A DNA stretch of 64,000 bases, taken from NCBI GenBank assembly GCA_001449105.1, contig LNIY01000001.1, positions 62,001-126,000 on the forward strand, read 5' to 3'. This DNA is from Caulobacter vibrioides (GTDB lineage Bacteria > Pseudomonadota > Alphaproteobacteria > Caulobacterales > Caulobacteraceae). The notes beneath the pieces were generated by a model that had not been told where the DNA came from, searched no databases, and worked only from the letters and a program-made list of their open reading frames with translations. The translations under genes and the position numbers were made by a program. Shown here piece after piece: positions 1-64,000 of the stretch; within the stretch, counting starts at the first letter, position 1; each line of letters begins with the position of its first letter.

Positions 1-1
1 C

Positions 2-598
2 GGTATCTGCAACACGCCGGCCTGGCGGGTGGCGCAGCTCCAGTCGATCGCCGACCTGCGCGGCTGGGCGCCGCTGGTGGCCCTGCAGATCGAGTACAGC
101 CTGGTCGAACGCACCGTCGAGCACGAGCTGATGCCGATGGCGCGCGAACTGGGCCTGGGCGTCATGCCATGGTCCCCGCTGGGCGGCGGCATCCTGACGG
201 GCAAGTACCGTCGCGAGGACTTGTCGGACGACAACGGCTCCGACGTCGCGGCCGACCGCAAGGGCGTGATCGCCTCCACCGGCCACCTCAATCAGCGTTC
301 GCTCGACATCGCCGACGTCGTCGGTGAGGTCGCCGCGGAACTTGGGGCGTCGCGCTCGCAGGTGGCCATCGCCTGGACCCTGGCCAATCCCGCCGTCGTC
401 TCGCCGATCATGGGCGCGCGCACGCTGGAGCAGGCGCAGGACAACTTCAGCGCCCTGGACGTGTCCCTAGACGCGAGCCAGTTGGCCCGACTGGACGCGG
501 CGAGCGCGCCGACGCCGATCTTCCCCGACCGCTTCATCGGCCGTCCCATGGCTCAGCAACTGATCTTCGGCGCCTCGACGCTGCAGGCCCGACGCTGA
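2..598 (+). CDS. Aldo/keto reductase, 5' end outside the window
   Basis: This is the C-terminal part of an NADPH-dependent aldo/keto reductase (TIM-barrel oxidoreductase of carbonyl compounds). The reading frame is open to the window edge, so the first residues seen are not the start; a GTG at 29 is internal. About 198 residues remain. Visible family features are the SLVERTVEHEL segment, the PWSPLGGG stretch followed by LTGKYR that is typical of the YajO/YghZ-like branch, and a late segment with AIAWTLANPAV and PIMGARTLEQ, which forms the cofactor-binding helices. The catalytic Asp, Tyr, Lys and His lie upstream of the window. The next gene follows after 24 bp on the same strand and may be co-transcribed. 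Substrate cannot be told from the sequence. Confidence 0.9.
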   Translation, partial: GICNTPAWRVAQLQSIADLRGWAPLVALQIEYSLVERTVEHELMPMARELGLGVMPWSPLGGGILTGKYRREDLSDDNGSDVAADRKGVIASTGHLNQRSLDIADVVGEVAAELGASRSQVAIAWTLANPAVVSPIMGARTLEQAQDNFSALDVSLDASQLARLDAASAPTPIFPDRFIGRPMAQQLIFGASTLQARR

Positions 599-622
599 AA
601 CCTCAGCAGAAAGGAGCCGGCC

Positions 623-880
623 ATGACGCCACAGACAGCTGCACAGCACCCCTATGTCGGCATGTGGGTCACCGCTGACGGTCGCATCCGCCAGGAACTG
701 CTCGCCAACGGCCGCTACGATGAAGCGCGCGGGGCCAGGAAGAGCGCCTATCGCGGGCGATACGAAGTCGACGCCAACCACATCGACTACTGGGACGACA
801 CCGGGTTCACGGCCGATGGCGAGTTCGTCACCCCAGACGAGCTTCACCATGGCGGAATGATCTTCTTCCGGCAACGCTAG
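623..880 (+). CDS. Atu4866-like small protein
   Basis: The 85-residue product matches my recollection of the Atu4866 family of small beta-rich alphaproteobacterial proteins: HPYVGMWVTADGRIR near the N-terminus, then GRYDEARG, a YRGRYEV strand and a DYWDDTGFTADGEF strand ending in GGMIFFRQR. A good ribosome site (AAAGGAG) lies 8 bp before the ATG. No signal peptide or membrane segment is present, so it is probably cytoplasmic. It lies 24 bp after an aldo/keto reductase and before an SDR, a setting in which this family is often found. No enzymatic activity can be assigned. Confidence 0.8.
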   Translation: MTPQTAAQHPYVGMWVTADGRIRQELLANGRYDEARGARKSAYRGRYEVDANHIDYWDDTGFTADGEFVTPDELHHGGMIFFRQR

Positions 881-1023
881 TCGCCCTCGCCGGGCCAACG
901 CCCGGCCGCCTCCTCAACATCCAACCAATCCGAACCTCAAGCCCCGGCTTGCCGGGATCGCTGGCGCACGCCTCCAGGCTGGCGATCCCCTTCTTTTCTG
1001 GAGCGCGATCAAGGAGAGATAAG

Positions 1024-1905
1024 ATGAAGACGGTTATCATCTCAGGCGCTGGAACGGGCATGGGCCTGCTCACCGCCCAAACCCTCATCCGCCAGGGCTA
1101 CGCGGTCTATGCCGGCGTGCGCGATCCCAACGGGCGCAGTCTGGCCCGTCGCGAGGCGCTGGAAACCTACGCCCAGGACCATGGCGGCTATGTCCGCGTG
1201 GTCGACCTGGACATTCACAGCGAGGCCTCCTGCCAGGCCGCCGTCGATCAGGTCGTCGCCGACCATGGCCGCCTGGACATCGTCATCCACAATGCGGCCC
1301 ACCTCTTCATAGGCGTCTACGAGGGCTTCACGCCCGAGCAGCTGACCGACTGCCTCAACACCAATGTCGTGGGCGCCCACAGGCTCAACCGCGCCGCCCT
1401 GCCCCAGCTGCGCAAGCAGGGCGACGGCGTCTTGCTCTATGTCGGCAGCACGATCACCCGCATCGTCACGCCGTTCGTGGGGCCCTACATCACCGGCAAG
1501 TACGCGCTGGACGCCCTGGCTGAGGTCACGGCCTACGAGATCAACCGCTTCGGCGTCGAAACGGTGATCGTCATGCCGGGCATCTTCCCGGACGGCACCG
1601 CACATTTCCAGTCAGCCGTCCATCCGGGCGACCAGGACGTCGTCGAGGGCTATAAGCGGTTCAAGGACGACTTCGACAACATCGGGCCGGGCCTGCGCGC
1701 GCTCCTGGCCGGCGCCGACGCGCCCGTCCAGGGCGTCGCCGACGAGATCGCCCGGGTGCTGGCGATCCCCAAGGGCGAAAAGCCCATGCGCACCGTCATC
1801 GACTATTCGGACTACGGCGCTCCGCTGGTCAACGACGTGGTCGAGGCGCAAACCGCGCGTGTCTTCGGGATGATGGGCTACGAGCACCTGCTGAAGGTCT
1901 CCTAG
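1024..1905 (+). CDS. Short-chain dehydrogenase/reductase
   Basis: A 293-residue NAD(P)-dependent SDR. The N-terminal Rossmann motif is GAGTGMG at about residues 8-14, the structural NAA motif follows near residue 91, and the catalytic Ser (VGSTITR) and YITGK (Tyr-x3-Lys) are present. I chose the ATG at 1024 because GGAGAG lies just before it; the frame is open 75 bp further upstream but lacks coding character. It is longer than the usual 250 residues because of a C-terminal extension also seen in SDRs acting on bulky substrates. It is convergent with the LysR and monooxygenase genes, separated by a GC-rich hairpin. Substrate unknown. Confidence 0.92.
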   Translation: MKTVIISGAGTGMGLLTAQTLIRQGYAVYAGVRDPNGRSLARREALETYAQDHGGYVRVVDLDIHSEASCQAAVDQVVADHGRLDIVIHNAAHLFIGVYEGFTPEQLTDCLNTNVVGAHRLNRAALPQLRKQGDGVLLYVGSTITRIVTPFVGPYITGKYALDALAEVTAYEINRFGVETVIVMPGIFPDGTAHFQSAVHPGDQDVVEGYKRFKDDFDNIGPGLRALLAGADAPVQGVADEIARVLAIPKGEKPMRTVIDYSDYGAPLVNDVVEAQTARVFGMMGYEHLLKVS

Positions 1906-1909
1906 CGCC

Positions 1910-1940
1910 GGGCGGCGGCTGCACGAGCCGCCGCTCGCCC
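1910..1940. terminator. GC-rich hairpin between convergent genes
   Basis: The arms GGGCGGCGGCT and AGCCGCCG(CT)CGCCC pair across a short loop between the ends of the SDR and LysR genes. There is no clear T run, so it could act as a bidirectional but imperfect terminator. Confidence 0.45.
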
Positions 1941-2011
1941 AGCGGGCCGCTTTCCCCGCCGACGGCAACGGCCGCGGTAGAGGAAGGCGGCTCCTCTGCA
2001 TTTCGCGAGCA

Positions 2012-2902
2012 TCACTTCCAGCGCCGAACGTGCTCCACCAGCGCTCGAAGCTTGGGCGCGAGGTTCCGGCGATTGGGGTAGTAGAGATAGAAGCCGGCGA
2101 AGCGCGGGCAGAAGTCCTCGAGAAGCGGCACCAGCTCGCCCCGCTCGATAGAGGGGCGGAAGCACTCCTCCATCCCGAAGTTGATCCCGGCGCCGGCCAC
2201 CGCCAACTTGACCATCAACGCCATGTCGTTGGTGGTGATCTCCGGCTCGACCGAGACACTGAACTCCTTGCCGCCCTCGGCGAACTCCCAGCGGTAGGGC
2301 GCCGACTTCGGCGTTGGCCGCCAGCCGATGCACCGGTGCGCCGCCAGGTCGCGAGGATGGGCAGGCGCCCCGAAGCGATCCCGGTAGGAGGGCGCGCATA
2401 CGGCAAGCTGGCGCTCCTCGCTGGCGACCGCAATGGCGATCATGTCGTGCTCGATCACCTCGCCCAAGCGGACCCCGGCGTCATAGCCCTCCGCGACGAT
2501 GTCGAACTCCTCGTCGGTCACGTTGACGTCCAGCTGCACGTCGGGATGGGCGCTGGCGAAGCTGGCCAGGAACGGTCCCGAAAGAAAGCGTTCGGCGATC
2601 GAGGAAACGGCCAGGCGCAATTGCCCACGCGGTCGCTCATCGAGGCTGCCCGCCGCCTCCACGGCCGCGTGCATTTCGGCGAGTGAAGGCGCGACCTGCC
2701 TATAGAGACGCTCACCTTCTTCGGTCAGGCTGACGCTACGGGTCGTGCGTCGAACCAGAGCGATCCCCAGCGTCTCTTCCAAGCGGCTCATGGTCTGGCT
2801 GACCGCCGAGCGCGTGACGCCGAGACGGTCGGCCGCCGCGCGAAAGCTGCGCTCCTCGGCGACGAGCGCGAAGACAGAAAGGGCGTTGAGATCAGGCTGC
2901 AT
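2012..2902 (-). CDS. LysR-family transcriptional regulator
   Basis: A 296-residue LysR regulator. The N-terminal winged helix runs from MQPDLNALSVF through RSFRAAADRLGVTRSAVSQ to the wing ending in LVRRTTRSVSLTEEG (residues 1-65), followed by the linker helix and the effector-binding periplasmic-type fold. The ATG at 2902 gives the standard LysR N-terminus; upstream codons in the frame do not look coding. It lies 56 bp downstream of a flavin monooxygenase on the same strand, so the two may be co-transcribed, and it probably controls that gene or the convergent SDR. The inducer cannot be deduced. Confidence 0.93.
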   Translation of the reverse strand: MQPDLNALSVFALVAEERSFRAAADRLGVTRSAVSQTMSRLEETLGIALVRRTTRSVSLTEEGERLYRQVAPSLAEMHAAVEAAGSLDERPRGQLRLAVSSIAERFLSGPFLASFASAHPDVQLDVNVTDEEFDIVAEGYDAGVRLGEVIEHDMIAIAVASEERQLAVCAPSYRDRFGAPAHPRDLAAHRCIGWRPTPKSAPYRWEFAEGGKEFSVSVEPEITTNDMALMVKLAVAGAGINFGMEECFRPSIERGELVPLLEDFCPRFAGFYLYYPNRRNLAPKLRALVEHVRRWK

Positions 2903-2958
2903 GGCTTGGGGTTTCAGCTTGCGACACGAATTCGACCTCAGCTTCGTCCAACAGCCTC

Positions 2959-4581
2959 TCAGCTGACCGGACAACCACCTGCCTGCTTTACGGGCCTGCG
3001 TCCTCCCTCTGCAACCGTTCCGAGCTCGTGTCGCCGGCTGGACGGCTCCGCGCCGCCCCATCGGATCAGCGCCTGAAGCAGACCTTCAGCATACCCGTCT
3101 TCGTCGCTCGCCCAAGCGACGAAACCGTCCGGTCGGACCAGCACGGCGCTCAGGCCCAATCGGTCCTCAGGCTCGCCGGCGACATAGGACAACCGCCCCA
3201 GCCAGGGGGCGACGAGCGCCGCGAGCGGGGCTCCGGGGGCGAAGTCGAGCAGCAGCGCCCTGCCCTCGCGTAAGCGTACGCCGGCCGATGGTCCGCTGGT
3301 GAAAGCGAAATCCGGGACGCTGCGGCCGACCAGCGGATGGCCGCCGCCGAGATCGTAGCGGAGCGACAGGTTCCAAATCTTCTCGGCAAAGTATGTCGCG
3401 CCGTCGCCGGTGGCGATCAGATCACGGACGATGGTCTCCAGCGCGCGCGCGCTTGGGGTGGGCCGCATCAGGGCGACCTGGGCGCGCGACCAGTCGAGGA
3501 TGCGGGCGCCCTCCGGCCGGCGCTCGACGCCATAGCTGTCGAGCAGGTCGATAGTCGCTTCGCCGCGAATGACGGCGGCGAGCTTCCACCCCAAGTTCAG
3601 CGCGTCGCCGAGGCCGAGGTTGAGCCCCTGGCCGCCGAGGGGCGAATGGATGTGCGCCGCGTCGCCAGCCAACAATACCCGTCCCCGTCGGTAGTCCGTG
3701 GCCTGGAAGGCGCGGTCGGTCCAAGTGGTGGCGAGGTTCAGCGCAGTGAGGGTGACGTCGGCGCCCGACACGCGGCGTAGTACGCTCTGAACATGGTCCA
3801 ACGTCAGCGCCTGGGTCCTGTGCGCCGCGCCGCCGTCGAAGTCGACCATCGCGATCACGCCAGGCCGAGCATAGGTGTACATGCCGGTCGCGGTGTAGTT
3901 GCGCCCGGGCAAGAGCGCGTCCGGATCGGCCAGGACCGCGTCGACCGAATAGCCGGTGAACTCCGGGTCGGTGCCGACGAATGCGAAGCCGCCAGCCTTG
4001 CGCACGGCGCTGCGCCCGCCGTCGCATCCGACCAGCCAGAGGGCGGAAAGCCGCTCGTCGCCGGCCTGGATCACCACGCCGCCCCTTGACGCATCGAAGT
4101 GTTCGACACGGGAGCCGCGGCGGATATCGGCGCCCATGGCGACGGCCCACTCGGCCAGAACGGCCTCCAGCGACTGCATGTCCACGGGCATGCTTACGCC
4201 CGCCGGGCTGGGGAGGCGGAACGGCAGGCACGCGGCGTCGATGTCCTCGTGAAAGAACTGTATGCCGGCGAAATGACCGGCGGGACGGCGCGGCTGCTGC
4301 ATCCAGTGAGGGGCGGCCATCGTCTCGCCGGCGGATCGCTTGGACAACTGGGCGGCTTTGACCGCGTCCAGCAAGCCGCGGCGATGCAGCGCCTCGAGGG
4401 TGGGAGCCGAGAGGCCGCGTATGCCGAAGGGCGGCCCCTTCAGCGCAGAGCGCGGATCGGCGGCCTGTTCGAGCACCGCCACCGAGACGCCCGCGAGTCT
4501 GAGTTCGCAGGCAAGAAAGAGCCCGACCGGGCCCGCGCCGACGATGACGACGTCATGGGTGAGAGAGGGATGGATAGGCAT
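2959..4581 (-). CDS. FAD-dependent monooxygenase, PheA/TfdB type
   Basis: A 540-residue class A flavoprotein monooxygenase that would hydroxylate an aromatic or polyketide-like substrate with NAD(P)H and oxygen. The GAGPVGLFLA dinucleotide-binding motif is at residues 15-24, the DG-type motif LVGCDGGRSAVR is near residue 180, and the GD motif GRVLLAGDAAHIHSP with GGQGLNLGLGDA lies near residues 300-330. The C-terminal thioredoxin-like domain typical of phenol hydroxylases follows. The ATG at 4581 puts the Rossmann motif at the expected distance. The LysR gene just downstream is a likely regulator. No substrate can be named. Confidence 0.92.
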   Translation of the reverse strand: MPIHPSLTHDVVIVGAGPVGLFLACELRLAGVSVAVLEQAADPRSALKGPPFGIRGLSAPTLEALHRRGLLDAVKAAQLSKRSAGETMAAPHWMQQPRRPAGHFAGIQFFHEDIDAACLPFRLPSPAGVSMPVDMQSLEAVLAEWAVAMGADIRRGSRVEHFDASRGGVVIQAGDERLSALWLVGCDGGRSAVRKAGGFAFVGTDPEFTGYSVDAVLADPDALLPGRNYTATGMYTYARPGVIAMVDFDGGAAHRTQALTLDHVQSVLRRVSGADVTLTALNLATTWTDRAFQATDYRRGRVLLAGDAAHIHSPLGGQGLNLGLGDALNLGWKLAAVIRGEATIDLLDSYGVERRPEGARILDWSRAQVALMRPTPSARALETIVRDLIATGDGATYFAEKIWNLSLRYDLGGGHPLVGRSVPDFAFTSGPSAGVRLREGRALLLDFAPGAPLAALVAPWLGRLSYVAGEPEDRLGLSAVLVRPDGFVAWASDEDGYAEGLLQALIRWGGAEPSSRRHELGTVAEGGRRPVKQAGGCPVS

Positions 4582-4981
4582 GAGTGCTCCGTGGTCGATG
4601 GTGTTCGACCGGAGCGTTCCTCGAACAAGGACGCCCGGACGAACGACGGGCGCTCGGTTGAGCGTCCGGGGTTCGCCGTGGGAGTCCAGGCGCGAAGCCA
4701 AAGACCAGAGCTTTCGTTACCGAAAGGGCTTGGGCTGACCAGACCAAGCCTGCCTTTTCCGACGCTGCCTCAATATCTGAAAGGCCACGATCCTTCAATC
4801 ACGGGCAAAGGCCGCAGATCAGAACTAGGAGGGCCTCATCTGTGTCGCCCGGTCGGGCAGCGCCATTTGCTGACATCGGCGCCTTCCCACATTCCGGGCA
4901 TTCAATGGATTATACCAAATGCGCGCCCCTCCGACGCTCCGCTGGGTCTGCTCCTGTGCGATCGGCGGACGGACGTGAGCG
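4582..4981. other. Intergenic stretch without a convincing gene
   Basis: The 400 bp upstream of the monooxygenase hold the promoter region of that gene and the 20-bp dispersed repeat described separately. Open frames here do not show family similarity and are in poor codon context. Confidence 0.5.
4861..4880 (+). repeat. Dispersed repeat, copy 1
   Basis: The 20-mer CGCCATTTGCTGACATCGGC matches positions 16536-16555 at 18 of 20 bases, and both copies are followed by a CGCCTTC-like segment. Both lie in intergenic DNA. Only two copies are visible, so this may be part of a larger family of intergenic repeats in the genome. Confidence 0.5.
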
Positions 4982-5158
4982 TCACGATTGCCCGCCGGTG
5001 AGCGGATTGGCGGTCGAGCCTCCATGGCGACCGCTCAGGCGCTCCAGTTCCTGTTGCATGCGCAGGACCTGACCGCCAAGGCTGGTGACGTCGTTCTGCA
5101 GTTGGGCGTTCCGTTGCTTGAGATAGGCGTTCTCGCGACGCATCCAGGAACAGGACAT
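4982..5158 (-). CDS. Small coiled-coil protein (58 aa)
   Basis: A 58-codon frame begins at ATG 5158 (or at ATG 5143 for 53 residues) and ends at TGA 4984. The product contains RRENAYLKQRNAQLQ followed by a heptad-like stretch to MQQELERLSGR, a short parallel coiled coil, then a flexible Gly/Ser/Asn tail. Third codon positions are strongly G or C, as in real genes here. A TGA directly precedes the upstream ATG, so the frame cannot extend. I have a vague recollection of similar short proteins in Caulobacteraceae but cannot name a family. It could instead be the 3' remnant of a longer gene. It is in line with DoxX further upstream. Confidence 0.45.
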   Translation of the reverse strand: MSCSWMRRENAYLKQRNAQLQNDVTSLGGQVLRMQQELERLSGRHGGSTANPLTGGQS

Positions 5159-5281
5159 TCAGCGCATCAGGCACAAGGGCGAGATCGATCCTTTGCGCAA
5201 GTCGGCGCCGTTCGCTTTTGGCGCTCGCCGACATATTGCTGGATAACCAAAGGCCAGGAGCCGCCTGTCCAGTCGACTGGT

Positions 5282-5701
5282 CTATTGATCTTCCTTCAAA
5301 ATCGCCGGATGCGCCGCCGCGGCGAGAGCGTAGGGCGACGGCGCTTGGCGCGCGTCGTTCTGCGTTGCGAAGGACGCAGCCAGCAGCGCCAAGCCAATGA
5401 CGGCGGGCGCCGCCCCCTTGAAGCTACGCACGCCCAGATGGGCCATTCCCGACAGGATCAGGTGATAAAACATACCGGCATAAGCCAGGTCGCTGAGCGG
5501 TACGCTGACACGCGTCAGGATGGCCGCCGGTCCGAGGATCTTCACCACGATCATCAGCGGGATCAGATGGGGGGCCTGATAGCCCAGATCGGCCTGCGCC
5601 TTTTGGACGAAGCCTTTCTTGGTCAGGTAGAGAAATGCAGATGACAGATACAGCGCCGAGAGGAGCGCGGTGCTGATCCAGTACGTATAGGTGGCGGCCA
5701 T
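5282..5701 (-). CDS. DoxX-like membrane protein
   Basis: A 139-residue integral membrane protein with four predicted helices: YWISTALLSALYLSSAFLYL, a second hydrophobic stretch from LIPLMIVVKILG, a third around LAYAGMFYHLILSG and a fourth around APAVIGLALLAASF. Family-typical features are the early YLTKKGFVQKAQADLGYQAPHLIPLM segment and the central AGMFYHL. I chose the inner ATG at 5701; an ATG at 5779 would add 26 polar residues without family character. The gene is divergent from an HxlR regulator, an arrangement common for DoxX/SDR genes induced by electrophiles or quinones. Likely membrane-associated redox role, unproven. Confidence 0.82.
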   Translation of the reverse strand: MAATYTYWISTALLSALYLSSAFLYLTKKGFVQKAQADLGYQAPHLIPLMIVVKILGPAAILTRVSVPLSDLAYAGMFYHLILSGMAHLGVRSFKGAAPAVIGLALLAASFATQNDARQAPSPYALAAAAHPAILKEDQ

Positions 5702-5868
5702 GAGGTGTTTCCCGTCGCCAATGTCTTGGCGCGATTTTTCGACAAAGCGTGCGCCTGGCAGTCCGGCTGATTGCGACATCGTTCAAGAGCTTGTATCGAA
5801 CCTGTCTGCTATGATGATCCGTCGCAAGTAGGATGAATTCGCGACAGCAAGTATGGAAATGCTGACGA

Positions 5869-6231
5869 ATGTCCGAGACTGTCGCCACCATGCAGGAGGA
5901 GATGCGCCGCGCCTTCGCGATGCTGTCGGGCAAGTGGAAGCTCGAGATCATGTGGCTGCTCAACCAGCGCATCCATCGCTTCGGCGAACTGCGCAAAGCC
6001 ATACCGGGGATCACCCAGCACATGCTCACCGCCCAACTGCGGGAGCTGGAAGCCGACGGCCTGGTCTCACGGACGGTCTTCGCGGAGGTGCCGCCCCGCG
6101 TCGAATACGAGATGACGGCCAAGGCACGCGCCCTGGGTCCCACGATGGAAGCCCTGACGGCATGGTGGCTGGAGTACGGCTCAAGCCTTCCCAAGAAGTC
6201 GGCCGGCCCAGGTCGCAGGAGCTCGACCTGA
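5869..6231 (+). CDS. HxlR-type winged-helix regulator
   Basis: A 120-residue HxlR-family regulator. The hallmark is LSGKWKLEIMWLL at about residues 19-31, followed by FGELRKAIPGITQHMLTAQLRELEADGLVSR and the wing FAEVPPRVEYEMTAKA. The Cys that usually precedes the GKW motif in redox-sensing members is absent here, so direct thiol sensing through that residue is unlikely. It is divergent from the DoxX gene, with 167 bp between them, and probably represses it and itself. Other close targets could be the MAPEG and SDR genes. Confidence 0.9.
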   Translation: MSETVATMQEEMRRAFAMLSGKWKLEIMWLLNQRIHRFGELRKAIPGITQHMLTAQLRELEADGLVSRTVFAEVPPRVEYEMTAKARALGPTMEALTAWWLEYGSSLPKKSAGPGRRSST

Positions 6232-6256
6232 CCGGAAGGCGCGTCCGAAAGCGGGA

Positions 6257-6634
6257 TCAGGGGGCGAAAAGAATAAGTCCGCCGCCGGCGAGCGCGCCGT
6301 AGGTCGCCAGGATGCCCAGCCCGCGGAGGACTGGGGTGTCCCTGTACATGCCGATGGCGTGCAGCAGCCGACCGACCGCAAGCGCTATTCCCAGCGAGAG
6401 GATGGCGACGGCAGGCAAGCCCTGCAGCTCCATCAGGGCCAGTACGATGATCCCGAGCGGCACATATTCGATGAAGTTCGCCTGGGCCCGGACACGGCGA
6501 CGCAAGCTTACGTCATCGCCTTCGCCAAGCAGGATCGTCGTCTTCACGCGACGCAGGGTCACCATGAGCGAAAGGCCGACCAGGGCCAACGCAAAGCCCC
6601 CCGCGAACAGGGATGTAATGGGCAGATCGGCCAT
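6257..6634 (-). CDS. MAPEG family membrane protein
   Basis: A 125-residue membrane protein of the MAPEG family (eicosanoid and glutathione metabolism related). The signature RRVRAQANFIEYVPLGIIVLALMEL occupies residues 46-70, with four hydrophobic helices in all and a short charged loop. Bacterial members are thought to conjugate or reduce lipophilic electrophiles with glutathione, but this is not shown for most. It follows the SDR gene by 65 bp on the same strand, consistent with a two-gene operon. Confidence 0.88.
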   Translation of the reverse strand: MADLPITSLFAGGFALALVGLSLMVTLRRVKTTILLGEGDDVSLRRRVRAQANFIEYVPLGIIVLALMELQGLPAVAILSLGIALAVGRLLHAIGMYRDTPVLRGLGILATYGALAGGGLILFAP

Positions 6635-6699
6635 GAGGCCTCCCGAATGTCAGAGGATGGGATGAGCGCAGCCCGACCTGTCGCCGGGCGGATCGCCCG

Positions 6700-7449
6700 T
6701 CAGCGCGCGCCGTCGATCATCGCCCCGCCGTCGGGTGACAGGCTGTAGCCGGTAATGAAGCGGGATTCGGCGCTGGCGAGGAACAGGACGACCGGCGCGA
6801 TATCGTCCTCGGGAGACCCCATCCGTTCCAGCGGGGACTGAACCCTCGGAACGCCCGTTTCGGGGATCTCTTCGAGCGTGTTTGCGATCGGCAGGATGTT
6901 GTTGACGGTGATCGCGTCCTTTCCCCACTCTCGTGCGGCGACGCGGGTCAGGGCCCGAACGGCTTCCTTGGCCATGGCATAGGGCGCGTAGCCCGCCATG
7001 CCGGTGACCCCGGCAATAGACGCCAGATTGATCACCCGCCCCCCGCCACTGGCTTTCAGGTGGGGATGACAGGCCTGCATCAGACGCAGGTAGGCGATCG
7101 GACCGACCTCGAAATTGCGCTGGAGTTGCTCGATGGCGAGGTCCGTCACCGGCGCCATCACGACGGAGGGATCGAACGCATTGTTCACCAGAATATCGAT
7201 CCGGCCAAAGGCGCTGGCGACCTGGTCGATGGCGGCGGCAATCTGAGCAGCATCGGAGATGTCGCAGACGACCCCGATCGCTTCTCCGCCCTTGGCCCCG
7301 ATGCCGGCGACGACCTCCTCGACGTTCTGCGGCGTGCGCGACACCACGGCGACCTTGGCGCCTTCGGCCGCGAACCGTTGCGCCACGGCGCGGCCTATGC
7401 CCCGACCCGCCCCGGTCACAATGGCGACCTTTCCGTTCAGTCGTGTCAT
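6700..7449 (-). CDS. Short-chain dehydrogenase/reductase
   Basis: A 249-residue classical SDR of the FabG-like type. GAGRGIG is at residues 12-18, NNAF at about 89-92, and the catalytic Ser (LASIAG) with YAPYAMAK, where Tyr and Lys form the YxxxK motif. The C-terminus has the usual FITGYSLSPDGG cofactor and tetramer segment. GAGGAGAG lies 7 bp before ATG 7449, which decides the start. The first gene of a likely operon with the MAPEG gene. A palindrome 112 bp upstream may be an operator. Substrate unknown. Confidence 0.93.
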   Translation of the reverse strand: MTRLNGKVAIVTGAGRGIGRAVAQRFAAEGAKVAVVSRTPQNVEEVVAGIGAKGGEAIGVVCDISDAAQIAAAIDQVASAFGRIDILVNNAFDPSVVMAPVTDLAIEQLQRNFEVGPIAYLRLMQACHPHLKASGGGRVINLASIAGVTGMAGYAPYAMAKEAVRALTRVAAREWGKDAITVNNILPIANTLEEIPETGVPRVQSPLERMGSPEDDIAPVVLFLASAESRFITGYSLSPDGGAMIDGAR

Positions 7450-7560
7450 CGAACTCTCCTCTCGAACATCTGTGTTCGTTTTGCCGTCCGCGTTTGGACA
7501 CGCAGACCAGCTCGCTCGGAGAGATCGAAATGTAGACTTGGATCGATATGGGCAAGAAGG

Positions 7561-7592
7561 ATGAAATATCCACCCTAAGGATGACATTTCAT
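7561..7592. promoter_or_regulatory. Imperfect palindrome upstream of the SDR-MAPEG genes
   Basis: ATGAAAT...TCC pairs with GGA...ATTTCAT; the outer seven bases are perfectly inverted and the inner bases pair with a small offset. It lies 112 bp upstream of the SDR start in AT-richer DNA, a good place for a regulator such as the nearby HxlR protein. Confidence 0.4.
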
Positions 7593-8062
7593 ACTAATGG
7601 ACATCTCGGGGTTGGAATTTGGTCGGCGCGGCGGACGCCGACGTGAAGGATATATTTTCGCGAGGGTCAATGTATCGGCTCACCAGCCCTCCCCGGCATT
7701 CGCGAAGTCCGCTTTTCCGGCGGGGTCGCGCCATGAACGGACCCCAACGATCTGCCGAAAAGCTGACACTCGCGCGAGGCGCATATCGCAACGCCCGAGC
7801 CAGCCGATCACTGGTCGCAAGCAAACGGCTGTTTCTTGAGGGGGGCGTTACTTGCAACCGCATCAACAACACCGCGTCCCACAATCCTCGCCTCGACATG
7901 TGATGCGCAGCGGTGGTCGCCGCCCAACGGCCCTCCCGATACTCATCAGCCCCCACAAGCGCGCTCTGTACGCCCGATAGTTGGCCAAGCACTCTCGCCG
8001 CCACGTGGCACGCAAAGCCCAGAGCCGAGCTCGGCGCAGGACACAGGAGCCACGCAGCTCCG
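7593..8062. other. Intergenic stretch, no supported gene
   Basis: This 470-bp stretch has open frames on both strands but none has a recognisable domain, a good ribosome site and a matching codon pattern together. It separates the SDR-MAPEG unit from the VirJ-like gene. Confidence 0.5.
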
Positions 8063-8812
8063 TTAGTCTTGGATACCCAGCATGTGATCCAAAGCGCTAT
8101 CCAATTGCCCCTGCCAAGCGGCCGGTGGCGAGAACGAGTGGCGGACGCCGACGGCGACGAACAGCCGGGCGGATGGAACCTTGGCGACGAAGGCGTCGAC
8201 CGCGCCGCCGGGACAGCCACGCTCCTTGCCGCCCTCGACGAGTCCCCAGGGGGTCTTCATGTCGACGGGCCGGTAGACCCATCCGGCCACGCGCGTCATG
8301 CGGAAGGCCATGGTGGCGCCATCGGCGTTTCCGACCGGATTGACCGTATCCTGATCCGGACAGAAGCCGGCCGTGACCAGGCCGGCGACCTCGCCCGATG
8401 GGGCTTGGGCGGCGGCGGCGTAGGCCAGAGTGGCGCCGGCCGAGTAGCCCCCCAGGTAGACCGGCCCTTCGGCGTGGTAGCGGCGCGCGCCGTCCTCGGC
8501 GACGGCCTGCATCTGAGCCGCCAGATCGTAGGACGTCCCGCCCCTGGCCATGCGGGCGATGGTCGGATTGACGTCAAGGCCGAGGGCCAGGACGCCGCGC
8601 CGCGCCAAGGCCTCGACCAGGCGACCACTGGCCTCGGCGGGCTTCCAGCCGCCGTCTCCCGACAGGATTACGGCCACGCCGCGCGGCGGCCCGGCCGGCG
8701 CGAAGACATGGACCTGTCCGAGATCCTCGTAGGGGTAGCTGGCGGTCTCGGCGGGAACGGCCGACGAAAGCGTGGAGGCGGCGACGGCCAGGACGGCGAT
8801 GGAAAGGGGCAT
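8063..8812 (-). CDS. Single-domain VirJ/AcvB-like secreted hydrolase
   Basis: A 249-residue alpha/beta hydrolase. A signal peptide (residues 1-21, ending near AVPAETA) sends it to the periplasm. VILSGDGGW is the strand-turn typical of VirJ-like domains, the nucleophile elbow is GGYSAG, and ATLAYAAAAQAP...GLVTAGFCPD resembles the N-terminal half of AcvB. A His in GVRHSFSP could complete the triad. AcvB-type enzymes hydrolyse aminoacyl-phosphatidylglycerol in the periplasm. It lies on the opposite strand but within 1.6 kb of the two-component system and MprF/AcvB genes, which suggests a linked role, inferred only. Confidence 0.75.
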   Translation of the reverse strand: MPLSIAVLAVAASTLSSAVPAETASYPYEDLGQVHVFAPAGPPRGVAVILSGDGGWKPAEASGRLVEALARRGVLALGLDVNPTIARMARGGTSYDLAAQMQAVAEDGARRYHAEGPVYLGGYSAGATLAYAAAAQAPSGEVAGLVTAGFCPDQDTVNPVGNADGATMAFRMTRVAGWVYRPVDMKTPWGLVEGGKERGCPGGAVDAFVAKVPSARLFVAVGVRHSFSPPAAWQGQLDSALDHMLGIQD

Positions 8813-8923
8813 TCACGGCGCTCCGGCGCTGAAAACGGGAAAGGCCGCGGCGCCTGGGGATGCAGCGCCACGGCCTCTTTGGGGAACGGGATTATTCGTG
8901 TCTGGATAGGAGGGGCGCGGCGG

Positions 8924-9169
8924 TCAGGCCGGCTTGGCGTGGCGCATGGCGTGAGCCTTCTTCTTGGGGGCGGCGGCCTTGTGCATGGCCGGCTTGGCGG
9001 CCTTCACGGTCTTGGCCTGGGTAGCGACCTTGGTCGGGGTGGTCGCGGCGGCCTTCGGTTTGGCCGCGGCGGGCGCCGAAGCCGGGGCGACGGCGGCGCT
9101 GGCCGAGGCGGCGACGGCGAGGCCGGCGGTCGAGAGAACGGCGGCGGCGAGGATGGCGCGGATGGTCAC
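8924..9169 (-). CDS. Small secreted Lys/Ala/His-rich protein
   Basis: An 81-residue exported, strongly basic protein. GGAGAG lies 6 bp before the GTG start at 9169, so this start is preferred over an ATG 51 bp further upstream. A signal peptide (IRAILAAAVLSTAGLAVAASASA) is followed by a low-complexity mature part made almost only of Ala, Lys, Pro, Thr and His, ending in AMRHAKPA. No Cys and no folded domain are visible. It is divergent from a second small secreted protein that precedes the two-component system. It may be a periplasmic polycation affecting or signalling anionic lipid or LPS status, which is speculative. Confidence 0.72.
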   Translation of the reverse strand: MTIRAILAAAVLSTAGLAVAASASAAVAPASAPAAAKPKAAATTPTKVATQAKTVKAAKPAMHKAAAPKKKAHAMRHAKPA

Positions 9170-9388
9170 GATGATCTCTCCTTCAGGTGTCTTGCGGCGG
9201 CAAGCGCCGATGAACATCACCCTGAAGGCCCGCCCTGACGCGGTCCGCTCAGCAACCTTACAACGGCGCCAGGAAACGCCGCGAAACCTTACAAATCTGC
9301 GAGGCGGGCGCCGGGTCGGCGCAAGACGGCCGCGGTCTTATGGTCGGGCGCCGCGCCCATGGCGCGGGCCCACGCCGAAGGATGCGCC

Positions 9389-9607
9389 ATGTCCCTTTTC
9401 CGCAGCGCGCGTATCACCGCCCTCGCCGCCTGCGCGAGTCTGACGCTAGCCCTCCTCGCCCAAGCCGCCGCTGCGGCCGCCAAACCGCACGCCCCCTCCC
9501 CGGTCGAAGCCGCCAAGCGCGTCGCCTGCGAAAAGGTCTGGGCCGCCCAGAAGGTGCGGCACGGCGCGCGCGCCGCCTTCGTCGCCGCTTGCGTCGCCAA
9601 GGGCTAG
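9389..9607 (+). CDS. Small secreted two-Cys protein
   Basis: A 72-residue exported protein starting at ATG 9389. The signal peptide runs RSARITALAACASLTLALLAQAAAAAA. The mature part of about 40 residues has two Cys, in RVACEKVWAAQ and AAFVAACVAKG, with the spacing seen in small PsiF-like periplasmic proteins (Cys ... Lys/Arg ... Phe-x3-Cys). A disulfide between them is likely. It ends 52 bp before the response regulator and reads in the same direction, so it may be the first gene of that operon. Confidence 0.7.
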   Translation: MSLFRSARITALAACASLTLALLAQAAAAAAKPHAPSPVEAAKRVACEKVWAAQKVRHGARAAFVAACVAKG

Positions 9608-9659
9608 CCCCTCGCCCCGACGCGAGGCACTCTAAAACCTTCGCCCTTTGGGAGCAGCG

Positions 9660-10343
9660 ATGAGCCGACGGATCCTGGTGGTCGAGGACGACGCCGACAC
9701 CGCCGAATATATTCTCAAGGGCCTGCGCGAGGCCGGCTTCACCGCCGAGCACGTCGCCGACGGGCGCGATGGCCTCTACATGGCCAGCAGCTCCGACTTC
9801 GACGCCGTGGTCATGGACCGGATGCTTCCGGGCATGGATGGCCTGTCGGTGACCAAGGCGGTGCGCGCGGCCGGGGTGCAGACGCCTATCCTGATCCTCA
9901 GCGCCCTAGCCCATCTGGACGAACGCGTTACCGGCCTCAGAGCCGGCGCCGACGACTACCTGACCAAGCCGTTCGGCTTTGCGGAACTCGCCGCGCGGCT
10001 GGAAAACCTGATGCGGCGCGGATCGGCCAAGCCGGTCGAGACCAGCCTGGCCTGCGGCGACCTCGCGCTCGACCTGCTGTCGCGCCGCGTCACGCGCGGC
10101 GGGCGGATGCTGGAACTGCTGCCGCGCGAACTGAAGCTGCTGGAGTACTTCCTGCGCCATCGCGACCGGGTGGTCACCCGCACCATGCTGCTGGAAGAGG
10201 TCTGGGACTATCGCTTCGATCCCCACACCAGCCTGATCGACACCCACATCAGCCGCCTGCGCAAGAAGATCGACGAGGGCTTCGAGCGCCCCCTGCTGCA
10301 TACGGTGCGCGGCTCGGGCTACCGGCTGTCGGAAGCGCCTTGA
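9660..10343 (+). CDS. OmpR-type response regulator
   Basis: A 227-residue response regulator. The receiver domain (residues 1-118) has the acidic pair in VVEDDAD, the phosphoacceptor Asp53 in VVMDRMLPGMDG and the conserved Lys in DDYLTKPFGF. The winged-helix DNA-binding domain (about 130-225) has LLPRELKLLEYFLRH and the recognition region SLIDTHISRLRKKI ending in VRGSGYRL. GGAGCAGCG supports ATG 9660 over one four codons upstream. Its stop overlaps the start of the histidine kinase (TTGA). The pair is closest to QseB/PmrA- or TctD-like sensors and probably controls the MprF/AcvB genes downstream. Confidence 0.94.
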   Translation: MSRRILVVEDDADTAEYILKGLREAGFTAEHVADGRDGLYMASSSDFDAVVMDRMLPGMDGLSVTKAVRAAGVQTPILILSALAHLDERVTGLRAGADDYLTKPFGFAELAARLENLMRRGSAKPVETSLACGDLALDLLSRRVTRGGRMLELLPRELKLLEYFLRHRDRVVTRTMLLEEVWDYRFDPHTSLIDTHISRLRKKIDEGFERPLLHTVRGSGYRLSEAP

Positions 10344-11713
10344 ACCGCCCTCGCCCCGTGCGCAGCGCCCGCCCCGCGACCCTGGCCCTGGTTGTGGCCG
10401 GCGCCGTGGCCCTGGCCATGACCCTCGGCCTCGTCATCGTCGACCTGGCCGGCGAGCGGCTGATCGAGCGACGCCAGCACCTGGTGGCGGAAACGGCCCG
10501 CGACTACTTCGTCGCCTTCGCCCACGAGGACGGGCTAGCGGCCATGGCCCGAGCCCTCGACCACCGGGCCCGCAGCGAAGGCGGCGCCTTCGACTATGCC
10601 GCCTTCGACAACGGCGGCCGGCGCATCGGCGGCGCGGACCTGCTGAGCGCCGAACAGCTGCCCGAGCCAGGCTACACCACCCGCCGGATCGGCGACGTCG
10701 ACTACGAGATCCTGGTCCAGCCGATGTCGGTAGGCGGCACGCTGGCGATCTACGAGAACCTGGCCGACCGGCGCGCCTTCCACTGGGCGATGGTCACGGC
10801 CGCCGGCGCCACCCTGCTGGTCAGCCTGGTCATCGTCGCCGGCGCGGCCCTGCTGTTGGGCCGCCTGCTGGTGAAACGCGCCGAAGGCATAGCCCAGGCG
10901 GCCGAGATGATCGCGGCCGGAGACCTGGCCGCCCGGGCTCCCGTGGCCGGGGCCGCCGACGTCTTCGACGACCTCGCCGGCGCCATCAACGCCATGCTGA
11001 CCCGCATCGAGGAACTGATGACCGGGATGCGCAGCGTCACCGACAGCCTGTCGCACGACCTACGCTCGCCGCTGACCCGGCTGCGTGGCGCACTGAACCG
11101 CGCGCTTGACGAGACCCTTGAGCCGGACGAGCGCTTGGCGCTGATCGGCGAGGCCCAGGCGCAATGCGACCAGGTGCTGGCCACCTTCGGTGCGCTGCTC
11201 GACATCGCCCGGGCGGAGTCGGGCCTGTCGCGCGAGCTGATGGCCCGGCTCGACCTTGCCGAACTGGTGCGCGACATCGGCGACCTGTTCGAACCGGTCG
11301 TCGAGGACGCCGGCCAGACCCTGGAGGTCGTGACCACCGACGCGGCGGCGCCCTTCGTCGGCCACGAACTGATCCTGCGCCAAGCGCTGGGCAATCTGCT
11401 GCACAACGCCGCCCGTTACGCCGGCGACGGTGCACGCGTCGTGCTAGCCCTGGAAACGGGCGAAGACGGCGGTCCGCGCCTGATCGTCGCCGACAGCGGT
11501 CCAGGCGTGCCCGCCTCCCAGCGCGGCCGCGTGCTGGAGCGCTTCGTGCGCCTGGACGAGACCCGCTCGACGCCGGGATCGGGCCTGGGCTTGGCCATAG
11601 CCGCCGCCTGCGCCAAGCTGCATGGTGGGCGTCTGACCCTTTCGGACAACCATCCGGGCCTTCGCGTCGTTCTCGACCTGCCGCTCGCGCCCGGAACGAC
11701 GCCGGAAAACTGA
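10340..11713 (+). CDS. Sensor histidine kinase
   Basis: A 457-residue inner-membrane kinase that starts at TTG 10340, overlapping the response regulator stop. Transmembrane helices lie at about 15-36 and 150-175 with a periplasmic sensor of roughly 115 residues between. A HAMP linker follows (to about 225), then the H-box SLSHDLRSPLTRLR with His239, the N-box NLLHNAARYAGD, the G1 box DSGPGVP and the G2 box GSGLGLAI. The periplasmic part is of the short QseC/PmrB-like kind. Co-location with MprF/AcvB suggests sensing of envelope stress such as cationic peptides or acid, which is inference. Confidence 0.94.
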   Translation: MNRPRPVRSARPATLALVVAGAVALAMTLGLVIVDLAGERLIERRQHLVAETARDYFVAFAHEDGLAAMARALDHRARSEGGAFDYAAFDNGGRRIGGADLLSAEQLPEPGYTTRRIGDVDYEILVQPMSVGGTLAIYENLADRRAFHWAMVTAAGATLLVSLVIVAGAALLLGRLLVKRAEGIAQAAEMIAAGDLAARAPVAGAADVFDDLAGAINAMLTRIEELMTGMRSVTDSLSHDLRSPLTRLRGALNRALDETLEPDERLALIGEAQAQCDQVLATFGALLDIARAESGLSRELMARLDLAELVRDIGDLFEPVVEDAGQTLEVVTTDAAAPFVGHELILRQALGNLLHNAARYAGDGARVVLALETGEDGGPRLIVADSGPGVPASQRGRVLERFVRLDETRSTPGSGLGLAIAAACAKLHGGRLTLSDNHPGLRVVLDLPLAPGTTPEN

Positions 11714-11805
11714 ACCTCACAAAAATTCCAGGTTCGCGCCAAGCCGCGTTGAGGCTGCGGCGCGATCAAGGACCCGTTGTCGAAGACACGACGAGGGGCC
11801 CGGCC

Positions 11806-12396
11806 ATGCGTGACGCCATCCAGAAGCTCGACACCGAGGCCCGCCGCCTGCTGGGGTATGGCTTTCGCGAACTGGAATCCGAGGAGCGCCGGGTGATCCT
11901 GCAGATCGTCCGCCGCGCCGCCATCGCCCGCAACATCGCCGACGAGACCGACGAGGCCATGTCGTTCGGACAGCGCCTGGCCGACCGGGTCGCCGAGATC
12001 GGCGGTTCCTGGGGCTTCATCATCGGCTTCGCGCTGTTCCTGGGCGCCTGGACGGGATTGAACGCCCTGGCCCTGCCGCGCCTGGGCCTGAGCCCTTTCG
12101 ACCCCTACCCCTTCATCTTCCTCAACCTGATCCTATCGATGGTCGCGGCTGTCCAGGCCCCGATCATCATGATGAGCCAGAACCGCCAGGCCGCGAAGGA
12201 CCGCGCCGCCGCCGAGCACGACTACGAGGTCAACCTCAAGTCCGAACTGGAGATCATGGCCCTGCACGAGAAGCTCGACGCCATGCGCGCCCGCGAACTG
12301 GCTGACATGACCGCCCACCTGATCGTGCTCAGCCAGCAGACCGCCGAGGCGGCACTCCGCACCCAAACCGTGATCGAGGACGCCGTCCGTGTATGA
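11806..12396 (+). CDS. DUF1003 membrane protein
   Basis: A 196-residue protein of the DUF1003 family. Two adjacent transmembrane helices (WGFIIGFALFLGAWTGLNAL and FIFLNLILSMVAAVQAPIIM, about residues 67-122) are followed by the family signature MMSQNRQAAKDRAAAEHDYEVN and a long C-terminal helix with LKSELEIMALHEKLD. The ATG at 11806 follows GAGGGG. The start of the next gene overlaps its end by 8 bp, so it is translationally linked with MprF. The family's biochemical role is not known; here it may be an accessory membrane protein of the lipid-modification operon. Confidence 0.9.
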   Translation: MRDAIQKLDTEARRLLGYGFRELESEERRVILQIVRRAAIARNIADETDEAMSFGQRLADRVAEIGGSWGFIIGFALFLGAWTGLNALALPRLGLSPFDPYPFIFLNLILSMVAAVQAPIIMMSQNRQAAKDRAAAEHDYEVNLKSELEIMALHEKLDAMRARELADMTAHLIVLSQQTAEAALRTQTVIEDAVRV

Positions 12397-15004
12397 CGTG
12401 GCGCGAACCGACTTTACGTCGGAAACGAAAGCCGCTCCCCTGCACGCCATGGGAGAAAGCTGGACCGCCACGCTCAGAACGATCCTCGCTCGGATTCTGC
12501 CGGTCGCCCTGCTGGCGGCCGCGGGCTACGTCTTGTGGAGGGAGCTGCACGGCCTTTCCCTGGCCGAAGTCGGCCGCGAGATTCACGGCTGGGGCCTCCC
12601 CCGCCTGCTGGCGGTCATCGCGCTGACCGCGATCAGCTATGGCCTGCTGGCGACCAACGAGCAGCTGGGCCTGCGCTGGGCCGGCGCCAAGGTGCCGCTG
12701 CGCGTGGGCCTGCCCGGCTCGTTCATCGCCTACGCCTTCGCCAACAGCATCGGCCTGACGCCGATCGTGGCCGGCGCCGTGCGAGCCCGCCTCTACGGCC
12801 GCCATGGCGCCGACGTCGGCAAGGTGGCGCGCACCACCCTCTATTGCGCCGTGTCGTTCGCCCTTGGCCTCTCCAGCCTGGCCGGCTTCAGCCTGCTGAG
12901 CGCGCCGCCCGCCGCCTTCGCCGCCCTGCACCTGCATCCGGGAGCGACCCGCACCCTCGGCGCAGCCCTGCTGGCCCTGCCCGCCGCCTACCTCCTGGCC
13001 TGCGCTACGGCGCGTGGGACGCTGCGGGTGCTTGGGCGGGCCTTCACCCTCCCGCCCCTGTCCTGGGGCCTGGCGCAGCTGGCCATCGGCGTGGCCGACA
13101 ACATCGCGACCTCGGCGCTTGTCTGGCTGCTGGTCGGCGACGCGGCCCCGTCGTTCCCCGCCTTCGCCAGCGCCTATGCGGTGTCGACCGCCGCCGGCCT
13201 GTTCTCGGGCCTGCCGGGCGGGGTCGGGGTGTTCGAGGGCTCGATGCTGGCCCTGCTGCCCAACCTCGACCGCGCGGCCCTGACCGCCGCCTTCGTCGGC
13301 TATCGACTGTTCTACTACATCGGTCCGCTGCTGCTGGCGGCGGGACTGCTGCTCAGCCTGGAGTCTGGCGCGCGCGGGGCGGGCCTGGCGCTGCGCAAGG
13401 CCTGGCGCGCGGCCGGCCCCACCGCCATGGCCGCCGCCTCGTTCGTACTCGGCGGCGCGCTGGTCCTGATCGCCGTCGGCCGCATCCCCACCGACCGCCT
13501 GGGGGTGCTGCGCTCGGTCGTGCCGCTGATCGTGGTCGAGACCAGCCACCTGATCTCGCTGGCCACAGGCCTGGCGCTGATGGTGCTGTCGCTGGGCCTG
13601 CTGCGCCGGCTGCAGACCGCGCGGCTGACGGCCATCCCCATCGCCCTGATCGCCGCCTCGACGGCGCTGCTGCGCGGCCTCGACTTCGCCCCGGCCTGCC
13701 TGGCGTTCGCCCTGGCGCTCGTGCTGCTGGCCTCGGGACGGCTGTTCACCCGCAAGGGCGCGATCGGCCGCGACGAGTTGGCCCCGTGGCTAGCGACCGG
13801 CGTGCTGGCGGTGTTCGTCGGCTCCATCGCGCTGGGCGCCTGGATCTACGAGCGCGCGCCGTTCGAGACGCGCCTTCTGACCCACTTCGGCTACCACGCC
13901 GACCACGCCCGCTTCATGCGCAGCATCGCCTTCCTCGGCGCGCTGATCTTCGCCGGCGGCATCTGGCGGCTGGCGAGGCTGCCGCGCGCGCAGGTCCTGC
14001 CTGCTCCCCACGCGGCGCTGGAAGAGCTCCGGCCGCTGGTCGAGGCCTCGCCCGATACCACGGCGCGCCTCGCCCTGACCGGTGACAAGGCGGTCCTCAG
14101 CGCCGACGACGCCGCCGCCTTCCTGATGTACGGCGCCCAGGGAACCAGCCTGATCATGCTGGGCGATCCGGTCGGCGACCGCGAGGCCGGCAGGGCGCTG
14201 CTTTGGCGTTTCCGCGAGCTGGCCGACAGCCAGGACGCCCGGCCGGTCGTCTATCACGCCAGCGGCGAGCGCATCACCGACTACCTCGACCTTGGCCTGT
14301 CGGCCCTGAAGCTGGGCGAGGAGGCCCGCGTGTCCCTAGCCGACTTCGAACTGGCCGGCGGAGCGCGCCGCAACCTGCGCCAGAGCCACGCTCGCGGACA
14401 GCGCGAAGGCCTGAGCTTCGAGGTGATCCAGCCGCCGATCGCCGGCGAACTGCTGGACCTGCTGGCCCCGGTGTCCGACGCCTGGCTGGCAGCGCACGGC
14501 GGTCGCGAGAAAGGGTTCTCGCTGGGCCGCTTCGATCGCGCCGTCCTGCGCCACGACCCGATCGCCATCGTCCGCCAGGGCGAGCGCATCGTCGCCTTCG
14601 CCAACATCTGGACCGGCGGCGAGATCGAGGCCTCGATCGACCTGATGCGACACGTCGACGACGCGCCGCGCGGGGTGATGGACTTTCTGTTCGTCGAGCT
14701 GATCCTGTGGGCCAAGACGCGGGGCTTCGCCTGGTTCAATCTCGGCATGGCCCCGCTGTCGGGCCTGGTCGACCACCGACTGGCCCCGTTCTGGCACAAG
14801 GTCGGCCGCCAGATCGCCCGCCGGGGCGGCGCCTATTACGGCTTCGAGGGCTTGCGCGCCTTCAAGAGCAAGTTCGACCCGGTCTGGACTCCGCGCTATC
14901 TGGCCGCCCCGCCGTCGGGCTTGGCCCCGGCCCTGATCGACGCCACCCGCTTGATCGGCCGCGAGCCCCCGCCCCTGCCCAGAACGCCCCTCACAAATCC
15001 GTAA
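12389..15004 (+). CDS. mprF: Aminoacyl-phosphatidylglycerol synthase/flippase (MprF/LpiA)
   Basis: An 871-residue bifunctional membrane enzyme that transfers an amino acid (usually Lys or Ala) from aminoacyl-tRNA to phosphatidylglycerol and flips the product, lowering the negative charge of the membrane. The N-terminal part to about residue 520 has some 13 hydrophobic helices, with GLPGGVGVFEGSMLAL typical of the flippase domain. The C-terminal DUF2156 catalytic domain shows MLGDPVGDREAG, YLDLGLSALKLGEEARV, RRNLRQSHARGQREGLSFEV and the block from SIDLMRHVDD to FNLGMAPLSGL. The GTG at 12389 overlaps the DUF1003 gene; an ATG at 12449 is an alternative. AcvB follows 67 bp downstream, as in the lpiA-acvB operon of Agrobacterium and Rhizobium. 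Confidence 0.95.
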   Translation: MYDVARTDFTSETKAAPLHAMGESWTATLRTILARILPVALLAAAGYVLWRELHGLSLAEVGREIHGWGLPRLLAVIALTAISYGLLATNEQLGLRWAGAKVPLRVGLPGSFIAYAFANSIGLTPIVAGAVRARLYGRHGADVGKVARTTLYCAVSFALGLSSLAGFSLLSAPPAAFAALHLHPGATRTLGAALLALPAAYLLACATARGTLRVLGRAFTLPPLSWGLAQLAIGVADNIATSALVWLLVGDAAPSFPAFASAYAVSTAAGLFSGLPGGVGVFEGSMLALLPNLDRAALTAAFVGYRLFYYIGPLLLAAGLLLSLESGARGAGLALRKAWRAAGPTAMAAASFVLGGALVLIAVGRIPTDRLGVLRSVVPLIVVETSHLISLATGLALMVLSLGLLRRLQTARLTAIPIALIAASTALLRGLDFAPACLAFALALVLLASGRLFTRKGAIGRDELAPWLATGVLAVFVGSIALGAWIYERAPFETRLLTHFGYHADHARFMRSIAFLGALIFAGGIWRLARLPRAQVLPAPHAALEELRPLVEASPDTTARLALTGDKAVLSADDAAAFLMYGAQGTSLIMLGDPVGDREAGRALLWRFRELADSQDARPVVYHASGERITDYLDLGLSALKLGEEARVSLADFELAGGARRNLRQSHARGQREGLSFEVIQPPIAGELLDLLAPVSDAWLAAHGGREKGFSLGRFDRAVLRHDPIAIVRQGERIVAFANIWTGGEIEASIDLMRHVDDAPRGVMDFLFVELILWAKTRGFAWFNLGMAPLSGLVDHRLAPFWHKVGRQIARRGGAYYGFEGLRAFKSKFDPVWTPRYLAAPPSGLAPALIDATRLIGREPPPLPRTPLTNP

Positions 15005-15071
15005 GGTCGGCGCCGGACCAGCGACAGCCGGGCGTGAGACAACATCGTCGAACCCTTCGACGGAGCCTCCC

Positions 15072-16499
15072 ATGTCCTTCCGCAAGACCCTGCTGGGCGC
15101 CGGCGCCGTCCTGATCTTGGGCGCGGCTGGCCTCGTCGCCACGCACGGCGGCCTCGCCACCCGGGCCGACGCAGCGCCGACGCCGGCCGCGGCTCCCGCG
15201 CCTGCGCCTCTGGGCCCCCTCACCGAGACCCCGTTTCGCTTCGGCTCCTTCGGACCGGTGACGATCTATCGCCGCGCCGCCGAGCCTGGCCGTTTCGTCG
15301 TGCTGATCTCGGACGAGGCGGGCTGGACCCCGGCCCTCGCCGAGCAGGCCCGCCGCCTGACGGCGCAGGACGCCACGGTCGTCGCCGTCGACCTGCCCCG
15401 CTTCCTACCCGCCGCCGAGCGGGCGGCGGGCGGCCACGGCCTCTACCCGGCCGGCGACTTCTCCGAACTGGCCCAGGCCGCTCAGAAGGCGCTGAAGTTC
15501 GCCAGCTATCATCGCCCGATCCTGATCGGCCAGGGCGCGGGCGCGGCCCTGGCCTACGGGACCCTGTCGCAATCTCCGGCCGGCATCTTCCAGGGCGGCG
15601 CCGGCCTCAACTTCCGCGCCGACCTGGCCACCACCCGGCCGCTGCTGGCCGGCGACGGCGGCCTGAACCACGCGGCCGCGTTCAAGGCCGGCTTTACCTA
15701 CGCCCCGAACGCCAGGCTCAACGTCCCGTTCTTCATCGTCCAGCCGGGCGACGCGGCCAGCGCCCGGGCCTTCGCCGGCGCCCTGCCGCAAGGCCGCGTC
15801 GAAACCACCCTTCCCAAGGCGCTGGACGCCATCCAACCCGCGGCCCTCCCGACATCCCAGGCCTCGTCCGCACGGCTGGCCGGCCTGCCGCTGGTCGAGG
15901 TTCCGACAGCCTCTAACGGCGACACCCTGGCGGTGTTCTATTCGGGCGACGGAGGCTGGGCCGGCATCGACCGGGGCCTGGCCCAGGGCTTCGTGAAGGC
16001 GGGCGTGCCAGTCGTCGGCTACGACTCCCTTCGATACTTCTGGACCCGGCGCTCGCCACAGGCGGCCGCCGAAGACTTGGCAGCGGTGATCCGCCACTAT
16101 CAGGCGGTGTGGGGCAAGCAGCGCGTGATCCTGGCCGGCTACTCCTTCGGCGCCGACGCCCTGCCGATCATCGTCCAGCACCTGCCGGCCGACCTGCGTG
16201 GCCAGGTCCGCATCGTCGCCCTGCTGGGGACCGACTCCACCGGCGAGCTGGAGTTCCACCCCGGCGACTGGCTCGACGTCGGAGCCAAGGACAGCTACCT
16301 GATCGCGCCCGTTCTGGCCTCGCTGAACGACCTGAAGATCGTCTGCGTCTACGGATCGCAGGAACATGCCGACGCCTGCCCGACCTTCCCCACTCAGGTG
16401 CGCAAGATCGGCCTGCCGGGCGACCACCACTTCAACGGCGACTACGACACGGTCGGCCAAGCCCTGAGCCAGGCAGCCGGCCTCTCACCAGCGCGATAA
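15072..16499 (+). CDS. acvB: AcvB/VirJ aminoacyl-phosphatidylglycerol hydrolase
   Basis: A 475-residue periplasmic protein with a signal peptide (RKTLLGAGAVLILGAAGLVA). It has two tandem alpha/beta-hydrolase halves. The N-terminal half has GQGAG where a nucleophile elbow is expected, so its Ser is lost. The C-terminal half, from about residue 275, has FYSGDGGWAGIDRGLA, RYFWTRRSP and the intact elbow GYSFGAD, with DHHFNGDY providing the late His. AcvB homologues hydrolyse lysyl-phosphatidylglycerol made by LpiA and were first known as VirJ-like virulence factors. The MprF gene just upstream supports the same role. Confidence 0.93.
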   Translation: MSFRKTLLGAGAVLILGAAGLVATHGGLATRADAAPTPAAAPAPAPLGPLTETPFRFGSFGPVTIYRRAAEPGRFVVLISDEAGWTPALAEQARRLTAQDATVVAVDLPRFLPAAERAAGGHGLYPAGDFSELAQAAQKALKFASYHRPILIGQGAGAALAYGTLSQSPAGIFQGGAGLNFRADLATTRPLLAGDGGLNHAAAFKAGFTYAPNARLNVPFFIVQPGDAASARAFAGALPQGRVETTLPKALDAIQPAALPTSQASSARLAGLPLVEVPTASNGDTLAVFYSGDGGWAGIDRGLAQGFVKAGVPVVGYDSLRYFWTRRSPQAAAEDLAAVIRHYQAVWGKQRVILAGYSFGADALPIIVQHLPADLRGQVRIVALLGTDSTGELEFHPGDWLDVGAKDSYLIAPVLASLNDLKIVCVYGSQEHADACPTFPTQVRKIGLPGDHHFNGDYDTVGQALSQAAGLSPAR

Positions 16500-16535
16500 C
16501 GCGTAAGCGGGACAATTCCTCGCGGGGCGGTTTGG

Positions 16536-16555
16536 CGCCATTTGCGGACATTGGC
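16536..16555 (+). repeat. Dispersed repeat, copy 2
   Basis: CGCCATTTGCGGACATTGGC, 18 of 20 identical to 4861-4880. It lies just after the AcvB gene and before the unusual four-gene operon, so it marks or lies close to the left boundary of that insertion. Confidence 0.5.
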
Positions 16556-16686
16556 TCGCCTTCAGGAACTAGACATCTGGCCGGCCTGACCAAGGTCACG
16601 TCCCACTGGTTGCGCCCTCCAAACCGCGGGGCCAACGCCCGTGTCGCCTTTAATCACTACACGCGGCCTGAACTTGGGGTCAGCCG

Positions 16687-16710
16687 ACCAAGCTTCTGAG
16701 AAAGCTCGGT
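16687..16710. promoter_or_regulatory. Inverted repeat upstream of the four-gene operon
   Basis: ACCAAGCTT and AAGCTCGGT form an eight-of-nine inverted repeat with a 6-bp spacer, 92 bp before the proposed start of the first gene. It could be an operator; no dedicated regulator gene is next to it. Confidence 0.3.
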
Positions 16711-16801
16711 GCGCTCAAGCCAATTTGGCGATGAAACGCGCGGCCCATCGTCGGATAATGGTGTTCCGCCACCGTGAGTCGTGGCGACCGGAGCCGGGGT
16801 G

Positions 16802-18511
16802 ATGGCGATCGAGGCCGATCCGATCAGCGACGAGGACCTAGTCGCTCTGTTCCAAGCGGACGATCGCGGCGCGCGCTTGTCCGCTACACTCAAGGGCCTG
16901 CCCAAGGCCGACGCCGCCGCGTTGGGTCGTCGCTGCGCCGACCTGCACAATCAGGGACGGCTCGATTTCCTAGCCCTGGCGGGCGACCCGACCCTGACGG
17001 GCCGTAAGGACTACGAGCTCTTCGAGTTCGACTACTTCTTCGATCCCGCCATCGCCGACCTGGACATCTCGATCGATGCGATGATGCGGTTCATCCCCGC
17101 GGTCGCCCAACGCGCGGCAGGCCTTGGCCTGTCGCTGGGCGGGTTCAAGGCTTGGTGCCAGCGCGATCCGGCTCGCTGGGGTGCGGTGGCCGACGCCGTG
17201 AAGGCTGGAGATGCGGTGGCTCTGCCCTTCCTCAGCGCGGCCCTGCAGGCCAGCGACGATCTCAATCTGATCGACCAGCTTCTCGCCCTAGGCGGCGAGC
17301 CGCGCGCCATCGCTATCCAGGCCTTGGGCTGGCTGTCATCTACCGGCGACCTGCCGCGTCGGCGTCTGGGCCTTCTTACCCAGGCGCTGGAAGACGACGA
17401 CGAGATCAACGCCGGTGTCGTCCACGCCGCGCTACGGACCGCCGACCAGGTCAATCCACTGCTGCAGGCGGAGCTCGAAACCATCCTGGCCGAGGCCATC
17501 GACCGAGCCGGCCCGGCCGTGATCCGGCAGCTTGCGCAGATGCCGATCGTCTTTCCCAAGCAGGTGTCCGCCGGCGTGGTCCCCCTGATGCTGGCCGTAC
17601 TCGATCGCGTGGACGCGTCCGACGACGCTGCCGTGGCTCTGCTTGATGACAGCCTGAGCTTTTTGGTCGCCGGTGCCCACGCCGACGAGGCGATCGCCTT
17701 CGCCAGCCGCTTCTTAGCTAAGCCGGAAAACCCGCGCACGCTCGACGACCTAGAGGATTTCACCCATGCGTTGGCTCGCAGCGAGCATCGCGACCGGGCG
17801 CTTGTGGGCTGGCTGTTAGAAGGCCGCGCAGCCACCTGCAATCATCTAATGGAACTGTTGGCCAGCGAGGGCTTCGAAGGCCCGGTGCTGGAACCGGCGC
17901 TCGAGGCTTTCGGTCTGTCTCCCGCCGAATTGCTCTATCTCTGCCGCAAGGCTGTTGGCTTCCTGTTCATCAAGCCGGTCTCGGTCGCCTCGATCCTGAT
18001 CGCGGCGTTGCGACAGGCCGACGAGGTAGTTGGTGAGGCGCTCGCCGAGCTGCTCTTCGACCCAATGCTGCTCAACTATCCAGGCGCGGTTGGGCGCTAC
18101 CTGGCCAGCGTCGGGAGCGACGATGCCGCCTTCGCCAGCGTGCAAAAGGCCCTTGCCCTCGACAAGACCTACGAGGACGCGATTGGGTCGGTGGGTGAGG
18201 TCCGAGAACTGGCGATGAGCGAGGACGAACGCCAGACGCGCCTTCGCGTTCGGCGCGATGAATCCCGGCGTATCCAGAAGGCGGCCAAGGCCAGATCCAT
18301 CTTCGCGGGCCTGATCCCAGAGAGCCAGATCCTTCATGGCACGCGGGTGCGCAGCGTCGTCCGCGGGCTGGGCGGCGGCAAGCCCAACGTGATCGAGACT
18401 ACCATGCACAGCCATGGCTACAGCTGGGAGATGGCCCGCGGCCTGATCGCCGACCCGCTCGGTGTCCAGTACCGACTGTTCCGCTTCAAGGCCGAGTCGA
18501 AGCCGCAATGA
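16802..18511 (+). CDS. Unknown protein, first gene of candidate defence operon
   Basis: A 569-residue protein that I do not recognise. It is alpha-helical throughout, rich in Ala and Leu, with repeated paired-helix stretches such as LPFLSAALQASDDLNLIDQLLAL and IAIQALGWLSSTGDL that resemble HEAT/ARM-like repeats. No membrane segment or signal peptide is present. The last 90 residues are basic (RLRVRRDESRRIQKAAKARS) and include GTRVRSVVRGLGGGKPN and a His-containing MHSHGYSWEMARG. I chose ATG 16802, preceded by GGAGCCGGGG; GTG at 16781 is possible. Its stop overlaps the next start as ATGA, so the two are translationally coupled. A scaffold or sensor role is plausible. Confidence 0.8.
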   Translation: MAIEADPISDEDLVALFQADDRGARLSATLKGLPKADAAALGRRCADLHNQGRLDFLALAGDPTLTGRKDYELFEFDYFFDPAIADLDISIDAMMRFIPAVAQRAAGLGLSLGGFKAWCQRDPARWGAVADAVKAGDAVALPFLSAALQASDDLNLIDQLLALGGEPRAIAIQALGWLSSTGDLPRRRLGLLTQALEDDDEINAGVVHAALRTADQVNPLLQAELETILAEAIDRAGPAVIRQLAQMPIVFPKQVSAGVVPLMLAVLDRVDASDDAAVALLDDSLSFLVAGAHADEAIAFASRFLAKPENPRTLDDLEDFTHALARSEHRDRALVGWLLEGRAATCNHLMELLASEGFEGPVLEPALEAFGLSPAELLYLCRKAVGFLFIKPVSVASILIAALRQADEVVGEALAELLFDPMLLNYPGAVGRYLASVGSDDAAFASVQKALALDKTYEDAIGSVGEVRELAMSEDERQTRLRVRRDESRRIQKAAKARSIFAGLIPESQILHGTRVRSVVRGLGGGKPNVIETTMHSHGYSWEMARGLIADPLGVQYRLFRFKAESKPQ

Positions 18512-20247
18512 AACTTCTGCTGCGCGATTATCTGGGCTCGCTTCGCGAACGTGGCGAACTGGACGCCATTCTGCCCGACCTTCTGAGCGGCCTGGGGCAC
18601 ACAGTCCTTTGGCGGCCGGGCATCGGCACGACCCAAAATGGTGTCGATTTCGCCTCAGTCGGGCCGGACGCCACCGGCCGCAAAACTCTCTATCTCTATG
18701 TCATCAAGTCCGGCGACCTGACGCGCGCCGAATGGAGCGCCTCCCCGCAAGGGGTGCAGGCCTCACTCGACGAGGTGCTCTACGTCTTCCTGAAGACGCG
18801 CGTCCGGCCCGAGCACCGCGACCTGCCGGTGGCGATCTGCATCTGCTTTGGAGGTGACTATCTCGAACCGGTGCAGCAGCTTGTCACCGGCTATATCGAT
18901 ACGCACACCACGGCGACCCTCCGCTACGAGATCTGGCACGGCGATCATCTGGCGAACCTCCTGCTGACCGGGGTGCTGGGCGACAAGCTTCTGCCCAAGC
19001 CCCTGCAATCGTCCTTCCAGAAGGCCGTCGCCATGCTCGACGAGCCAGACGTGGCGATCCATCATTTCGACGGCCTGGTGCGCCAGTTGTTGGATCGGGC
19101 CAAGGCCAACGACAAGGCCCGGCTGGCGGCGATGCGCCAGCTCTATATCGCGCTGTGGATCCTGTTTGTCTGGGCGCGAGATCTCGACAACCTGCAGGCG
19201 CCTTGCAAGGCCAGTGACCTAGCGGTGTTGGCAGCCTGGGAGATCAACCGCCCCCTCCTGGGCAAGACCACCAAAGCCGCAAAGGCGCTCGCCAAAGGGG
19301 TGGACGAGATGATCCGCCTGCACGTGCAGATCAGCGCCCACTTCCTGGAAACCAAGATCTTGCCGCATGTCGGCAAGCGCAACGCCCTGTCCCTGGCCGT
19401 CGGCTCGCGAGATGCCATCGACGTAAATCTCAAGCTCTTTGATTTGCTAGGCCAGATCGCTGTTCACGGCCTGTGGCGGGTTTTCCTAATGCAGCGCGCC
19501 ACGGGCGAGCGTCGGGAGATCATCAAGCGTGATCTGGAAGGCTATGTGGGCAAGATGTTCGCGTTTATCGAGAACAACCCGACGCTGGGCTTGCCGGTCA
19601 AAGACGAGCACGCCACCGAGATCGCCCTGGCGCTCCTGCTGTGGTCGGGCGTTGGCCCCGACGCCGAGGCCGCGTCGGCCTGGGTCCACGAAATGGCCGG
19701 TCGGCTGTACTACGCCCTGGCCAGCCAGGTCGCCTATACCTGCCAACTGACCGACTATGCCGAGCTGGCCGTCCATCCGATCGCCAATGACGAAGACTAC
19801 CGCCGAGAGGTCACCGCCAGCAGCACCCTGGTCCCGTTGTTGGCGTGCTGGGCCTATGTGCTGGACGACCATGTCGCGCTGGGGGTCCTGGCCAAACTGA
19901 AGAAGGGCATGCTGTCCCACTGCACCTTCCAGACCTGGATGCCCGACGCCGACACCGAAACCTCGCTCTGGGTCGGCGGCCCGAGCCATGGCGTGGCGCT
20001 GAGCGATCTGCCCATCACCCAGACAGGTCTGCCGCTTCTGGCGCTGATGGCCGAACAGGCTGCCGACGGCGAGGCCTTCAACGGGCTCTCGGCCGTGCGT
20101 TCGGGGATGTGGCCGCTGGCCTTGATGGCATTCCGAGCCCAGAGGTTGCCGATCCCGCCCCAGGCCTGGATTCCGAACCTGGCTCCCGAGGGCGGCTTTC
20201 CGCCCTATGCCGAGGTCGCGCATCTAGAGGATGACGAGGAGGCGTAG
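18508..20247 (+). CDS. Unknown protein with a nuclease-like N-terminus
   Basis: A 579-residue protein of unknown family. Residues 20-75 look like a restriction-endonuclease fold: LLSGLGHTVLWRPGIG, then NGVDFASVGPD with Asp47, and LYLYVIKSGDLTR with Lys67, i.e. a D...xVK arrangement like the PD-(D/E)XK core except that a Val stands where the Glu/Asp is expected. The rest, about residues 170-560, is helical with no known motif and ends in an acidic tail (LEDDEEA). No membrane segment. It is coupled to the upstream gene (ATGA) and lies 352 bp before the NERD-kinase-helicase gene. Confidence 0.8.
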   Translation: MKLLLRDYLGSLRERGELDAILPDLLSGLGHTVLWRPGIGTTQNGVDFASVGPDATGRKTLYLYVIKSGDLTRAEWSASPQGVQASLDEVLYVFLKTRVRPEHRDLPVAICICFGGDYLEPVQQLVTGYIDTHTTATLRYEIWHGDHLANLLLTGVLGDKLLPKPLQSSFQKAVAMLDEPDVAIHHFDGLVRQLLDRAKANDKARLAAMRQLYIALWILFVWARDLDNLQAPCKASDLAVLAAWEINRPLLGKTTKAAKALAKGVDEMIRLHVQISAHFLETKILPHVGKRNALSLAVGSRDAIDVNLKLFDLLGQIAVHGLWRVFLMQRATGERREIIKRDLEGYVGKMFAFIENNPTLGLPVKDEHATEIALALLLWSGVGPDAEAASAWVHEMAGRLYYALASQVAYTCQLTDYAELAVHPIANDEDYRREVTASSTLVPLLACWAYVLDDHVALGVLAKLKKGMLSHCTFQTWMPDADTETSLWVGGPSHGVALSDLPITQTGLPLLALMAEQAADGEAFNGLSAVRSGMWPLALMAFRAQRLPIPPQAWIPNLAPEGGFPPYAEVAHLEDDEEA

Positions 20248-20392
20248 GGCACTACGTCCAGACACTCAGAAGTTCGGCAACGAGTGATCCAGTTTATGTC
20301 GAGCGGCGGTCTCGCGGGCGCGCCATTAGCGGAAGTTAGTCCGGCTCCAAACTCCAGACATTCAAAAGCACTCCGACGAGGTCCTCGAAACG

Positions 20393-20503
20393 GTGCTTTT
20401 CCTCTCCGGGCGTCACGACCTCATCACCGCGCGCAAACTCGCCGACATCCGCGAAAAGCTCAAAGAAATCCTCGAGATGATCGACGACCTGCAGGCCAGA
20501 TGA
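20393..20503 (+). pseudogene. Small ORF or gene remnant between operon genes 2 and 3
   Basis: From about 20333 an open frame in good codon usage runs to TGA 20503, but its only start codon is GTG 20393, which gives 36 residues. The peptide, HDLITARKLADIREKLKEIL and then EMIDDLQAR, is a clear amphipathic helix. The coding character begins upstream of any start, which suggests either a truncated gene or a small protein whose start I cannot see. It may originally have been an operon member. Confidence 0.35.
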
Positions 20504-20599
20504 AGCGACGCGTAGGGCCGGAGGCGAAGTCTACAATCTGAGGTGCAGGACTTCCCTCATCCGTTGAGCTCGTCCATGCTGACGCTTCGGGGAGCGACG

Positions 20600-23500
20600 A
20601 TGCACATTACAAATTGCGGCCGAGGCGTTCACGCACGCGAGGTCAAAGGTATCGAGAAGTTGCGGGCCTTGCCCGCCAATTGGTTCGCCTTCACCAACTT
20701 GGACCTCGCGACCGGCGTGGGACGATCCCGCGAGATCGACGTCGTCATCGTCGCCGACGACCGCATCTTCCTAGTCGACCTGAAAGACTGGGGCGGCAAA
20801 ATCGAGAGCGACCGGGGCAATTGGCTGCACAACGGTGACGACCGCGGGGAATCCCCCGTCGGAAAGATCCATCAAAACGCCAAGGATCTGGCCTATCTCC
20901 TCACCGAGCACGTCAAGAAGTACGTCGGCGGCCCGACGCCGCGCGTGATCGGCCTTGTGGTGATCACCCAGCGGGCGGACCTCACCGGAATCTCCCAGAC
21001 GGAAATCGGCAGCGTCATGTTGGTGGAGGACTTCATCGCCGCCGTCTCCACCACTGGCGCACGCGTCGGCCATTTCGGGGGCGTAAAGCCGGCCTTTATT
21101 GAAAAGCCGCTGACCGACACGACCTGGAAGGACCAACTCAGCAAATTCTTCAACGCCAAGACCGGCAAACTCCGTCCGGGTCGTCGGCGATACGCCAACT
21201 TCATGGCCGCGTCGGACGACGCGACATTCGAACACCCCAAGCAGATCTTCAGCGAATACGACGCTCACGACGAGAACGCGCCTCAATCGCTGGGCACGCT
21301 GCGCGTATGGGATTTTAGCAAGGCGTCGATGGCCCGTTTCCAAGGCGAGCAGGCACGGCACGAAATCGCCGGCCGAGAACGCACCGTCATCGAGTTTCTG
21401 AAGGACCGGGGCGAGGCGTGCGAGAATGCGGTGTTGCATTCCCGAGCCGAAGATCCCGAACGCGGCGTCGGATATTGGGACATCTTCGACAGAAGGCCTC
21501 GCCTCAAGCGCATGGCGGAATTTGTCGCCGCTGAGGCTGGCGATCTTGGACGTGAAAGCCGGCTAGAGCTGGCTCGTCAGCTTGCTTCTCGACTGGCTGC
21601 GTTGCACGCGGCGGACGCTGCGCACCTCGACCTCGGCGGCCACAGCATCTGGCTCGAAGCACCATCGACCGTGAAGCTATCGCATTTGATGGCGGCTCAA
21701 TTTCCGCAGGTCGCTTCGCTAGGGTCCAGCCGCTACCAATTTCTCTCCAGCGCCAGTCTCCCAGAAGATATCCTAGGCGGCGAAAACCTGCCCAAGCGTC
21801 GAGACGTCTTTCTCCTGGCCGCTGCGGTGCATTGGTTGATCTTCGGACAACCGCCCGCGGGCGGAAGCGAGAACACGCCCTTTGAGTGGAACGCCGCCGT
21901 CGACGCCGGCGGCGCATTTTCGGAGCTTCATCCCTGGTTCGAAAGGGGTCTGTCACTCGATCCGCATGACCGGTTCAAGAGCGCCGTCGAAGCTCTTGAG
22001 GCCCTCAACGCCGCCAGCGCGGCAAGACCCTCGGCGCGCGAAGTGATCGAAGGCCTCGAACGTTTTCGGGGCGACATCCATTCGCAGAGGCAGTTGGCCA
22101 GGGCCTATCCGGAAACGACCGTCTTTCGTGAGAGCGAACGGGTCGACGTCTGGAAGAGCGAGCAGGATGGCGAAGCTGTCGTCGTCAAACTCTGGAAAAG
22201 CACCTCTTGGGGTGACCAAACCAAGGAAGGACCTCGTCTCCTTGATTTCTTGACCCGGGCCCAGGACCTGGCGCTGTCGCCTCCGACGGGTTGCGCTCCA
22301 GTATTGAAGGTTCTTTGGCTACAAGACGCGCTCGTCATCGTTCAGCGTTTCGTCGAAGGGGAAAATCTTAGTCAGTCACTGATCGCAAAGCGGTTTGCCG
22401 CGCGCCCGGAAGCCGCGGTGACCTTCGTACTTGCGCTGGCGCGGATCATCCTTGCGCTACACCAACAGGGTCGGAGCCACGGCGACCTCAAGCCGGACAA
22501 CATCATTATCGAGCTTGGCGAGGCATCGTCGCCGGTGCTAGTCGACACCGTAGATTTCTCCTCCAGCGCCGACGGCGAGATTCTATCTTCCGCCTATGCG
22601 CCGGCTGCGGGCGGTCGCATGGAACGTGATCGGTTCGCGGTCACCAAGATCGCCGAAGAAGTCTTCGCTGACGCCGAGTTGCCCGGCGCACAGGGCGCAG
22701 CGATCGCGCGTGCAATTAGGGTTTGCCGAGAAAACACTCCGGAGAATGGCACGCTACTGCCGTTGGTGGAGGCGCTGGAGTTCGCATTGGCGCCGACGGA
22801 GACGTCGACCCGTCCGACATTGAAGATCTCGATCCCTGGCGCGGTGCTTGGACCCGTGCTCCCCGACGAAGGTTTCTTCTATGTCCGCAAACTGAAAGGC
22901 CGTGCCGCCTTTTCCCTGCGAGGGGCCTCCGAAGAGATCGAGATCTACGTCGATGGGAAGCGGCAACCTCATCACGGTCGCCGCCTGCCCGTCCCTCAGG
23001 GGCGTATCTCTCGGCTGCGCCGCCATGAATTCATGGCCTATGCGGCGGACCTAACCGTCGAGCCTTCCGACGTGGCCGATTTCGCCGATCTCTTGCCCCT
23101 GATGCATGAGCCAGATTTCGAGAAGGGCTGGAGCGGCGAGATCGACGATGCGCCAGAAACGCCGGTCTCTGAGGAAGGGGCCGGTGGCGAACTTGGCGAA
23201 CTCGACCCAAGTCCAGCCTTCGAAGACGCAACGTTCGACCGCTTCAGCGACACCCCAAGGCCGGCGCGGCGGCTGGCGGCTGTCGATGTCCGCAGCTTGT
23301 GGCGTGGCTTGATCGAGGCCGAAAGCGCCTTGACCACCGAAGGCGTCGCTCGCTCCGAGAGCGCCTATGCGCGGGACCTCAAGCGTCACATCGTGCCGTT
23401 TGAATTGACCAGCGGCACGTTCGACTTCAATCGTAACGACAAGGTCGGCGTCGAAAGACTTGACCGAAAGAAGCAGTGGCGTCGGATCGGCGAGTTGGAC

Positions 23501-25567
23501 ATCGCCCGCTCCAAACCAGATCGGGTCGTTATCGACGCCACCGATCTGCCTTCCGCGCGGCAGTCAGGGCTGATCGGAGAGGAAGATCGGCTGCGCTTCA
23601 CCAGCCACTTCGAACTCCAGAGTTTCAAGCGTCGAGAGTCAGCTGTTGGCCGGGTCCTGGACGGCCTGGCGCGCGTTCCAGGCCTGTCGACGCTCTTTGA
23701 AAGCCAAACGCCGGTCTTGCCGTTCTCCAAGCCCTACGTGTGCGAGGAAGACGATTTAGCTCGCTATCGTTTCAACCCCACGCAAAAGGCGGCTTTCCAA
23801 AAATTGGTCGAGGTCCGGCCGCTAGGAGCGCTGCAAGGCCCTCCTGGCACCGGCAAAACCCACTTCATAGCCGCATTGGTTCACTACGCCCTGACCAAGG
23901 GCCTAGCGCGCAACATCCTCCTGGCGAGTCAATCCCATGAGGCCGTGAACAATGCCGGCGAAGCCGTTCTGAAGCTCTTCGCCGACGCCTCCGAACCGCC
24001 GAGCATTCTACGGGTCGGCAACGAAGGCGTGGTGTCAGATCGCCTAATGCCTTTCCACACCGACAGACTTGAACAGCTCTACAAGGATCGGTTCCGCGCC
24101 CAGATGCGTGAGCGCCTGATGGTGGCCGGTAAAACGCTCGGCCTGGCGCGCCCCGTGCTGGAGATTGCGATCCATGTCGAGACGACGCTCCGCCCCGTCG
24201 CCGAGCGCGTTGCCGAACTACGCGACAAGGCCGAGCCTCAGCCTGAACGCCTTCAGAGCCTCGTGGCGACCTTGCAGGCGCAAGTCGACGACCTAGAGCT
24301 ACCGGCTCCCATCGAAGTGACCGCCGAAGGCGCGCTTTCGGTCTTGGATGCGGTGATCGCAAGCGTCGCCGGCCAGCTGCCCGCCCATCAGCGGCCGGCA
24401 CCCGAGCTCATTGCCCGTTTGCGCGCTTTGGCGCAGGTGGGTCGTGACTTTATCGGCAGCGTCTCCACCGCCCAGCGCGGGTTTGAGGCCTTCCTGGCCG
24501 GCACTCGGCAGATCGTGGCGGGGACGTGCGTCGGCTTGGGACGCCCAGCCTTGGGTTTGACTGCGACCCCGTTCGACCTTGTCATCGTCGATGAGGCAGC
24601 GCGCTGCACAGCTAGCGAACTGGCCGTGCCGATGCAGGCGGGACGCTGGATCGTGCTCGTTGGGGACCACGAACAGCTCGAGCCTCAACACAACGCGGAG
24701 GTCGTTTCGCAGGTCGCCGAGCAAGAGGCCATTTCCGAACAAGACGTGGTTCGGAGCGACTTCGAAAGACTGTTTGCCAACGACTACGGCAAGGCGGCTG
24801 GCGCCCGCCTCGATCGTCAATACCGAATGCTTCCCCCGATCGGCGAAGTCGTATCGAAAACCTTCTACGGCGACGCGCTGAATCACGGGCGGACAGAGCC
24901 CGAAATTCCGCCTGAACGATTGCCACGCGGGTTGGAACGGCCGTTGACCTGGATCACGACAGATTGCCTGGGTGAGGCAGGCGAGGAACGGTGCGAGGAA
25001 AGCGGCACCAGTAGGGTGAATGCGGCCGAAGCGGATGTTATCGTCGGCTTGCTGAAACAATGGGTTGGCAACAAGGGGTTCCACGCCTGGGCCACGGAGC
25101 AGACCAAGCATGCTCAGGTCATCGGCGTAATTTGCATGTATGCTGCCCAGCGCGATCTGGTTCGTAAAAAGGTGCAGGCGGCCAACCTCCCCGAGGCGTT
25201 TCGCCGAATTCTCAAGATCGACACCGTCGACAGCTACCAGGGAAAGGAAAACCCGATCGTCATCGTTTCGCTGGTGAGAAACAATACCGACGGGGCCAAG
25301 ATCGGCGGCATTTCGACAATCAAGCCGGGCTTTCTCAACAAGAAGAACCGCATCAACGTGGCCGTAAGCCGCGCGATGGATCGCCTGGTTATCGTCGGCG
25401 CCAGATCACGGTGGCGCGAGGGCGAGTGGATGCATCGCTTGTCCGAAGCCGTTGAGACGGCCTTCGCCGAGGGCAACGCCAAGGTGGCGCCCGCGACCGT
25501 TATCCTCGATCAGCCTGCCAGCGACACATCGGCCAAGGCCAAGTCGCGCACCAAGGCGGAGGCGTAG
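20600..25567 (+). CDS. NERD nuclease - pseudokinase - kinase - SF1 helicase fusion
   Basis: A 1655-residue protein. NERD domain, residues 10-130: REIDVVIVADD (Asp47), FLVDLKDWGG (Asp60, Lys62), the nuclease core of the fold. First kinase-like domain, about 230-480: HLDLGGHSIWL replaces the catalytic HxDxxxxN and no DFG is seen, so it is a pseudokinase. Second kinase domain, about 490-735: VVVKLWK (Lys530), HGDLKPDN at 627-634 and VDF, so probably active. Helicase, from about 1050: GPPGTGKT at 1080-1087, DEAA at 1331-1334, GDHEQLEP, DRQYRM, TVDSYQGKE and NVAVSRAMDRL, an Upf1-like SF1B motor. The ATG at 20600 follows GGGGAG; a GTG at 20543 is less likely. NERD plus kinase occurs in PglW of type 2 BREX, but without a fused helicase. 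Confidence 0.9.
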   Translation: MHITNCGRGVHAREVKGIEKLRALPANWFAFTNLDLATGVGRSREIDVVIVADDRIFLVDLKDWGGKIESDRGNWLHNGDDRGESPVGKIHQNAKDLAYLLTEHVKKYVGGPTPRVIGLVVITQRADLTGISQTEIGSVMLVEDFIAAVSTTGARVGHFGGVKPAFIEKPLTDTTWKDQLSKFFNAKTGKLRPGRRRYANFMAASDDATFEHPKQIFSEYDAHDENAPQSLGTLRVWDFSKASMARFQGEQARHEIAGRERTVIEFLKDRGEACENAVLHSRAEDPERGVGYWDIFDRRPRLKRMAEFVAAEAGDLGRESRLELARQLASRLAALHAADAAHLDLGGHSIWLEAPSTVKLSHLMAAQFPQVASLGSSRYQFLSSASLPEDILGGENLPKRRDVFLLAAAVHWLIFGQPPAGGSENTPFEWNAAVDAGGAFSELHPWFERGLSLDPHDRFKSAVEALEALNAASAARPSAREVIEGLERFRGDIHSQRQLARAYPETTVFRESERVDVWKSEQDGEAVVVKLWKSTSWGDQTKEGPRLLDFLTRAQDLALSPPTGCAPVLKVLWLQDALVIVQRFVEGENLSQSLIAKRFAARPEAAVTFVLALARIILALHQQGRSHGDLKPDNIIIELGEASSPVLVDTVDFSSSADGEILSSAYAPAAGGRMERDRFAVTKIAEEVFADAELPGAQGAAIARAIRVCRENTPENGTLLPLVEALEFALAPTETSTRPTLKISIPGAVLGPVLPDEGFFYVRKLKGRAAFSLRGASEEIEIYVDGKRQPHHGRRLPVPQGRISRLRRHEFMAYAADLTVEPSDVADFADLLPLMHEPDFEKGWSGEIDDAPETPVSEEGAGGELGELDPSPAFEDATFDRFSDTPRPARRLAAVDVRSLWRGLIEAESALTTEGVARSESAYARDLKRHIVPFELTSGTFDFNRNDKVGVERLDRKKQWRRIGELDIARSKPDRVVIDATDLPSARQSGLIGEEDRLRFTSHFELQSFKRRESAVGRVLDGLARVPGLSTLFESQTPVLPFSKPYVCEEDDLARYRFNPTQKAAFQKLVEVRPLGALQGPPGTGKTHFIAALVHYALTKGLARNILLASQSHEAVNNAGEAVLKLFADASEPPSILRVGNEGVVSDRLMPFHTDRLEQLYKDRFRAQMRERLMVAGKTLGLARPVLEIAIHVETTLRPVAERVAELRDKAEPQPERLQSLVATLQAQVDDLELPAPIEVTAEGALSVLDAVIASVAGQLPAHQRPAPELIARLRALAQVGRDFIGSVSTAQRGFEAFLAGTRQIVAGTCVGLGRPALGLTATPFDLVIVDEAARCTASELAVPMQAGRWIVLVGDHEQLEPQHNAEVVSQVAEQEAISEQDVVRSDFERLFANDYGKAAGARLDRQYRMLPPIGEVVSKTFYGDALNHGRTEPEIPPERLPRGLERPLTWITTDCLGEAGEERCEESGTSRVNAAEADVIVGLLKQWVGNKGFHAWATEQTKHAQVIGVICMYAAQRDLVRKKVQAANLPEAFRRILKIDTVDSYQGKENPIVIVSLVRNNTDGAKIGGISTIKPGFLNKKNRINVAVSRAMDRLVIVGARSRWREGEWMHRLSEAVETAFAEGNAKVAPATVILDQPASDTSAKAKSRTKAEA

Positions 25568-25568
25568 A

Positions 25569-27077
25569 ATGACTCCAACCAAACGCCCCATTTTGTCGCT
25601 CACGGGCTTGATGAAGCCTGAGGAAGACGGACCGCTCGATCTGGCCACCTACGATGTGCAGTTGCCCTGTCGCTGGTTTGAGATCGACCACAAGATCGCC
25701 GTTCTTGGACGTGTTTCGCTGACGGCGGAGTTTCTCTTGCGTCTGCTCAAGTCGGCGGACGGCTTGGATGAAGCCAGCGCGGCGGCCTTCTTCGGGTTCG
25801 ATCTGAGAGATATGTCTTTCGTCCTCTCAGAGGTGGAGGGGGAGGGCTATGTCCAACGCCGAGAAGGTCGACTGTGGCTGACCTTGGCGGGCCACTCCCT
25901 CTTCCGTTCCGATTCCGATCAGCCCCAGATTTTCGAGGTCGAGGCGGTGCGTGAAAACGTCGGCTTCGATCTGATTTCGTTTGCTCCAGAACCGAAACGT
26001 TATTTGGAGGATTTCGAGTTTTGCCTCCCCGAACTGGCTGTCCGCCCCGAGATCGCAAGCTCTGCAACCCAGCACATTCCGGGCACCTTTCGCCGCTTTT
26101 ACCCCGAGATCCAGGCACGTCGCGAACGCAAGCGCGACGACAAGAAGTCACTCTATTCGGTCGACAACGTTTCGGCCGGTGATCGCTTTCCAGCGACGGT
26201 CCGCATTTCAGTCAAGTCGACCGGCATGCGTCCCCATGCCGGCGAGCCGGACCTATCGGACTGGCGCAGCGAGCCTGAGCTCGAGGATCGCCCCAACACC
26301 GTCGATGCTGCGTCGGCGTTCGTCGATCGCCTCGTAACAACCCGCCACAGCGCAGATGGCGAGGCCTATGCCGTGTTGTTGGAACTGGCGCCCGAGTTCT
26401 TAAAAGAATTTACCCGTCGCGACGGCTTGAACGTCGAGCGCTACTACCGTGAGGCCTTCAGCCGCGCCGGCGAGGTTCGCTCCGATCGCCCCACATTGCC
26501 GATTGTTGGTGCCTTGCTGGGAGAGAAGAACCTTCGCAGGGCGATGGAAGTCGTGTCCTACGGTCTGCGTAAAGAGGCCAAGCCTGCGAGTTTTCTGTGG
26601 CTCGCGCCGATGATGCACCATTGGGGCGCAACCCAGCTTTTGCCGGAGTTCCTCAAACTTCTGAAGGCGCAACTCCGGCAAAAGCAAACCGACCCATCCG
26701 CTCCGCCAGCCATAGCCGTGGGCTTGGCCACGGGCCGCCCCGAGAGCCATCTCGAACGGGCCTTCGACGCACTCGCCGTAAGCGACGTGCCGCGCTTTCC
26801 GAGAATCCTCGAGGTCCTGCTCGTTCCGGGCGTCATGGCGAGCGTGACGGTCCACGCGCCGATCGGATCGCAAACGGGTCTGCCGGTACCGCTCGGCTTC
26901 ATCAGTTTCGATCCGCGCGTCGTGGGTCGCACCCAAGCATATATGGCCGAACGCGTCGGTCCGATGCTTCGGAATAAGCCCTTCGAGACCGCCGTGATGG
27001 AAACCTTGCTCTCCACCGGAGCCGACGATGCCGAAGGTGCCCCTGAAGCCGCAAACGAAGTCGACCAAGGCGCCTGA
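25569..27077 (+). CDS. Unknown protein with winged-helix-like N-terminus, last gene of operon
   Basis: A 502-residue protein starting 1 bp after the stop of the NERD-kinase-helicase gene, so surely co-translated with it. Residues 45-110 look like a winged helix: FLLRLLKSADGLDEASAAAF, then FVLSEVEGEGYVQRREGRLWLTLAGHSLF. The middle is mixed and includes a basic patch (ARRERKRDDKKS, about 178-189). The C-terminal half has PTLPIVGALLGEKNLRRAME and a conserved-looking FLWLAPMMHHWGATQLLPEFL. No enzymatic motif could be identified. It may bind DNA and regulate or target the complex. It ends 43 bp before IS debris. Confidence 0.8.
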   Translation: MTPTKRPILSLTGLMKPEEDGPLDLATYDVQLPCRWFEIDHKIAVLGRVSLTAEFLLRLLKSADGLDEASAAAFFGFDLRDMSFVLSEVEGEGYVQRREGRLWLTLAGHSLFRSDSDQPQIFEVEAVRENVGFDLISFAPEPKRYLEDFEFCLPELAVRPEIASSATQHIPGTFRRFYPEIQARRERKRDDKKSLYSVDNVSAGDRFPATVRISVKSTGMRPHAGEPDLSDWRSEPELEDRPNTVDAASAFVDRLVTTRHSADGEAYAVLLELAPEFLKEFTRRDGLNVERYYREAFSRAGEVRSDRPTLPIVGALLGEKNLRRAMEVVSYGLRKEAKPASFLWLAPMMHHWGATQLLPEFLKLLKAQLRQKQTDPSAPPAIAVGLATGRPESHLERAFDALAVSDVPRFPRILEVLLVPGVMASVTVHAPIGSQTGLPVPLGFISFDPRVVGRTQAYMAERVGPMLRNKPFETAVMETLLSTGADDAEGAPEAANEVDQGA

Positions 27078-27119
27078 GCCGGCGCACGACGCTATCTCCG
27101 GCGCAAGTCGTAATATCCC

Positions 27120-27376
27120 TGAGCTGCACCTGAGACTTTGCTCCACGCGGCGCTAGCGTCCGAACCTTGAGAGGACGGACATGAAGCGAGCGAGATTTAC
27201 CGAAGAGCAGATCATCGGGATCCTTCGGGAGAACGAGGCGGGGGCCAAGGCGGGCGAGCTGGCCCGCAAGCATGGGGTCTCAGAAGGCACGATCTATCCC
27301 TGGAAGGCCAAGTTCGGCGGGATGAGCGTGTGGGAGGCCCAGCGGTTGCGGACGCTGTAGGACGAGAGCATCCAAC
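27120..27376 (+). mobile_element. Truncated IS3-family element
   Basis: The left end begins near TGAGCTGCACC at 27120. The start of OrfA follows at ATG 27181: MKRARFTEEQIIGILREN, ELARKHGVSEGTIYPWKAKFGGM, WEAQRLRTL, a typical IS3-group HTH transposase. A TAG at 27358-27360 interrupts the frame where a Glu codon is expected, and homology stops about 15 bp later. OrfB and the right end are missing. Confidence 0.8.
27181..27360 (+). pseudogene. IS3 transposase OrfA fragment
   Basis: Fifty-nine codons of the HTH part of OrfA, ended by a nonsense codon in the leucine-zipper start. The rest of the transposase is gone, so no mobility is expected from this copy. Confidence 0.8.
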
Positions 27377-27459
27377 CTGCGGGCGCGCTAGCTTCACAGT
27401 GCGGGCAGCGGCTCTCCTGGAAAGGATCGGAAACCCAATCGCAGAATTGTGTTTCGGCT

Positions 27460-27800
27460 TGCAAAAGTGACCCCCATCTCGGGGATACCGGCGTCCAAAA
27501 ATGCCCCCCTGTCCTTGAGGCTTTGATGGCCAGATCGGCGGCTTGTGTAGCCGCGGATCGAGACGGGGATGTTGGTAGTGGAGACGGTGGCGAAGATCCG
27601 GCGCGAGCACTGCGCGCGGGGCAAGGGCGTGAAGACGATCGCGCGGGAGATGGGCCTGGCGCGCAACGGGGTGCGCAAGATCCTGCGGTCGGGGGATACG
27701 GCGCTGGAGTACGAGCTGAGTGAGGGGCGGCCGTCATCGATGGCGCCGCGCGCGCAGCACGCCGGTCGCGCCGGTGATGGCCAAACGCGAAGCGGGGGTT
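27460..27800 (+). mobile_element. Truncated IS21-family element (istA start)
   Basis: An IS21-like end (TGCAAAAGTGACCCCC at 27460, with a second similar CCCCCTG motif downstream) is followed by ATG 27569 encoding the IstA N-terminus: MLVVETVAKIRREH, KGVKTIAREMGLARNGVRK and ILRSGDTALEYEL, the HTH of IS21 transposases. Similarity ends after about 60 codons, near GRPSS. The catalytic domain and istB are absent. Confidence 0.75.
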
Positions 27801-27983
27801 TCAAGCGAGGTTCTCACGCCTCGGCGCCACGCTTTCAGCGGCGCGAAGAGAGTCTAGAACGATGGATTCCGGAATGGCAAGCCAGGGACGGCTCGGTGGG
27901 GCTGGCGACGCAAGCCGATAGGCTCGTCCCGCCTGTCGGGCTTGGTTAGAACCGTCCGACCTGACACCGGATCGCCCGCGCCC

Positions 27984-28820
27984 ATGAACAAGACGCCGCT
28001 GAGCAAGCCGTATGCGCTGCAGCTGAACGAGATCAACAACCAGCTGTGCTTCGCCGCCCTGGTCAACGAGGAGGCGTGCAAGGTCATCCGTCCCGGTCAC
28101 GCTCATCCGGAAAAGGCCGACACCACGACCCTCTTTCCCGGCAACAGCCATGCGTCCCGGATCCACCGTTGGGCCAAGGACCTGGCGGAGGTCGAGGTCC
28201 GGGCGGTCAGCACCAGCTGCCGCAGCGCGCTGATCGCCGCCTCCGAATACGTCCAGATCTATTGCGAGGAGGCCCTGAAGCTGGTGGGCTCCGTGTCGGC
28301 GATCCCCCACGATCCGCCGGCGGGCGGGGCGGACGAGAAGCTGAGAGCCCAGCTCAAGGCTGCGGGCGCGCCGGTGATCGACGGGGTCTTCGACACGGTG
28401 ATCTACCTGCGGCGCAGACGAAACAACCTGGTCCACGCCAATGGCAGTTTTCGCGCCGACTTCGAGAAGCATTTCCCGGCCGGTGCCGAACGGCTGACCG
28501 CGTTCTGGGCCAAGAGGCCCACCGAACTTGGCGGTTTCGATTTCGCCAACCGGCGGATCGAGGTTTTCACCGTCGAGGACGGTTATGCGGTCATGAACCT
28601 CTTTCGGATCTGCCTGAGCGAGATCGACGGCTGGGTCGCCGGCTTGCTGCCCCTGCCCCATGTCGTTGAGACGATCGTCAAGGCGTTGCTGGTCAGAGCG
28701 CCGGGTCTGGGCGGCGACCTTCCCCGTCTGGTTCGTAAGACGCGGGCCGTGCTTGAGCTGGACTATAGCGAGCGTCTGGATGCGGCGACCCTGGGGCCGA
28801 TGGTTCAAGCGGCGGTGTGA
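27984..28820 (+). CDS. Candidate HEPN-domain protein
   Basis: A 278-residue, mostly helical soluble protein. The segment YLRRRRNNLVHANGSF contains RNNLVH (Arg146, Asn147, His151), the RN-x3-H form of the HEPN ribonuclease signature, placed after a long helix-rich N-terminal half as in many HEPN proteins. A second helical half follows (FRICLSEIDGWVAGLLP). No family can be named. The ATG at 27984 lies just after the IS21 debris. It opens a co-directional group of four genes (27984-31020) of unknown function. HEPN proteins are common in abortive infection and toxin-antitoxin systems; the motif alone is not proof. Confidence 0.6.
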   Translation: MNKTPLSKPYALQLNEINNQLCFAALVNEEACKVIRPGHAHPEKADTTTLFPGNSHASRIHRWAKDLAEVEVRAVSTSCRSALIAASEYVQIYCEEALKLVGSVSAIPHDPPAGGADEKLRAQLKAAGAPVIDGVFDTVIYLRRRRNNLVHANGSFRADFEKHFPAGAERLTAFWAKRPTELGGFDFANRRIEVFTVEDGYAVMNLFRICLSEIDGWVAGLLPLPHVVETIVKALLVRAPGLGGDLPRLVRKTRAVLELDYSERLDAATLGPMVQAAV

Positions 28821-28936
28821 AGCGGCCGGAACCAGGCGGAGCGAAGTAACCGTGAAGCTTGGCGGTTGCTTAATCGAGTTCGCGTGGGCTGTGACCCGCG
28901 ACCTTGAGTCGAGCGTGTCTTGTTGTGGAGGCTGAT

Positions 28937-29746
28937 ATGAACGCGATCTTCAAACAGGTGCGTCGCATCCAGGCCTTCGCGCGCTGGGTGGGGCGCAACC
29001 CGCCGCTGCGCTTGGCCAGGTTGGCGGCGCGCTACAAGCGGGTCCGCGCCCTGGCGCTGATCACCCAATCGCTCTGGCTGACCCCGGATCGTCTCGCCGA
29101 CATGCGTCCCATGCGCCAATGGGGTTACCTGCTCGCCTGCGTGGGACTGGCCTCGACCCTGTGGTCCGACGCGGCCCTGGGCCTCTCGCCTGACCACACC
29201 GCCTTGCTGCTGCAAAGGACCGGTGAGATCGGTGAGCTGACCGGCTGGTGGCGGGCCAGCCAGGCGGCGCTGGTGGCCACCGCGATGACCGTGGCCCTCA
29301 CCGCCGCGCTCACCCTGGGTGTCGCGCTCTGTTTCCACCTTGACTTGGCGGCGGCTCGCGCCGCCTCTCGCTTCCTGAAGATTCCGCCGCCGCGCGCGTT
29401 AAGCCTGCGCTACTTCATCCTGCTGGTGGCGGGCGACGTCGCCGCTGTGTTCGCGCTCTTCTGGCTGGTGCTCAAGGCGGTCAGCCCGCAAGGCCTGGCC
29501 GCGCTGGAATGGCTCAACGCCCATCCCTGGCTTGGCGCGCCGCTCTTCGTCATCGTCGGCCTTGCCTATGTGGGCGGCTTTGTCCGTTGGCAACTGACCT
29601 TGCGTGAGCGCGGGCGGCAGATCTATGGCGAAGGTCGCCGCCTGATGGCCTACAGCGTCGCAAGCTTGGCGGTGTCCCTGTCGGTTCTGATCGTGTTCGC
29701 GGGCCTGGCCGGCGTGGGCCACGGGCTCGCCCAGCCCGTTGGCTGA
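28937..29746 (+). CDS. Membrane protein of unknown function
   Basis: A 269-residue integral membrane protein with about five hydrophobic helices: WGYLLACVGLAS, ALVATAMTVALTAALTLGVAL, FILLVAGDVAAVFALFWLVL, PLFVIVGLAYVGGF, and a last one near LAVSLSVLIVFAGLA. The first 45 residues are basic and amphipathic (RRIQAFARWVGRNPP...RLAARYKRVR). ATG 28937 follows GAGG. I see no known domain. It sits between the HEPN candidate and the CheD-like/Ntn hydrolase pair on the same strand; a membrane effector or anchor for its neighbours is possible but not shown. Confidence 0.75.
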   Translation: MNAIFKQVRRIQAFARWVGRNPPLRLARLAARYKRVRALALITQSLWLTPDRLADMRPMRQWGYLLACVGLASTLWSDAALGLSPDHTALLLQRTGEIGELTGWWRASQAALVATAMTVALTAALTLGVALCFHLDLAAARAASRFLKIPPPRALSLRYFILLVAGDVAAVFALFWLVLKAVSPQGLAALEWLNAHPWLGAPLFVIVGLAYVGGFVRWQLTLRERGRQIYGEGRRLMAYSVASLAVSLSVLIVFAGLAGVGHGLAQPVG

Positions 29747-29793
29747 AACTTGGGAGGATGCGGCCGTGACGGCTGGAGGAAGGACTTCAAGAC

Positions 29794-30195
29794 ATGCGGG
29801 TTGAGATCATCGACAACGCCGTCGACTTGGACATGGACGCGTGGGCGAAGGCGCAGGCGGGCGACTACCTCGAGACCAACGGAGCCTCCACCTGCGGGAT
29901 CGTCGCGGTGCTGAACCACACCCAGGCCCAGGCCTGGATGGTTCACCAGAACGCCCCGTACATGACCAACGATGACACGCTTGAGATGCTGGCCGACGCC
30001 GCTCAGGTCGCCGCGTCGAGCGACGACATCGAGATCTGGCTGGCGGGGTGCGGGGACGGCGTCACCAAGACCCAGAGCCGTGAGGCCCTGATCGAGGCGG
30101 TGAAGATCTACTTTCCCGCGCTCGCCCCCCGCCTGGACTGGGGGCGGGAGGGCCTGCTGGCCACCTTCTCCGGCGGCCGTTGGCAGGTCGGCTAG
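29794..30195 (+). CDS. CheD-like cysteine hydrolase candidate
   Basis: A 133-residue protein. Thr28, Cys34 (STCGIVAVL) and His51 (AQAWMVH) have the same spacing, +6 and +17, as the catalytic Thr, Cys and His that I recall for Thermotoga CheD (21, 27, 44), a glutamine deamidase of chemoreceptors. The following DIEIWLAGCGDG and SREALIEAVKIYFP resemble the late strand and helix of that fold. No chemotaxis gene is near, so the target would be different. Its stop codon is directly followed by the ATG of a proteasome-like hydrolase, so the two are coupled. Functional call is inference. Confidence 0.55.
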   Translation: MRVEIIDNAVDLDMDAWAKAQAGDYLETNGASTCGIVAVLNHTQAQAWMVHQNAPYMTNDDTLEMLADAAQVAASSDDIEIWLAGCGDGVTKTQSREALIEAVKIYFPALAPRLDWGREGLLATFSGGRWQVG

Positions 30196-31020
30196 ATGAC
30201 CAGCGTGGTGGTATGGACCCGACGCGAGGTGATCACGCTGGGCGACAAGCGATCCGTCCATGGCGACGGGATCTGGGTGGCGGCCGACAGCCGCATCTCC
30301 ACGCCGGGTCAGGTGTCGACACGCAAGATCCTGACGGACGCGGCCGCCAAGCTCCTGCCTTTGCAGGTCAAGCTCTTCGAAGGGGCCGAGCATGGTCCCG
30401 GGTTCACGCCCGCCTATGAGGGGCAGCTCGGCTTTGCGTATGCCGGCAGCACCTTCTCGGCCACCATGACCTATGCCTTGGCCGCATCTTGCCTTCAGTC
30501 CCTGTGCGGCGCCTATGACGACCCCTTCCCTTCGCTGGAAGATCTCGTGGGTTTGGTGTGCGCCATCGCCACCCGGTACGTCGTCGACGCGGCCGCGCCG
30601 TTCGAGGCCTGTATTCTCGGTGCCCAGCCTTACCGTCGCGGCTTGACCGACAGCCAGTGCTTCCATCTCACCTATGACCCCGGCCAAAGGACGATGGTGT
30701 CACGGGAAATCGATCTGGCGCCGGAGGGATCGTTTCTGCTTCTGGGGTCGCGCCAGGCGGAGCTGACCGAGGCGCTGACGGCGGGGTTCGCCCAGACCGT
30801 CGAGTACAATCCCACCCGGGCCTTGGCCGAGATCATCACCAGGGATGGGGTCGACGAGATCGGCGGCGCGTTGCAGTTGGGCCGCGCGCGCCGCGGCGGG
30901 TTCAGACTTCTGCCCACCTGGGGCTATGCCGCCGGCGCGCCGGCCTATCCGAGCCTGGTCGGCCTGAAGGCCGGGGGCGCGCTGCAGAATGTCGGCGCCT
31001 TCTGGGTCTGGTATCCTTAG
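30196..31020 (+). CDS. Proteasome-like Ntn hydrolase
   Basis: A 274-residue protein resembling HslV/proteasome beta subunits. The N-terminus MTSVVVW puts a Thr at position 2, the usual nucleophile after Met removal. GIWVAADSRIS (Asp31) and the Lys residues in TRKILTDAAAKLLPL match the Asp and Lys that activate it, and LGFAYAGSTFSATMTYALA is the typical Gly-rich turn and helix. SFLLLGSRQ and ITRDGVDEIGG continue the fold. It is longer than HslV (about 180) because of loops and a C-terminal extension. No HslU-like ATPase is nearby. Directly coupled to the CheD-like gene upstream, so both probably act in one system. Confidence 0.65.
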   Translation: MTSVVVWTRREVITLGDKRSVHGDGIWVAADSRISTPGQVSTRKILTDAAAKLLPLQVKLFEGAEHGPGFTPAYEGQLGFAYAGSTFSATMTYALAASCLQSLCGAYDDPFPSLEDLVGLVCAIATRYVVDAAAPFEACILGAQPYRRGLTDSQCFHLTYDPGQRTMVSREIDLAPEGSFLLLGSRQAELTEALTAGFAQTVEYNPTRALAEIITRDGVDEIGGALQLGRARRGGFRLLPTWGYAAGAPAYPSLVGLKAGGALQNVGAFWVWYP

Positions 31021-31044
31021 CCTGCGACAATCTGGGTTCAGGCC

Positions 31045-32397
31045 TCAGCCGTCCATGCGGATCATCGTCATCGACGACAGGACGCTGTTGGCCCACATCG
31101 TCTCGCAGATGATCTCGCCGTCCTTCTCGAACCAATGCGTGGCACCCGGCAGCAGATCGAAGGCGATCGGGTCGGCGGCTAGGGGGTTGTGAAACACCTC
31201 CAACTCCTGGCACCACTGCTCGCCCCAGGGCCAGAGGGCGGCATATTCGGGGCTCTGGACGTCAAGTTCGAAATCGATCGGATCCAGGGCGCCGGGCTTG
31301 CGGTCGAACAGCACGCCCTTGCGCACCATGCGCAGACCCTTCGGGGCCCAGCCGGCCAGCAGGCCCATGCGGTTGAATTTGCTGAACGTCGCCGCGTTGC
31401 TGAAGATCACCGCCGAAAGGTAGGCCAGAGCGGGGTTGCGAAACAGGCCGGCGGGGATAGCGTCGCGACCTTGCAGGGTGGCCACCGGCGTCGAGACGCC
31501 GACCCGGTGCCCATCGATGGTCTGCACGTGGGAGAAGGCACCGTAGAGATAGGACGGCAGCGCCTCGCGGCTCCAGACCAGCGAGGACGGCGCATGGAAA
31601 TCGGCCACCGCCAGGGCGAAGGGCTTGCCCCGGACGTGGGGCAGGTTCTGGTAATTTCGCTGAAGCTTGCTGCGCAGGGTCTTGGCGAAGCGCGCCGCGG
31701 TCGCGCCCAGCAGGCGCTCGCGCTTGTCCTCCGGCGCGGAGACCGGAGACGTCCAGCCCTGCGGGACCGGCTCCGGGTCGTGGGCGGTGACGGCCTCGAC
31801 CCAGGCCTCGCGCCCGCCGCGGGCCAGGTGGAAGTCGGGCGACACGACGGTCTGGGACACCTGGATCTCCTGCTCGCGAAAGGCGGCCAGCAGATAGAGC
31901 TCGAAAAGCCGGGAATCGAAATTGGCGCCCTGGAAGTCGGACACGAAGTTGGCGTCGGGGTTGGGCAGCGCCAGATAGGCCTCGCCCACGGTCATCAGCG
32001 CCGGAAAGTGCGAGAGCGTGCTGGTCAGGAGCTTGAAGTTTTGCCCAGGCGGCGAGCGGCCCGGCTGCAGCAAGAGGGGGCGTTTGCGCGTCTGGGGCGG
32101 CAAGGGCGGCGGCGCAACCTCGCGTTCGAGTTCCGAGCCGACAAGGAAGACAGCGCCCTGGTGGTCGGCGATATCCTGGCGGTCCAGCGCCATGGTCCAG
32201 CGATGATCGACCTGGCGACGCAGCATCAGAGCGCGGCAGCCCCCGGTGTCGGGGTTCATCATGGCCATGCCTGCCGCTTCACCGCCTCGGGTGCGCCATC
32301 CCGCGAAGGGAACGAAGTCGCCGAAGTTGGGACCTTTGGGCAAGGCCAGCGCGTAGACCTCGAACTCGCGTTGCGACATGTCGATAAGCTCGCGCAT
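31045..32397 (-). CDS. Unknown protein with PD-(D/E)XK-like core
   Basis: A 450-residue protein starting at ATG 32397, preceded by GGGGAC. Residues 155-205 resemble a restriction-endonuclease fold: FDSRLFELYLLAAF (Glu167), VSPDFHLARGG (Asp188) and AWVEAVTAHD (Glu201), i.e. E...PD...VEA, but the usual Lys of E-x-K is replaced. The rest has no family that I recognise; HVRGKPFALAVADFHAPSS and a proline-rich hinge (PPPLPPQTRKRP) stand out. It is convergent with the Ntn hydrolase gene (24 bp apart). Whether it is an active nuclease is open. Confidence 0.6.
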   Translation of the reverse strand: MRELIDMSQREFEVYALALPKGPNFGDFVPFAGWRTRGGEAAGMAMMNPDTGGCRALMLRRQVDHRWTMALDRQDIADHQGAVFLVGSELEREVAPPPLPPQTRKRPLLLQPGRSPPGQNFKLLTSTLSHFPALMTVGEAYLALPNPDANFVSDFQGANFDSRLFELYLLAAFREQEIQVSQTVVSPDFHLARGGREAWVEAVTAHDPEPVPQGWTSPVSAPEDKRERLLGATAARFAKTLRSKLQRNYQNLPHVRGKPFALAVADFHAPSSLVWSREALPSYLYGAFSHVQTIDGHRVGVSTPVATLQGRDAIPAGLFRNPALAYLSAVIFSNAATFSKFNRMGLLAGWAPKGLRMVRKGVLFDRKPGALDPIDFELDVQSPEYAALWPWGEQWCQELEVFHNPLAADPIAFDLLPGATHWFEKDGEIICETMWANSVLSSMTMIRMDG

Positions 32398-32509
32398 GTC
32401 CCCGTTCTCCGCCACGCCAGGGTTGAAGGCGTCATCCCGCCTACAACCTTTATCCTGGTCGCGCTCGGGACTTACCAGGCTTAACCTCCGAGCGCTCGGC
32501 GTCCGCACT

Positions 32510-32740
32510 ATGGAAGGGGTCCATCTTTTTCAGGGCCGCTGAGGCGGTCGCGCCGTCTCTGGACAGCAAGGCGGGCCGGACGACCTGCTCGCCCTGGCCG
32601 GCGCGGCCGGCGCGGCCGTCACGGACGAAGCGTGGATCGCCCGGGCCAGGGCGACCATGACCGCGGCCGCCAAGGGCTGGACCGCGGACCGGACGACGCT
32701 CGAGGCGCTCGACTTCGTCCCGGACGCCCACGGCGATTGA
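32510..32740 (+). pseudogene. Short gene interrupted by a stop codon
   Basis: A 77-codon frame from ATG 32510 to TGA 32740 has strong coding character after codon 20 (DDLLALAGAAGAAV, DEAWIARARATMTAAAKGW, LEALDFVPDAHGD) but carries an in-frame TGA at codon 11 (32540-32542). It may be a decayed small gene or the 3' end of a lost one. The remainder of 32398-32806 holds nothing else I can support. Confidence 0.3.
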
Positions 32741-32806
32741 GGCAGCTTGGCCGCGTGCCCGCCGAGGCGGCCTGGCGGCGGATGTGCAGGGGCGGGCCGG
32801 CAAGCC

Positions 32807-33748
32807 CTATGTCGCTGTCTTGACCACGTCTTCGGGCGATCGCGTGTTGAAGGCCTGGACGAAGTCTTCGTCGGACCAGGCGCCGTCGCCGTAGTCGTGA
32901 AGGTCGTGGTACTGTAGGCCCTGCTCGAACGAGATCGCGAAGTTGGGGCCGACGAACGGGCACTGGGGCAGATAGAAGGTCTTCACGAACGGGTTTTCCT
33001 CCCAATCGCGTTTGATGAAGATGTGCCCGAGTGAGCCTTCGATGAACCAGGGACGCAGTCCCCAGCTGCTGAACTGCTGTTCGATGATCTCGCGGATCTG
33101 CAGCACGGCCTCCAGGGCGTCCTCGCGCAAGGTGGCGTAGGTGCTGGCGTTGAAGTGAATCGACCGGTGGCGCAGCTTCATCAGGGTGCGGAACGGCGCC
33201 TCGGCGGCCGGGAGCAGCACGTCCCAGGCCTTGAGGGTGTCGATGGCCAGGGCCCAGTTGTCGAACGCGCACTTGCGCGCGACCTTCTTGTATTGGGGCG
33301 TGTGGCTGTAGTGGTCGCGCAGGTCCAGGACCAGATGGTTGAGGGTCCGCTCGCCCAGGGCGCAGGCGCCGACCAAGGCGGGATAGTAGGCGCCCATCAC
33401 GAAGGCCGTGCGCACCTCGTCGAACAGGCGGTTGTGATAGGCCAGGATCGAGAACGGCTTGGTCTTGATGGCGGCGAAGTTCTTGAGCTTGCGTTCCAGG
33501 TGCTGGGTTCCAAACTCCCGGCCCAGGCTTTCGATCAGCGACGTGCGATTTTCCAGATGCAGCCGCTTGGGCTCCTCGTCCCAACCCTCCTGCGGGTCCT
33601 CGAGGAGCATCGCCCGGGTGTCGAAATCGAGCGAGTAACACAGGTGCCGACGCCGGCCGTGGTCGGCCAGCCGGGGCTTCCACTCCGCCAGGGGGCGTTG
33701 GAAGTCGACCTGGTTGATCGTAAAACGCGGCGGCGCGATGTCGTCCAT
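32807..33748 (-). CDS. Candidate HEPN-like protein
   Basis: A 313-residue soluble protein of unknown family. Its central helical region FVMGAYYPALVGACALGERTLN is typical of HEPN-like folds, and LMKLRHRSIHFN contains Arg193-x4-His198, the RxxxxH ribonuclease signature, although the usual Asn after Arg is a His. The C-terminal part has a hydrophobic FVGPNFAISFEQG and an acidic stretch. The ATG at 33748 is the only good start. It follows the truncated DUF4238 gene on the same strand. A second candidate with the same motif is at 27984-28820. Confidence 0.5.
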   Translation of the reverse strand: MDDIAPPRFTINQVDFQRPLAEWKPRLADHGRRRHLCYSLDFDTRAMLLEDPQEGWDEEPKRLHLENRTSLIESLGREFGTQHLERKLKNFAAIKTKPFSILAYHNRLFDEVRTAFVMGAYYPALVGACALGERTLNHLVLDLRDHYSHTPQYKKVARKCAFDNWALAIDTLKAWDVLLPAAEAPFRTLMKLRHRSIHFNASTYATLREDALEAVLQIREIIEQQFSSWGLRPWFIEGSLGHIFIKRDWEENPFVKTFYLPQCPFVGPNFAISFEQGLQYHDLHDYGDGAWSDEDFVQAFNTRSPEDVVKTAT

Positions 33749-33816
33749 TTTGCGAGAGTGGCGGCGAATCCGGCATTGGCCAACAGGCGGCCAGGGCCGC
33801 CGACGCGGAGCGGCGT

Positions 33817-34809
33817 CTAGGTTGGGACGGGTCTCGACGCGGCGATGGCCACGTCGAGCGCGGCCAGCGACGGGTCGGCATGGACCATCCGCAGTCGGCC
33901 AGGCTCGCCGTCCTCCACCCGTTCGATCCGGGCGCCGCGCATCATCTGGCCGCCGTCGTCGGCGAAGACGTGGGCGACCTCGAACTGCTCGCGGGAGAGG
34001 GCCTCGGCGAGCTGTTCGAGATCGTCGGTGGTCATTTCGCCGCGACCGCCGCCCGACCAGTCCCGGATCGGGATAAGCAGATAGTCATGATGGGTTTCCA
34101 GATAGAGCCACTCGCCGGGCGGCAGGTTGGCGGACCTGGGCGGCGCGTGCCCCATCTTGCCGGCGCGGACTAGGCCGCGCGGCTCGGCCAGATCGGGCCG
34201 GTGGGCCAGGATCTTGCGCGCCAGCGTGAAGTCCTCGCCGCTGGCGTAGAGGAAGCGCTCGCTGGCCTCCACCTGCAGGGCGTTGAAGAAGTTGACCATG
34301 GCGTCGCTGATCTTCAGCGGCAGGCCCCGTTCCAGCCCCACGGCCTGCGGCAGGCAGATCTCGACGCCGCCGTCGAGGTGGCCAACCGTGTCCGACCGGT
34401 GGCTGGGGCAGACGAAGCCCACCAGCAGGTCGGCGGCGATTGGCAGATAGATCTCCACCCCCAGGCTCTCGAGCCCGACCTCGCCGAGCGGCAGCTGCCA
34501 ATGAAGCGCCACGGGATGATCGGACGTCCAGAACCGCGCCTCGCCCGCCGGCTCGAACAACAGGATGTCCTTGGCCAGGAGCTGCTTGGCGGCGGCCTGC
34601 CGCTTGGCGATCAGCTCGCGGGTGATCTGGCGGATTTCATCGTCGCTGGGTAAGGGCTCCTTGAAGGGCGGCCAGCCGAGCGCTTTCAGCTCCGCGGCGA
34701 GCTGGCGAGGGATTTCGGCCAGGGTCGTGCGCACGCGCGGGGTTCGCAGGTGCTGGGCGGCGGCGACGTCCGCCAGCGTGCGCAGGAAGGCGTCGTCGAG
34801 GCCGTGTGG
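33817..34809 (-). pseudogene. DUF4238 gene lacking its 5' end
   Basis: The frame contains the middle and C-terminal parts of a DUF4238 protein: FLRTLADVAAAQHLRTPRVR, then FEPAGEARFWTSDHPVALHW, GVEIYLPIAADLLVGF, and a late helical segment. Similarity starts upstream of the only available start codon (GTG 34734, 305 codons) and there is no ATG or GTG between it and a TAA at 34870. The family's N-terminal part, with its conserved His-Tyr/Val-Pro motif, is missing. It was therefore probably truncated by the rearrangement that formed the left side of 34.8 kb, though translation from GTG cannot be excluded. Function of the family unknown. Confidence 0.6.
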
Positions 34810-35099
34810 AGCTAAACGGCTCGGAGTGGCTCCGGCTACACCGCGGGGAATAAGCAGGATCGTACTAACTTAGACTGTACGGCTCCAGAGATCGCTGTCG
34901 GCAACACGTAGACGTGTCTGAACGCGCGTTCGCCTCATCGCCAATTCCACGAAGCGGTGGTTCTCAGCATACGAGGTGCGTTAGTCCGCCCGACCCACGG
35001 GCGCGCCAGCCGACTCTCCCACAACGGACCTTCCGAAGTTCGGCGATGAGTCACGAGACGCCTTTGCATCCACCACCGAGAGTCTCCGCGGTGCCGTTT

Positions 35100-35318
35100 C
35101 TATCTACTCTGGTGTCCTTTTCGACGCACGATTTCAGCTTCGGTGACACCTAGCGCTGATGCAAGGCGCTCAAGGACTCGCAAACTGATGTTGCGCTTTC
35201 CATTCTCAATTCCGGAGAGGTACGTCGTGTGGATGTCCGCGTCGTGAGCGACCTCGTCCTGCGGTCTATTCCCCCGCAGAGCACGCACATTCTCGCCCAC
35301 GACCACGCGCAAATCCAT
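35100..35318 (-). CDS. Small XRE-type regulator, copy 1
   Basis: A 72-residue Cro/C1-type HTH protein that is a DNA-binding domain only: DLRVVVGENVRALRG, VAHDADIHTTYLSGIENGKRNISL and LERLASALGVTEAEIV. It is a paralogue of the next gene (about half of residues identical), and both resemble small controller proteins. The ATG at 35318 is 34 bp downstream of an 18-bp motif that also occurs 34 bp upstream of the second gene. Probably autoregulated. Confidence 0.85.
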   Translation of the reverse strand: MDLRVVVGENVRALRGNRPQDEVAHDADIHTTYLSGIENGKRNISLRVLERLASALGVTEAEIVRRKGHQSR

Positions 35319-35351
35319 ACGCCGAGGGCGCACGAGAAACGCGCGAAGCGT

Positions 35352-35369
35352 AATAGACTATGAGTAAAG
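35352..35369 (-). promoter_or_regulatory. Shared operator/promoter element, copy 1
   Basis: AATAGACTATGAGTAAAG (plus strand) is identical to 35651-35668. On the coding strand it reads CTTTACTCATAGTCTATT and contains ACT-CAT-AGT, an inverted repeat similar to the C-boxes of restriction-modification controller proteins. An A/T-rich block lies 11 bp further upstream in both copies. Confidence 0.65.
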
Positions 35370-35407
35370 CATAAAAATATGCATCCCAGCCGACGGTTCG
35401 GCTACAG

Positions 35408-35617
35408 CTAACGTCGGATTAGCAGGTCCGTCTCCGGGACACGAAGAGCCGCGGCGATCCGCTCAAGAACCTTCATACTCAGGTTCCTCTTCCCGTTCTC
35501 CACGTCGGACATGTAACTCGGATGAATGCTGGCAAGGTGAGCGAGCTCGTCCTGCGGAAGCCCTCTCGCTTCCCGCAGGGCGCGCACGTTCGCTCCTACA
35601 ACGGCCAGGATGTCCAT
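35408..35617 (-). CDS. Small XRE-type regulator, copy 2
   Basis: A 69-residue XRE protein: DILAVVGANVRALREARG, LPQDELAHLASIHPSYMSD, VENGKRNLSMKVLERIAAAL and a short tail. The ATG at 35617 lies 34 bp after the shared operator motif. Upstream of copy 1 and in the same direction, so the two regulators form a tandem pair with separate but identical control elements; cross-regulation is likely. The FecI gene of the lasso island is divergent, 164 bp away. Confidence 0.88.
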   Translation of the reverse strand: MDILAVVGANVRALREARGLPQDELAHLASIHPSYMSDVENGKRNLSMKVLERIAAALRVPETDLLIRR

Positions 35618-35650
35618 AGCCTGAAGGCACACGGCTAGCGCTGGACAGTG

Positions 35651-35668
35651 AATAGACTATGAGTAAAG
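35651..35668 (-). promoter_or_regulatory. Shared operator/promoter element, copy 2
   Basis: Identical 18-bp copy of 35352-35369 at the same distance (34 bp) from the start of its regulator gene. It also lies within the region upstream of the divergent FecI gene, so the XRE proteins could influence the lasso island. Confidence 0.65.
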
Positions 35669-35781
35669 TGCAGAAATATCGCCGTGCGCTCGATACGCTC
35701 AAACGGATGCGACCTGGACAGCTTTCCCACTCTGTGAGTGCGCCGACGGCCACGGCAAGATGACGCCTGCGGAGGCATCTC

Positions 35782-36315
35782 ATGACCGGCCTTCACCACG
35801 CTCGACCGCCTAACGACGCGGCGAGCCTCGACGGGCTCTATCGGCGCTATGCCCGCTGGCTGGCGGCGATGGTGCGGCTTCGGTTCAAGGCGGTGGACCG
35901 CCAGGGCGCGGAGGATCTCGTGCATGAGGTCTACATGCGCGTGGCGCCGGTCCACGCCCGCGGCGAGGTGCGCCATCCCAAGGCCTTGCTGCTGAAGGTG
36001 GCCTCAAACCTGGCGCGCAACCAGCTTCGCCGGAACGCGCGCGGCGGGGCGGCTATCGCCATGATTGAAGAAATTGATGAAAAGGCGGAACATGCCGTTG
36101 CGCCGGAGCAGGAGGAGACCCTCCTGCTCGGCGAGCTGATCGCCTCGTTGCCCGCCAACCTTAGAGAAGTCTTCGTCTTGAGCCGCTTTGCCGGGATGAC
36201 CAACCAGCAGATCGCCGTGCAGCTGGACCTGTCAGTCAAGCGCGTCGAAGCGCGCATGACCCTGGCGTTGGCGCATCTGGCCCAGACGCTGAACCTCCAG
36301 GACGACCGTCGATGA
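35782..36315 (+). CDS. FecI-type ECF sigma factor
   Basis: A 177-residue ECF sigma factor. Region 2: LYRRYARWLAAMVRLRF, GAEDLVHEVYMRV and HPKALLLKVASNLARNQLRR. Region 4: LIASLPANLREVFVLSRFAGMTNQQIAVQLDLSVKRVEARMTLALAHL. GGAGG lies 7 bp before ATG 35782. The stop overlaps the FecR start (ATGA). Together with FecR and the STN-bearing TonB receptor it forms a surface-signalling system, here with a lasso peptide cluster, as in astexin and caulosegnin type loci. It probably drives the receptor and isopeptidase genes. Confidence 0.95.
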   Translation: MTGLHHARPPNDAASLDGLYRRYARWLAAMVRLRFKAVDRQGAEDLVHEVYMRVAPVHARGEVRHPKALLLKVASNLARNQLRRNARGGAAIAMIEEIDEKAEHAVAPEQEETLLLGELIASLPANLREVFVLSRFAGMTNQQIAVQLDLSVKRVEARMTLALAHLAQTLNLQDDRR

Positions 36316-37289
36316 GGGCCCCTGCCCTCCAGGACTCCGCGGCGCAATCGGAGGCGCGAGCCTGGTTCTCTCGCCTCAACACCACGACGGTGTCGGCCGA
36401 CACCATGGAAGCCTTCCGCGTCTGGCGCCAGCAGCCGGGCAACATCGAGGCCCTGCGCGAGGTCGAAGCGCTCTGGCGGCGCACCGGCGCGGCATCCGAG
36501 CATCCGGCCGTTAAGGCGGCGCTGGAAACGGCGTTGACGCCGAAGCGCCGCTCGCAGCGGACTCCGCGCCTCTCCCTGGCGCTCGCATCGGCGGCGATCG
36601 CCGGCGCGATCGCCACCAGCCTCGCCTGGCCAAGCCTGGCGGGGCGGACCTATGACGCCGGCGTCGGCGAGCAGCGGCTGGTGCGCCTGGACGACGGCTC
36701 CAGCATCCGGCTCGACACCGACACCCGGGTGCGGGTGCGCTATGGCGTGGGCAGACGGGCCGTGACGCTCGAACGGGGCCAGGCCTTCTTCGAGGTCGCC
36801 CATGATGCGGCCCGCCCCTTCGTCGTCACAGCCAACGACACCACCGTCCGCGCCTTGGGCACGCGGTTCGACGTCCGCCGCGACGGCGAGGCGACCCGGG
36901 TCACCCTCGTTCAGGGCCGGGTGGAGGTGAAGGATCGAGCAGCCCCAGACGCCGTGGTGCTCGCCCCAGGCCAGCAGGTCACGGCCAAGGAGCGGCTGGG
37001 CGCGGTTCGCCGGGTCGACACCGAGACGGCCACCAGCTGGACCACCGGCCGCCTGACCTTCCACGCCGTGCCGCTCCAGCAGGCGCTGGCCGAGATCAAC
37101 CGCTATCGCCGCACGCCGATCCGGCTGGATCCGGCGTATGTCGCCGACACGCCGATCACCGGCACGTTCGACAGCGGCGACACTGGCGCCATCGTGGACT
37201 CCATTGCGCTCCTGCGCGGCCTGAAAGCCCGCCCCATGCCCGACGGATCGGTGATGCTGGAAGCCGATCACGCCAGGCCTGCCGGTTAA
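36312..37289 (+). CDS. FecR-type anti-sigma regulator
   Basis: A 325-residue inner-membrane protein. The cytoplasmic N-terminus has the DUF4880-like sigma-binding segment ARAWFSRLNT, MEAFRVWRQQPGNIEALREVEALW. One transmembrane helix lies at about 84-105 (LALASAAIAGAIATSLAW), and the periplasmic FecR domain follows with VRLDDGSSIRLDTDTRVRV, ERGQAFFEVAHDAARPFVV and ALGTRFDVRRDG. A C-terminal STN-like region (TFHAVPLQQALAEINRYRRTPI) ends the protein. Translationally coupled to FecI. It would pass the signal from the TonB receptor to FecI. Confidence 0.93.
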   Translation: MRAPALQDSAAQSEARAWFSRLNTTTVSADTMEAFRVWRQQPGNIEALREVEALWRRTGAASEHPAVKAALETALTPKRRSQRTPRLSLALASAAIAGAIATSLAWPSLAGRTYDAGVGEQRLVRLDDGSSIRLDTDTRVRVRYGVGRRAVTLERGQAFFEVAHDAARPFVVTANDTTVRALGTRFDVRRDGEATRVTLVQGRVEVKDRAAPDAVVLAPGQQVTAKERLGAVRRVDTETATSWTTGRLTFHAVPLQQALAEINRYRRTPIRLDPAYVADTPITGTFDSGDTGAIVDSIALLRGLKARPMPDGSVMLEADHARPAG

Positions 37290-37421
37290 ACTGAAAAAAA
37301 TCTGTCATACGCGCGAGGGTCGCCGCCCTCCTCCGGTGTCTACCCCTTCGACACCCGACCGCGTGCCATTCGACCTGCCCAGCGGCAGGCGCGGCGGTGT
37401 CCAAGGGGGAACACCGACGCC
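37290..37421 (+). promoter_or_regulatory. Leader of the TonB receptor, likely ECF-dependent promoter
   Basis: The 132-bp gap holds an A-rich CTGAAAAAAATCTGTC block at 37291-37306, the only AT-rich patch between FecR and the receptor, then GC-rich leader DNA and a ribosome site (AAGGGGG). A sigma-FecI promoter here would separate receptor expression from fecIR; the exact -35 and -10 could not be fixed. Confidence 0.35.
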
Positions 37422-40400
37422 ATGACACGCCGTCTACGACATCATCTTCTCACCGGACTGGCCGCCGCCAGCCTCGCTGCGGCCGCCGGCGCAACGTCGG
37501 CCATGGCTCAACCTCAGGCCAGCGCCCCGGCCGCGGCCAAGGCCGTGGTCTTCGACATTCCGGCCGGCCCGCTCGACGACGCCTTGCTAAAGTTCGGCCG
37601 CCAGGCCGGCGTTCAGCTGATGTACGACGCCCCTACGGTGCGCGGAAAGACGGTGCGGGCTCTACGGGGACGCCATCGCCCCGCCGACGCCCTCGCGCGC
37701 CTGCTGGCCGGACAGGGCGTCTCCTCGACGCAGGTCCGTCCTGACGCCTTCGTGCTGCAGCCGTCCGTCGCGACGCCCGCCGCCAGCATCGACGACGTCC
37801 TGCAGCCGGCCACGGAACTGGCCGAGCTGGTGGTGACCGGCACCCTGATCCGCGGCGCTCCGCCCTCCTCGCCCGTGCTCACGATCGGTCGCGACGACAT
37901 GGACCGCAGCGGCCAGGCGACGGTCGCCGACCTCCTGGCGTCGCTGCCGCAGAACTTCGGCGGCGGCGGAACGCCCGAGACGACCCTGGCCCTCACCGAC
38001 GGCGCGGGCACCAACGGCTCGATGAACAAGGGCGTCAATCTCCGCGGCCTTGGGACCACCTCGACCCTGGTGCTGGTCAATGGCCGCCGCATGGCCGGCG
38101 TCGGCCTCAAGGGCGACTTCGCCGATGTCTCGGCCATCCCGACCGTCGCGGTCCAAAGGGTCGAGGTCCTGCTCGACGGGGCCTCGGCGATCTATGGCTC
38201 CGACGCCGTCGGCGGCGTGGTCAACATCATCCCGCGCCGCGACTTTTCCGGCGCGGAAAGCCGCATTCGGATCGGCGGGGCCAAGGGCGGCGCCGAGCAG
38301 CTGCAGGTCTCTCACATCCTGGGCCGTCATTGGGACGGGGGTCACGCCCTGATCGCCTACGAGCACCAGAAGGATGGCGAACTGGCCTCGTCGGCGCGCG
38401 CTTTCACGGCCACCACCGACCTGCGCGCCCTGGGCGGAACCGACCGCCGCCTGATCTACAGCCACCCCGGCAATATTGTCGCCTACAGCGCCGCGGCCGG
38501 GGCCTATGTCCCCACCTACGCCATCCCCATCGGCCAGAACGGCGTCGGGCTCACGCCCGCCGACTTCGTCGCCGGCTCGCGCAACCTCGAAAACCAGCGC
38601 CTGGGCACCTCGATCCTGCCCCAGCAGACGCGCCACAGCCTCTACCTGGACCTTGAGCAGAGGGTCGCGCCCAGCGTCACGATCAGCGGCGACGCGCGCT
38701 ACACCTCGCGCCGCTACACGTTCAGCTCACCAGGGGCCTCGACGATCTTCAGCGTCGGCAGCGCCAATCCCTATTTCGTCTCCCCGACCGGCAAGACCTC
38801 CGAACTGATCGGCTACAGCTTCACCGACGAACTGGGCGCCGTCCGCTCGCGCGGCCGCTCGGAGAGCCTGGGGGTGTCGCTGGCCGCGACGATCGACCTG
38901 CCGCGCGACTGGCGCGCCGACAACTACCTGGCCTTCGCCCAGGAGCGTGGCGTCAGGCGTACGCGAGACGTGCTCAACACCGGCTTTCTGGCCGAAGCCC
39001 TGGGCAATGCGGCCGACGATCCGACGACGTCCTACGTCGCCGCTCGCGACGGCTATTTCAACCCGTTCGGCGACGGCCAGGCCAACAGCGCCACGGTGCT
39101 CGACTTCATCGGCTCTGGCCATGAGACGACCCGCAACTTCAGCCAGGTCGCCTCGGCCAACTTCAAGGCCGACGGCGATCTGCTACGCCTGCCCGGCGGC
39201 GCGTTGAAGGCCGCCATCGGCGCGCAGTTTCGTCAGGAAAAATTTCGCACCAATCTGGTGTCCTACACCGATGGGACCACGCCCTATATGAGCGGCGGCC
39301 GCACCTTCAAGCGCAATGTCGCCGCGGCCTTCGTCGAACTGCGCGCGCCCCTCGTCGGCCCCGACAACGCTCGTCTGGGGCTGCAGCGCCTGGAGCTGTC
39401 GCTGGCCGGCCGGGTCGAGGCCTATGAGGAGGCCGGCTCCAGCGCCACGCCCAAACTCGGCGTGCTGTGGTCTCCGACCCGCGGCCTGAGCCTTCGGGCC
39501 ACCTACGGCGAGTCGTTCCGCGCGCCGGCCCTGACCGAGATCAACGAGGCCGAGGTCATCGCGCCCGGCTACCTCAATGGCGGCTCGGGCACGGTCCTCT
39601 CGCTGATCCAGTATGGCGGTAACACCGACCTCAAGCCCGAGACCGCCAAGTCCTGGACCGTCGGCTTCGACTACACGCCGCCGCAGCTGCCGGGCGTCAG
39701 CTTCAATGCGACCGCCTTCGATGTCCGCTATCGCAACCGAATCGGCCGTCCCGTGATCGAGAGCATCGCCAAGGCGCTCACCGATCCGACCCTGTCGGCC
39801 TTCGCCACCCGCATCAACCCGGCCGCCAACGCCGCCGATCTGGCCCGGCTGCAGGCTCTGATCGACCGTTCGACGATCTCCAGCGTCAAGCTTTTCCCCG
39901 CCACCGCCTACGGGGCCATCGTCGACGCCCGGGTGGTCAACGCCGCCGAGCTGCATGTGGCCGGCTTCGACGCGGGCGTGAACTGGAGCCTGACGCGCGG
40001 ATCCGACCGCTTCACAGCCTCCCTCAACGCCACCTATCTGGCCGACTACGAGCGCAAGCTCACGCCGACCGCCCCCGTCGTCGAACTGGTGGACACCGCC
40101 GGCCAGCCCGTCGACCTGCGCCTGCGCGCCCAGACCGGATGGACCCGAGGCGCGATCGGCGCGAACCTCGGGGTCAACTATGTCGACGACTACGACGCCG
40201 GCGCGGGAAAGACCGTTAAGGCCTGGACGACCATCGACCTGCAGCTGACCTGGGCCTCGCAGGCGGTCTCCGGACCGACCAAGGGCCTGACCCTGGCCGC
40301 GACGGCGCAGAACCTGCTGGACGAAGACCCGCCCTTCTACGACGCGCCCCAGGGCGTCGGGTACGATCCGGCCAACGCCGACCCGCTCGGACGCTTCCTG

Positions 40401-40427
40401 GCGGTTCAGCTCACCAAGCGCTGGTAG
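37422..40427 (+). CDS. TonB-dependent receptor with signalling (STN) domain
   Basis: A 1001-residue outer-membrane receptor. Signal peptide to about residue 29 (MAQ), then the STN domain (VVFDIPAGPLDDALLKFGRQAGVQLMYD, residues 42-100) that talks to FecR. The plug starts near 135 with LAELVVTGTLIRG, the TonB-box region, and includes VNLRGLGTTSTLVLVNGRR and VEVLLDGASAIYGSDAVGGVVNII. A 22-strand barrel follows and ends with the typical aromatic C-terminus (FLAVQLTKRW). In lasso clusters of this class the receptor takes up the peptide or a complex of it. The isopeptidase gene follows 37 bp downstream. Confidence 0.95.
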   Translation: MTRRLRHHLLTGLAAASLAAAAGATSAMAQPQASAPAAAKAVVFDIPAGPLDDALLKFGRQAGVQLMYDAPTVRGKTVRALRGRHRPADALARLLAGQGVSSTQVRPDAFVLQPSVATPAASIDDVLQPATELAELVVTGTLIRGAPPSSPVLTIGRDDMDRSGQATVADLLASLPQNFGGGGTPETTLALTDGAGTNGSMNKGVNLRGLGTTSTLVLVNGRRMAGVGLKGDFADVSAIPTVAVQRVEVLLDGASAIYGSDAVGGVVNIIPRRDFSGAESRIRIGGAKGGAEQLQVSHILGRHWDGGHALIAYEHQKDGELASSARAFTATTDLRALGGTDRRLIYSHPGNIVAYSAAAGAYVPTYAIPIGQNGVGLTPADFVAGSRNLENQRLGTSILPQQTRHSLYLDLEQRVAPSVTISGDARYTSRRYTFSSPGASTIFSVGSANPYFVSPTGKTSELIGYSFTDELGAVRSRGRSESLGVSLAATIDLPRDWRADNYLAFAQERGVRRTRDVLNTGFLAEALGNAADDPTTSYVAARDGYFNPFGDGQANSATVLDFIGSGHETTRNFSQVASANFKADGDLLRLPGGALKAAIGAQFRQEKFRTNLVSYTDGTTPYMSGGRTFKRNVAAAFVELRAPLVGPDNARLGLQRLELSLAGRVEAYEEAGSSATPKLGVLWSPTRGLSLRATYGESFRAPALTEINEAEVIAPGYLNGGSGTVLSLIQYGGNTDLKPETAKSWTVGFDYTPPQLPGVSFNATAFDVRYRNRIGRPVIESIAKALTDPTLSAFATRINPAANAADLARLQALIDRSTISSVKLFPATAYGAIVDARVVNAAELHVAGFDAGVNWSLTRGSDRFTASLNATYLADYERKLTPTAPVVELVDTAGQPVDLRLRAQTGWTRGAIGANLGVNYVDDYDAGAGKTVKAWTTIDLQLTWASQAVSGPTKGLTLAATAQNLLDEDPPFYDAPQGVGYDPANADPLGRFLAVQLTKRW

Positions 40428-40464
40428 GCCGCGCTCCAACCCTTCGAAAACCGAGAGACGCATC

Positions 40465-42918
40465 ATGCTCGCCCCCTGGCGAAACGCGATCCTGTGCCTT
40501 GTCGTCATCGCCTGCGGCGCTGCCGGCCGCCTCTACGCCGTGGACGACCTGGTGCGTCTCGAGGGCCTCGACGGGGTACGCCTCGACCCGACGGGCCGCT
40601 GGCTCGTGCTCGAGACCGAGCGCCCGTACAACACCGCCGAACGCTTCGACTATCTGGGCTACACCCAGTTCAACCTGGCGCGGCCGATGCTGGCGGATCT
40701 TTCCGCGCCAGGCCCGGCCCGTGCGCTGCTGCCGATGGAGCCCCGGACGGGCTACACGCTCGGCCCCTTCTCGCCCGACGGCGTCCGCGTCGTCGTCTAC
40801 CGGCACCGCTCAGGGCTCTGGGACATGGGTGTCGTGACCCTCGCCACGGGTGACGCCCTATGGCTGGACCTGGCGCCCGACCTGCCCGTCACCGGCGTCG
40901 GCGTCCAGTGGCGGTCCGATGCCGAACTCCTCGCCATCGCTCTTCCGGCCGGCGAGCAGCCGCTCTATCTGCGCCGCGGGCGCCAGGCCAGCGAACGCTT
41001 GCCCGTTCGTTGGGCCGCCACCGCCCGTGGCGACACGCCCTCCTTCAGCGTCGTCGGCAGCGGTCGCTATCTGGAGGACCGTGCGCGGCCCGCGCTCAAG
41101 TCCCTGGTGAGCATCGACGCTCGCTCGGGCCGGATGCGGACCATCGCATCGGGCGCCTGGCAGGACCTGCAGGTCTCCGCCTCGGGGCGCTATGCGGCGC
41201 TTCTGGAGGCCGGGGCTGCGTTTCAGCCCGACGCGACAACCCCGCCGTCCATGTGGGATCTGGAGGGACGTCGCCTGAACCTCGCCGTCGTCGATCTCGA
41301 AACGGGCCGCGCCGCCCGGCCGTCGGGCCAGCGCGACGTCCTTTGGAGCCTGCTGAGCTGGTCGACCAAGACCGACGCCCTCCTGGTCTATACCCGGGCG
41401 GCCGGCGAGACCTGGACCGAAGGCCGCCTGGAGCGGATCGACGCGGCGGATGCGCGCGCCACGCCCCTGGCCAGCGGTCAGCTCGCACCCGACGTGGATA
41501 AGCTCCGCTATCTGAACGCGCCGATCGTGCGCGCCGGCTGGCTTGGCGAGCAGCCTGCCGTGCTGGCCCGGCCGCGGGGCTCAATCCCGGCCAGCCGTCC
41601 AGACTGGTACGCCGTCGGCCCCGCCGCGATCCGCAATCTCACCGCCGGCCTGCCCGGCGACGCCCTGGGCCCCGCCTGCGTGGTCGAAAACGACCTGGTG
41701 GTGACCCAGAGCGGCGCGCCCTGGCGCATCACCGCCGATGGCAAGACCGTACGGCTGTCGGCCCAGGCCGCCCTGTCGCTGCCCCGCAGCGAGGCCGGCG
41801 TGCGCGGCGAGGCCAATCGCCCGGCGCCGGCGCGAGCCTCCGATGTCTGGCTGCTCGAGGGCGGCCAGGCGCGGCGCCTTGAGCCGCCGTCAGCCGCCGC
41901 CCCGCCTCGCCAGCTTCCCGCTCCCGCCGCTGGCGCCCAACGCCTGGCCATCGCCCCCCGCGGCGTCGTCGGCGCGGCTCTTAGCCCGGCCGGCGTGCAG
42001 ACGATCGAGTTCACCCCGTGGGACGGTGCGAAAACGCCCTTGCTGACGCTCAACGCCCCGCTGGCGAAGATCACGCCCCCGCTCACCCGTCCCCTGACGC
42101 ACGATGACGGCCAGGGTCGCCGCCTGACCAGCTGGCTGTCCTTGCCCGCGACGCATCGCGACGGTGAGAAGCGGCCGCTGGTGGTGATCACCTACCCCGC
42201 CGACGACCAACCGAGCGAGCCCTACAACACCCGACAGGACGCCAAGGCCTTCGCCCAGAGCGTCGCGGTCCTTACCGGCCAAGGCTATGCGGTGCTGCAA
42301 GCCAGCTATCAGCGCGCCGAAACCTCGCGCGACCCCGGCGAGGGCTTCGCCGACGCCACCCTCAACGCCGTGGACGCCGCGGTGGCCACGGGCGCGATCG
42401 ACGAGCATCGCCTGGCGCTTTGGGGCCACAGCTTCGGCGCCTATGCGGCCATGATGACCGCCACGCGCACCGACCGGTTCAAGGCCGTCGTGGCGGCGAT
42501 GGGCACCTCGGATCTCGCCAGCTCGATGATGACCTTCGTGCCGCACTATCGGGTATCGCCGGAAGACGGCCTGTCGGGGCCGATCAGGTTCGGCTGGGGC
42601 GAAACCGGCCAACTGCAGTTGCACGCCACGCCATGGAGCGATCCCCAGCAGTTCGTCCGCAACAGCCCCGTCTATCAGGCAGGCAAGATCAACACCCCGC
42701 TGCTGCTGGTCACGACGGATACCGAGTGGGTGCCGATGGGTCAGAGCGAGGAGATGTTCACCGCCCTCTGGCGACAGGGCAAGGACGTCAAACTGGTGAC
42801 ATTCTGGGGCGAAGGCCATCTGCCCTACAGCCCGGCCAATATCGCCGCCTTCTACGATCAAGTCTTCGCCTTCCTCGAGCCGCTCATCGGTCCTGGCGCG
42901 CCCACCCCGCAGCGATGA
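40465..42918 (+). CDS. Lasso peptide isopeptidase (S9 family)
   Basis: An 817-residue periplasmic serine hydrolase of the prolyl oligopeptidase family, with a signal peptide (RNAILCLVVIACGAAGRLYA). The N-terminal part forms a beta-propeller-like domain. The catalytic domain has GHSFGA (Ser656), DTEW (Asp752) and GEGH (His785), in the same order and spacing pattern as AtxE2, the astexin isopeptidase that hydrolyses the ring amide of lasso peptides. It is longer than AtxE2 (about 690) because of the propeller part. Its position directly after a TonB receptor and opposite lasso B and C genes makes the isopeptidase role likely. Only 27 bp separate it from the convergent cyclase gene. Confidence 0.9.
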   Translation: MLAPWRNAILCLVVIACGAAGRLYAVDDLVRLEGLDGVRLDPTGRWLVLETERPYNTAERFDYLGYTQFNLARPMLADLSAPGPARALLPMEPRTGYTLGPFSPDGVRVVVYRHRSGLWDMGVVTLATGDALWLDLAPDLPVTGVGVQWRSDAELLAIALPAGEQPLYLRRGRQASERLPVRWAATARGDTPSFSVVGSGRYLEDRARPALKSLVSIDARSGRMRTIASGAWQDLQVSASGRYAALLEAGAAFQPDATTPPSMWDLEGRRLNLAVVDLETGRAARPSGQRDVLWSLLSWSTKTDALLVYTRAAGETWTEGRLERIDAADARATPLASGQLAPDVDKLRYLNAPIVRAGWLGEQPAVLARPRGSIPASRPDWYAVGPAAIRNLTAGLPGDALGPACVVENDLVVTQSGAPWRITADGKTVRLSAQAALSLPRSEAGVRGEANRPAPARASDVWLLEGGQARRLEPPSAAAPPRQLPAPAAGAQRLAIAPRGVVGAALSPAGVQTIEFTPWDGAKTPLLTLNAPLAKITPPLTRPLTHDDGQGRRLTSWLSLPATHRDGEKRPLVVITYPADDQPSEPYNTRQDAKAFAQSVAVLTGQGYAVLQASYQRAETSRDPGEGFADATLNAVDAAVATGAIDEHRLALWGHSFGAYAAMMTATRTDRFKAVVAAMGTSDLASSMMTFVPHYRVSPEDGLSGPIRFGWGETGQLQLHATPWSDPQQFVRNSPVYQAGKINTPLLLVTTDTEWVPMGQSEEMFTALWRQGKDVKLVTFWGEGHLPYSPANIAAFYDQVFAFLEPLIGPGAPTPQR

Positions 42919-42945
42919 TCGCCGCGCCCCTGAAGATGGAAAGGA

Positions 42946-44733
42946 TCATCGCGATCTGGCGGCGTCGATCGCTGAGAGCTTGGCGCGCCAGACCTGCGTC
43001 CAGGCCTCGATCGCCAGCAAGTCGAAGATGTCGCCATATCGGCCGTCGTGCACCAGACGCTCAGGCGTCAACATCGCCTCCAGGGCGGCGGCGTCGACCA
43101 GCCCCCGCCTGACCAGCTCTCCATCGAGCAGGAAGGGTCTCAAGACCGGCAGGCTGTCGCCGATCGCACGGCCATAGAAGGCCGTCATGTCGCCCTTGGT
43201 CCGACGCTCGGTGACCTCAGGCGGCAATCGGCCGGAGAACGCGCGACGCGCCAGGTCCCTGCCCCGCCCTGCGGCGCACAGGACGTCGGCGGGAACGGCC
43301 AGGCAGAGCTCCACAAGAGGCTGAGAGAGCAGCGGGTGGACAAGCCGCCGCCCCCGTCCTCTGAGGCTGCGGCCTCGAACGATCTGGATGTAGGCGAGAT
43401 TGTGAATCTGCAGCCGCTTGACCGGCGGCGCGCCCCCAAGATCGCTCAGATAAGGATGGGCCGGGCGCCGGCGATCGCGGCGAAGGTCTCGCCTCGTCAG
43501 ATAGGCCGGCGCGGGCCGCCCGCCGGTCGGCGCCAGGCCCGCCGCGCCAAGGACAGCCTGACGGATCACCGACCAGGTGGAGACCTGGGTCCAGGCCGCC
43601 GTCTCCGCAAGAAATCGCGGCGCCAGCCCTTTTGGCCCCAGCCGCGCCAGTCGGTCGGCGGCGAAAAGCGGCGTCGAAAGCTCCAAGAACACGACGTCCC
43701 CGCCCTGGCCGGTGAAGATGGCGTCGACGGCGCAGCGCTCGGCCGCCTCGGCCAAGGTTCGATCGAACAAGGCATCCGCGCCGTTAAGGCTCGGCCGCGG
43801 TCCATCGGCCAAGGCCAGGAAGTCTGCCGGATCCAGCGTCATGGCCGGCCGGCGGACCGTTTCAAGGCCGACGCCGAGGCGATCGGCCACCGCCTTGGCA
43901 TAGACCCTCTCGTCCCCCACCCAGCCGTCCGTGTACTGGTTGAGCCAGCCGCGAACCTCGCCCGCGGGCGAGGCGACCAGCGCCGCACCGACGATGGCAG
44001 AGTCCAATCCCCCCGAAAGTTCGACCAGGATCCGGGGATAGAGGTTCGACCAGGCCGCCACGCAGCGATCGACACACGCGACCAGATCGCCGGGCTCGGC
44101 GTCGGCAAGGCCCGCGTCGCGCAAGATCTGAGCCGGCGTCCAGATAACGCTCCGCCGAAGCCCCTCAGACGCAACAACGACCAGTTCGCCAGGTCCCACG
44201 GCGTGAAGGCCGGTTATGCCGATCGCATCCGACACCCGAACGCTGTTGGCCAGGGCGGCCGCAACGACCGGCCAATCGATCGCCGCCCCAGGCGCCAGGT
44301 GCGTAAGCAGCGGCGCGGGAAGGTCCGAGGCCGCGACCGCCACCCCCTCACAACGCCAGGCCAGACCGTCAAGACCGCCCATAGGATCACGGAAAACCGC
44401 CAGGTCGCCGTCGCCCTGGGGCCACAGAGCCACGTAGGCGCCCCACGCCGTTCGCGCCAGGCTGCGCGCGGCGGCTTCGCAAGGAAGTCTTGCGGGGATC
44501 GTCGCCTCAACGTCCGGGCCGAAGATGTCGCCGAGCACAACCCCAGCCCCGCAAGGTCGTAACGAAACGGTCTGCTCGAGGGTGACGAAAATCCAAAGTC
44601 CGGGCTGCTGGTGTTCCAGCCGCCAGCCGCCGCTCCGCTCTAGTTCGGTCCTGACCCGCATCAGCCTCGCCGTATCGGCCGCTGAAGCCTCCGCGCGCGA
44701 CCAGGCCAGAGCGATGTAGTCGCCTTGCGCCAT
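42946..44733 (-). CDS. Lasso peptide macrolactam synthetase (C protein)
   Basis: A 595-residue asparagine-synthetase B homologue that adenylates the side-chain carboxylate of the ring Glu and closes the amide with the N-terminal Gly. The pyrophosphate-loop motif SGGLDS is at residues 240-245, with FTGQGGDVVFLE later in the synthetase domain and AFSGRLPPEVTERRTKGDMT near the end. The N-terminal amidotransferase-like half lacks the Cys2 nucleophile (MAQGDY), as in other lasso cyclases. The ATG follows the stop of the B gene immediately, so the two are translationally coupled. Confidence 0.95.
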   Translation of the reverse strand: MAQGDYIALAWSRAEASAADTARLMRVRTELERSGGWRLEHQQPGLWIFVTLEQTVSLRPCGAGVVLGDIFGPDVEATIPARLPCEAAARSLARTAWGAYVALWPQGDGDLAVFRDPMGGLDGLAWRCEGVAVAASDLPAPLLTHLAPGAAIDWPVVAAALANSVRVSDAIGITGLHAVGPGELVVVASEGLRRSVIWTPAQILRDAGLADAEPGDLVACVDRCVAAWSNLYPRILVELSGGLDSAIVGAALVASPAGEVRGWLNQYTDGWVGDERVYAKAVADRLGVGLETVRRPAMTLDPADFLALADGPRPSLNGADALFDRTLAEAAERCAVDAIFTGQGGDVVFLELSTPLFAADRLARLGPKGLAPRFLAETAAWTQVSTWSVIRQAVLGAAGLAPTGGRPAPAYLTRRDLRRDRRRPAHPYLSDLGGAPPVKRLQIHNLAYIQIVRGRSLRGRGRRLVHPLLSQPLVELCLAVPADVLCAAGRGRDLARRAFSGRLPPEVTERRTKGDMTAFYGRAIGDSLPVLRPFLLDGELVRRGLVDAAALEAMLTPERLVHDGRYGDIFDLLAIEAWTQVWRAKLSAIDAARSR

Positions 44734-45378
44734 CTACGCCGCCATCAGCCGGGAGTATCGCCGCACATGCGACAGCCGGTCGTTGAGGACCAGATCGCCG
44801 GCCTGCAGCCAGCAATGCGCAGCAAAGGGCCAGGTGCTGACCCCGAACACCCAGCGCACGCTCTCGTCGCCTCGGCCGATCCAGTCGCGCAACAGCGCGG
44901 CGCGATAGAGGCACTGGCCCTGAAACGGCGCCCAGGGCAGCAAGCGCCGGAAAGCGACGGATCGCCGGGTCGTTTCGGCCGACGGCGACAGCGGAACGGC
45001 GGCCGGCCGCTCTCGAACCAGCCCGCGCAACGGGGCCAGCTTGTAGCGCCAGGCCATGCCCGCCAGCGCGACCAGGAAACTGGAAATGTCGCCCGCCTGC
45101 AGGGGCCCAGCCGCCCGATCGAAAAGATCCCCCATGGGCGCGGGCGGCAAGACCCGAAGACCGGACGGCGGCCCAGCGTTTGCAGCCGCCAAGCCGCTCT
45201 GTAGCAACTCGGCGGCTAGCTCGGCGTCCAGCAAGACCGCTCCGCTCGCGTCCGCATCGAGCGCGATCTGCGCCTCGGCGTTGGGCAGGACGAAGTAGCT
45301 GTTTTGACGGATGTCCAGCAGCACGAGATCACGCTCGTGCATGACGGCGAAGACGTGTTGCGGCCACCAGATCTGCAT
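44734..45378 (-). CDS. Lasso peptide B protein, fused RRE and leader protease
   Basis: A 214-residue protein. Residues 1-80 are a PqqD-like RiPP recognition element (VFAVMHERDLVLLDIRQNSYFVLP, LDAELAAELL) that binds the leader. Residues 95-214 are the transglutaminase-like cysteine protease with PFQGQCLYRAALLRDWI (Cys156), FAAHCW (His188) and LVLND (Asp200), which cuts the leader after the Thr-Leu. Proteobacterial clusters usually have this fused form. GGAGACAAGG precedes ATG 45378. It is 64 bp downstream of precursor 1 and in the same operon as the cyclase. Confidence 0.95.
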   Translation of the reverse strand: MQIWWPQHVFAVMHERDLVLLDIRQNSYFVLPNAEAQIALDADASGAVLLDAELAAELLQSGLAAANAGPPSGLRVLPPAPMGDLFDRAAGPLQAGDISSFLVALAGMAWRYKLAPLRGLVRERPAAVPLSPSAETTRRSVAFRRLLPWAPFQGQCLYRAALLRDWIGRGDESVRWVFGVSTWPFAAHCWLQAGDLVLNDRLSHVRRYSRLMAA

Positions 45379-45442
45379 TGGTCCTTGTCTCCGACGAAAG
45401 GATCGTCGAGCGCGACCAGGCCGCGCTCGACGAGACGCGCTC

Positions 45443-45562
45443 TCAGGCCGGCGGCTTGGGCTGCAGCGTCACCAGGGCCTCGACATAGGGCCCCTCGATG
45501 CCCAGCGTGCGACGCTTGGCGTTGCCGAGGCGGACCAGCCGATGGGTGCGGATCTTGGTCAT
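45443..45562 (-). CDS. Lasso peptide precursor 1 (39 aa)
   Basis: A 39-residue precursor. Leader MTKIRTHRLVRLGNAKRRTL ends with Thr at position -2, the universal mark of lasso leaders. The predicted core is GIEGPYVEALVTLQPKPPA (19 residues), with Gly1 and Glu8 for an eight-membered macrolactam, and the Thr-Leu/Gly cleavage site as in caulosegnins. GGAGAA lies before ATG 45562. It is the gene next to the B protein. The second precursor upstream has the same leader plan (AKRRTL then GI), which supports both. Plug residues and final topology cannot be read with certainty. Confidence 0.92.
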   Translation of the reverse strand: MTKIRTHRLVRLGNAKRRTLGIEGPYVEALVTLQPKPPA

Positions 45563-45613
45563 CGCAGTTCTCCGTGGTTCGTCGCAAAGACGCGACAAGC
45601 ACACTGAATGACT

Positions 45614-45650
45614 GCACGCCCAGACACTCAAACTATATCTGGAATATTCT
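45614..45650 (-). promoter_or_regulatory. Promoter region of precursor 1
   Basis: The AT-rich box around TATAGTTTGA (minus strand) and a GGGCGTGC segment lie about 65-85 bp upstream of the precursor start. A similar TATAGGTTGA and GGGCGTGC pair occurs in front of precursor 2, so each precursor probably has its own promoter and leader. Confidence 0.45.
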
Positions 45651-45659
45651 CTAAGGATC

Positions 45660-45685
45660 GGCGGGCGACCGTCCGGCCGCCCGCC
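45660..45685 (-). terminator. Hairpin after precursor 2
   Basis: GGCGGGCG pairs with CGCCCGCC, with two more pairs inside, and a loop of four, directly after the stop of precursor 2 (45693). It has no strong T run, so it may work as a leaky terminator or RNA stabiliser that sets the ratio of the two precursors. Confidence 0.55.
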
Positions 45686-45692
45686 TTTCCGC

Positions 45693-45812
45693 TTACGGCG
45701 TCGGCGTCCAGCGCAGGCCGCCGGCCGCCTCAAGGAACATGCCGTCGATCCCCAGTGTGCGCCGCTTGGCGCCGCAGAGCTTGACCAGCTTGGCTTTCCG
45801 GATCGCTTTCAT
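45693..45812 (-). CDS. Lasso peptide precursor 2 (39 aa)
   Basis: A 39-residue precursor that is easily missed because of its length. Leader MKAIRKAKLVKLCGAKRRTL again ends with Thr at -2. The predicted core is GIDGMFLEAAGGLRWTPTP (19 residues), Gly1 with Glu8 in the ring, and a bulky Arg-Trp near positions 14-15 that could act as plugs. GGAAGGA lies before ATG 45812. It shares the leader and the start of the core with precursor 1 but differs in the tail, so the two products probably have different targets or receptors. Confidence 0.92.
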   Translation of the reverse strand: MKAIRKAKLVKLCGAKRRTLGIDGMFLEAAGGLRWTPTP

Positions 45813-45846
45813 GGTGCTCGTCCTTCCTTGAACGCCGCACAGGCGC

Positions 45847-45900
45847 GGCGTGCAAGAGCGCACGCCCCCAAAGCTCGATATTCAACCTATACCTACCAAA
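45847..45900 (-). promoter_or_regulatory. Promoter and leader hairpin of precursor 2
   Basis: A perfect 7-bp hairpin (GGCGTGC / GCACGCC, 45847-45866) in the transcribed leader is preceded by an AT-rich promoter region with TATAGGTTGA and an upstream run of A and T. The GntR gene lies on the same strand upstream, 131 bp from the precursor. Confidence 0.45.
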
Positions 45901-45943
45901 TAGATTTTATATTGCGCAGCGCCCCACCGTATTGGAGACCTGC

Positions 45944-46615
45944 TCACCACCCCGCGCCGCCATGTCGCCGGCGCGCCGCGGCAACGATCTCGCCCGAAGC
46001 GGCCCGGCGCCGCATGTGATAGAGCTCCACAGCCTCGCTCAGCGCGCCCCAGGCTCTGCCGTCATAACGCTCGCAAAGCGCCAGCAATTCGGTGTCCGCG
46101 CCGGCCAAGACCAACGCCTCGACCTTTCGGGCCGGCCCAAGACGATCGGAGAGATTGGATTGGCAGGCACTGAGCGCACGCCCCCCGCCAACGCGCACGA
46201 TCCGGGCGAACAGCGCCTCGGCCCCGATCGCCACGCCCTCGGCCGAAGGCGCCGCCTCGAGCAGAGCGGCGACCTCTCGCGCCACGAGGGGGCCCGCATC
46301 GATATCCGTCGCCGCTTCCATCACGCCCAGAGCGGCGCCGACGTGCAACTGGTTGAGATCGTAGAGTTCGACAAGGTCCAGAGGGTCGAAGCGCCAGCCG
46401 AAGTAGCCTCTTCCTCGACGATCCTCGATCAGACCCTCGCCCGCCAACCGCGAGAGAGCCTCGCGCACCGGTGTCGGGCTCAGCCTCAGTTCGCGAGCGA
46501 TATCGGTGATCGTCAGCGCCTCGCCCTGAACGAAGTCCCCTTCCCTGACGCGCCCCCTCAGCGCCTCCAACGCCCGATGGAACGGATCGCGCTCCTGGAT
46601 CAAGCCCGCCTCCAA
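45944..46615 (-). CDS. GntR-family regulator (FCD type)
   Basis: A 223-residue regulator. The winged helix is at residues 10-75: FHRALEALRGRVREGDF, LTITDIARELRLSPTPVREALSRLAGEGLIEDRRGRGYFGW. A helical FCD-like ligand domain follows (LVELYDLNQLHVGAALGVMEAA). The start is TTG 46615, with only a weak GAAG in front; the N-terminal length fits the family. It is upstream of the lasso precursors and in the same direction, so it may control them. As far as I recall, GntR genes occur in several Caulobacter lasso loci. Confidence 0.85.
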   Translation of the reverse strand: MEAGLIQERDPFHRALEALRGRVREGDFVQGEALTITDIARELRLSPTPVREALSRLAGEGLIEDRRGRGYFGWRFDPLDLVELYDLNQLHVGAALGVMEAATDIDAGPLVAREVAALLEAAPSAEGVAIGAEALFARIVRVGGGRALSACQSNLSDRLGPARKVEALVLAGADTELLALCERYDGRAWGALSEAVELYHMRRRAASGEIVAAARRRHGGAGW

Positions 46616-46736
46616 AGCTTCACAAACGCAGGCTACAATTATTCAGCGAGCACGCGCCGAGCAGCAACATGAATTGCTCCGTGTTTCCAGTTATTTCACG
46701 AACACGAAAATCGATTGCGTGAAGACCGCAATATTT

Positions 46737-46783
46737 TTGCGCCCTAAGGCGCAATGAAAACGCTGCCTCATCTTCCGAAGATG
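46737..46783. promoter_or_regulatory. Two palindromes between GntR and XRE genes
   Basis: TTGCGCC-CTAA-GGCGCAA (46737-46754) and CATCTTC-C-GAAGATG (46769-46783) are perfect 7-bp inverted repeats in an AT-richer divergent intergenic region. Neither has a T run in the right place for a terminator, so operators for one or both flanking regulators are more likely. Confidence 0.45.
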
Positions 46784-46899
46784 TCGCACACGTCTTTGTC
46801 GACAAAATTCGCGCGCAAACTCCGCTTGCCGACCAAACTGTTCAACATGCCGGTTGATCACCACACCAAAGCGCGAGAGGGTCGCGCTTGAGTTGATCA

Positions 46900-47409
46900 A
46901 TGCGCATCGGTCCTATGCCAGTTGAGAGTCCCGACCGCCGTTCATGGAACAGCCTCCTCTCAAGGGCGCTTCGGATCTTGCGCCGAGCCCGAATGCTCAA
47001 GGTTGAGCAAATCGCCGAGGCGATGAGCCTCAAGCCTCGCACCTACGAACACTTCGAAGCCGGTGGCGGCCGCATTCGGTTGGATCGCATCGACCAGTTC
47101 GCAGTCGCCCTGAACGCCGATCCTCACGCGCTCTACGGAGCGATCATGATCGGATCCCCTCGCTTTGCCTACCGCGCCGCCGACAACAAGCTCATGACGG
47201 CCTTGCTGATCGGGCTGCAGGAGTTCGACCAGCGTGCAGGCGACGACATTCGCCTGCTCGATACGATGACCGTGATGACCGCGTTCAGCGAAACCTTCGA
47301 GCGCCTGCACAAGGAGGCGCAGACCCGCTCCGAACTGGCCGAGCGCCTAAGCGGCGGCCCGGCTATCGCCTCCGACGAAGGCGATCCAGACCCCCCAAGC
47401 GAAGTCTGA
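46900..47409 (+). CDS. XRE-type HTH regulator
   Basis: A 169-residue Cro/C1-type regulator. The HTH lies at about residues 19-80: LSRALRILRRARMLKVEQIAEAMSLKPRTYEHFEAGGGRIRLDRIDQFAVAL. A C-terminal helical segment (FSETFERLHKEAQTRSELAERL) may dimerise. The ATG at 46900 or 46915 could be used. It is divergent from the GntR gene. No SOS-type autoprotease site is seen. The following 295 bp to the PQQ dehydrogenase hold no supported gene. Confidence 0.85.
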   Translation: MRIGPMPVESPDRRSWNSLLSRALRILRRARMLKVEQIAEAMSLKPRTYEHFEAGGGRIRLDRIDQFAVALNADPHALYGAIMIGSPRFAYRAADNKLMTALLIGLQEFDQRAGDDIRLLDTMTVMTAFSETFERLHKEAQTRSELAERLSGGPAIASDEGDPDPPSEV

Positions 47410-47704
47410 CGGCCATCGCGCTCCAACACCGACGGGGTGCAAGAACGCATGACCGAGCCCTCCGCCCCGCAAATTCCTATCGATGGCAACGATGTCACCG
47501 GCAGGACGGGGGAGTTGAACCATAAACCTCAAGCCCCAAAATTGACCACCGAGCGCTGACGACGGCGCCGATGAGGGTGGAGGGGATCAGGGCGGTGTTG
47601 GTCATGTCGGCCGAGCACGCCAGGCGCCGCGAGGTTCAGAGCCAAGCCACGGAACGCCCCCTCGCCCGCCGGTGTTGTCGCACCGGGCGTTGGTGGAGAG
47701 ATGC

Positions 47705-50053
47705 ATGTCGGTCTTGGTTCGCCTGCTGGGCGCTCTCCTGGTTCTGATCGGTCTGGTGCTGGGCGTTGGTGGAGCCTGGCTCGCCGTCCTGGGCGGGTCG
47801 CCCTACTACGTCCTGGCCGGGCTTGGCCTGCTGATCGCGGGCGTGCTGGTCGCCCGCCTGAAGCCGGCCGGCGCGGTCGTCTACTTCGTCATCTTTGCGC
47901 TGACCGTTGTCTGGGCGCTGTGGGAGACCGGGCTGGACGGCTGGGCCCTCGTGCCGCGTCTCGTCGCCCCGCTGGTGATCCTGCTGCTGGTCGTGCTGTC
48001 GCTGCCGGTGCTGACGCGACGGGGAAGCAAGCCGATGCTGGCGGGGCTGGCGGCGTTCGTCGTGCTGGTCGGCGTTGGCGGCGCCATCGTCGCGGCCGCC
48101 GATCGCCCGACGCCGGCCAAGCCGCTGCCTGCGGCGCTCGCCGGACCCGGCGCTGCGATGGGCGCCGACTGGATCGCCTATGGCGGCTCGCACGACGCCC
48201 AGCGCTTCTCGGCCGCCGCCCAGATCACCAAGGCCAATGTCGGCAAGCTCGAGCGCGTCTGGACCTTCCGCACCGGCGACCTGCCCGAGAAGTTCGGCGC
48301 CGAGACCACGCCGCTGAAGATCGGCGACAGCGTCTATCTCTGCTCGGCGATGAACAAGCTGTTCGCGCTGGACGCTCGCGACGGCAAGCAGCGCTGGGCC
48401 TACGACCCGAAGGTCTCCAAGGACGCTGTCCCCTATACGGCCGCCTGCCGAGGCGTGACCTACTTCGTGCAACCCGGCGCGACGCCCGACGCCGCCTGCG
48501 CCGCGCGGATCATCGAGGGCACGCTGGACGGCCGCCTGATCGCCGTCGACGCTCGCAACGGAAAGCCCTGCGCGGACTTTGGCCAGGGCGGCCAGGTCGA
48601 CATCAAGACCGGCATGGGCGAGGTCGTGCCCGGCATGGTGTCGATCACGTCCGCGCCGACCATCGTGCGCGGGATCATCGTCACCGGCCACCAGGTGCTT
48701 GACGGACAGAAGCGCTGGGCGCCATCGGGCGTCATCCAGGGCTACGACGCCGTCACCGGCCAGATGCGCTTTGCCTGGGACATGATGGCGCCCGACATCA
48801 CCGGCCTGCCGCCCCAGGGACGCACCTACACGCCCGGCACGCCGAACATGTGGACCACGGCCACCGGCGACGACGCCTTGGGCCTGGTCTACCTGCCGAT
48901 GGGCAATTCGGCCGCCGACTATTACAGCTCGCTGCGCCGCCCGGCGGAAAAGGAATGGTCCTCGGCGCTGGTGGCGCTGGACGTCGCCACCGGCAAGCCG
49001 CGCTGGAAGTTCCAGACCGCCCACAACGACGTCTGGGACTATGACCTGGGCTCGCAGGGCACGCTGGTCGACTTCCCCACGGCGGGCGGCCCCGTGCCGG
49101 CGATCATCCTGCCCAGCAAGCAGGGCGAGATCTACATCCTCGACCGGCGCACCGGCCGCCCGCTGACGGGTGTCGAGGAGCGCGCGGTTCCCGGCGGCGG
49201 TGTCGAGCCGGCGCAGCGGGCCAAGACCCAGCCCTTCTCGCTCTATCACAGCCTGGCAAAGCCCCGGCTGACCGAGAAGGACATGTGGGGCATGTCGCCG
49301 ATCGACCAGATGATCTGCCGCATCCAGTTCAAGCGCGCGATCTATAACGGCCCCTACACCCCGCCGCAGGCCAAGGCCCGCTGGATCCAGTATCCCGGCT
49401 ACAACGGCGGCTCGGACTGGGGCGGCATCGCGCTGGATCCGCGCCGCGGCGTGATCGTCGCCAACTACAACGACATGCCCAACTACAACCAGCTCGTGCC
49501 GCGCGCCGTCGCCGACGCCAGGGGCTGGTTCCCGCGTGGCGACCCACGCGAGAAGACCAAGGCCGGAGGCGCCGAGGGCGCTGGCGATCCGCAGACGGGC
49601 GTTCCGTACGCCATCGACGTCAACGCCGGCTGGCGGATGCCCGGTACGGGAATGCTCTGCAAGCGCCCGCCCTATGGCGGCATCCGCGCCATCGACCTGA
49701 AGACCGGCGCCACGCTGTGGGACCGTCCGTTCGGCACGGCGCGGCGCAACGGCCCCTTCGGCATACCCTCGATGCTGCCGGTCGACATCGGCACGCCCAA
49801 CAACGGCGGCTCGGCGGTGACGGCCGGCGGCTTGGTCTTCATCGCCGCGGCGACCGACAACCTGTTCCGCGCCATCGACATCGAAACCGGCAAGACGGTG
49901 TGGAGCGACCTGCTGCCGGCCGGCGGCCAGGCCAATCCGATGGTCTACGAGCAGGACGGCCGCCAGTACGTGGTGATCATGGCCGGCGGGCATCACTTCA
50001 TGGAGACGCCCGAGGGCGACTACCTGATCGCCTACGCCCTGCCGAAGGGCTGA
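47705..50053 (+). CDS. gcd: PQQ-dependent membrane dehydrogenase, glucose family
   Basis: A 782-residue quinoprotein dehydrogenase of the glucose/quinate/shikimate family. Five N-terminal membrane helices (residues 1-130) anchor it and pass electrons to ubiquinone. The periplasmic eight-bladed propeller shows the repeated W-motifs, for example GDSVYLCSAMNKLFALDARDGKQRW, WKFQTAHNDVWDYDLGSQ and FNGYPGYNG-like WIQYPGYNGGSDWGG. HNDVWDYD and the late GGLVFIAAATDN are typical of this group. The ATG at 47705 follows GGAGAG. Glucose is the commonest substrate; quinate or shikimate is not excluded. The oxidase genes downstream can reoxidise the quinol pool. Confidence 0.88.
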   Translation: MSVLVRLLGALLVLIGLVLGVGGAWLAVLGGSPYYVLAGLGLLIAGVLVARLKPAGAVVYFVIFALTVVWALWETGLDGWALVPRLVAPLVILLLVVLSLPVLTRRGSKPMLAGLAAFVVLVGVGGAIVAAADRPTPAKPLPAALAGPGAAMGADWIAYGGSHDAQRFSAAAQITKANVGKLERVWTFRTGDLPEKFGAETTPLKIGDSVYLCSAMNKLFALDARDGKQRWAYDPKVSKDAVPYTAACRGVTYFVQPGATPDAACAARIIEGTLDGRLIAVDARNGKPCADFGQGGQVDIKTGMGEVVPGMVSITSAPTIVRGIIVTGHQVLDGQKRWAPSGVIQGYDAVTGQMRFAWDMMAPDITGLPPQGRTYTPGTPNMWTTATGDDALGLVYLPMGNSAADYYSSLRRPAEKEWSSALVALDVATGKPRWKFQTAHNDVWDYDLGSQGTLVDFPTAGGPVPAIILPSKQGEIYILDRRTGRPLTGVEERAVPGGGVEPAQRAKTQPFSLYHSLAKPRLTEKDMWGMSPIDQMICRIQFKRAIYNGPYTPPQAKARWIQYPGYNGGSDWGGIALDPRRGVIVANYNDMPNYNQLVPRAVADARGWFPRGDPREKTKAGGAEGAGDPQTGVPYAIDVNAGWRMPGTGMLCKRPPYGGIRAIDLKTGATLWDRPFGTARRNGPFGIPSMLPVDIGTPNNGGSAVTAGGLVFIAAATDNLFRAIDIETGKTVWSDLLPAGGQANPMVYEQDGRQYVVIMAGGHHFMETPEGDYLIAYALPKG

Positions 50054-50056
50054 ACC

Positions 50057-50776
50057 ATGGAGACCTGGACGCCATACTGCGGCGCCGGCCCCTCGCCCGC
50101 CGAGATCTGGAGCCGCTGGAACCTCGACCCGCTGCTGCTTGGCGCCTTAACGCTGATGGCTGCATGGCTTTGGGGCGCGGCCCCGACCAGGCGCGGCTTG
50201 GCCCTCGCGGCCGTGGCGGTGCTGCTGGTCAGCTTCGTGTCGCCCCTCTGCGCGCTCAGTTCGGCGCTGTTCTCGGCCCGCACGGCGCACCACGTGCTGC
50301 TGACCAGCCTCGCCGCGCCCTTGATGGTTTGGGCCCTGCCCCGTCCCCGCGCCTCAAGGAGCCTCGCGGCGGCGACACTCGCCTTCGCCGGGGCTTTCTG
50401 GCTGTGGCATGTCCCGGCGCTCTACGAGGCGGCGCTGTCGAACCATGGCGTCTACTGGCTGATGCAAGCCAGCATGCTTGCGTCGGCGATGGTGTTCTGG
50501 CGCGCAGTTCGGGCCGCTCCGGCGCCGGCCGCCGTCGCCGCGCTGGTGGCGACCACCGTGCAGATGGGCCTGCTGGGCGCCCTGCTGACCTTCATGCCGC
50601 GCGCGCTCTATGCGCCCCACGCCCTGACGACCACGTCCTGGGGCTTGTCGCCGCTGGACGACCAGCAACTGGCGGGCCTCGTCATGTGGATCCCGGCGGC
50701 CAGCGTCTACCTTGCCGCGGCGCTCGCCCTGCTCGGCCGGCGGCTGCGTAGCGCCTCGGGCTTCGCGGCCCGATGA
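50057..50776 (+). CDS. ctaG: CtaG-type cytochrome oxidase assembly protein
   Basis: A 239-residue membrane protein of the CtaG_caa3 family with about seven helices: PLLLGALTLMAAWLWGAAP, LAAVAVLLVSFVSPLCALSS, then HHVLLTSLAAPLMVWALP and FAGAFWLWHVPALYEAAL. The conserved His and Trp-His-x-Pro (LWHVPALYEAAL) residues are present. It would help insert copper into the caa3 oxidase encoded downstream. It starts 3 bp after the dehydrogenase stop and its own stop overlaps the next start as ATGA. Confidence 0.85.
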   Translation: METWTPYCGAGPSPAEIWSRWNLDPLLLGALTLMAAWLWGAAPTRRGLALAAVAVLLVSFVSPLCALSSALFSARTAHHVLLTSLAAPLMVWALPRPRASRSLAAATLAFAGAFWLWHVPALYEAALSNHGVYWLMQASMLASAMVFWRAVRAAPAPAAVAALVATTVQMGLLGALLTFMPRALYAPHALTTTSWGLSPLDDQQLAGLVMWIPAASVYLAAALALLGRRLRSASGFAAR

Positions 50777-51483
50777 TCGACCGGCTGATCGAGAACATCT
50801 TCGAATGGGCCGCCGGCCATGCCGACGAAGGACGCTATTCGCCGGTGGCCATCGTCTTTCACTGGACCATGGCCGGGCTCGTCGCCTTCCAGCTCGGCTG
50901 GGGCTGGTGGATGGGTCGTGCGGCGCCCGGCGCCCAGATGCAGGCGGCCTACGAACTGCACTATCTGATCGGCGTGCTGATGCTGGTCCTGGTGCTCGGC
51001 CGTGTGGGCTGGCGACTGTTCGCTCCGGCCGTCATCAACGACGCCGACAAGCCCGGCTGGGAGAGCACGGCCGCCCACGTCACCCACTACGTCTTCTACA
51101 CCTGCCTGTTCGGCCTGCCGCTGACCGGCTGGGCCATGGTCTCGGCGACCAGCCGCGACACCGAGCTGACCCTACTGAACCTGACGCCCTGGCCTCTGCT
51201 GCCGCTGGGCGAGCTGTCGCATGCGACGCTCTGGACGATCGAGGCCGTCGCCGAGTGGCTGCATTGGGGCCTCGCGCTCAGCCTTGTCGCCATGATCCCT
51301 ATCCATGTCGGCGCCGCATTGAAGCACCACCTCATCGATCGCGACGACGTCCTTCACGGGATGCTGCCGATCCTGCCGCAGCAGCCTCGACGGCGGACGC
51401 GCTGGCAGCGCCGCTGGCGGGCGCTGGAGAAACAGGTCTCGTCTCTAGCCAGGCCGCTAAGGCGGCGACTTCGTCCTCGCTGA
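50773..51483 (+). CDS. Cytochrome b561-type membrane protein
   Basis: A 236-residue di-haem membrane protein of the bacterial b561/CybB family. Helices contain the four expected His ligands: VAIVFHWTMAGLVAF, YELHYLIGVLMLVLVLGRVGWRLF, HVTHYVFYTCLFGLPLTGW and ALSLVAMIPIHVGAALKHHL. It carries electrons between quinol and periplasmic c-type cytochromes or superoxide. Its basic C-terminal tail overlaps the 3' end of a convergent cytochrome c gene by 152 bp; the last 50 residues are therefore poorly conserved in character. Confidence 0.9.
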   Translation: MIDRLIENIFEWAAGHADEGRYSPVAIVFHWTMAGLVAFQLGWGWWMGRAAPGAQMQAAYELHYLIGVLMLVLVLGRVGWRLFAPAVINDADKPGWESTAAHVTHYVFYTCLFGLPLTGWAMVSATSRDTELTLLNLTPWPLLPLGELSHATLWTIEAVAEWLHWGLALSLVAMIPIHVGAALKHHLIDRDDVLHGMLPILPQQPRRRTRWQRRWRALEKQVSSLARPLRRRLRPR

Positions 51484-52063
51484 GCTTGCCCGCGATCGTG
51501 ATCATCACCCCGCGCGGATCATTGCGGCGCACAGCGCGCCTCCAGCGAGCGAATTGGTCGGCGGTATAGGCCGCGGGTTGTCCGGCCAAGGCCGGCTGGG
51601 CCGCGCCTACACCCTGCCCCTCGGCTCCATGGCAGGCGGCGCAGGGCGCGAGACCCCGCCCGGCATCGCCTCTCGTCCAGAGCGCTGGCGGCGGCCTATC
51701 GCGGATGTCGCCGCCCGCCGTCGGCAGGCTCGAATAATAGAACGCAACGGCGCGGCGAGCCCTGTCGTCAAGCGGCTTGGCGACCGGCCCCATCACCTTG
51801 TCTGGGCGGATGCCCGAGGCGTAGTCCTCCATCTGCTTTTGCAGGTAGCCGGCCTCGAGGCCGGCCAGGCGGGGGACCGAGACGCCGTCGCCCATGCCGT
51901 CGAGGCCGTGGCAGGAGAAGCAGGCGTGTGCCGCTCCGCCGGCGCCGCCGCTCATCGCGATGGTCCGCCCATCGACGCTCAGCAGAGCGTCGGTCCGGGG
52001 TGGCGCGCGGTCGCAGGCGCTGAGCGCGGCGAGCGCGAGAAGGGAGAAAGCGAAACGGCCCAC
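51332..52063 (-). CDS. Di-haem cytochrome c lipoprotein
   Basis: A 243-residue exported cytochrome. The GTG at 52063 gives a lipoprotein signal peptide with lipobox LSAC (SLLALAALSACD). Two class I haem c domains follow, with CFSCH and CAACH and the distal Met in SVPRLAGLE...GYLQKQMEDY and PRGVMITIAGKLSEDE-type segments, a c4-like arrangement. The extreme C-terminus after LAAWLETR is Ala-rich and overlaps the convergent b561 gene. It is divergent from the mono-haem lipoprotein gene (69 bp). It probably delivers electrons to the caa3 oxidase. Confidence 0.88.
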   Translation of the reverse strand: MGRFAFSLLALAALSACDRAPPRTDALLSVDGRTIAMSGGAGGAAHACFSCHGLDGMGDGVSVPRLAGLEAGYLQKQMEDYASGIRPDKVMGPVAKPLDDRARRAVAFYYSSLPTAGGDIRDRPPPALWTRGDAGRGLAPCAACHGAEGQGVGAAQPALAGQPAAYTADQFARWRRAVRRNDPRGVMITIAGKLSEDEVAALAAWLETRPVSPAPASGAASASAVEAAAAGSAASREGRRRDR

Positions 52064-52132
52064 TCCGCCTAAACCCTGCGGAACCGCGACCGTTCCGACG
52101 GGTTGAGCCTTCGGGTTTTCGAAGGGGCCTTG

Positions 52133-52522
52133 GTGATCGGTGGAACCAGGACAGCGAGCGCGGCGATGATCGGCCTGGCCGGCGCGACGCTGGTCGCCTG
52201 CGCGGACAAGCCCGTTCCCTCTCGCCAATTGGCGGGCGCAAATCCCACGGAGGGCCTGCGCCTGATCGAAGCCGAGGGCTGCGGCGCTTGCCATCATATC
52301 CCCGGCGTGCAGTGGCCACGCGGCGCGGTCGGCGGATCCCTGGACGGCCTGCAGGCCCAGGCGATGATCGCCGGACGCTTCCCCAACCGGCCAGACATCA
52401 TGATCGCCTGGCTTCGTGATGCGCCGGCCATGGCCCCCGACACCGCCATGCCCGCCTCCGGCTTCACCGAGGACCAAGCCCGCGACGTCGCGGCCTATCT
52501 CTACTCGCTCGATGCCGACTGA
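52133..52522 (+). CDS. Mono-haem cytochrome c lipoprotein
   Basis: A 129-residue lipoprotein cytochrome. The GTG at 52133 yields a signal peptide with lipobox LVAC (MIGLAGATLVACADK); TTG 52103 and ATG 52166 are alternatives. EGCGACHHIPG binds haem, and the distal Met is in PDTAMPASG or the preceding IMIAWLRDAPAMAP. Its stop overlaps the start of oxidase subunit II (ATG 52512), so it belongs to the oxidase operon. Confidence 0.85.
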   Translation: MIGGTRTASAAMIGLAGATLVACADKPVPSRQLAGANPTEGLRLIEAEGCGACHHIPGVQWPRGAVGGSLDGLQAQAMIAGRFPNRPDIMIAWLRDAPAMAPDTAMPASGFTEDQARDVAAYLYSLDAD

Positions 52523-53477
52523 CGCGCCGCCCGCTCACGAGAGCCTGAAGGGCTGGCCGCCGCCGGCGCTGGATCCAGCCGGCCCCTTCGCCGCGCCGTT
52601 GAACAGCCTGACCTGGGGCCTGCTGGCCATGACCGCCGCCGTGCTGGCGATCGTGGTCATCGCCCTGACCCTGGCGCTCTTCGCACCACGAGCCTGGCGC
52701 AAGCGCCTGGGCGGCGAGCGCCTGGTCTGGATCGCCGGGATCGCCTTTCCGGTCGTGGTGTTGAGCGCCCTGCTGATCTGGGGCCTTTCGCTCACCCATC
52801 ACCTGAGCGAGCCGCCCCGCCCGGGCGAGATGCGCATCCGGGTCACCGGCGAGATGTGGTGGTGGCGCGTGGGCTATCTGGATGCGTCCGGCGCCGAGGC
52901 CTTCCAGGACGCCAACGAGATCCATATCCCCGCCGGTCGGCCCGTGGCGCTGGAACTGGAGTCGACCGACGTCATCCATAGCCTCTGGATCCCGCGGCTG
53001 AACGGCAAGCTCGACATGATCCCGGGCCGTCGCAACATCCTGCGCATCCAGGCCGACAAGCCCGGCGAGTACGGCGCCCAGTGCGCCGAGTTCTGCGGCG
53101 GTCCGCACGCCCTGATGGCCCTGGTCGTCGTCGCCCACGCGCCAGCCGACTACGAGATCTGGAAAGCCAGGCAAGCCGCGCCCGCCGTCGCTGCGCCGGC
53201 CTATGACACCGGCAAGGCGGTGTTCGATCGCGCAGGCTGCGGCGCGTGCCACGCCATTCGGGGAACAGACGCCAACGGCCTGGCAGGCCCTGACCTGACC
53301 CATGTGGGCTCCCGCCGAACCCTCGGCGCCGGCGTGCTACCCAACAACCAGGGAACCCTCGCCGGCTGGATCGGCGATAGCCAGGCGATCAAGCCCGGCA
53401 ACCGGATGCCGGCCTATCCGGTACTGACGGGGAAGGAACTGCGCGACGCCTCCGCCTACCTGGAGAGCCTGAAGTGA
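52512..53477 (+). CDS. coxB: Cytochrome c oxidase subunit II with haem c domain
   Basis: A 321-residue caa3-type subunit II. Two membrane helices (LLAMTAAVLAIVVIALTLALF and VWIAGIAFPVVVLSALLIWGL) precede the periplasmic cupredoxin domain with EMWWWRVGYLD, DVIHSLWIP and the CuA motif CAEFCGGPHALM. A C-terminal cytochrome c domain follows with CGACHAI and the late Met in GNRMPAYP. ATG 52512 overlaps the preceding cytochrome gene; its TGA overlaps the GTG of subunit I. Electrons from cytochromes c enter through the fused haem and CuA. Confidence 0.95.
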   Translation: MPTDAPPAHESLKGWPPPALDPAGPFAAPLNSLTWGLLAMTAAVLAIVVIALTLALFAPRAWRKRLGGERLVWIAGIAFPVVVLSALLIWGLSLTHHLSEPPRPGEMRIRVTGEMWWWRVGYLDASGAEAFQDANEIHIPAGRPVALELESTDVIHSLWIPRLNGKLDMIPGRRNILRIQADKPGEYGAQCAEFCGGPHALMALVVVAHAPADYEIWKARQAAPAVAAPAYDTGKAVFDRAGCGACHAIRGTDANGLAGPDLTHVGSRRTLGAGVLPNNQGTLAGWIGDSQAIKPGNRMPAYPVLTGKELRDASAYLESLK

Positions 53478-56017
53478 GCGGCCCGCCCACGCCGTCCGAG
53501 ACCGGCTTCGACACCGCCCTCTACGAGCGCTTTCCGACCAAGGGACGGCGACCGAAGGGCGAACTCGATCAGCTGGAGGCGATCTGGTGCGCGCCCCGGC
53601 GGTGGGAGTGGATCACCGTCATCAACAACAACTATGTCGGCGTCTATTACGTCGGCGCGGCCATGCTGTTCTTCGTGCTGGCCGGGGTGCTGGCGCTCTT
53701 GATGCGCACGCAGCTGGCCCTGCCGATGCAGGGCGTGCTGGCCCAGGAGACCTATAACCAGATCTTCACCATGCACGGCACGGTGATGATGTTCCTGTTC
53801 GCGGTGCCGGCGGTCGAGGCGCTGGGCGTGCTGCTGCTGCCGCAGATGCTGGGCGCGCGCGACCTGCCCTTCCCGCGCCTGTCGGCCTACGCCTTCTGGG
53901 CCTATCTGATCGGCGGTCTGGCGTTCTTCTGCTCGCTGTTCTTCGGCCTGGCGCCGAACGGCGGCTGGTTCATGTATCCGCCGCTGACCTCGACCACCTA
54001 CTCGCCGGGCATCAACGCCGACTTCTGGCTGCTGGGGATCGGCTTCATCGAGATATCGGCCATCGCCGGCGCCATCGAGATCATCGTCGGCGTCCTGAAG
54101 ACCCGCGCGCCCGGCATGACGCTGGACAAGCTTCCGGTCTTCGCCTGGGCCATGCTGGTGTTCGCCGGCATGATCATCATCGCCTTCCCATCGGTGATCC
54201 TGGCCACGACGCTGCTGGAGTTGGAGCGCGCTCTGGGCTGGCCGTTCTTCGACGCCGCGCGCGGCGGCGATCCGATGCTGTGGCAGCACCTCTTCTGGTT
54301 CTTCGGCCACCCCGAGGTCTACATCATCTTCCTGCCGGCGGCCGGGGCCATGTCGACCATCGTGCCTGCCGTGGCCCGCACGCCGCTGGTCGGTCACTGG
54401 CTGGTGGTGCTGGCGTTCCTGGCCACGGGCTTCATCAGCTTCGGGGTCTGGGCCCACCACATGTTCACCACCGGCCTGCCGGGCGTGTCGGTCGGAATGT
54501 TCTCGGCCGCGTCCATGGCCGTCAGTCTGCCCGCTGGCGTGCAGGTGTTCGCCTGGATCGCCACGGTCGCCTCCGGCCGGATGAAGTTCAATGCGCCGGG
54601 GCTCTTCGTGCTCGGCTCGCTGCTGATCTTCGTGATGGGCGGGCTGACGGGCGTGATGGCGGCCATGGTCCCCTTCGACTGGCAGGCTCACGACACCTAT
54701 TTCATCGTCGCCCACCTGCACTACGTGCTGATCGGCGGCATGGTCTTTCCGCTGTTCGCGGCGATCTACTACTGGACGCCGATGGTCTCGGCCCGTCCCT
54801 TGAGCGAGCGCCTGGGCCGCTGGACGTTCTGGCTGATGTTCGCCGGCATGCACCTGGCCTTCCTGCCAATGCACCTGACTGGCCTCATGGGGATGCCCAG
54901 GCGCGTCTACACCTATGCCGCCGGCCGCGACTGGGAGTGGCCGAACCTCATCTCCAGCATCGGCGCCTTCGTCTTCGCCGCAGGCGTGCTGATCTGGCTG
55001 ATCGACATGATCCGCAACTTCCGCCCCTTCGGCTCCAGCGAGGCCGGCAACGTCTATGACGGCGGCGGACTCGAATGGCTGCCGGCGGGCCTCTACTCCA
55101 CCCGCAGCATCCCGGTGGTGACTTCGCTCTATCCGCTCTGGGACCAGAAAAACCTCGCCCGCGACGTCACCGCCGGACGCTACTTCCTGCCCGGCGCGCC
55201 CACGGGCGGCCGCGAGACCCTGGTGACGAGCCCGGTCAACGCCGAGCCCCAGCACCTGCTGCGAATGCCGGTCCCCTCGGGCTGGCACGTCTGGGCTGCG
55301 GTGTTCACCGCCGGCTTCTTCCTGCTGCTGACGGTGCAGGCCTACGCCGCCTCGGTGCTGAGCGGCGCTCTGGCCATCCTCTGCGTGCTGCGCTGGTGCT
55401 GGTTCCTCGACCATCCTCTGCCGCAGCAGACGGTCGACGTCGGCGCTGGGATCAAGCTGCCGACCTATGCCAGCGGACCGTCCAGCACCGGCTGGTGGGC
55501 CATGGTCGTGACCCTGGTGGTCGGCGGCATGGTGCTGGCCATGTCGGTGTTCTCCTACGTCTTCCTGTGGAGCCGCAATCCCGACGCCTGGCGGCCGCCG
55601 CCGGGCGCCTGGTCCCTTGCCTTCGCCAGCGGGTCCGTGATCCTCGCCGCCGTGCTGGCATGGCTGGCGAGGCGACAGGTGGCGCGTCCGTGGCTTTGCA
55701 CCGCGATGACCCTAGCCGCCGCCGGACTGCTGGCGATGGCTTTCTGGGTCGATCTGTCGTCCTGGCGCGGGACCGGCTTGGAGCCGCAGACCAACGCCCA
55801 GGGCGCCATCGTCTACGCGATCCTGGCCTGGCAGGGCTTCTTCGTCGCCGTCGCGGCGATCATGGCGCTCTACGTACTGCTGCGCCGCCTATACGGCTAC
55901 ATCGGCCCGAACCGGCCGGCGACAATAGAACTGACCGGGCTGTTCCTCGCCTACACCGCGGGCCAGGCGCTCGTGGGCCTCGGCGTGACGCGCCTGTTCC
56001 CGGGCGGGCTGTCATGA
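53474..56017 (+). CDS. coxA: Cytochrome c oxidase, fused subunits I and III
   Basis: An 847-residue fusion. Subunit I (about 1-560) has 12 helices with the haem a/CuB ligands: MHGTVMMFLF, WQHLFWFFGHPEVYIIF with the His-Tyr crosslink, WAHHMFTTG and HDTYFIVAHLHYV. Subunit III follows (about 610-847), with GWWAMVVTLVVGGMVLAMSVFSYVFLW and WQGFFVAVAAIMALY, helices and an early Glu-containing block. The GTG start overlaps the subunit II stop. It reduces oxygen to water and pumps protons. I-III fusions occur in caa3/ba3-like oxidases of some Proteobacteria. Confidence 0.95.
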   Translation: MSGPPTPSETGFDTALYERFPTKGRRPKGELDQLEAIWCAPRRWEWITVINNNYVGVYYVGAAMLFFVLAGVLALLMRTQLALPMQGVLAQETYNQIFTMHGTVMMFLFAVPAVEALGVLLLPQMLGARDLPFPRLSAYAFWAYLIGGLAFFCSLFFGLAPNGGWFMYPPLTSTTYSPGINADFWLLGIGFIEISAIAGAIEIIVGVLKTRAPGMTLDKLPVFAWAMLVFAGMIIIAFPSVILATTLLELERALGWPFFDAARGGDPMLWQHLFWFFGHPEVYIIFLPAAGAMSTIVPAVARTPLVGHWLVVLAFLATGFISFGVWAHHMFTTGLPGVSVGMFSAASMAVSLPAGVQVFAWIATVASGRMKFNAPGLFVLGSLLIFVMGGLTGVMAAMVPFDWQAHDTYFIVAHLHYVLIGGMVFPLFAAIYYWTPMVSARPLSERLGRWTFWLMFAGMHLAFLPMHLTGLMGMPRRVYTYAAGRDWEWPNLISSIGAFVFAAGVLIWLIDMIRNFRPFGSSEAGNVYDGGGLEWLPAGLYSTRSIPVVTSLYPLWDQKNLARDVTAGRYFLPGAPTGGRETLVTSPVNAEPQHLLRMPVPSGWHVWAAVFTAGFFLLLTVQAYAASVLSGALAILCVLRWCWFLDHPLPQQTVDVGAGIKLPTYASGPSSTGWWAMVVTLVVGGMVLAMSVFSYVFLWSRNPDAWRPPPGAWSLAFASGSVILAAVLAWLARRQVARPWLCTAMTLAAAGLLAMAFWVDLSSWRGTGLEPQTNAQGAIVYAILAWQGFFVAVAAIMALYVLLRRLYGYIGPNRPATIELTGLFLAYTAGQALVGLGVTRLFPGGLS

Positions 56018-56322
56018 GGGCCTGGCTCTCCCTGCTGGGCGGGCTGATCATCTGGGCGGGCCATTTCCTCGCCGCCTACGCGATCGCCAGCCTGGCCGAC
56101 ATCGCCCGACCCGAACATCGCCAGCCGCTGCTGCTCCTTCTCGTCGGGCTCACGGTTCTGTGCGTGCTGACGGCGGTGGCGCTGGCGTTACGCGCGTGGC
56201 GCGCCTTCGACCGCACTCTGCCAGAGGGAGCCTTCGCCCGGCGCCTGTCGGCCGCCGGCGCAGTCATTGCCGCCGTTGCGATCCTCTGGCAGACAGCACC
56301 TGTCTACTGGAGCTTTTTATAG
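56014..56322 (+). CDS. Small membrane protein of oxidase operon
   Basis: A 102-residue protein with three membrane helices: LSLLGGLIIWAGHFLAAYAIASL, LLLLLVGLTVLCVLTAVALALRA and LSAAGAVIAAVAILWQTAPVYWSFL. The ATG overlaps the stop of the subunit I-III gene (ATGA), so it is a bona fide last operon member, probably a subunit IV-like or assembly protein. The His in WAGHFLAAY is conserved-looking. No named family recognised. Confidence 0.85.
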   Translation: MRAWLSLLGGLIIWAGHFLAAYAIASLADIARPEHRQPLLLLLVGLTVLCVLTAVALALRAWRAFDRTLPEGAFARRLSAAGAVIAAVAILWQTAPVYWSFL

Positions 56323-56797
56323 CAATCGAAACGCCCTCGATCAGACCTCGTACCAACGCCGGAGGACGAGGCCTTTCTGCTCGCCCTCGGCGAGGTTCTC
56401 GTCGACTTCCAAGGCGGTCTGGACAACGACGAGGGCGTCGAGCAGGTCATCGTCATCGATGATGATCTGCGAGACCGGCTCGAGGCCATCGCCTATCGCC
56501 GTCGCCTCAACCCGTTCGCGAACACCCCGACGGCATCGGCCCGACGCTCGGCATGGACTTGAGGGAGAAGCCTCCGCAGTGAACATCGGCCTGTCCGATA
56601 GCAACGACGACCACACCTCAGAACACCAGAACACCAGAACACCAGAAAATACGACGATGACTAACCGGCCACGAACGTAGATGAAAGACACCCAACCGCT
56701 CCCACGCCTCTGAATTTATCGCAAGGATGAGCATCGCGCGCGGTTTCGCGCCATGCTCATTGTTGGTGACCACGGGTGATTATTTTAGAATAGCGGA
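56323..56797. other. Intergenic stretch with decayed coding and a short tandem repeat
   Basis: From 56323 to about 56560 the plus frame reads with good codon usage (VDFQGGLDNDEGVEQVIVID, DDLRDRLEAIAYRRRLNPF) but has no start codon, so it may be a gene remnant. At 56621-56644 the 8-bp unit GAACACCA is repeated three times exactly. The rest holds nothing I can support. Confidence 0.4.
56621..56644 (+). repeat. 8-bp tandem repeat, three units
   Basis: Three exact copies of GAACACCA, followed by GAAAAT. Short, and noncoding as far as I can tell. It could vary in copy number. Confidence 0.6.
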
Positions 56798-57454
56798 TTA
56801 GAATCCCGCAAAATCGACAGCCTTCGCAAAGAGCTCTCCGCGGCTCTTGACGTCGAGTTTCCGATAGGCGTGCTTGATGTGGGTGCGCAGGGTTTCGATC
56901 GAGATATCCTGCTTCTGGGCGATCTTTCCCGTCTCCAGCCCTGTCAGCATCATCGAAACGATTTGCGCCTCGCAAGGCGTGAGATGATGGATCTGAAGCA
57001 TCGCCTCGTAGGAAACCGGCCCGGCCATACGATGAGCCGCGAAGCCGATGCTGGCATCGTCACCAATAATCAGTTGCTGCGCCCACAATAGCCATTGCTG
57101 ACCAGCGCCTGCTGGCGTGATGGCATAGAGCGCCACGTCCAGCCCGACCTCCTGAAGCAATCGCGCGAGGATCGCGGCCGTCGCAGGATCCCCTGAAACC
57201 AAGTTGTCCTCGAAGGCCCTGAAGCTGCCGCCATCACGGACCATCCGGTAGGCGGCGTCGTTGGCCCAATGGATACGCCCGGATCGCGAGAGCAACATCT
57301 TGGCCCGGGGATCGGTATTGACCCAGGCCGTGATCGCGCGCGACCAGGCGGGGAGTATTCCGAACTCATCTTCGAACATGAAGACCGTCTGCTCCGAATC
57401 CAGATCGTCGGCTTCATCGCCCATGGCGACAAAGCCCGAGACACCCACCCTCAT
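56798..57454 (-). CDS. LuxR-type regulator, left of pilus operon
   Basis: A 218-residue regulator. The N-terminal half looks PAS-like (KMLLSRSGRIHWANDAAYRMV) and the C-terminal HTH is LTPCEAQIVSMMLTGLETGKIAQKQDISIETLRTHIKHAYRKLDVKSRGELF. GAGGGAGG lies just before ATG 57454, so this start is preferred to ATG 57502. It resembles the LuxR protein at the other end of the pilus operon in architecture. It lacks a receiver domain and may sense a small ligand or redox state through the PAS-like part. Confidence 0.88.
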   Translation of the reverse strand: MRVGVSGFVAMGDEADDLDSEQTVFMFEDEFGILPAWSRAITAWVNTDPRAKMLLSRSGRIHWANDAAYRMVRDGGSFRAFEDNLVSGDPATAAILARLLQEVGLDVALYAITPAGAGQQWLLWAQQLIIGDDASIGFAAHRMAGPVSYEAMLQIHHLTPCEAQIVSMMLTGLETGKIAQKQDISIETLRTHIKHAYRKLDVKSRGELFAKAVDFAGF

Positions 57455-58108
57455 CGCTTCCTCCCTCGTTGGCCGCGTCGCTTGATACGACTTCGACCCC
57501 ATGCATCGAGCATAAGAACTCGCGCAGCAGCCCTACGATCCACTCTAACCATTAATAATCGAATTGGCATACCCGACCTGGGTGATACAACAATAAGTCA
57601 CAATAAATACAAGAATACAAAAATTTGGATTTTTAACAACTTAACCAAGCCGACACCTGACCATGATCACATAACGCAGCCTCAATTAATATTGTGAAGC
57701 ACGAATGAAAATGCGCCGAATATTTCTCTCTCGAAAGCAAAAATACAACCCATGAGCGATCGCCAAAAAGTCGTCTCTCCCAGCTGAAGAGCGAGCCCGC
57801 ACGAAGTCGCGCCAACCAGTAGCGCCAGCCCCCACGAGCCGCTGCGCCGCTCGACCAAGCGCCCGAGGAGGGAGCTCACGCAGCAAACCATCATCCGGCG
57901 CATTACTTCAAACGCGAAAATTATACTGCCCGCCTTACAAATATTACCTCCACCCGAACCTCTACCAAATTTGACTAGGTGATAACGACTACCGCCTTCG
58001 ACGATGCGGACAACGCTCGACATTGAATAGATGCCATCGCCGCGATCGAAGTCGCGACCTCCTGCATTCAATCATTGAGGCGGGGCACATAAATATTCGG
58101 AGGACATG
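57455..58108. other. AT-rich region upstream of the pilus operon
   Basis: About 650 bp with unusually low GC from 57530 to 57700 and 57900 to 58000, without a supported gene. It holds the divergent promoters for the LuxR gene and the pilin. A minus-strand frame (57682-58071) has a hydrophobic stretch but no good start or family. AT-rich promoter DNA like this is often a target of xenogeneic silencers and pilus regulators. Confidence 0.55.
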
Positions 58109-58699
58109 ATGCGTACCTACATCGTTGCGGCGGCAACCGCCGTCGCGGCCCTGCTGGCCATCCCGGCCGTGTCGAGCGCTCAGACCAACGTGACCGTCTC
58201 GACCAGCGTGACCAACTTCTGCGGCATCGGGCTGGCCAACGTCGCCGGCGGCAACGTCGCCGTCGCCAACGGCGCCCGCCAGAAGGTCACGACCCTGCGG
58301 ATGTCGTGTAACGCCGCCACCGGCGCCAAGCTGACCTCCAGCGCCGCCAACGGCGACTTCAAGTCCCCGGGCGGCGTGCTGATCAACTACGACTGGGACC
58401 TGTCGGTGCCGGAAATCCCCACCCTGGGCTTCGCCGCGGTCGATACCTGGCCGGGCAGCCCGGCGATCATCACCAATTCGGGCGGCTACAGCCAGAAGCT
58501 CGCCGACGGCATCTACGGCGATCTGTTCCTGAACCTCTGCTACAACGTCCCGGGCGGCCCCGGCGTCGGCGGCACCCAAGGCGACCCGACCAACCCCGGC
58601 TCCTCGGGCTGCGCGGCGTCGCCGTCCGGTCCTGGCGCGGCCTCCGCTCCGGCCGGCACCTACACCGAAACCTTCACTTTCTCGCTCGATCCCGCCTGA
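58109..58699 (+). CDS. Major pilin candidate of chaperone-usher operon
   Basis: A 196-residue exported beta-rich protein. GGAGGA lies 4 bp before ATG 58109; ATG 58106 is too close to it. The signal peptide ends near SSAQTN. Four Cys in the mature part (NFCGIG, RMSCNAATG, LNLCYNV, GCAASP) may form two disulfides. The C-terminus GTYTETFTFSLDPA has the alternating pattern of SCPU/Csu-type pilins that donate a strand. The chaperone and usher genes follow directly. It is probably the main subunit. Confidence 0.78.
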   Translation: MRTYIVAAATAVAALLAIPAVSSAQTNVTVSTSVTNFCGIGLANVAGGNVAVANGARQKVTTLRMSCNAATGAKLTSSAANGDFKSPGGVLINYDWDLSVPEIPTLGFAAVDTWPGSPAIITNSGGYSQKLADGIYGDLFLNLCYNVPGGPGVGGTQGDPTNPGSSGCAASPSGPGAASAPAGTYTETFTFSLDPA

Positions 58700-58769
58700 T
58701 CGAACCGGACGGGGGAGCGGCCCTTGGCCGCCTCCCCGACTTTTCCGAAGTTTTCGCAGGGGGAGCGAC

Positions 58770-59510
58770 ATGCAAAGTCGAAGATCAGCAGCCACACTCT
58801 TGACGACCGCGGCCTTGATGATCTGCGCGACAGCGCCGGCCCAGGCCATGGACGTCTCACCGATGGTGTCCAAGATCACGCCAGCAGGCGCCGGATCCGC
58901 CTACCGGATGACCGTCAGGAACACCAGCGCCGTCCCGGCTACGGTTGAGATCGAGGTGTACCGCATGCAGGTCGATTCCGCCGGCGCGCGCAGCCTGGTG
59001 GAAGAAGACAACGACATCGTCACCTTTCCGGTCCAGTCGGTCATTCCGCCCAACCGCGAGCAGGTCATCCAGGTCCGCTATATGGGCGACCCGGTCGAGG
59101 AAGGCCGAATGTATCTGGTTCGGGCGGCCCAGTTGCCGATCAACATGCAGACGACGCCGACCGACGCGGGCGCCGGCGCCGACGTCCAGGTCGCCTTCAC
59201 GATCAACACCTATGTTTTCGTGGCGCCAGCCAAGGCTCGCGCCGCCGTCGAGGTAACCGCCGTGTCGCGTATGCCAAACGGCGACCTCGTCCTGTCGGCC
59301 CGAAACTCGGGGACCGGCTTTGCCTACCTGCGCGAAGCCAGGATCACCCTGACCACGGCGGACGGCCGAGCCCACGAAGTGCCGGCCGCGGACGTCGATG
59401 TTGGTCAGGTCAGCGTCATGGCTGCCGGCGCCACGCGCCAGATCCGGATACCGGCGCGTCTGATCTCGACCGTCGACGGCCAAATCACCGCGTCGATCGC
59501 GCTGCTGTGA
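58770..59510 (+). CDS. Periplasmic pilus chaperone
   Basis: A 246-residue exported chaperone with two immunoglobulin-like domains. Signal peptide to about AQAMDV. The first domain has AYRMTVRNTSAVPATVEIEVYRM and IPPNREQVIQVRYMGDP, the segments that form the subunit-binding strand; the second has VFVAPAKARAAVEVTAV and NSGTGFAYLREARITL. It would bind pilins in the periplasm and deliver them to the usher. It follows the pilin by 70 bp and precedes the usher by 10 bp. Confidence 0.88.
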   Translation: MQSRRSAATLLTTAALMICATAPAQAMDVSPMVSKITPAGAGSAYRMTVRNTSAVPATVEIEVYRMQVDSAGARSLVEEDNDIVTFPVQSVIPPNREQVIQVRYMGDPVEEGRMYLVRAAQLPINMQTTPTDAGAGADVQVAFTINTYVFVAPAKARAAVEVTAVSRMPNGDLVLSARNSGTGFAYLREARITLTTADGRAHEVPAADVDVGQVSVMAAGATRQIRIPARLISTVDGQITASIALL

Positions 59511-59520
59511 GGACGGGACA

Positions 59521-62094
59521 ATGGCACGCAAAGCGCGCGCCGGCGGGCGGTCCGGCGCACGAGGCGCGTTTCGCCGGCTGAGCGCGGCCGCCTGCCTGGG
59601 CGGCGGCTTGGCTTCCGTCGTCGACGCCGGCGCATTCCAGATGGCCGACGGGGCCATACAGACAGCGCCTTTCCACCTCATCGCCCCAGCCGACACGCAT
59701 CCCGAGGCGCCCCCCACCCTCTTCGCTGGCGGCCAGGATCAGTCCCCCTCGACCAGACCCACGCCAGTGCTGAATCCTATCCAGGGTCCATTGACGCTGG
59801 ACGGCAAATACCTGGGCGACGTCAGCGGGGAGGTCGATGCCCAGGGCGAAGGTCTCATCGACGCCAGCGCGCTTATGGATCTGCTGGGCCCGCAACTGTC
59901 GCCCGCCATGCGCGAGACCCTTTCCAGCCGGATCGCCGCCCAGGCCAAGGTCGCCATGGCCGATCTTAGAAGCCCGACCTTCTCCCTGTCGTTCGATCCG
60001 CTGGCCCTGACATTCGTGGCGGCTCTAAGTCCCCAGGACCGCGCCCAGCGCAGGGTCAGCTTTTCCCAGAACGAGAACGTCGACCCCAAGGCCTTCGACC
60101 AGCCGAGGCGCTTCGCCGCCGGCGCCAACATCACTCTGGCCCAACTCTATTCCCACACTGACAGCCGCTTCTCGCCGCTACAGGGCGGCGTCGATATGTT
60201 CGCCAACTTCGGAGGCTTCGACGGCGTCACCCTGACGACGGGCGTCGACTACGACGGCGGCAGTTCCCAGCAGCGCTGGCGACGACGCGAGATCCGACTG
60301 ACCAAGGACCTTTTCCGGTCGGCCGTGCGCATAACCGCCGGTGAGTTCGCTCCGCCTGTGGAGAGCTTCCAGGGCTCTCGACGCTTTCTGGGGCTCTCTG
60401 CGGCGCGAGCCTACTCCACAATCCGCCCTTTCCAGAACGTCCGCCCGGCGGGGCGTCGACAGTTCATTCTAGAGCGACCCGCGCTGGTCGTGGTCGAGGT
60501 CAACGGTATCGTCACCGAGCGCATCCGCCTGGATGCGGGGCCCTACTCGTTGGGCGATTTTCCATTCGGCCAAGGCGCCAACACGGTCCGCCTTCTGGTC
60601 GAAGACGACACCGGCCAGCGCGAGATCGCCGTGTTCGATCTGTTTGGCGGAACAGGATTGCTCGATCCTGGCGTGGTTGATTTCGGCGTTTCGGTCGGCG
60701 TACTCGAACGCGACCAGCTCGAATACGGCTCGGCGCCCGCCATGACGGGCTTCGTACGCAAGGGGCTCAGCGATGTGCTGACCGTCGGCGCCAACGCCCA
60801 GGCGGCCAACGGCCGCGGCCAGGTCGGCGGCCTGGCGACCTGGGGGTCTCAGGCCGGCCTGATCCAGCTCAGCGGAGCGGCCAGCCATAACGGCGACACG
60901 GGCAGGAGCGGCCATGTCGCGTCGGTCGACTACCTGCGCGAGGTCGCCTTCCGCAGGAAGGTGGACGCCCGCCTCGTCGCCTCGGCCCAGACGACCAGCC
61001 GCTTTTTCCAGAGCGCCTTTGATACATCGGCTGTCAACCGCGAACGATGGCGCGCTGCGACCAGGCTGCTGGTGAGATCCGGGCGTTACTCCGTCAACGC
61101 CGGCGTGGCCTTCGTGAAAGGGCGCGAGCGGTCGGATCGCACGGACTACAGCCTGGCTTTCGGCCGCAGCTTCCGGCGCTTCGCCGTCAATCTGGCCTGG
61201 CAGCGCGGCTTCGCAGACGACGGACAGAAAGAAGACCGTGTCGGCGTGACCCTGACCTCCCGCTTCGGCGGGCGCTGGAGCACGGCGGCGCGCTATGACA
61301 GTGCGAACCGCTTCCGGGAAATCGGCGTGTCCCGCGCCTCTTCAGGCCGCTTGAACGACGTCAGCGGCGATCTGCGGCTCTCGGAAGACCGCGACAACAA
61401 GACCATCTCGGCCGACGTCCGCTACATCAACAATCGCTTCGACGCCGAACTCGTGTCCAACCGCCTGGTGTCGTCGGCCCCAGGCGGGACGACACGGCAA
61501 GAGTCGCTGTGGCGACTGTCGACCATGATCGGCTACACCGATGGCGCCCTCGGCGTCGGGCGGACCGCGCGCGAAGGATTCATTCTGGCCACCCCACACC
61601 CGACCCTGTCCAGATCAAGGATCAGCCTCACCGACGCCAGCGGCCATCCCGTGGCGCATAGCGGCTGGCTAGGCCCCGCCCTGGCGGGCATCGATCGTGG
61701 CTATGGCGTACGGCGCTACGAGATCGAAGCCGACCCGCTCCCTCCTGGCTACGATCTAGGCGCGGGCGTGGTCAGCACGTTTCCCGGTTTCGGCAATGGA
61801 TATCGCATCGTCGTCGGCAGCGACGCCTCGCGCACCGCGCGCGGCGTCCTGACATCGCCGTCGGGGCCCGTTGGCCTGATGGGCGGCATGATCGAAGCCG
61901 TCAGCGGCGCGCCGGGCGTGGCGGGACGCCCCTTCTTCACCAATCGCAACGGCCGCTTCGTCGCCGACGGCCTGTCTCCCGGTCGCTACCGGCTGCTGAT
62001 CCGCGGCCAGATCGTGGGCGAAATCAACATTCCGGCGAATGTGGAAGGAACAGTCGATGTCGGCGAAATCCGCATACCTCAGCCCATGCCTTGA
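59521..62094 (+). CDS. Outer-membrane usher (FimD/PapC family)
   Basis: An 857-residue usher. After the signal region the N-terminal domain and the barrel follow: QQRWRRREIRLTKDLFRSAVRITAGEF, FLGLSAARAYSTIRPFQNVRPAGRRQFILERPALVVVEVNGIVTERIRLDAGPYSLGDFPFGQGAN (split here as separate motifs) and the late RYEIEADPLPPGYDLG. The plug domain is inside the barrel. The C-terminal domains end in RYRLLIRGQIVGEINIP. It translocates and assembles pilin subunits. The last 38 bp overlap the next gene. Confidence 0.92.
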   Translation: MARKARAGGRSGARGAFRRLSAAACLGGGLASVVDAGAFQMADGAIQTAPFHLIAPADTHPEAPPTLFAGGQDQSPSTRPTPVLNPIQGPLTLDGKYLGDVSGEVDAQGEGLIDASALMDLLGPQLSPAMRETLSSRIAAQAKVAMADLRSPTFSLSFDPLALTFVAALSPQDRAQRRVSFSQNENVDPKAFDQPRRFAAGANITLAQLYSHTDSRFSPLQGGVDMFANFGGFDGVTLTTGVDYDGGSSQQRWRRREIRLTKDLFRSAVRITAGEFAPPVESFQGSRRFLGLSAARAYSTIRPFQNVRPAGRRQFILERPALVVVEVNGIVTERIRLDAGPYSLGDFPFGQGANTVRLLVEDDTGQREIAVFDLFGGTGLLDPGVVDFGVSVGVLERDQLEYGSAPAMTGFVRKGLSDVLTVGANAQAANGRGQVGGLATWGSQAGLIQLSGAASHNGDTGRSGHVASVDYLREVAFRRKVDARLVASAQTTSRFFQSAFDTSAVNRERWRAATRLLVRSGRYSVNAGVAFVKGRERSDRTDYSLAFGRSFRRFAVNLAWQRGFADDGQKEDRVGVTLTSRFGGRWSTAARYDSANRFREIGVSRASSGRLNDVSGDLRLSEDRDNKTISADVRYINNRFDAELVSNRLVSSAPGGTTRQESLWRLSTMIGYTDGALGVGRTAREGFILATPHPTLSRSRISLTDASGHPVAHSGWLGPALAGIDRGYGVRRYEIEADPLPPGYDLGAGVVSTFPGFGNGYRIVVGSDASRTARGVLTSPSGPVGLMGGMIEAVSGAPGVAGRPFFTNRNGRFVADGLSPGRYRLLIRGQIVGEINIPANVEGTVDVGEIRIPQPMP

Positions 62095-62989
62095 TCAACC
62101 GGACCAACGGCCTCGCCTGGCTTTGCTGATCGCCGCGCTGGTTCTGGCCGCCGCCCCCGGAGCTCAAGCCTGCGCCTTGGCGCTGGCCGGCGATCCTGGC
62201 ACGGTCATCATCGACTACAATCCGTTCGCCTCCGGCCCTTCGACAGGCGCGCTGAACTTGAAATTCAAGAACCAGGGCGGCGCCGACTGCGACCTGCGCC
62301 TTACACTCACCAGCGAGAACGGCTCCATCGCCGACGACCTGTCGCTCGGTGGGGTGGGCATACGGCTGCGGCCACGCGAGCTGTCGGGATTGAGAGCCTC
62401 CGACGTCAAGCCGGGCGCATTCATCCTGCTCGTCCCGAAGGAAACGATGGTCGAGGCCCAGTTCGACGCCGCCACCACCGCCGACGCGGTGCCGGAGGCC
62501 GGAACCTATACCAGCGACCTCAAGCTCCTGGTCGAGGATGTCGACGGCAACACCCTGCTGCCGTCGATCCCCATTCGCGTGCAGCTGGTGTCGACGCCGC
62601 GTGCGCAGTTGAACCTCGCCGGCGCCGCAGGCGTATTCGGATCGGGCTCGAGCGTCGAGGTGGTGGATTTCGGTGAGGCGGTCACCGGCGCGACGCGGAA
62701 CATCTTCGTTCAGGTACGCGCCAACGCCCCGTCCACCCTGACCATCAAGTCCCAGCATGGCGGGATCATGCGACGCCTGGGAGACGTGGTGACGGACTCG
62801 GCCGTCCCCTACGCCATCGAACTGGAAGGCGCGCAGATCGACTTGGCCGATACCTGGTCACGCGCGATCGACCCGCCCCGCACCCTGGCTGGCGCATCGC
62901 TGCCGATGCTCTTCAAGCTTGGCACGGTCACCGGACAGATGGCCGGACGATACCAGGACGTGGTCACGATCGATATCTCGCCAAATTGA
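62057..62989 (+). CDS. Exported pilus subunit, possible tip protein
   Basis: A 310-residue exported protein that starts at ATG 62057 inside the usher gene. The signal peptide runs PRLALLIAALVLAAAPGAQAC. The mature protein is rich in beta-strand, with two domains: an N-terminal one with DPGTVIIDYNPFASGPSTGALNLKF and two Cys (QACALAL, ADCDLRL), and a C-terminal one with VVDFGEAVTGATRNIFVQV and GRYQDVVTIDISPN, the latter like a pilin strand-donating end. The size and last position fit a tip adhesin or anchoring subunit of a Csu-like pilus. Confidence 0.7.
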   Translation: MSAKSAYLSPCLDQPDQRPRLALLIAALVLAAAPGAQACALALAGDPGTVIIDYNPFASGPSTGALNLKFKNQGGADCDLRLTLTSENGSIADDLSLGGVGIRLRPRELSGLRASDVKPGAFILLVPKETMVEAQFDAATTADAVPEAGTYTSDLKLLVEDVDGNTLLPSIPIRVQLVSTPRAQLNLAGAAGVFGSGSSVEVVDFGEAVTGATRNIFVQVRANAPSTLTIKSQHGGIMRRLGDVVTDSAVPYAIELEGAQIDLADTWSRAIDPPRTLAGASLPMLFKLGTVTGQMAGRYQDVVTIDISPN

Positions 62990-63007
62990 GCCGGCATCCC
63001 CAAACTT

Positions 63008-63032
63008 GGGTAACTAATCATATCGGTTACCC
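63008..63032. promoter_or_regulatory. Perfect inverted repeat between pilus operon and LuxR gene
   Basis: GGGTAAC and GTTACCC are perfect 7-bp arms with an 11-bp spacer, 19 bp after the last pilus gene. There is no T run, and it lies 190 bp before the LuxR start, so it is more likely an operator than a terminator. Confidence 0.45.
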
Positions 63033-63222
63033 CGCCAGACGCGACGTAGTACCAATCCTGGAGGGATTTGGCTGTTCAACCTCCACCACAGATCACGTCT
63101 GCTTCCCGACTCTTTCGGGCGACATTCCCTGTTTTGGGAGGCGATTGCGTAGATTCGGAAACCATACCGGTGCGACGCGCCTCGCCGAACCCGGTCGAAA
63201 TCACGTGTTCGGAGGGGAACCT

Positions 63223-63867
63223 ATGTACGAACAAGACATCGCGCCGGCGCACGACCGATACGCCTCCGCGGCTGCGGACCGGATCGCGGTCGAGGCCTGT
63301 TCGCTTGAAGCCCCAGCGCCCCAAGAAGACTGCGCAAACTGGTTCGAACACGACAGCATCGCGCGATACGTGCTTGATCATCAGGGAAATATTCTGCGCG
63401 CCAATGGCGCGGCCAGGCTTCTGACGGCGGCGGGCGTCCTCGGCTCGGGCGGCGTCTTCATCTGCCCCTCGCATCGCAATCGCGCAGAGTTCGACGTCCT
63501 GATCGCCCGCCTCGCCGACGACCGTCAGACGAACGGCCGGATGCTGTTCCGCGCCGGAGACGACGCCTGGTGCCTGCTGGACCTCGCCACCCTCCCCGGC
63601 TTGTCCGGAAGGGTGTTCGCCACCGCCCGCCCCGCACGGTCCATCAGCGCCGAGGCGATCGAACCCTTGAGAGCCGTCTTCGGCCTGACACGCGCCGAAA
63701 CCTCGGTGCTGTCCCATCTTACCTGCGGCGAGGCGCCAAAGGACATAGGGCGCAAGATGGACATGTCGATCCACACGGTACGCGCGCACCTGCGCGCGAT
63801 CTGCATGCGCATGGGCGTCAAAGGGATAAACGGCGCGCTGAGACTCAGCTTCCAGCTCGCCAATTGA
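63223..63867 (+). CDS. LuxR-type regulator, right of pilus operon
   Basis: A 214-residue regulator. ATG 63223 follows GGAGGGG. The N-terminal half is PAS-like (SIARYVLDHQGNILRANGAARLL) and the C-terminal HTH reads GLTRAETSVLSHLTCGEAPKDIGRKMDMSIHTVRAHLRAICMRMGVKGI. It has the same plan as the LuxR at 56798-57454, so the pilus operon is framed by two related regulators. The 133 bp after it hold a GC-rich stretch with weak hairpins and no gene. Confidence 0.88.
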   Translation: MYEQDIAPAHDRYASAAADRIAVEACSLEAPAPQEDCANWFEHDSIARYVLDHQGNILRANGAARLLTAAGVLGSGGVFICPSHRNRAEFDVLIARLADDRQTNGRMLFRAGDDAWCLLDLATLPGLSGRVFATARPARSISAEAIEPLRAVFGLTRAETSVLSHLTCGEAPKDIGRKMDMSIHTVRAHLRAICMRMGVKGINGALRLSFQLAN

Positions 63868-64000
63868 ACCGGTCCGGCCTGCTGCGGGCCGCAAGCTAGG
63901 CGCCGTCCCATACCCCCGTGTACGGCGTCGGGGCTGTCGCCCTCCCCCAAGGGCGGCGGCTGGACGGTGGAGTGGCCAGGTGACCCGCGTCTCGCCAAAA

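Follow-up and report, generated by a model that had tools for sequence, protein, structure and literature searches.

The locus at positions 16802 to 27077 of the window, i.e., the whole 64,000-nt stretch of DNA that was analyzed (positions 62001-126000 of contig C1 in a 5.3-Mb assembly), almost certainly represents two separate, already catalogued anti-phage systems, Olokun and a NERD-bearing Mokosh type I, which lie in tandem within a defense island. All four encoded proteins are covered over most of their length by PADLOC models: OloA by PDLC03925 (E = 6.1e-73, residues 38-568 of 569, profile 44-595 of 596), the adjoining OloB by PDLC03926 (E = 3e-174, residues 1-557, profile 1-553 of 556), MkoA by PDLC03921 (E = 0, residues 1-1633, profile 1-1601 of 1607) and the adjoining MkoB by PDLC03923 (E = 3.2e-127, profile 1-442 of 454). 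In a preliminary description made from the DNA letters, the four proteins had been called unfamiliar, their genes had been read as one operon for an undescribed defense system, and a PADLOC check had been proposed. This check returned described systems, but two rather than one. The first, second and fourth proteins had looked unfamiliar because Pfam and NCBIfam scans gave nothing above cut-off, and without PADLOC they would indeed appear new; given models for all four, however, the proposal of an undescribed system is refuted and retains hardly any probability. Its defense part is supported: an anti-phage role of both pairs would follow from family membership and also fits the genomic setting of sequence relatives. 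The candidate new defense system can thus be closed as two already catalogued ones, and neighboring systems can pass for one operon when viewed through general family libraries without gene names. Olokun and Mokosh were reportedly first introduced by Millman et al. in 2022. For both, the mechanism is given as unknown in a 2026 review (PMC12926258).

The features of the region are as follows.

16802..18511, plus strand: oloA (Olokun), 569 aa (ORF call, PADLOC PDLC03925)
16781, plus strand: in-frame GTG, alternative oloA start that would yield 576 aa
18508..20247, plus strand: oloB (Olokun), 579 aa (PADLOC PDLC03926)
20368..20503, plus strand: gene relic, C-terminal ~45 codons of a ~129-aa gene (DNA matches within the genus)
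~20513..27274, plus strand: Mokosh cassette common to congener G056 (locus L037), ~98.2% identity
20543, plus strand: in-frame GTG, alternative mkoA start
20600..25567, plus strand: mkoA (Mokosh type I, long form), 1655 aa (PADLOC PDLC03921, Pfam, motifs)
25569..27077, plus strand: mkoB (Mokosh type I), 502 aa (PADLOC PDLC03923)
27181..27360, plus strand: truncated start of an IS-type orfA (from the sequence; common to L037 up to 27274)
27942..28820, plus strand: neighboring ORF, 292 codons, possible HEPN protein by our own motif reading, outside both systems
28904..29746: neighboring ORF, second HEPN candidate of the preliminary description

The ORF calls agree with the four plus-strand frames of 569, 579, 1655 and 502 codons described before, and the tight coupling within each pair was likewise seen, as an ATGA overlap of oloA and oloB at 18508 and a 1-bp gap between mkoA and mkoB at 25568. 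A four-gene operon, on the other hand, is not borne out: 352 bp containing the gene relic separate the two tight pairs, and mkoA-mkoB is also encountered where Olokun is absent.

The Olokun pair

Both proteins, their order and their near-full length match the PADLOC models, and no structural difference from the catalogued system was found. The 4-bp oloA/oloB overlap recurs in three of four other loci (L041, L042, and L044; 20 bp in L043), and a match to OloA adjoins OloB in all eight bacterial loci examined, including the own one, as well as in three of the five loci at which OloB was found on viral contigs. The closest relative seen is that of Caulobacter sp. BIN4 (G284), with 69% identity for OloB and 46% for OloA. 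Several OloB relatives are labeled as 'chemotaxis protein' in public databases, which looks like a carried-over misannotation.

The nuclease-like core previously noticed in the second protein could be assigned to the N-domain of OloB, which shows a PD-(D/E)XK core fold in the predicted model (pLDDT 87.3; VIA-align matches to FokI, AF1548 and MspJI), the remainder being predicted as mostly helices. E14, D47, K67, and Q81 are invariant in all 40 rows of an alignment, window protein included, that was sampled from five locus translations and 35 proteins, the latter taken from 120 listed among 1133 found. At position 65 of the D...(D/E)xK site, the same rows show Ser (34), Val (3, among them the window protein) or other residues (3), and the invariant E14 could be the acid substitute. 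The N-domain models as PD-(D/E)XK-type with an atypical site. An OloB profile found nothing convincing among solved structures (best E 0.75), a Pfam scan of the 40 rows gave no family at E<0.01, and OloA, OloB, MkoB, and the ORF at 27942 had no match in PHROGs. As the OloA homologue search yielded only three proteins, query included, no OloA profile was built; a helical-repeat scaffold is our guess for this protein, based on a sub-threshold TPR match (0.019).

In the likely mode of action, of which the modeled fold and the conserved D47 and K67 are the observed part, OloA and OloB would assemble, helical scaffolds displaying the PD-(D/E)XK-type N-domain of OloB, and upon phage infection nucleic acid would be cleaved by this domain. 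A testable point is whether OloB cuts at all, given the altered site.

The Mokosh pair and its NERD and PLD forms

In line with the NERD, kinase and helicase domains attributed to the third protein before, Pfam places a NERD domain at residues 16-122 of MkoA (6.8e-15), with E45, D47, D60, and K62 intact, and an Upf1-type SF1 helicase at 1058-1602 (AAA_11 7.5e-34, AAA_12 4e-38), for which NAM7/UPF1 is the nearest PDB relative (5.2e-25). The Walker A motif GPPGTGKT spans 1080-1087 and includes Lys1086, the lysine already named in the preliminary description, and VDEAAR is intact as well. The kinase assignment is borderline, PF07714 scoring just over (23.2 versus 23.1 bits) and PF00069 just under (31.4 versus 31.7 bits); two kinase-like regions are discernible, the first degenerate (HLDLGGHS) and the second with HGDLKPDN at 627. 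The NERD-plus-kinase half also aligns with PglW of BREX (1.7e-22) and the MAD6 kinase of MADS (2.4e-35), but an assignment of MkoA to either was rejected with scores far below the curated cut-offs (79 bits versus 990 and 122 versus 460, respectively).

The winged-helix-like start ascribed to the fourth protein corresponds to a MarR-type winged helix at residues 47-122 in the predicted MkoB model. No PLD enzyme is named in the MkoB fold lists, in which matches lie mainly over this part and the remainder is barely covered, and an MkoB profile retrieved nothing convincing from solved structures, a transcriptional regulator being best at E 0.11. Sequence comparison relied on a 50-row alignment sample in which the window protein is joined by 49 relatives, drawn from 120 listed among 157 found. 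A Pfam scan of these rows gave no family at E<0.01; PLD is neither among the Pfam matches of MkoA and MkoB nor among those listed for the rows, and the HxKx4D motif is absent from MkoA, MkoB, and all 50 rows. No MkoB was found on the viral contigs searched.

In the likely mode of action, of which the domains and intact motifs are the observed part, the Upf1-type helicase of MkoA would load on phage-derived nucleic acid, RNA being likelier than DNA, and its activity would be set by the kinase region, with the NERD domain as putative cutter and the MkoB winged helix assisting in binding or holding the nucleic acid. The substrate, the sequence of steps and what MkoB does all belong to this proposal. 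A decayed, non-working island, in which both pairs are mere remnants, might be suspected from the IS remnants and the gene relic at the edges, yet it is very unlikely, as each of the four frames runs uninterrupted to full family length with catalytic motifs intact, and MkoA and MkoB are 99.0 and 99.4% identical, respectively, to the proteins of congener G056.

In the literature, Mokosh is described as an RNA helicase and a PLD nuclease on separate genes, with type I adding a Ser/Thr kinase (PMC11672841), and a table in PMC10952713 has both NERD and PLD among the type I domains; that viral transcripts are degraded by Mokosh is a statement of PMC11291487's own, and is not taken as settled here. 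With the long-MkoA form in PADLOC (PDLC03921 + PDLC03923), the window pair shares the NERD domain, kinase regions, and SF1 helicase on MkoA followed by a PLD-motif-free MkoB, and differs by ordinary divergence only. With type I as outlined in PMC11672841 and the short form PDLC03920 + PDLC03922 (e.g., L095), gene order is alike, a kinase and helicase on MkoA with MkoB downstream, but the window pair carries NERD on MkoA and an MkoB without HxKx4D, whereas the short form is the opposite; the PLD-family nuclease belonging to that description is thus missing from the window MkoAB. The pair was filed as PADLOC's NERD-bearing MkoAB, and not as helicase-plus-PLD, because PADLOC names it MkoA/MkoB and the table in PMC10952713 lists NERD.

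Among the loci compared, MkoA bears NERD and MkoB lacks the PLD motif in 12 of 12 intact long pairs, and the build is reversed in 6 of 6 short pairs, with the PLD motif on MkoB and MkoA devoid of NERD. These counts come from a convenience sample, with the short MkoA model PDLC03920 outside the family-draw search, and may stem from a single event. Locus L109, initially taken as short MkoA, has no adjoining MkoB and was excluded from the pair count. PLD enzymes cut metal-independently. Tentatively, and with somewhat less than even probability, the NERD-bearing Mokosh might constitute a distinct mechanistic subtype, in which cutting has shifted from the PLD enzyme MkoB to a metal-dependent NERD (PD-(D/E)XK-type) domain on the helicase-kinase protein, leaving MkoB as a pure nucleic-acid-binding cofactor and giving a substrate or product other than in the helicase-plus-PLD form. 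This NERD/PLD exchange is the part of the locus most worth an experiment, the testable point being whether the NERD-for-PLD Mokosh cuts another target.

Distribution of the pairs and their junction

Among 299 genomes of the family, OloB was found in five and near-full MkoA (>1000 bits) in five, the own genome being the single one with both. The MkoA model had a match of some kind in 171 of the 299; besides the near-full five, those among the matches listed are partial helicase/kinase. At class level, four of 385 genomes have full-length OloB, a weak match in G538 (3.7e-4) not being counted, and the own genome alone has full-length MkoB, 16 other matches being confined to the winged-helix part and likewise not counted. 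Co-occurrence of the two systems accordingly amounts to 1/299 and 1/385, the own genome in both cases; the two draws overlap in a few genomes, and fragmentary contigs make absence imperfect evidence. In 72,556 plasmid records, OloB was detected in 34 and MkoB in 13 with no shared accession; 10 of the latter and 1 of the former records were opened. At the other OloB loci examined, with flanks of ~1.5 to 10 kb, neither MkoA nor MkoB was present, and MkoA adjoins MkoB in G056, G077, G244, and G064, all lacking an OloB match, as well as on plasmids without such a match. A conserved co-occurrence of the four genes, which the preliminary description had suggested searching for, turned up nowhere outside the own genome in the genomes and records searched.

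In congener G056, window positions 20482-27274 are recovered in a single match at 98.2% identity. When compared base by base, the cassette edges fall at ~20513, between the two pairs, and at ~27274, inside the IS-type orfA remnant. Upstream of mkoA, G056 encodes a 1113-aa RNase_H_2/helicase protein and downstream a C5 cytosine methyltransferase, and this genome is not among the OloB-positive ones of the family draw.

Alternatively, Olokun and Mokosh might form one composite four-gene unit in this lineage, expressed from a shared promoter, with Olokun cutting what Mokosh exposes. The same orientation and short distance of the pairs would fit, as would simple scans of 20200-20620 that gave neither a sigma-70-type promoter nor a plus-strand terminator but one terminator-like site on the minus strand, sigma-70 scans being weak evidence in this class. 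However, the tandem exists only in the own genome across every set searched, the nearly identical MkoAB of the congener has a different upstream gene in a genome without an OloB match, and the relic stands between the pairs. Based on co-occurrence data and cassette junction, the composite is highly improbable and was rejected. Structured RNA was not found in the oloB-mkoA gap (z = +1.19). The tandem is, instead, the junction of two systems brought together by mobile DNA in a defense island.

The relic at 20368-20503 shows DNA matches of 69-84% to the terminal part of a ~129-aa gene in 7 of the 74 other congeneric genomes, with four additional matches (E ~4e-4 to 8e-4) being disregarded; intact relatives of this gene are ORFs of 127-132 aa in L085, L087, L088, and L091. 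In all four relic-gene neighborhoods fetched (of the seven), a recombinase-like gene of the large serine type (522-539 aa) is present. The recombinase in L093 matches a PHROGs integrase (2.1e-55), and the other three were read from sequence, as was a ParB-like gene in three of the four (L093, L095, and L096). Moreover, mkoA of G244 follows a recombinase gene and a RepB/ParB gene, and a recombinase set adjoins a short-form Mokosh in G154. By association only, recombinase-borne mobility of Mokosh is plausible. On the favored reading, the Mokosh pair arrived as a cassette (~20513-27274) next to oloB, where the tail of a recombinase-associated gene persists. The IS debris reported earlier downstream is present as remnants, of which the truncated orfA is presumably IS3-type, and a query with 27080-27960 on this side detected no further copy elsewhere in the own genome.

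Genomic setting

Relatives of both pairs are located in defense or mobile contexts. MkoAB has restriction-modification genes as neighbors in G056 and G077, an AbiH-annotated gene in Pseudorhizobium and trb genes on an Aminobacter plasmid. On plasmid 1 of Polaromonas sp. JS666 (L117, record 131108-137522), a BREX operon harbors NERD-type MkoAB, flanked by pglX and pglZ. In Phaeobacter, the OloB match sits within conjugation genes on a plasmid, and in strain BIN4 a gene for 1502 aa (L041:9617-14125) downstream of OloAB has weak STAND-NTPase matches below the Pfam cut-off and a weak match to PADLOC PDC-M54A.

Left of oloA, DNA similarity to G154, G212, and G142 stops where the VirJ gene ends, at about 16466-16536; therefore, the island probably begins there. 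To the right, a strain-specific stretch may extend beyond both systems, perhaps up to the sigma/FecR/TonB genes from 35782. Neither of the two ORFs at 27942-28820 and 28904-29746 matched a family in Pfam, PADLOC or NCBIfam (E <= 0.001); the former contains an R-N-N-L-V-H motif, by our own reading possibly HEPN. For a 274-codon gene at 30196-31020 (plus strand), Pfam and PADLOC gave no family, and just 2 of 30 other congeneric genomes had matches, all of them weak. Window segments 1-4880 and 16101-16536 are found in reversed order, ~5 kb apart, in G142 (L083), and the region beside VirJ is therefore rearranged.
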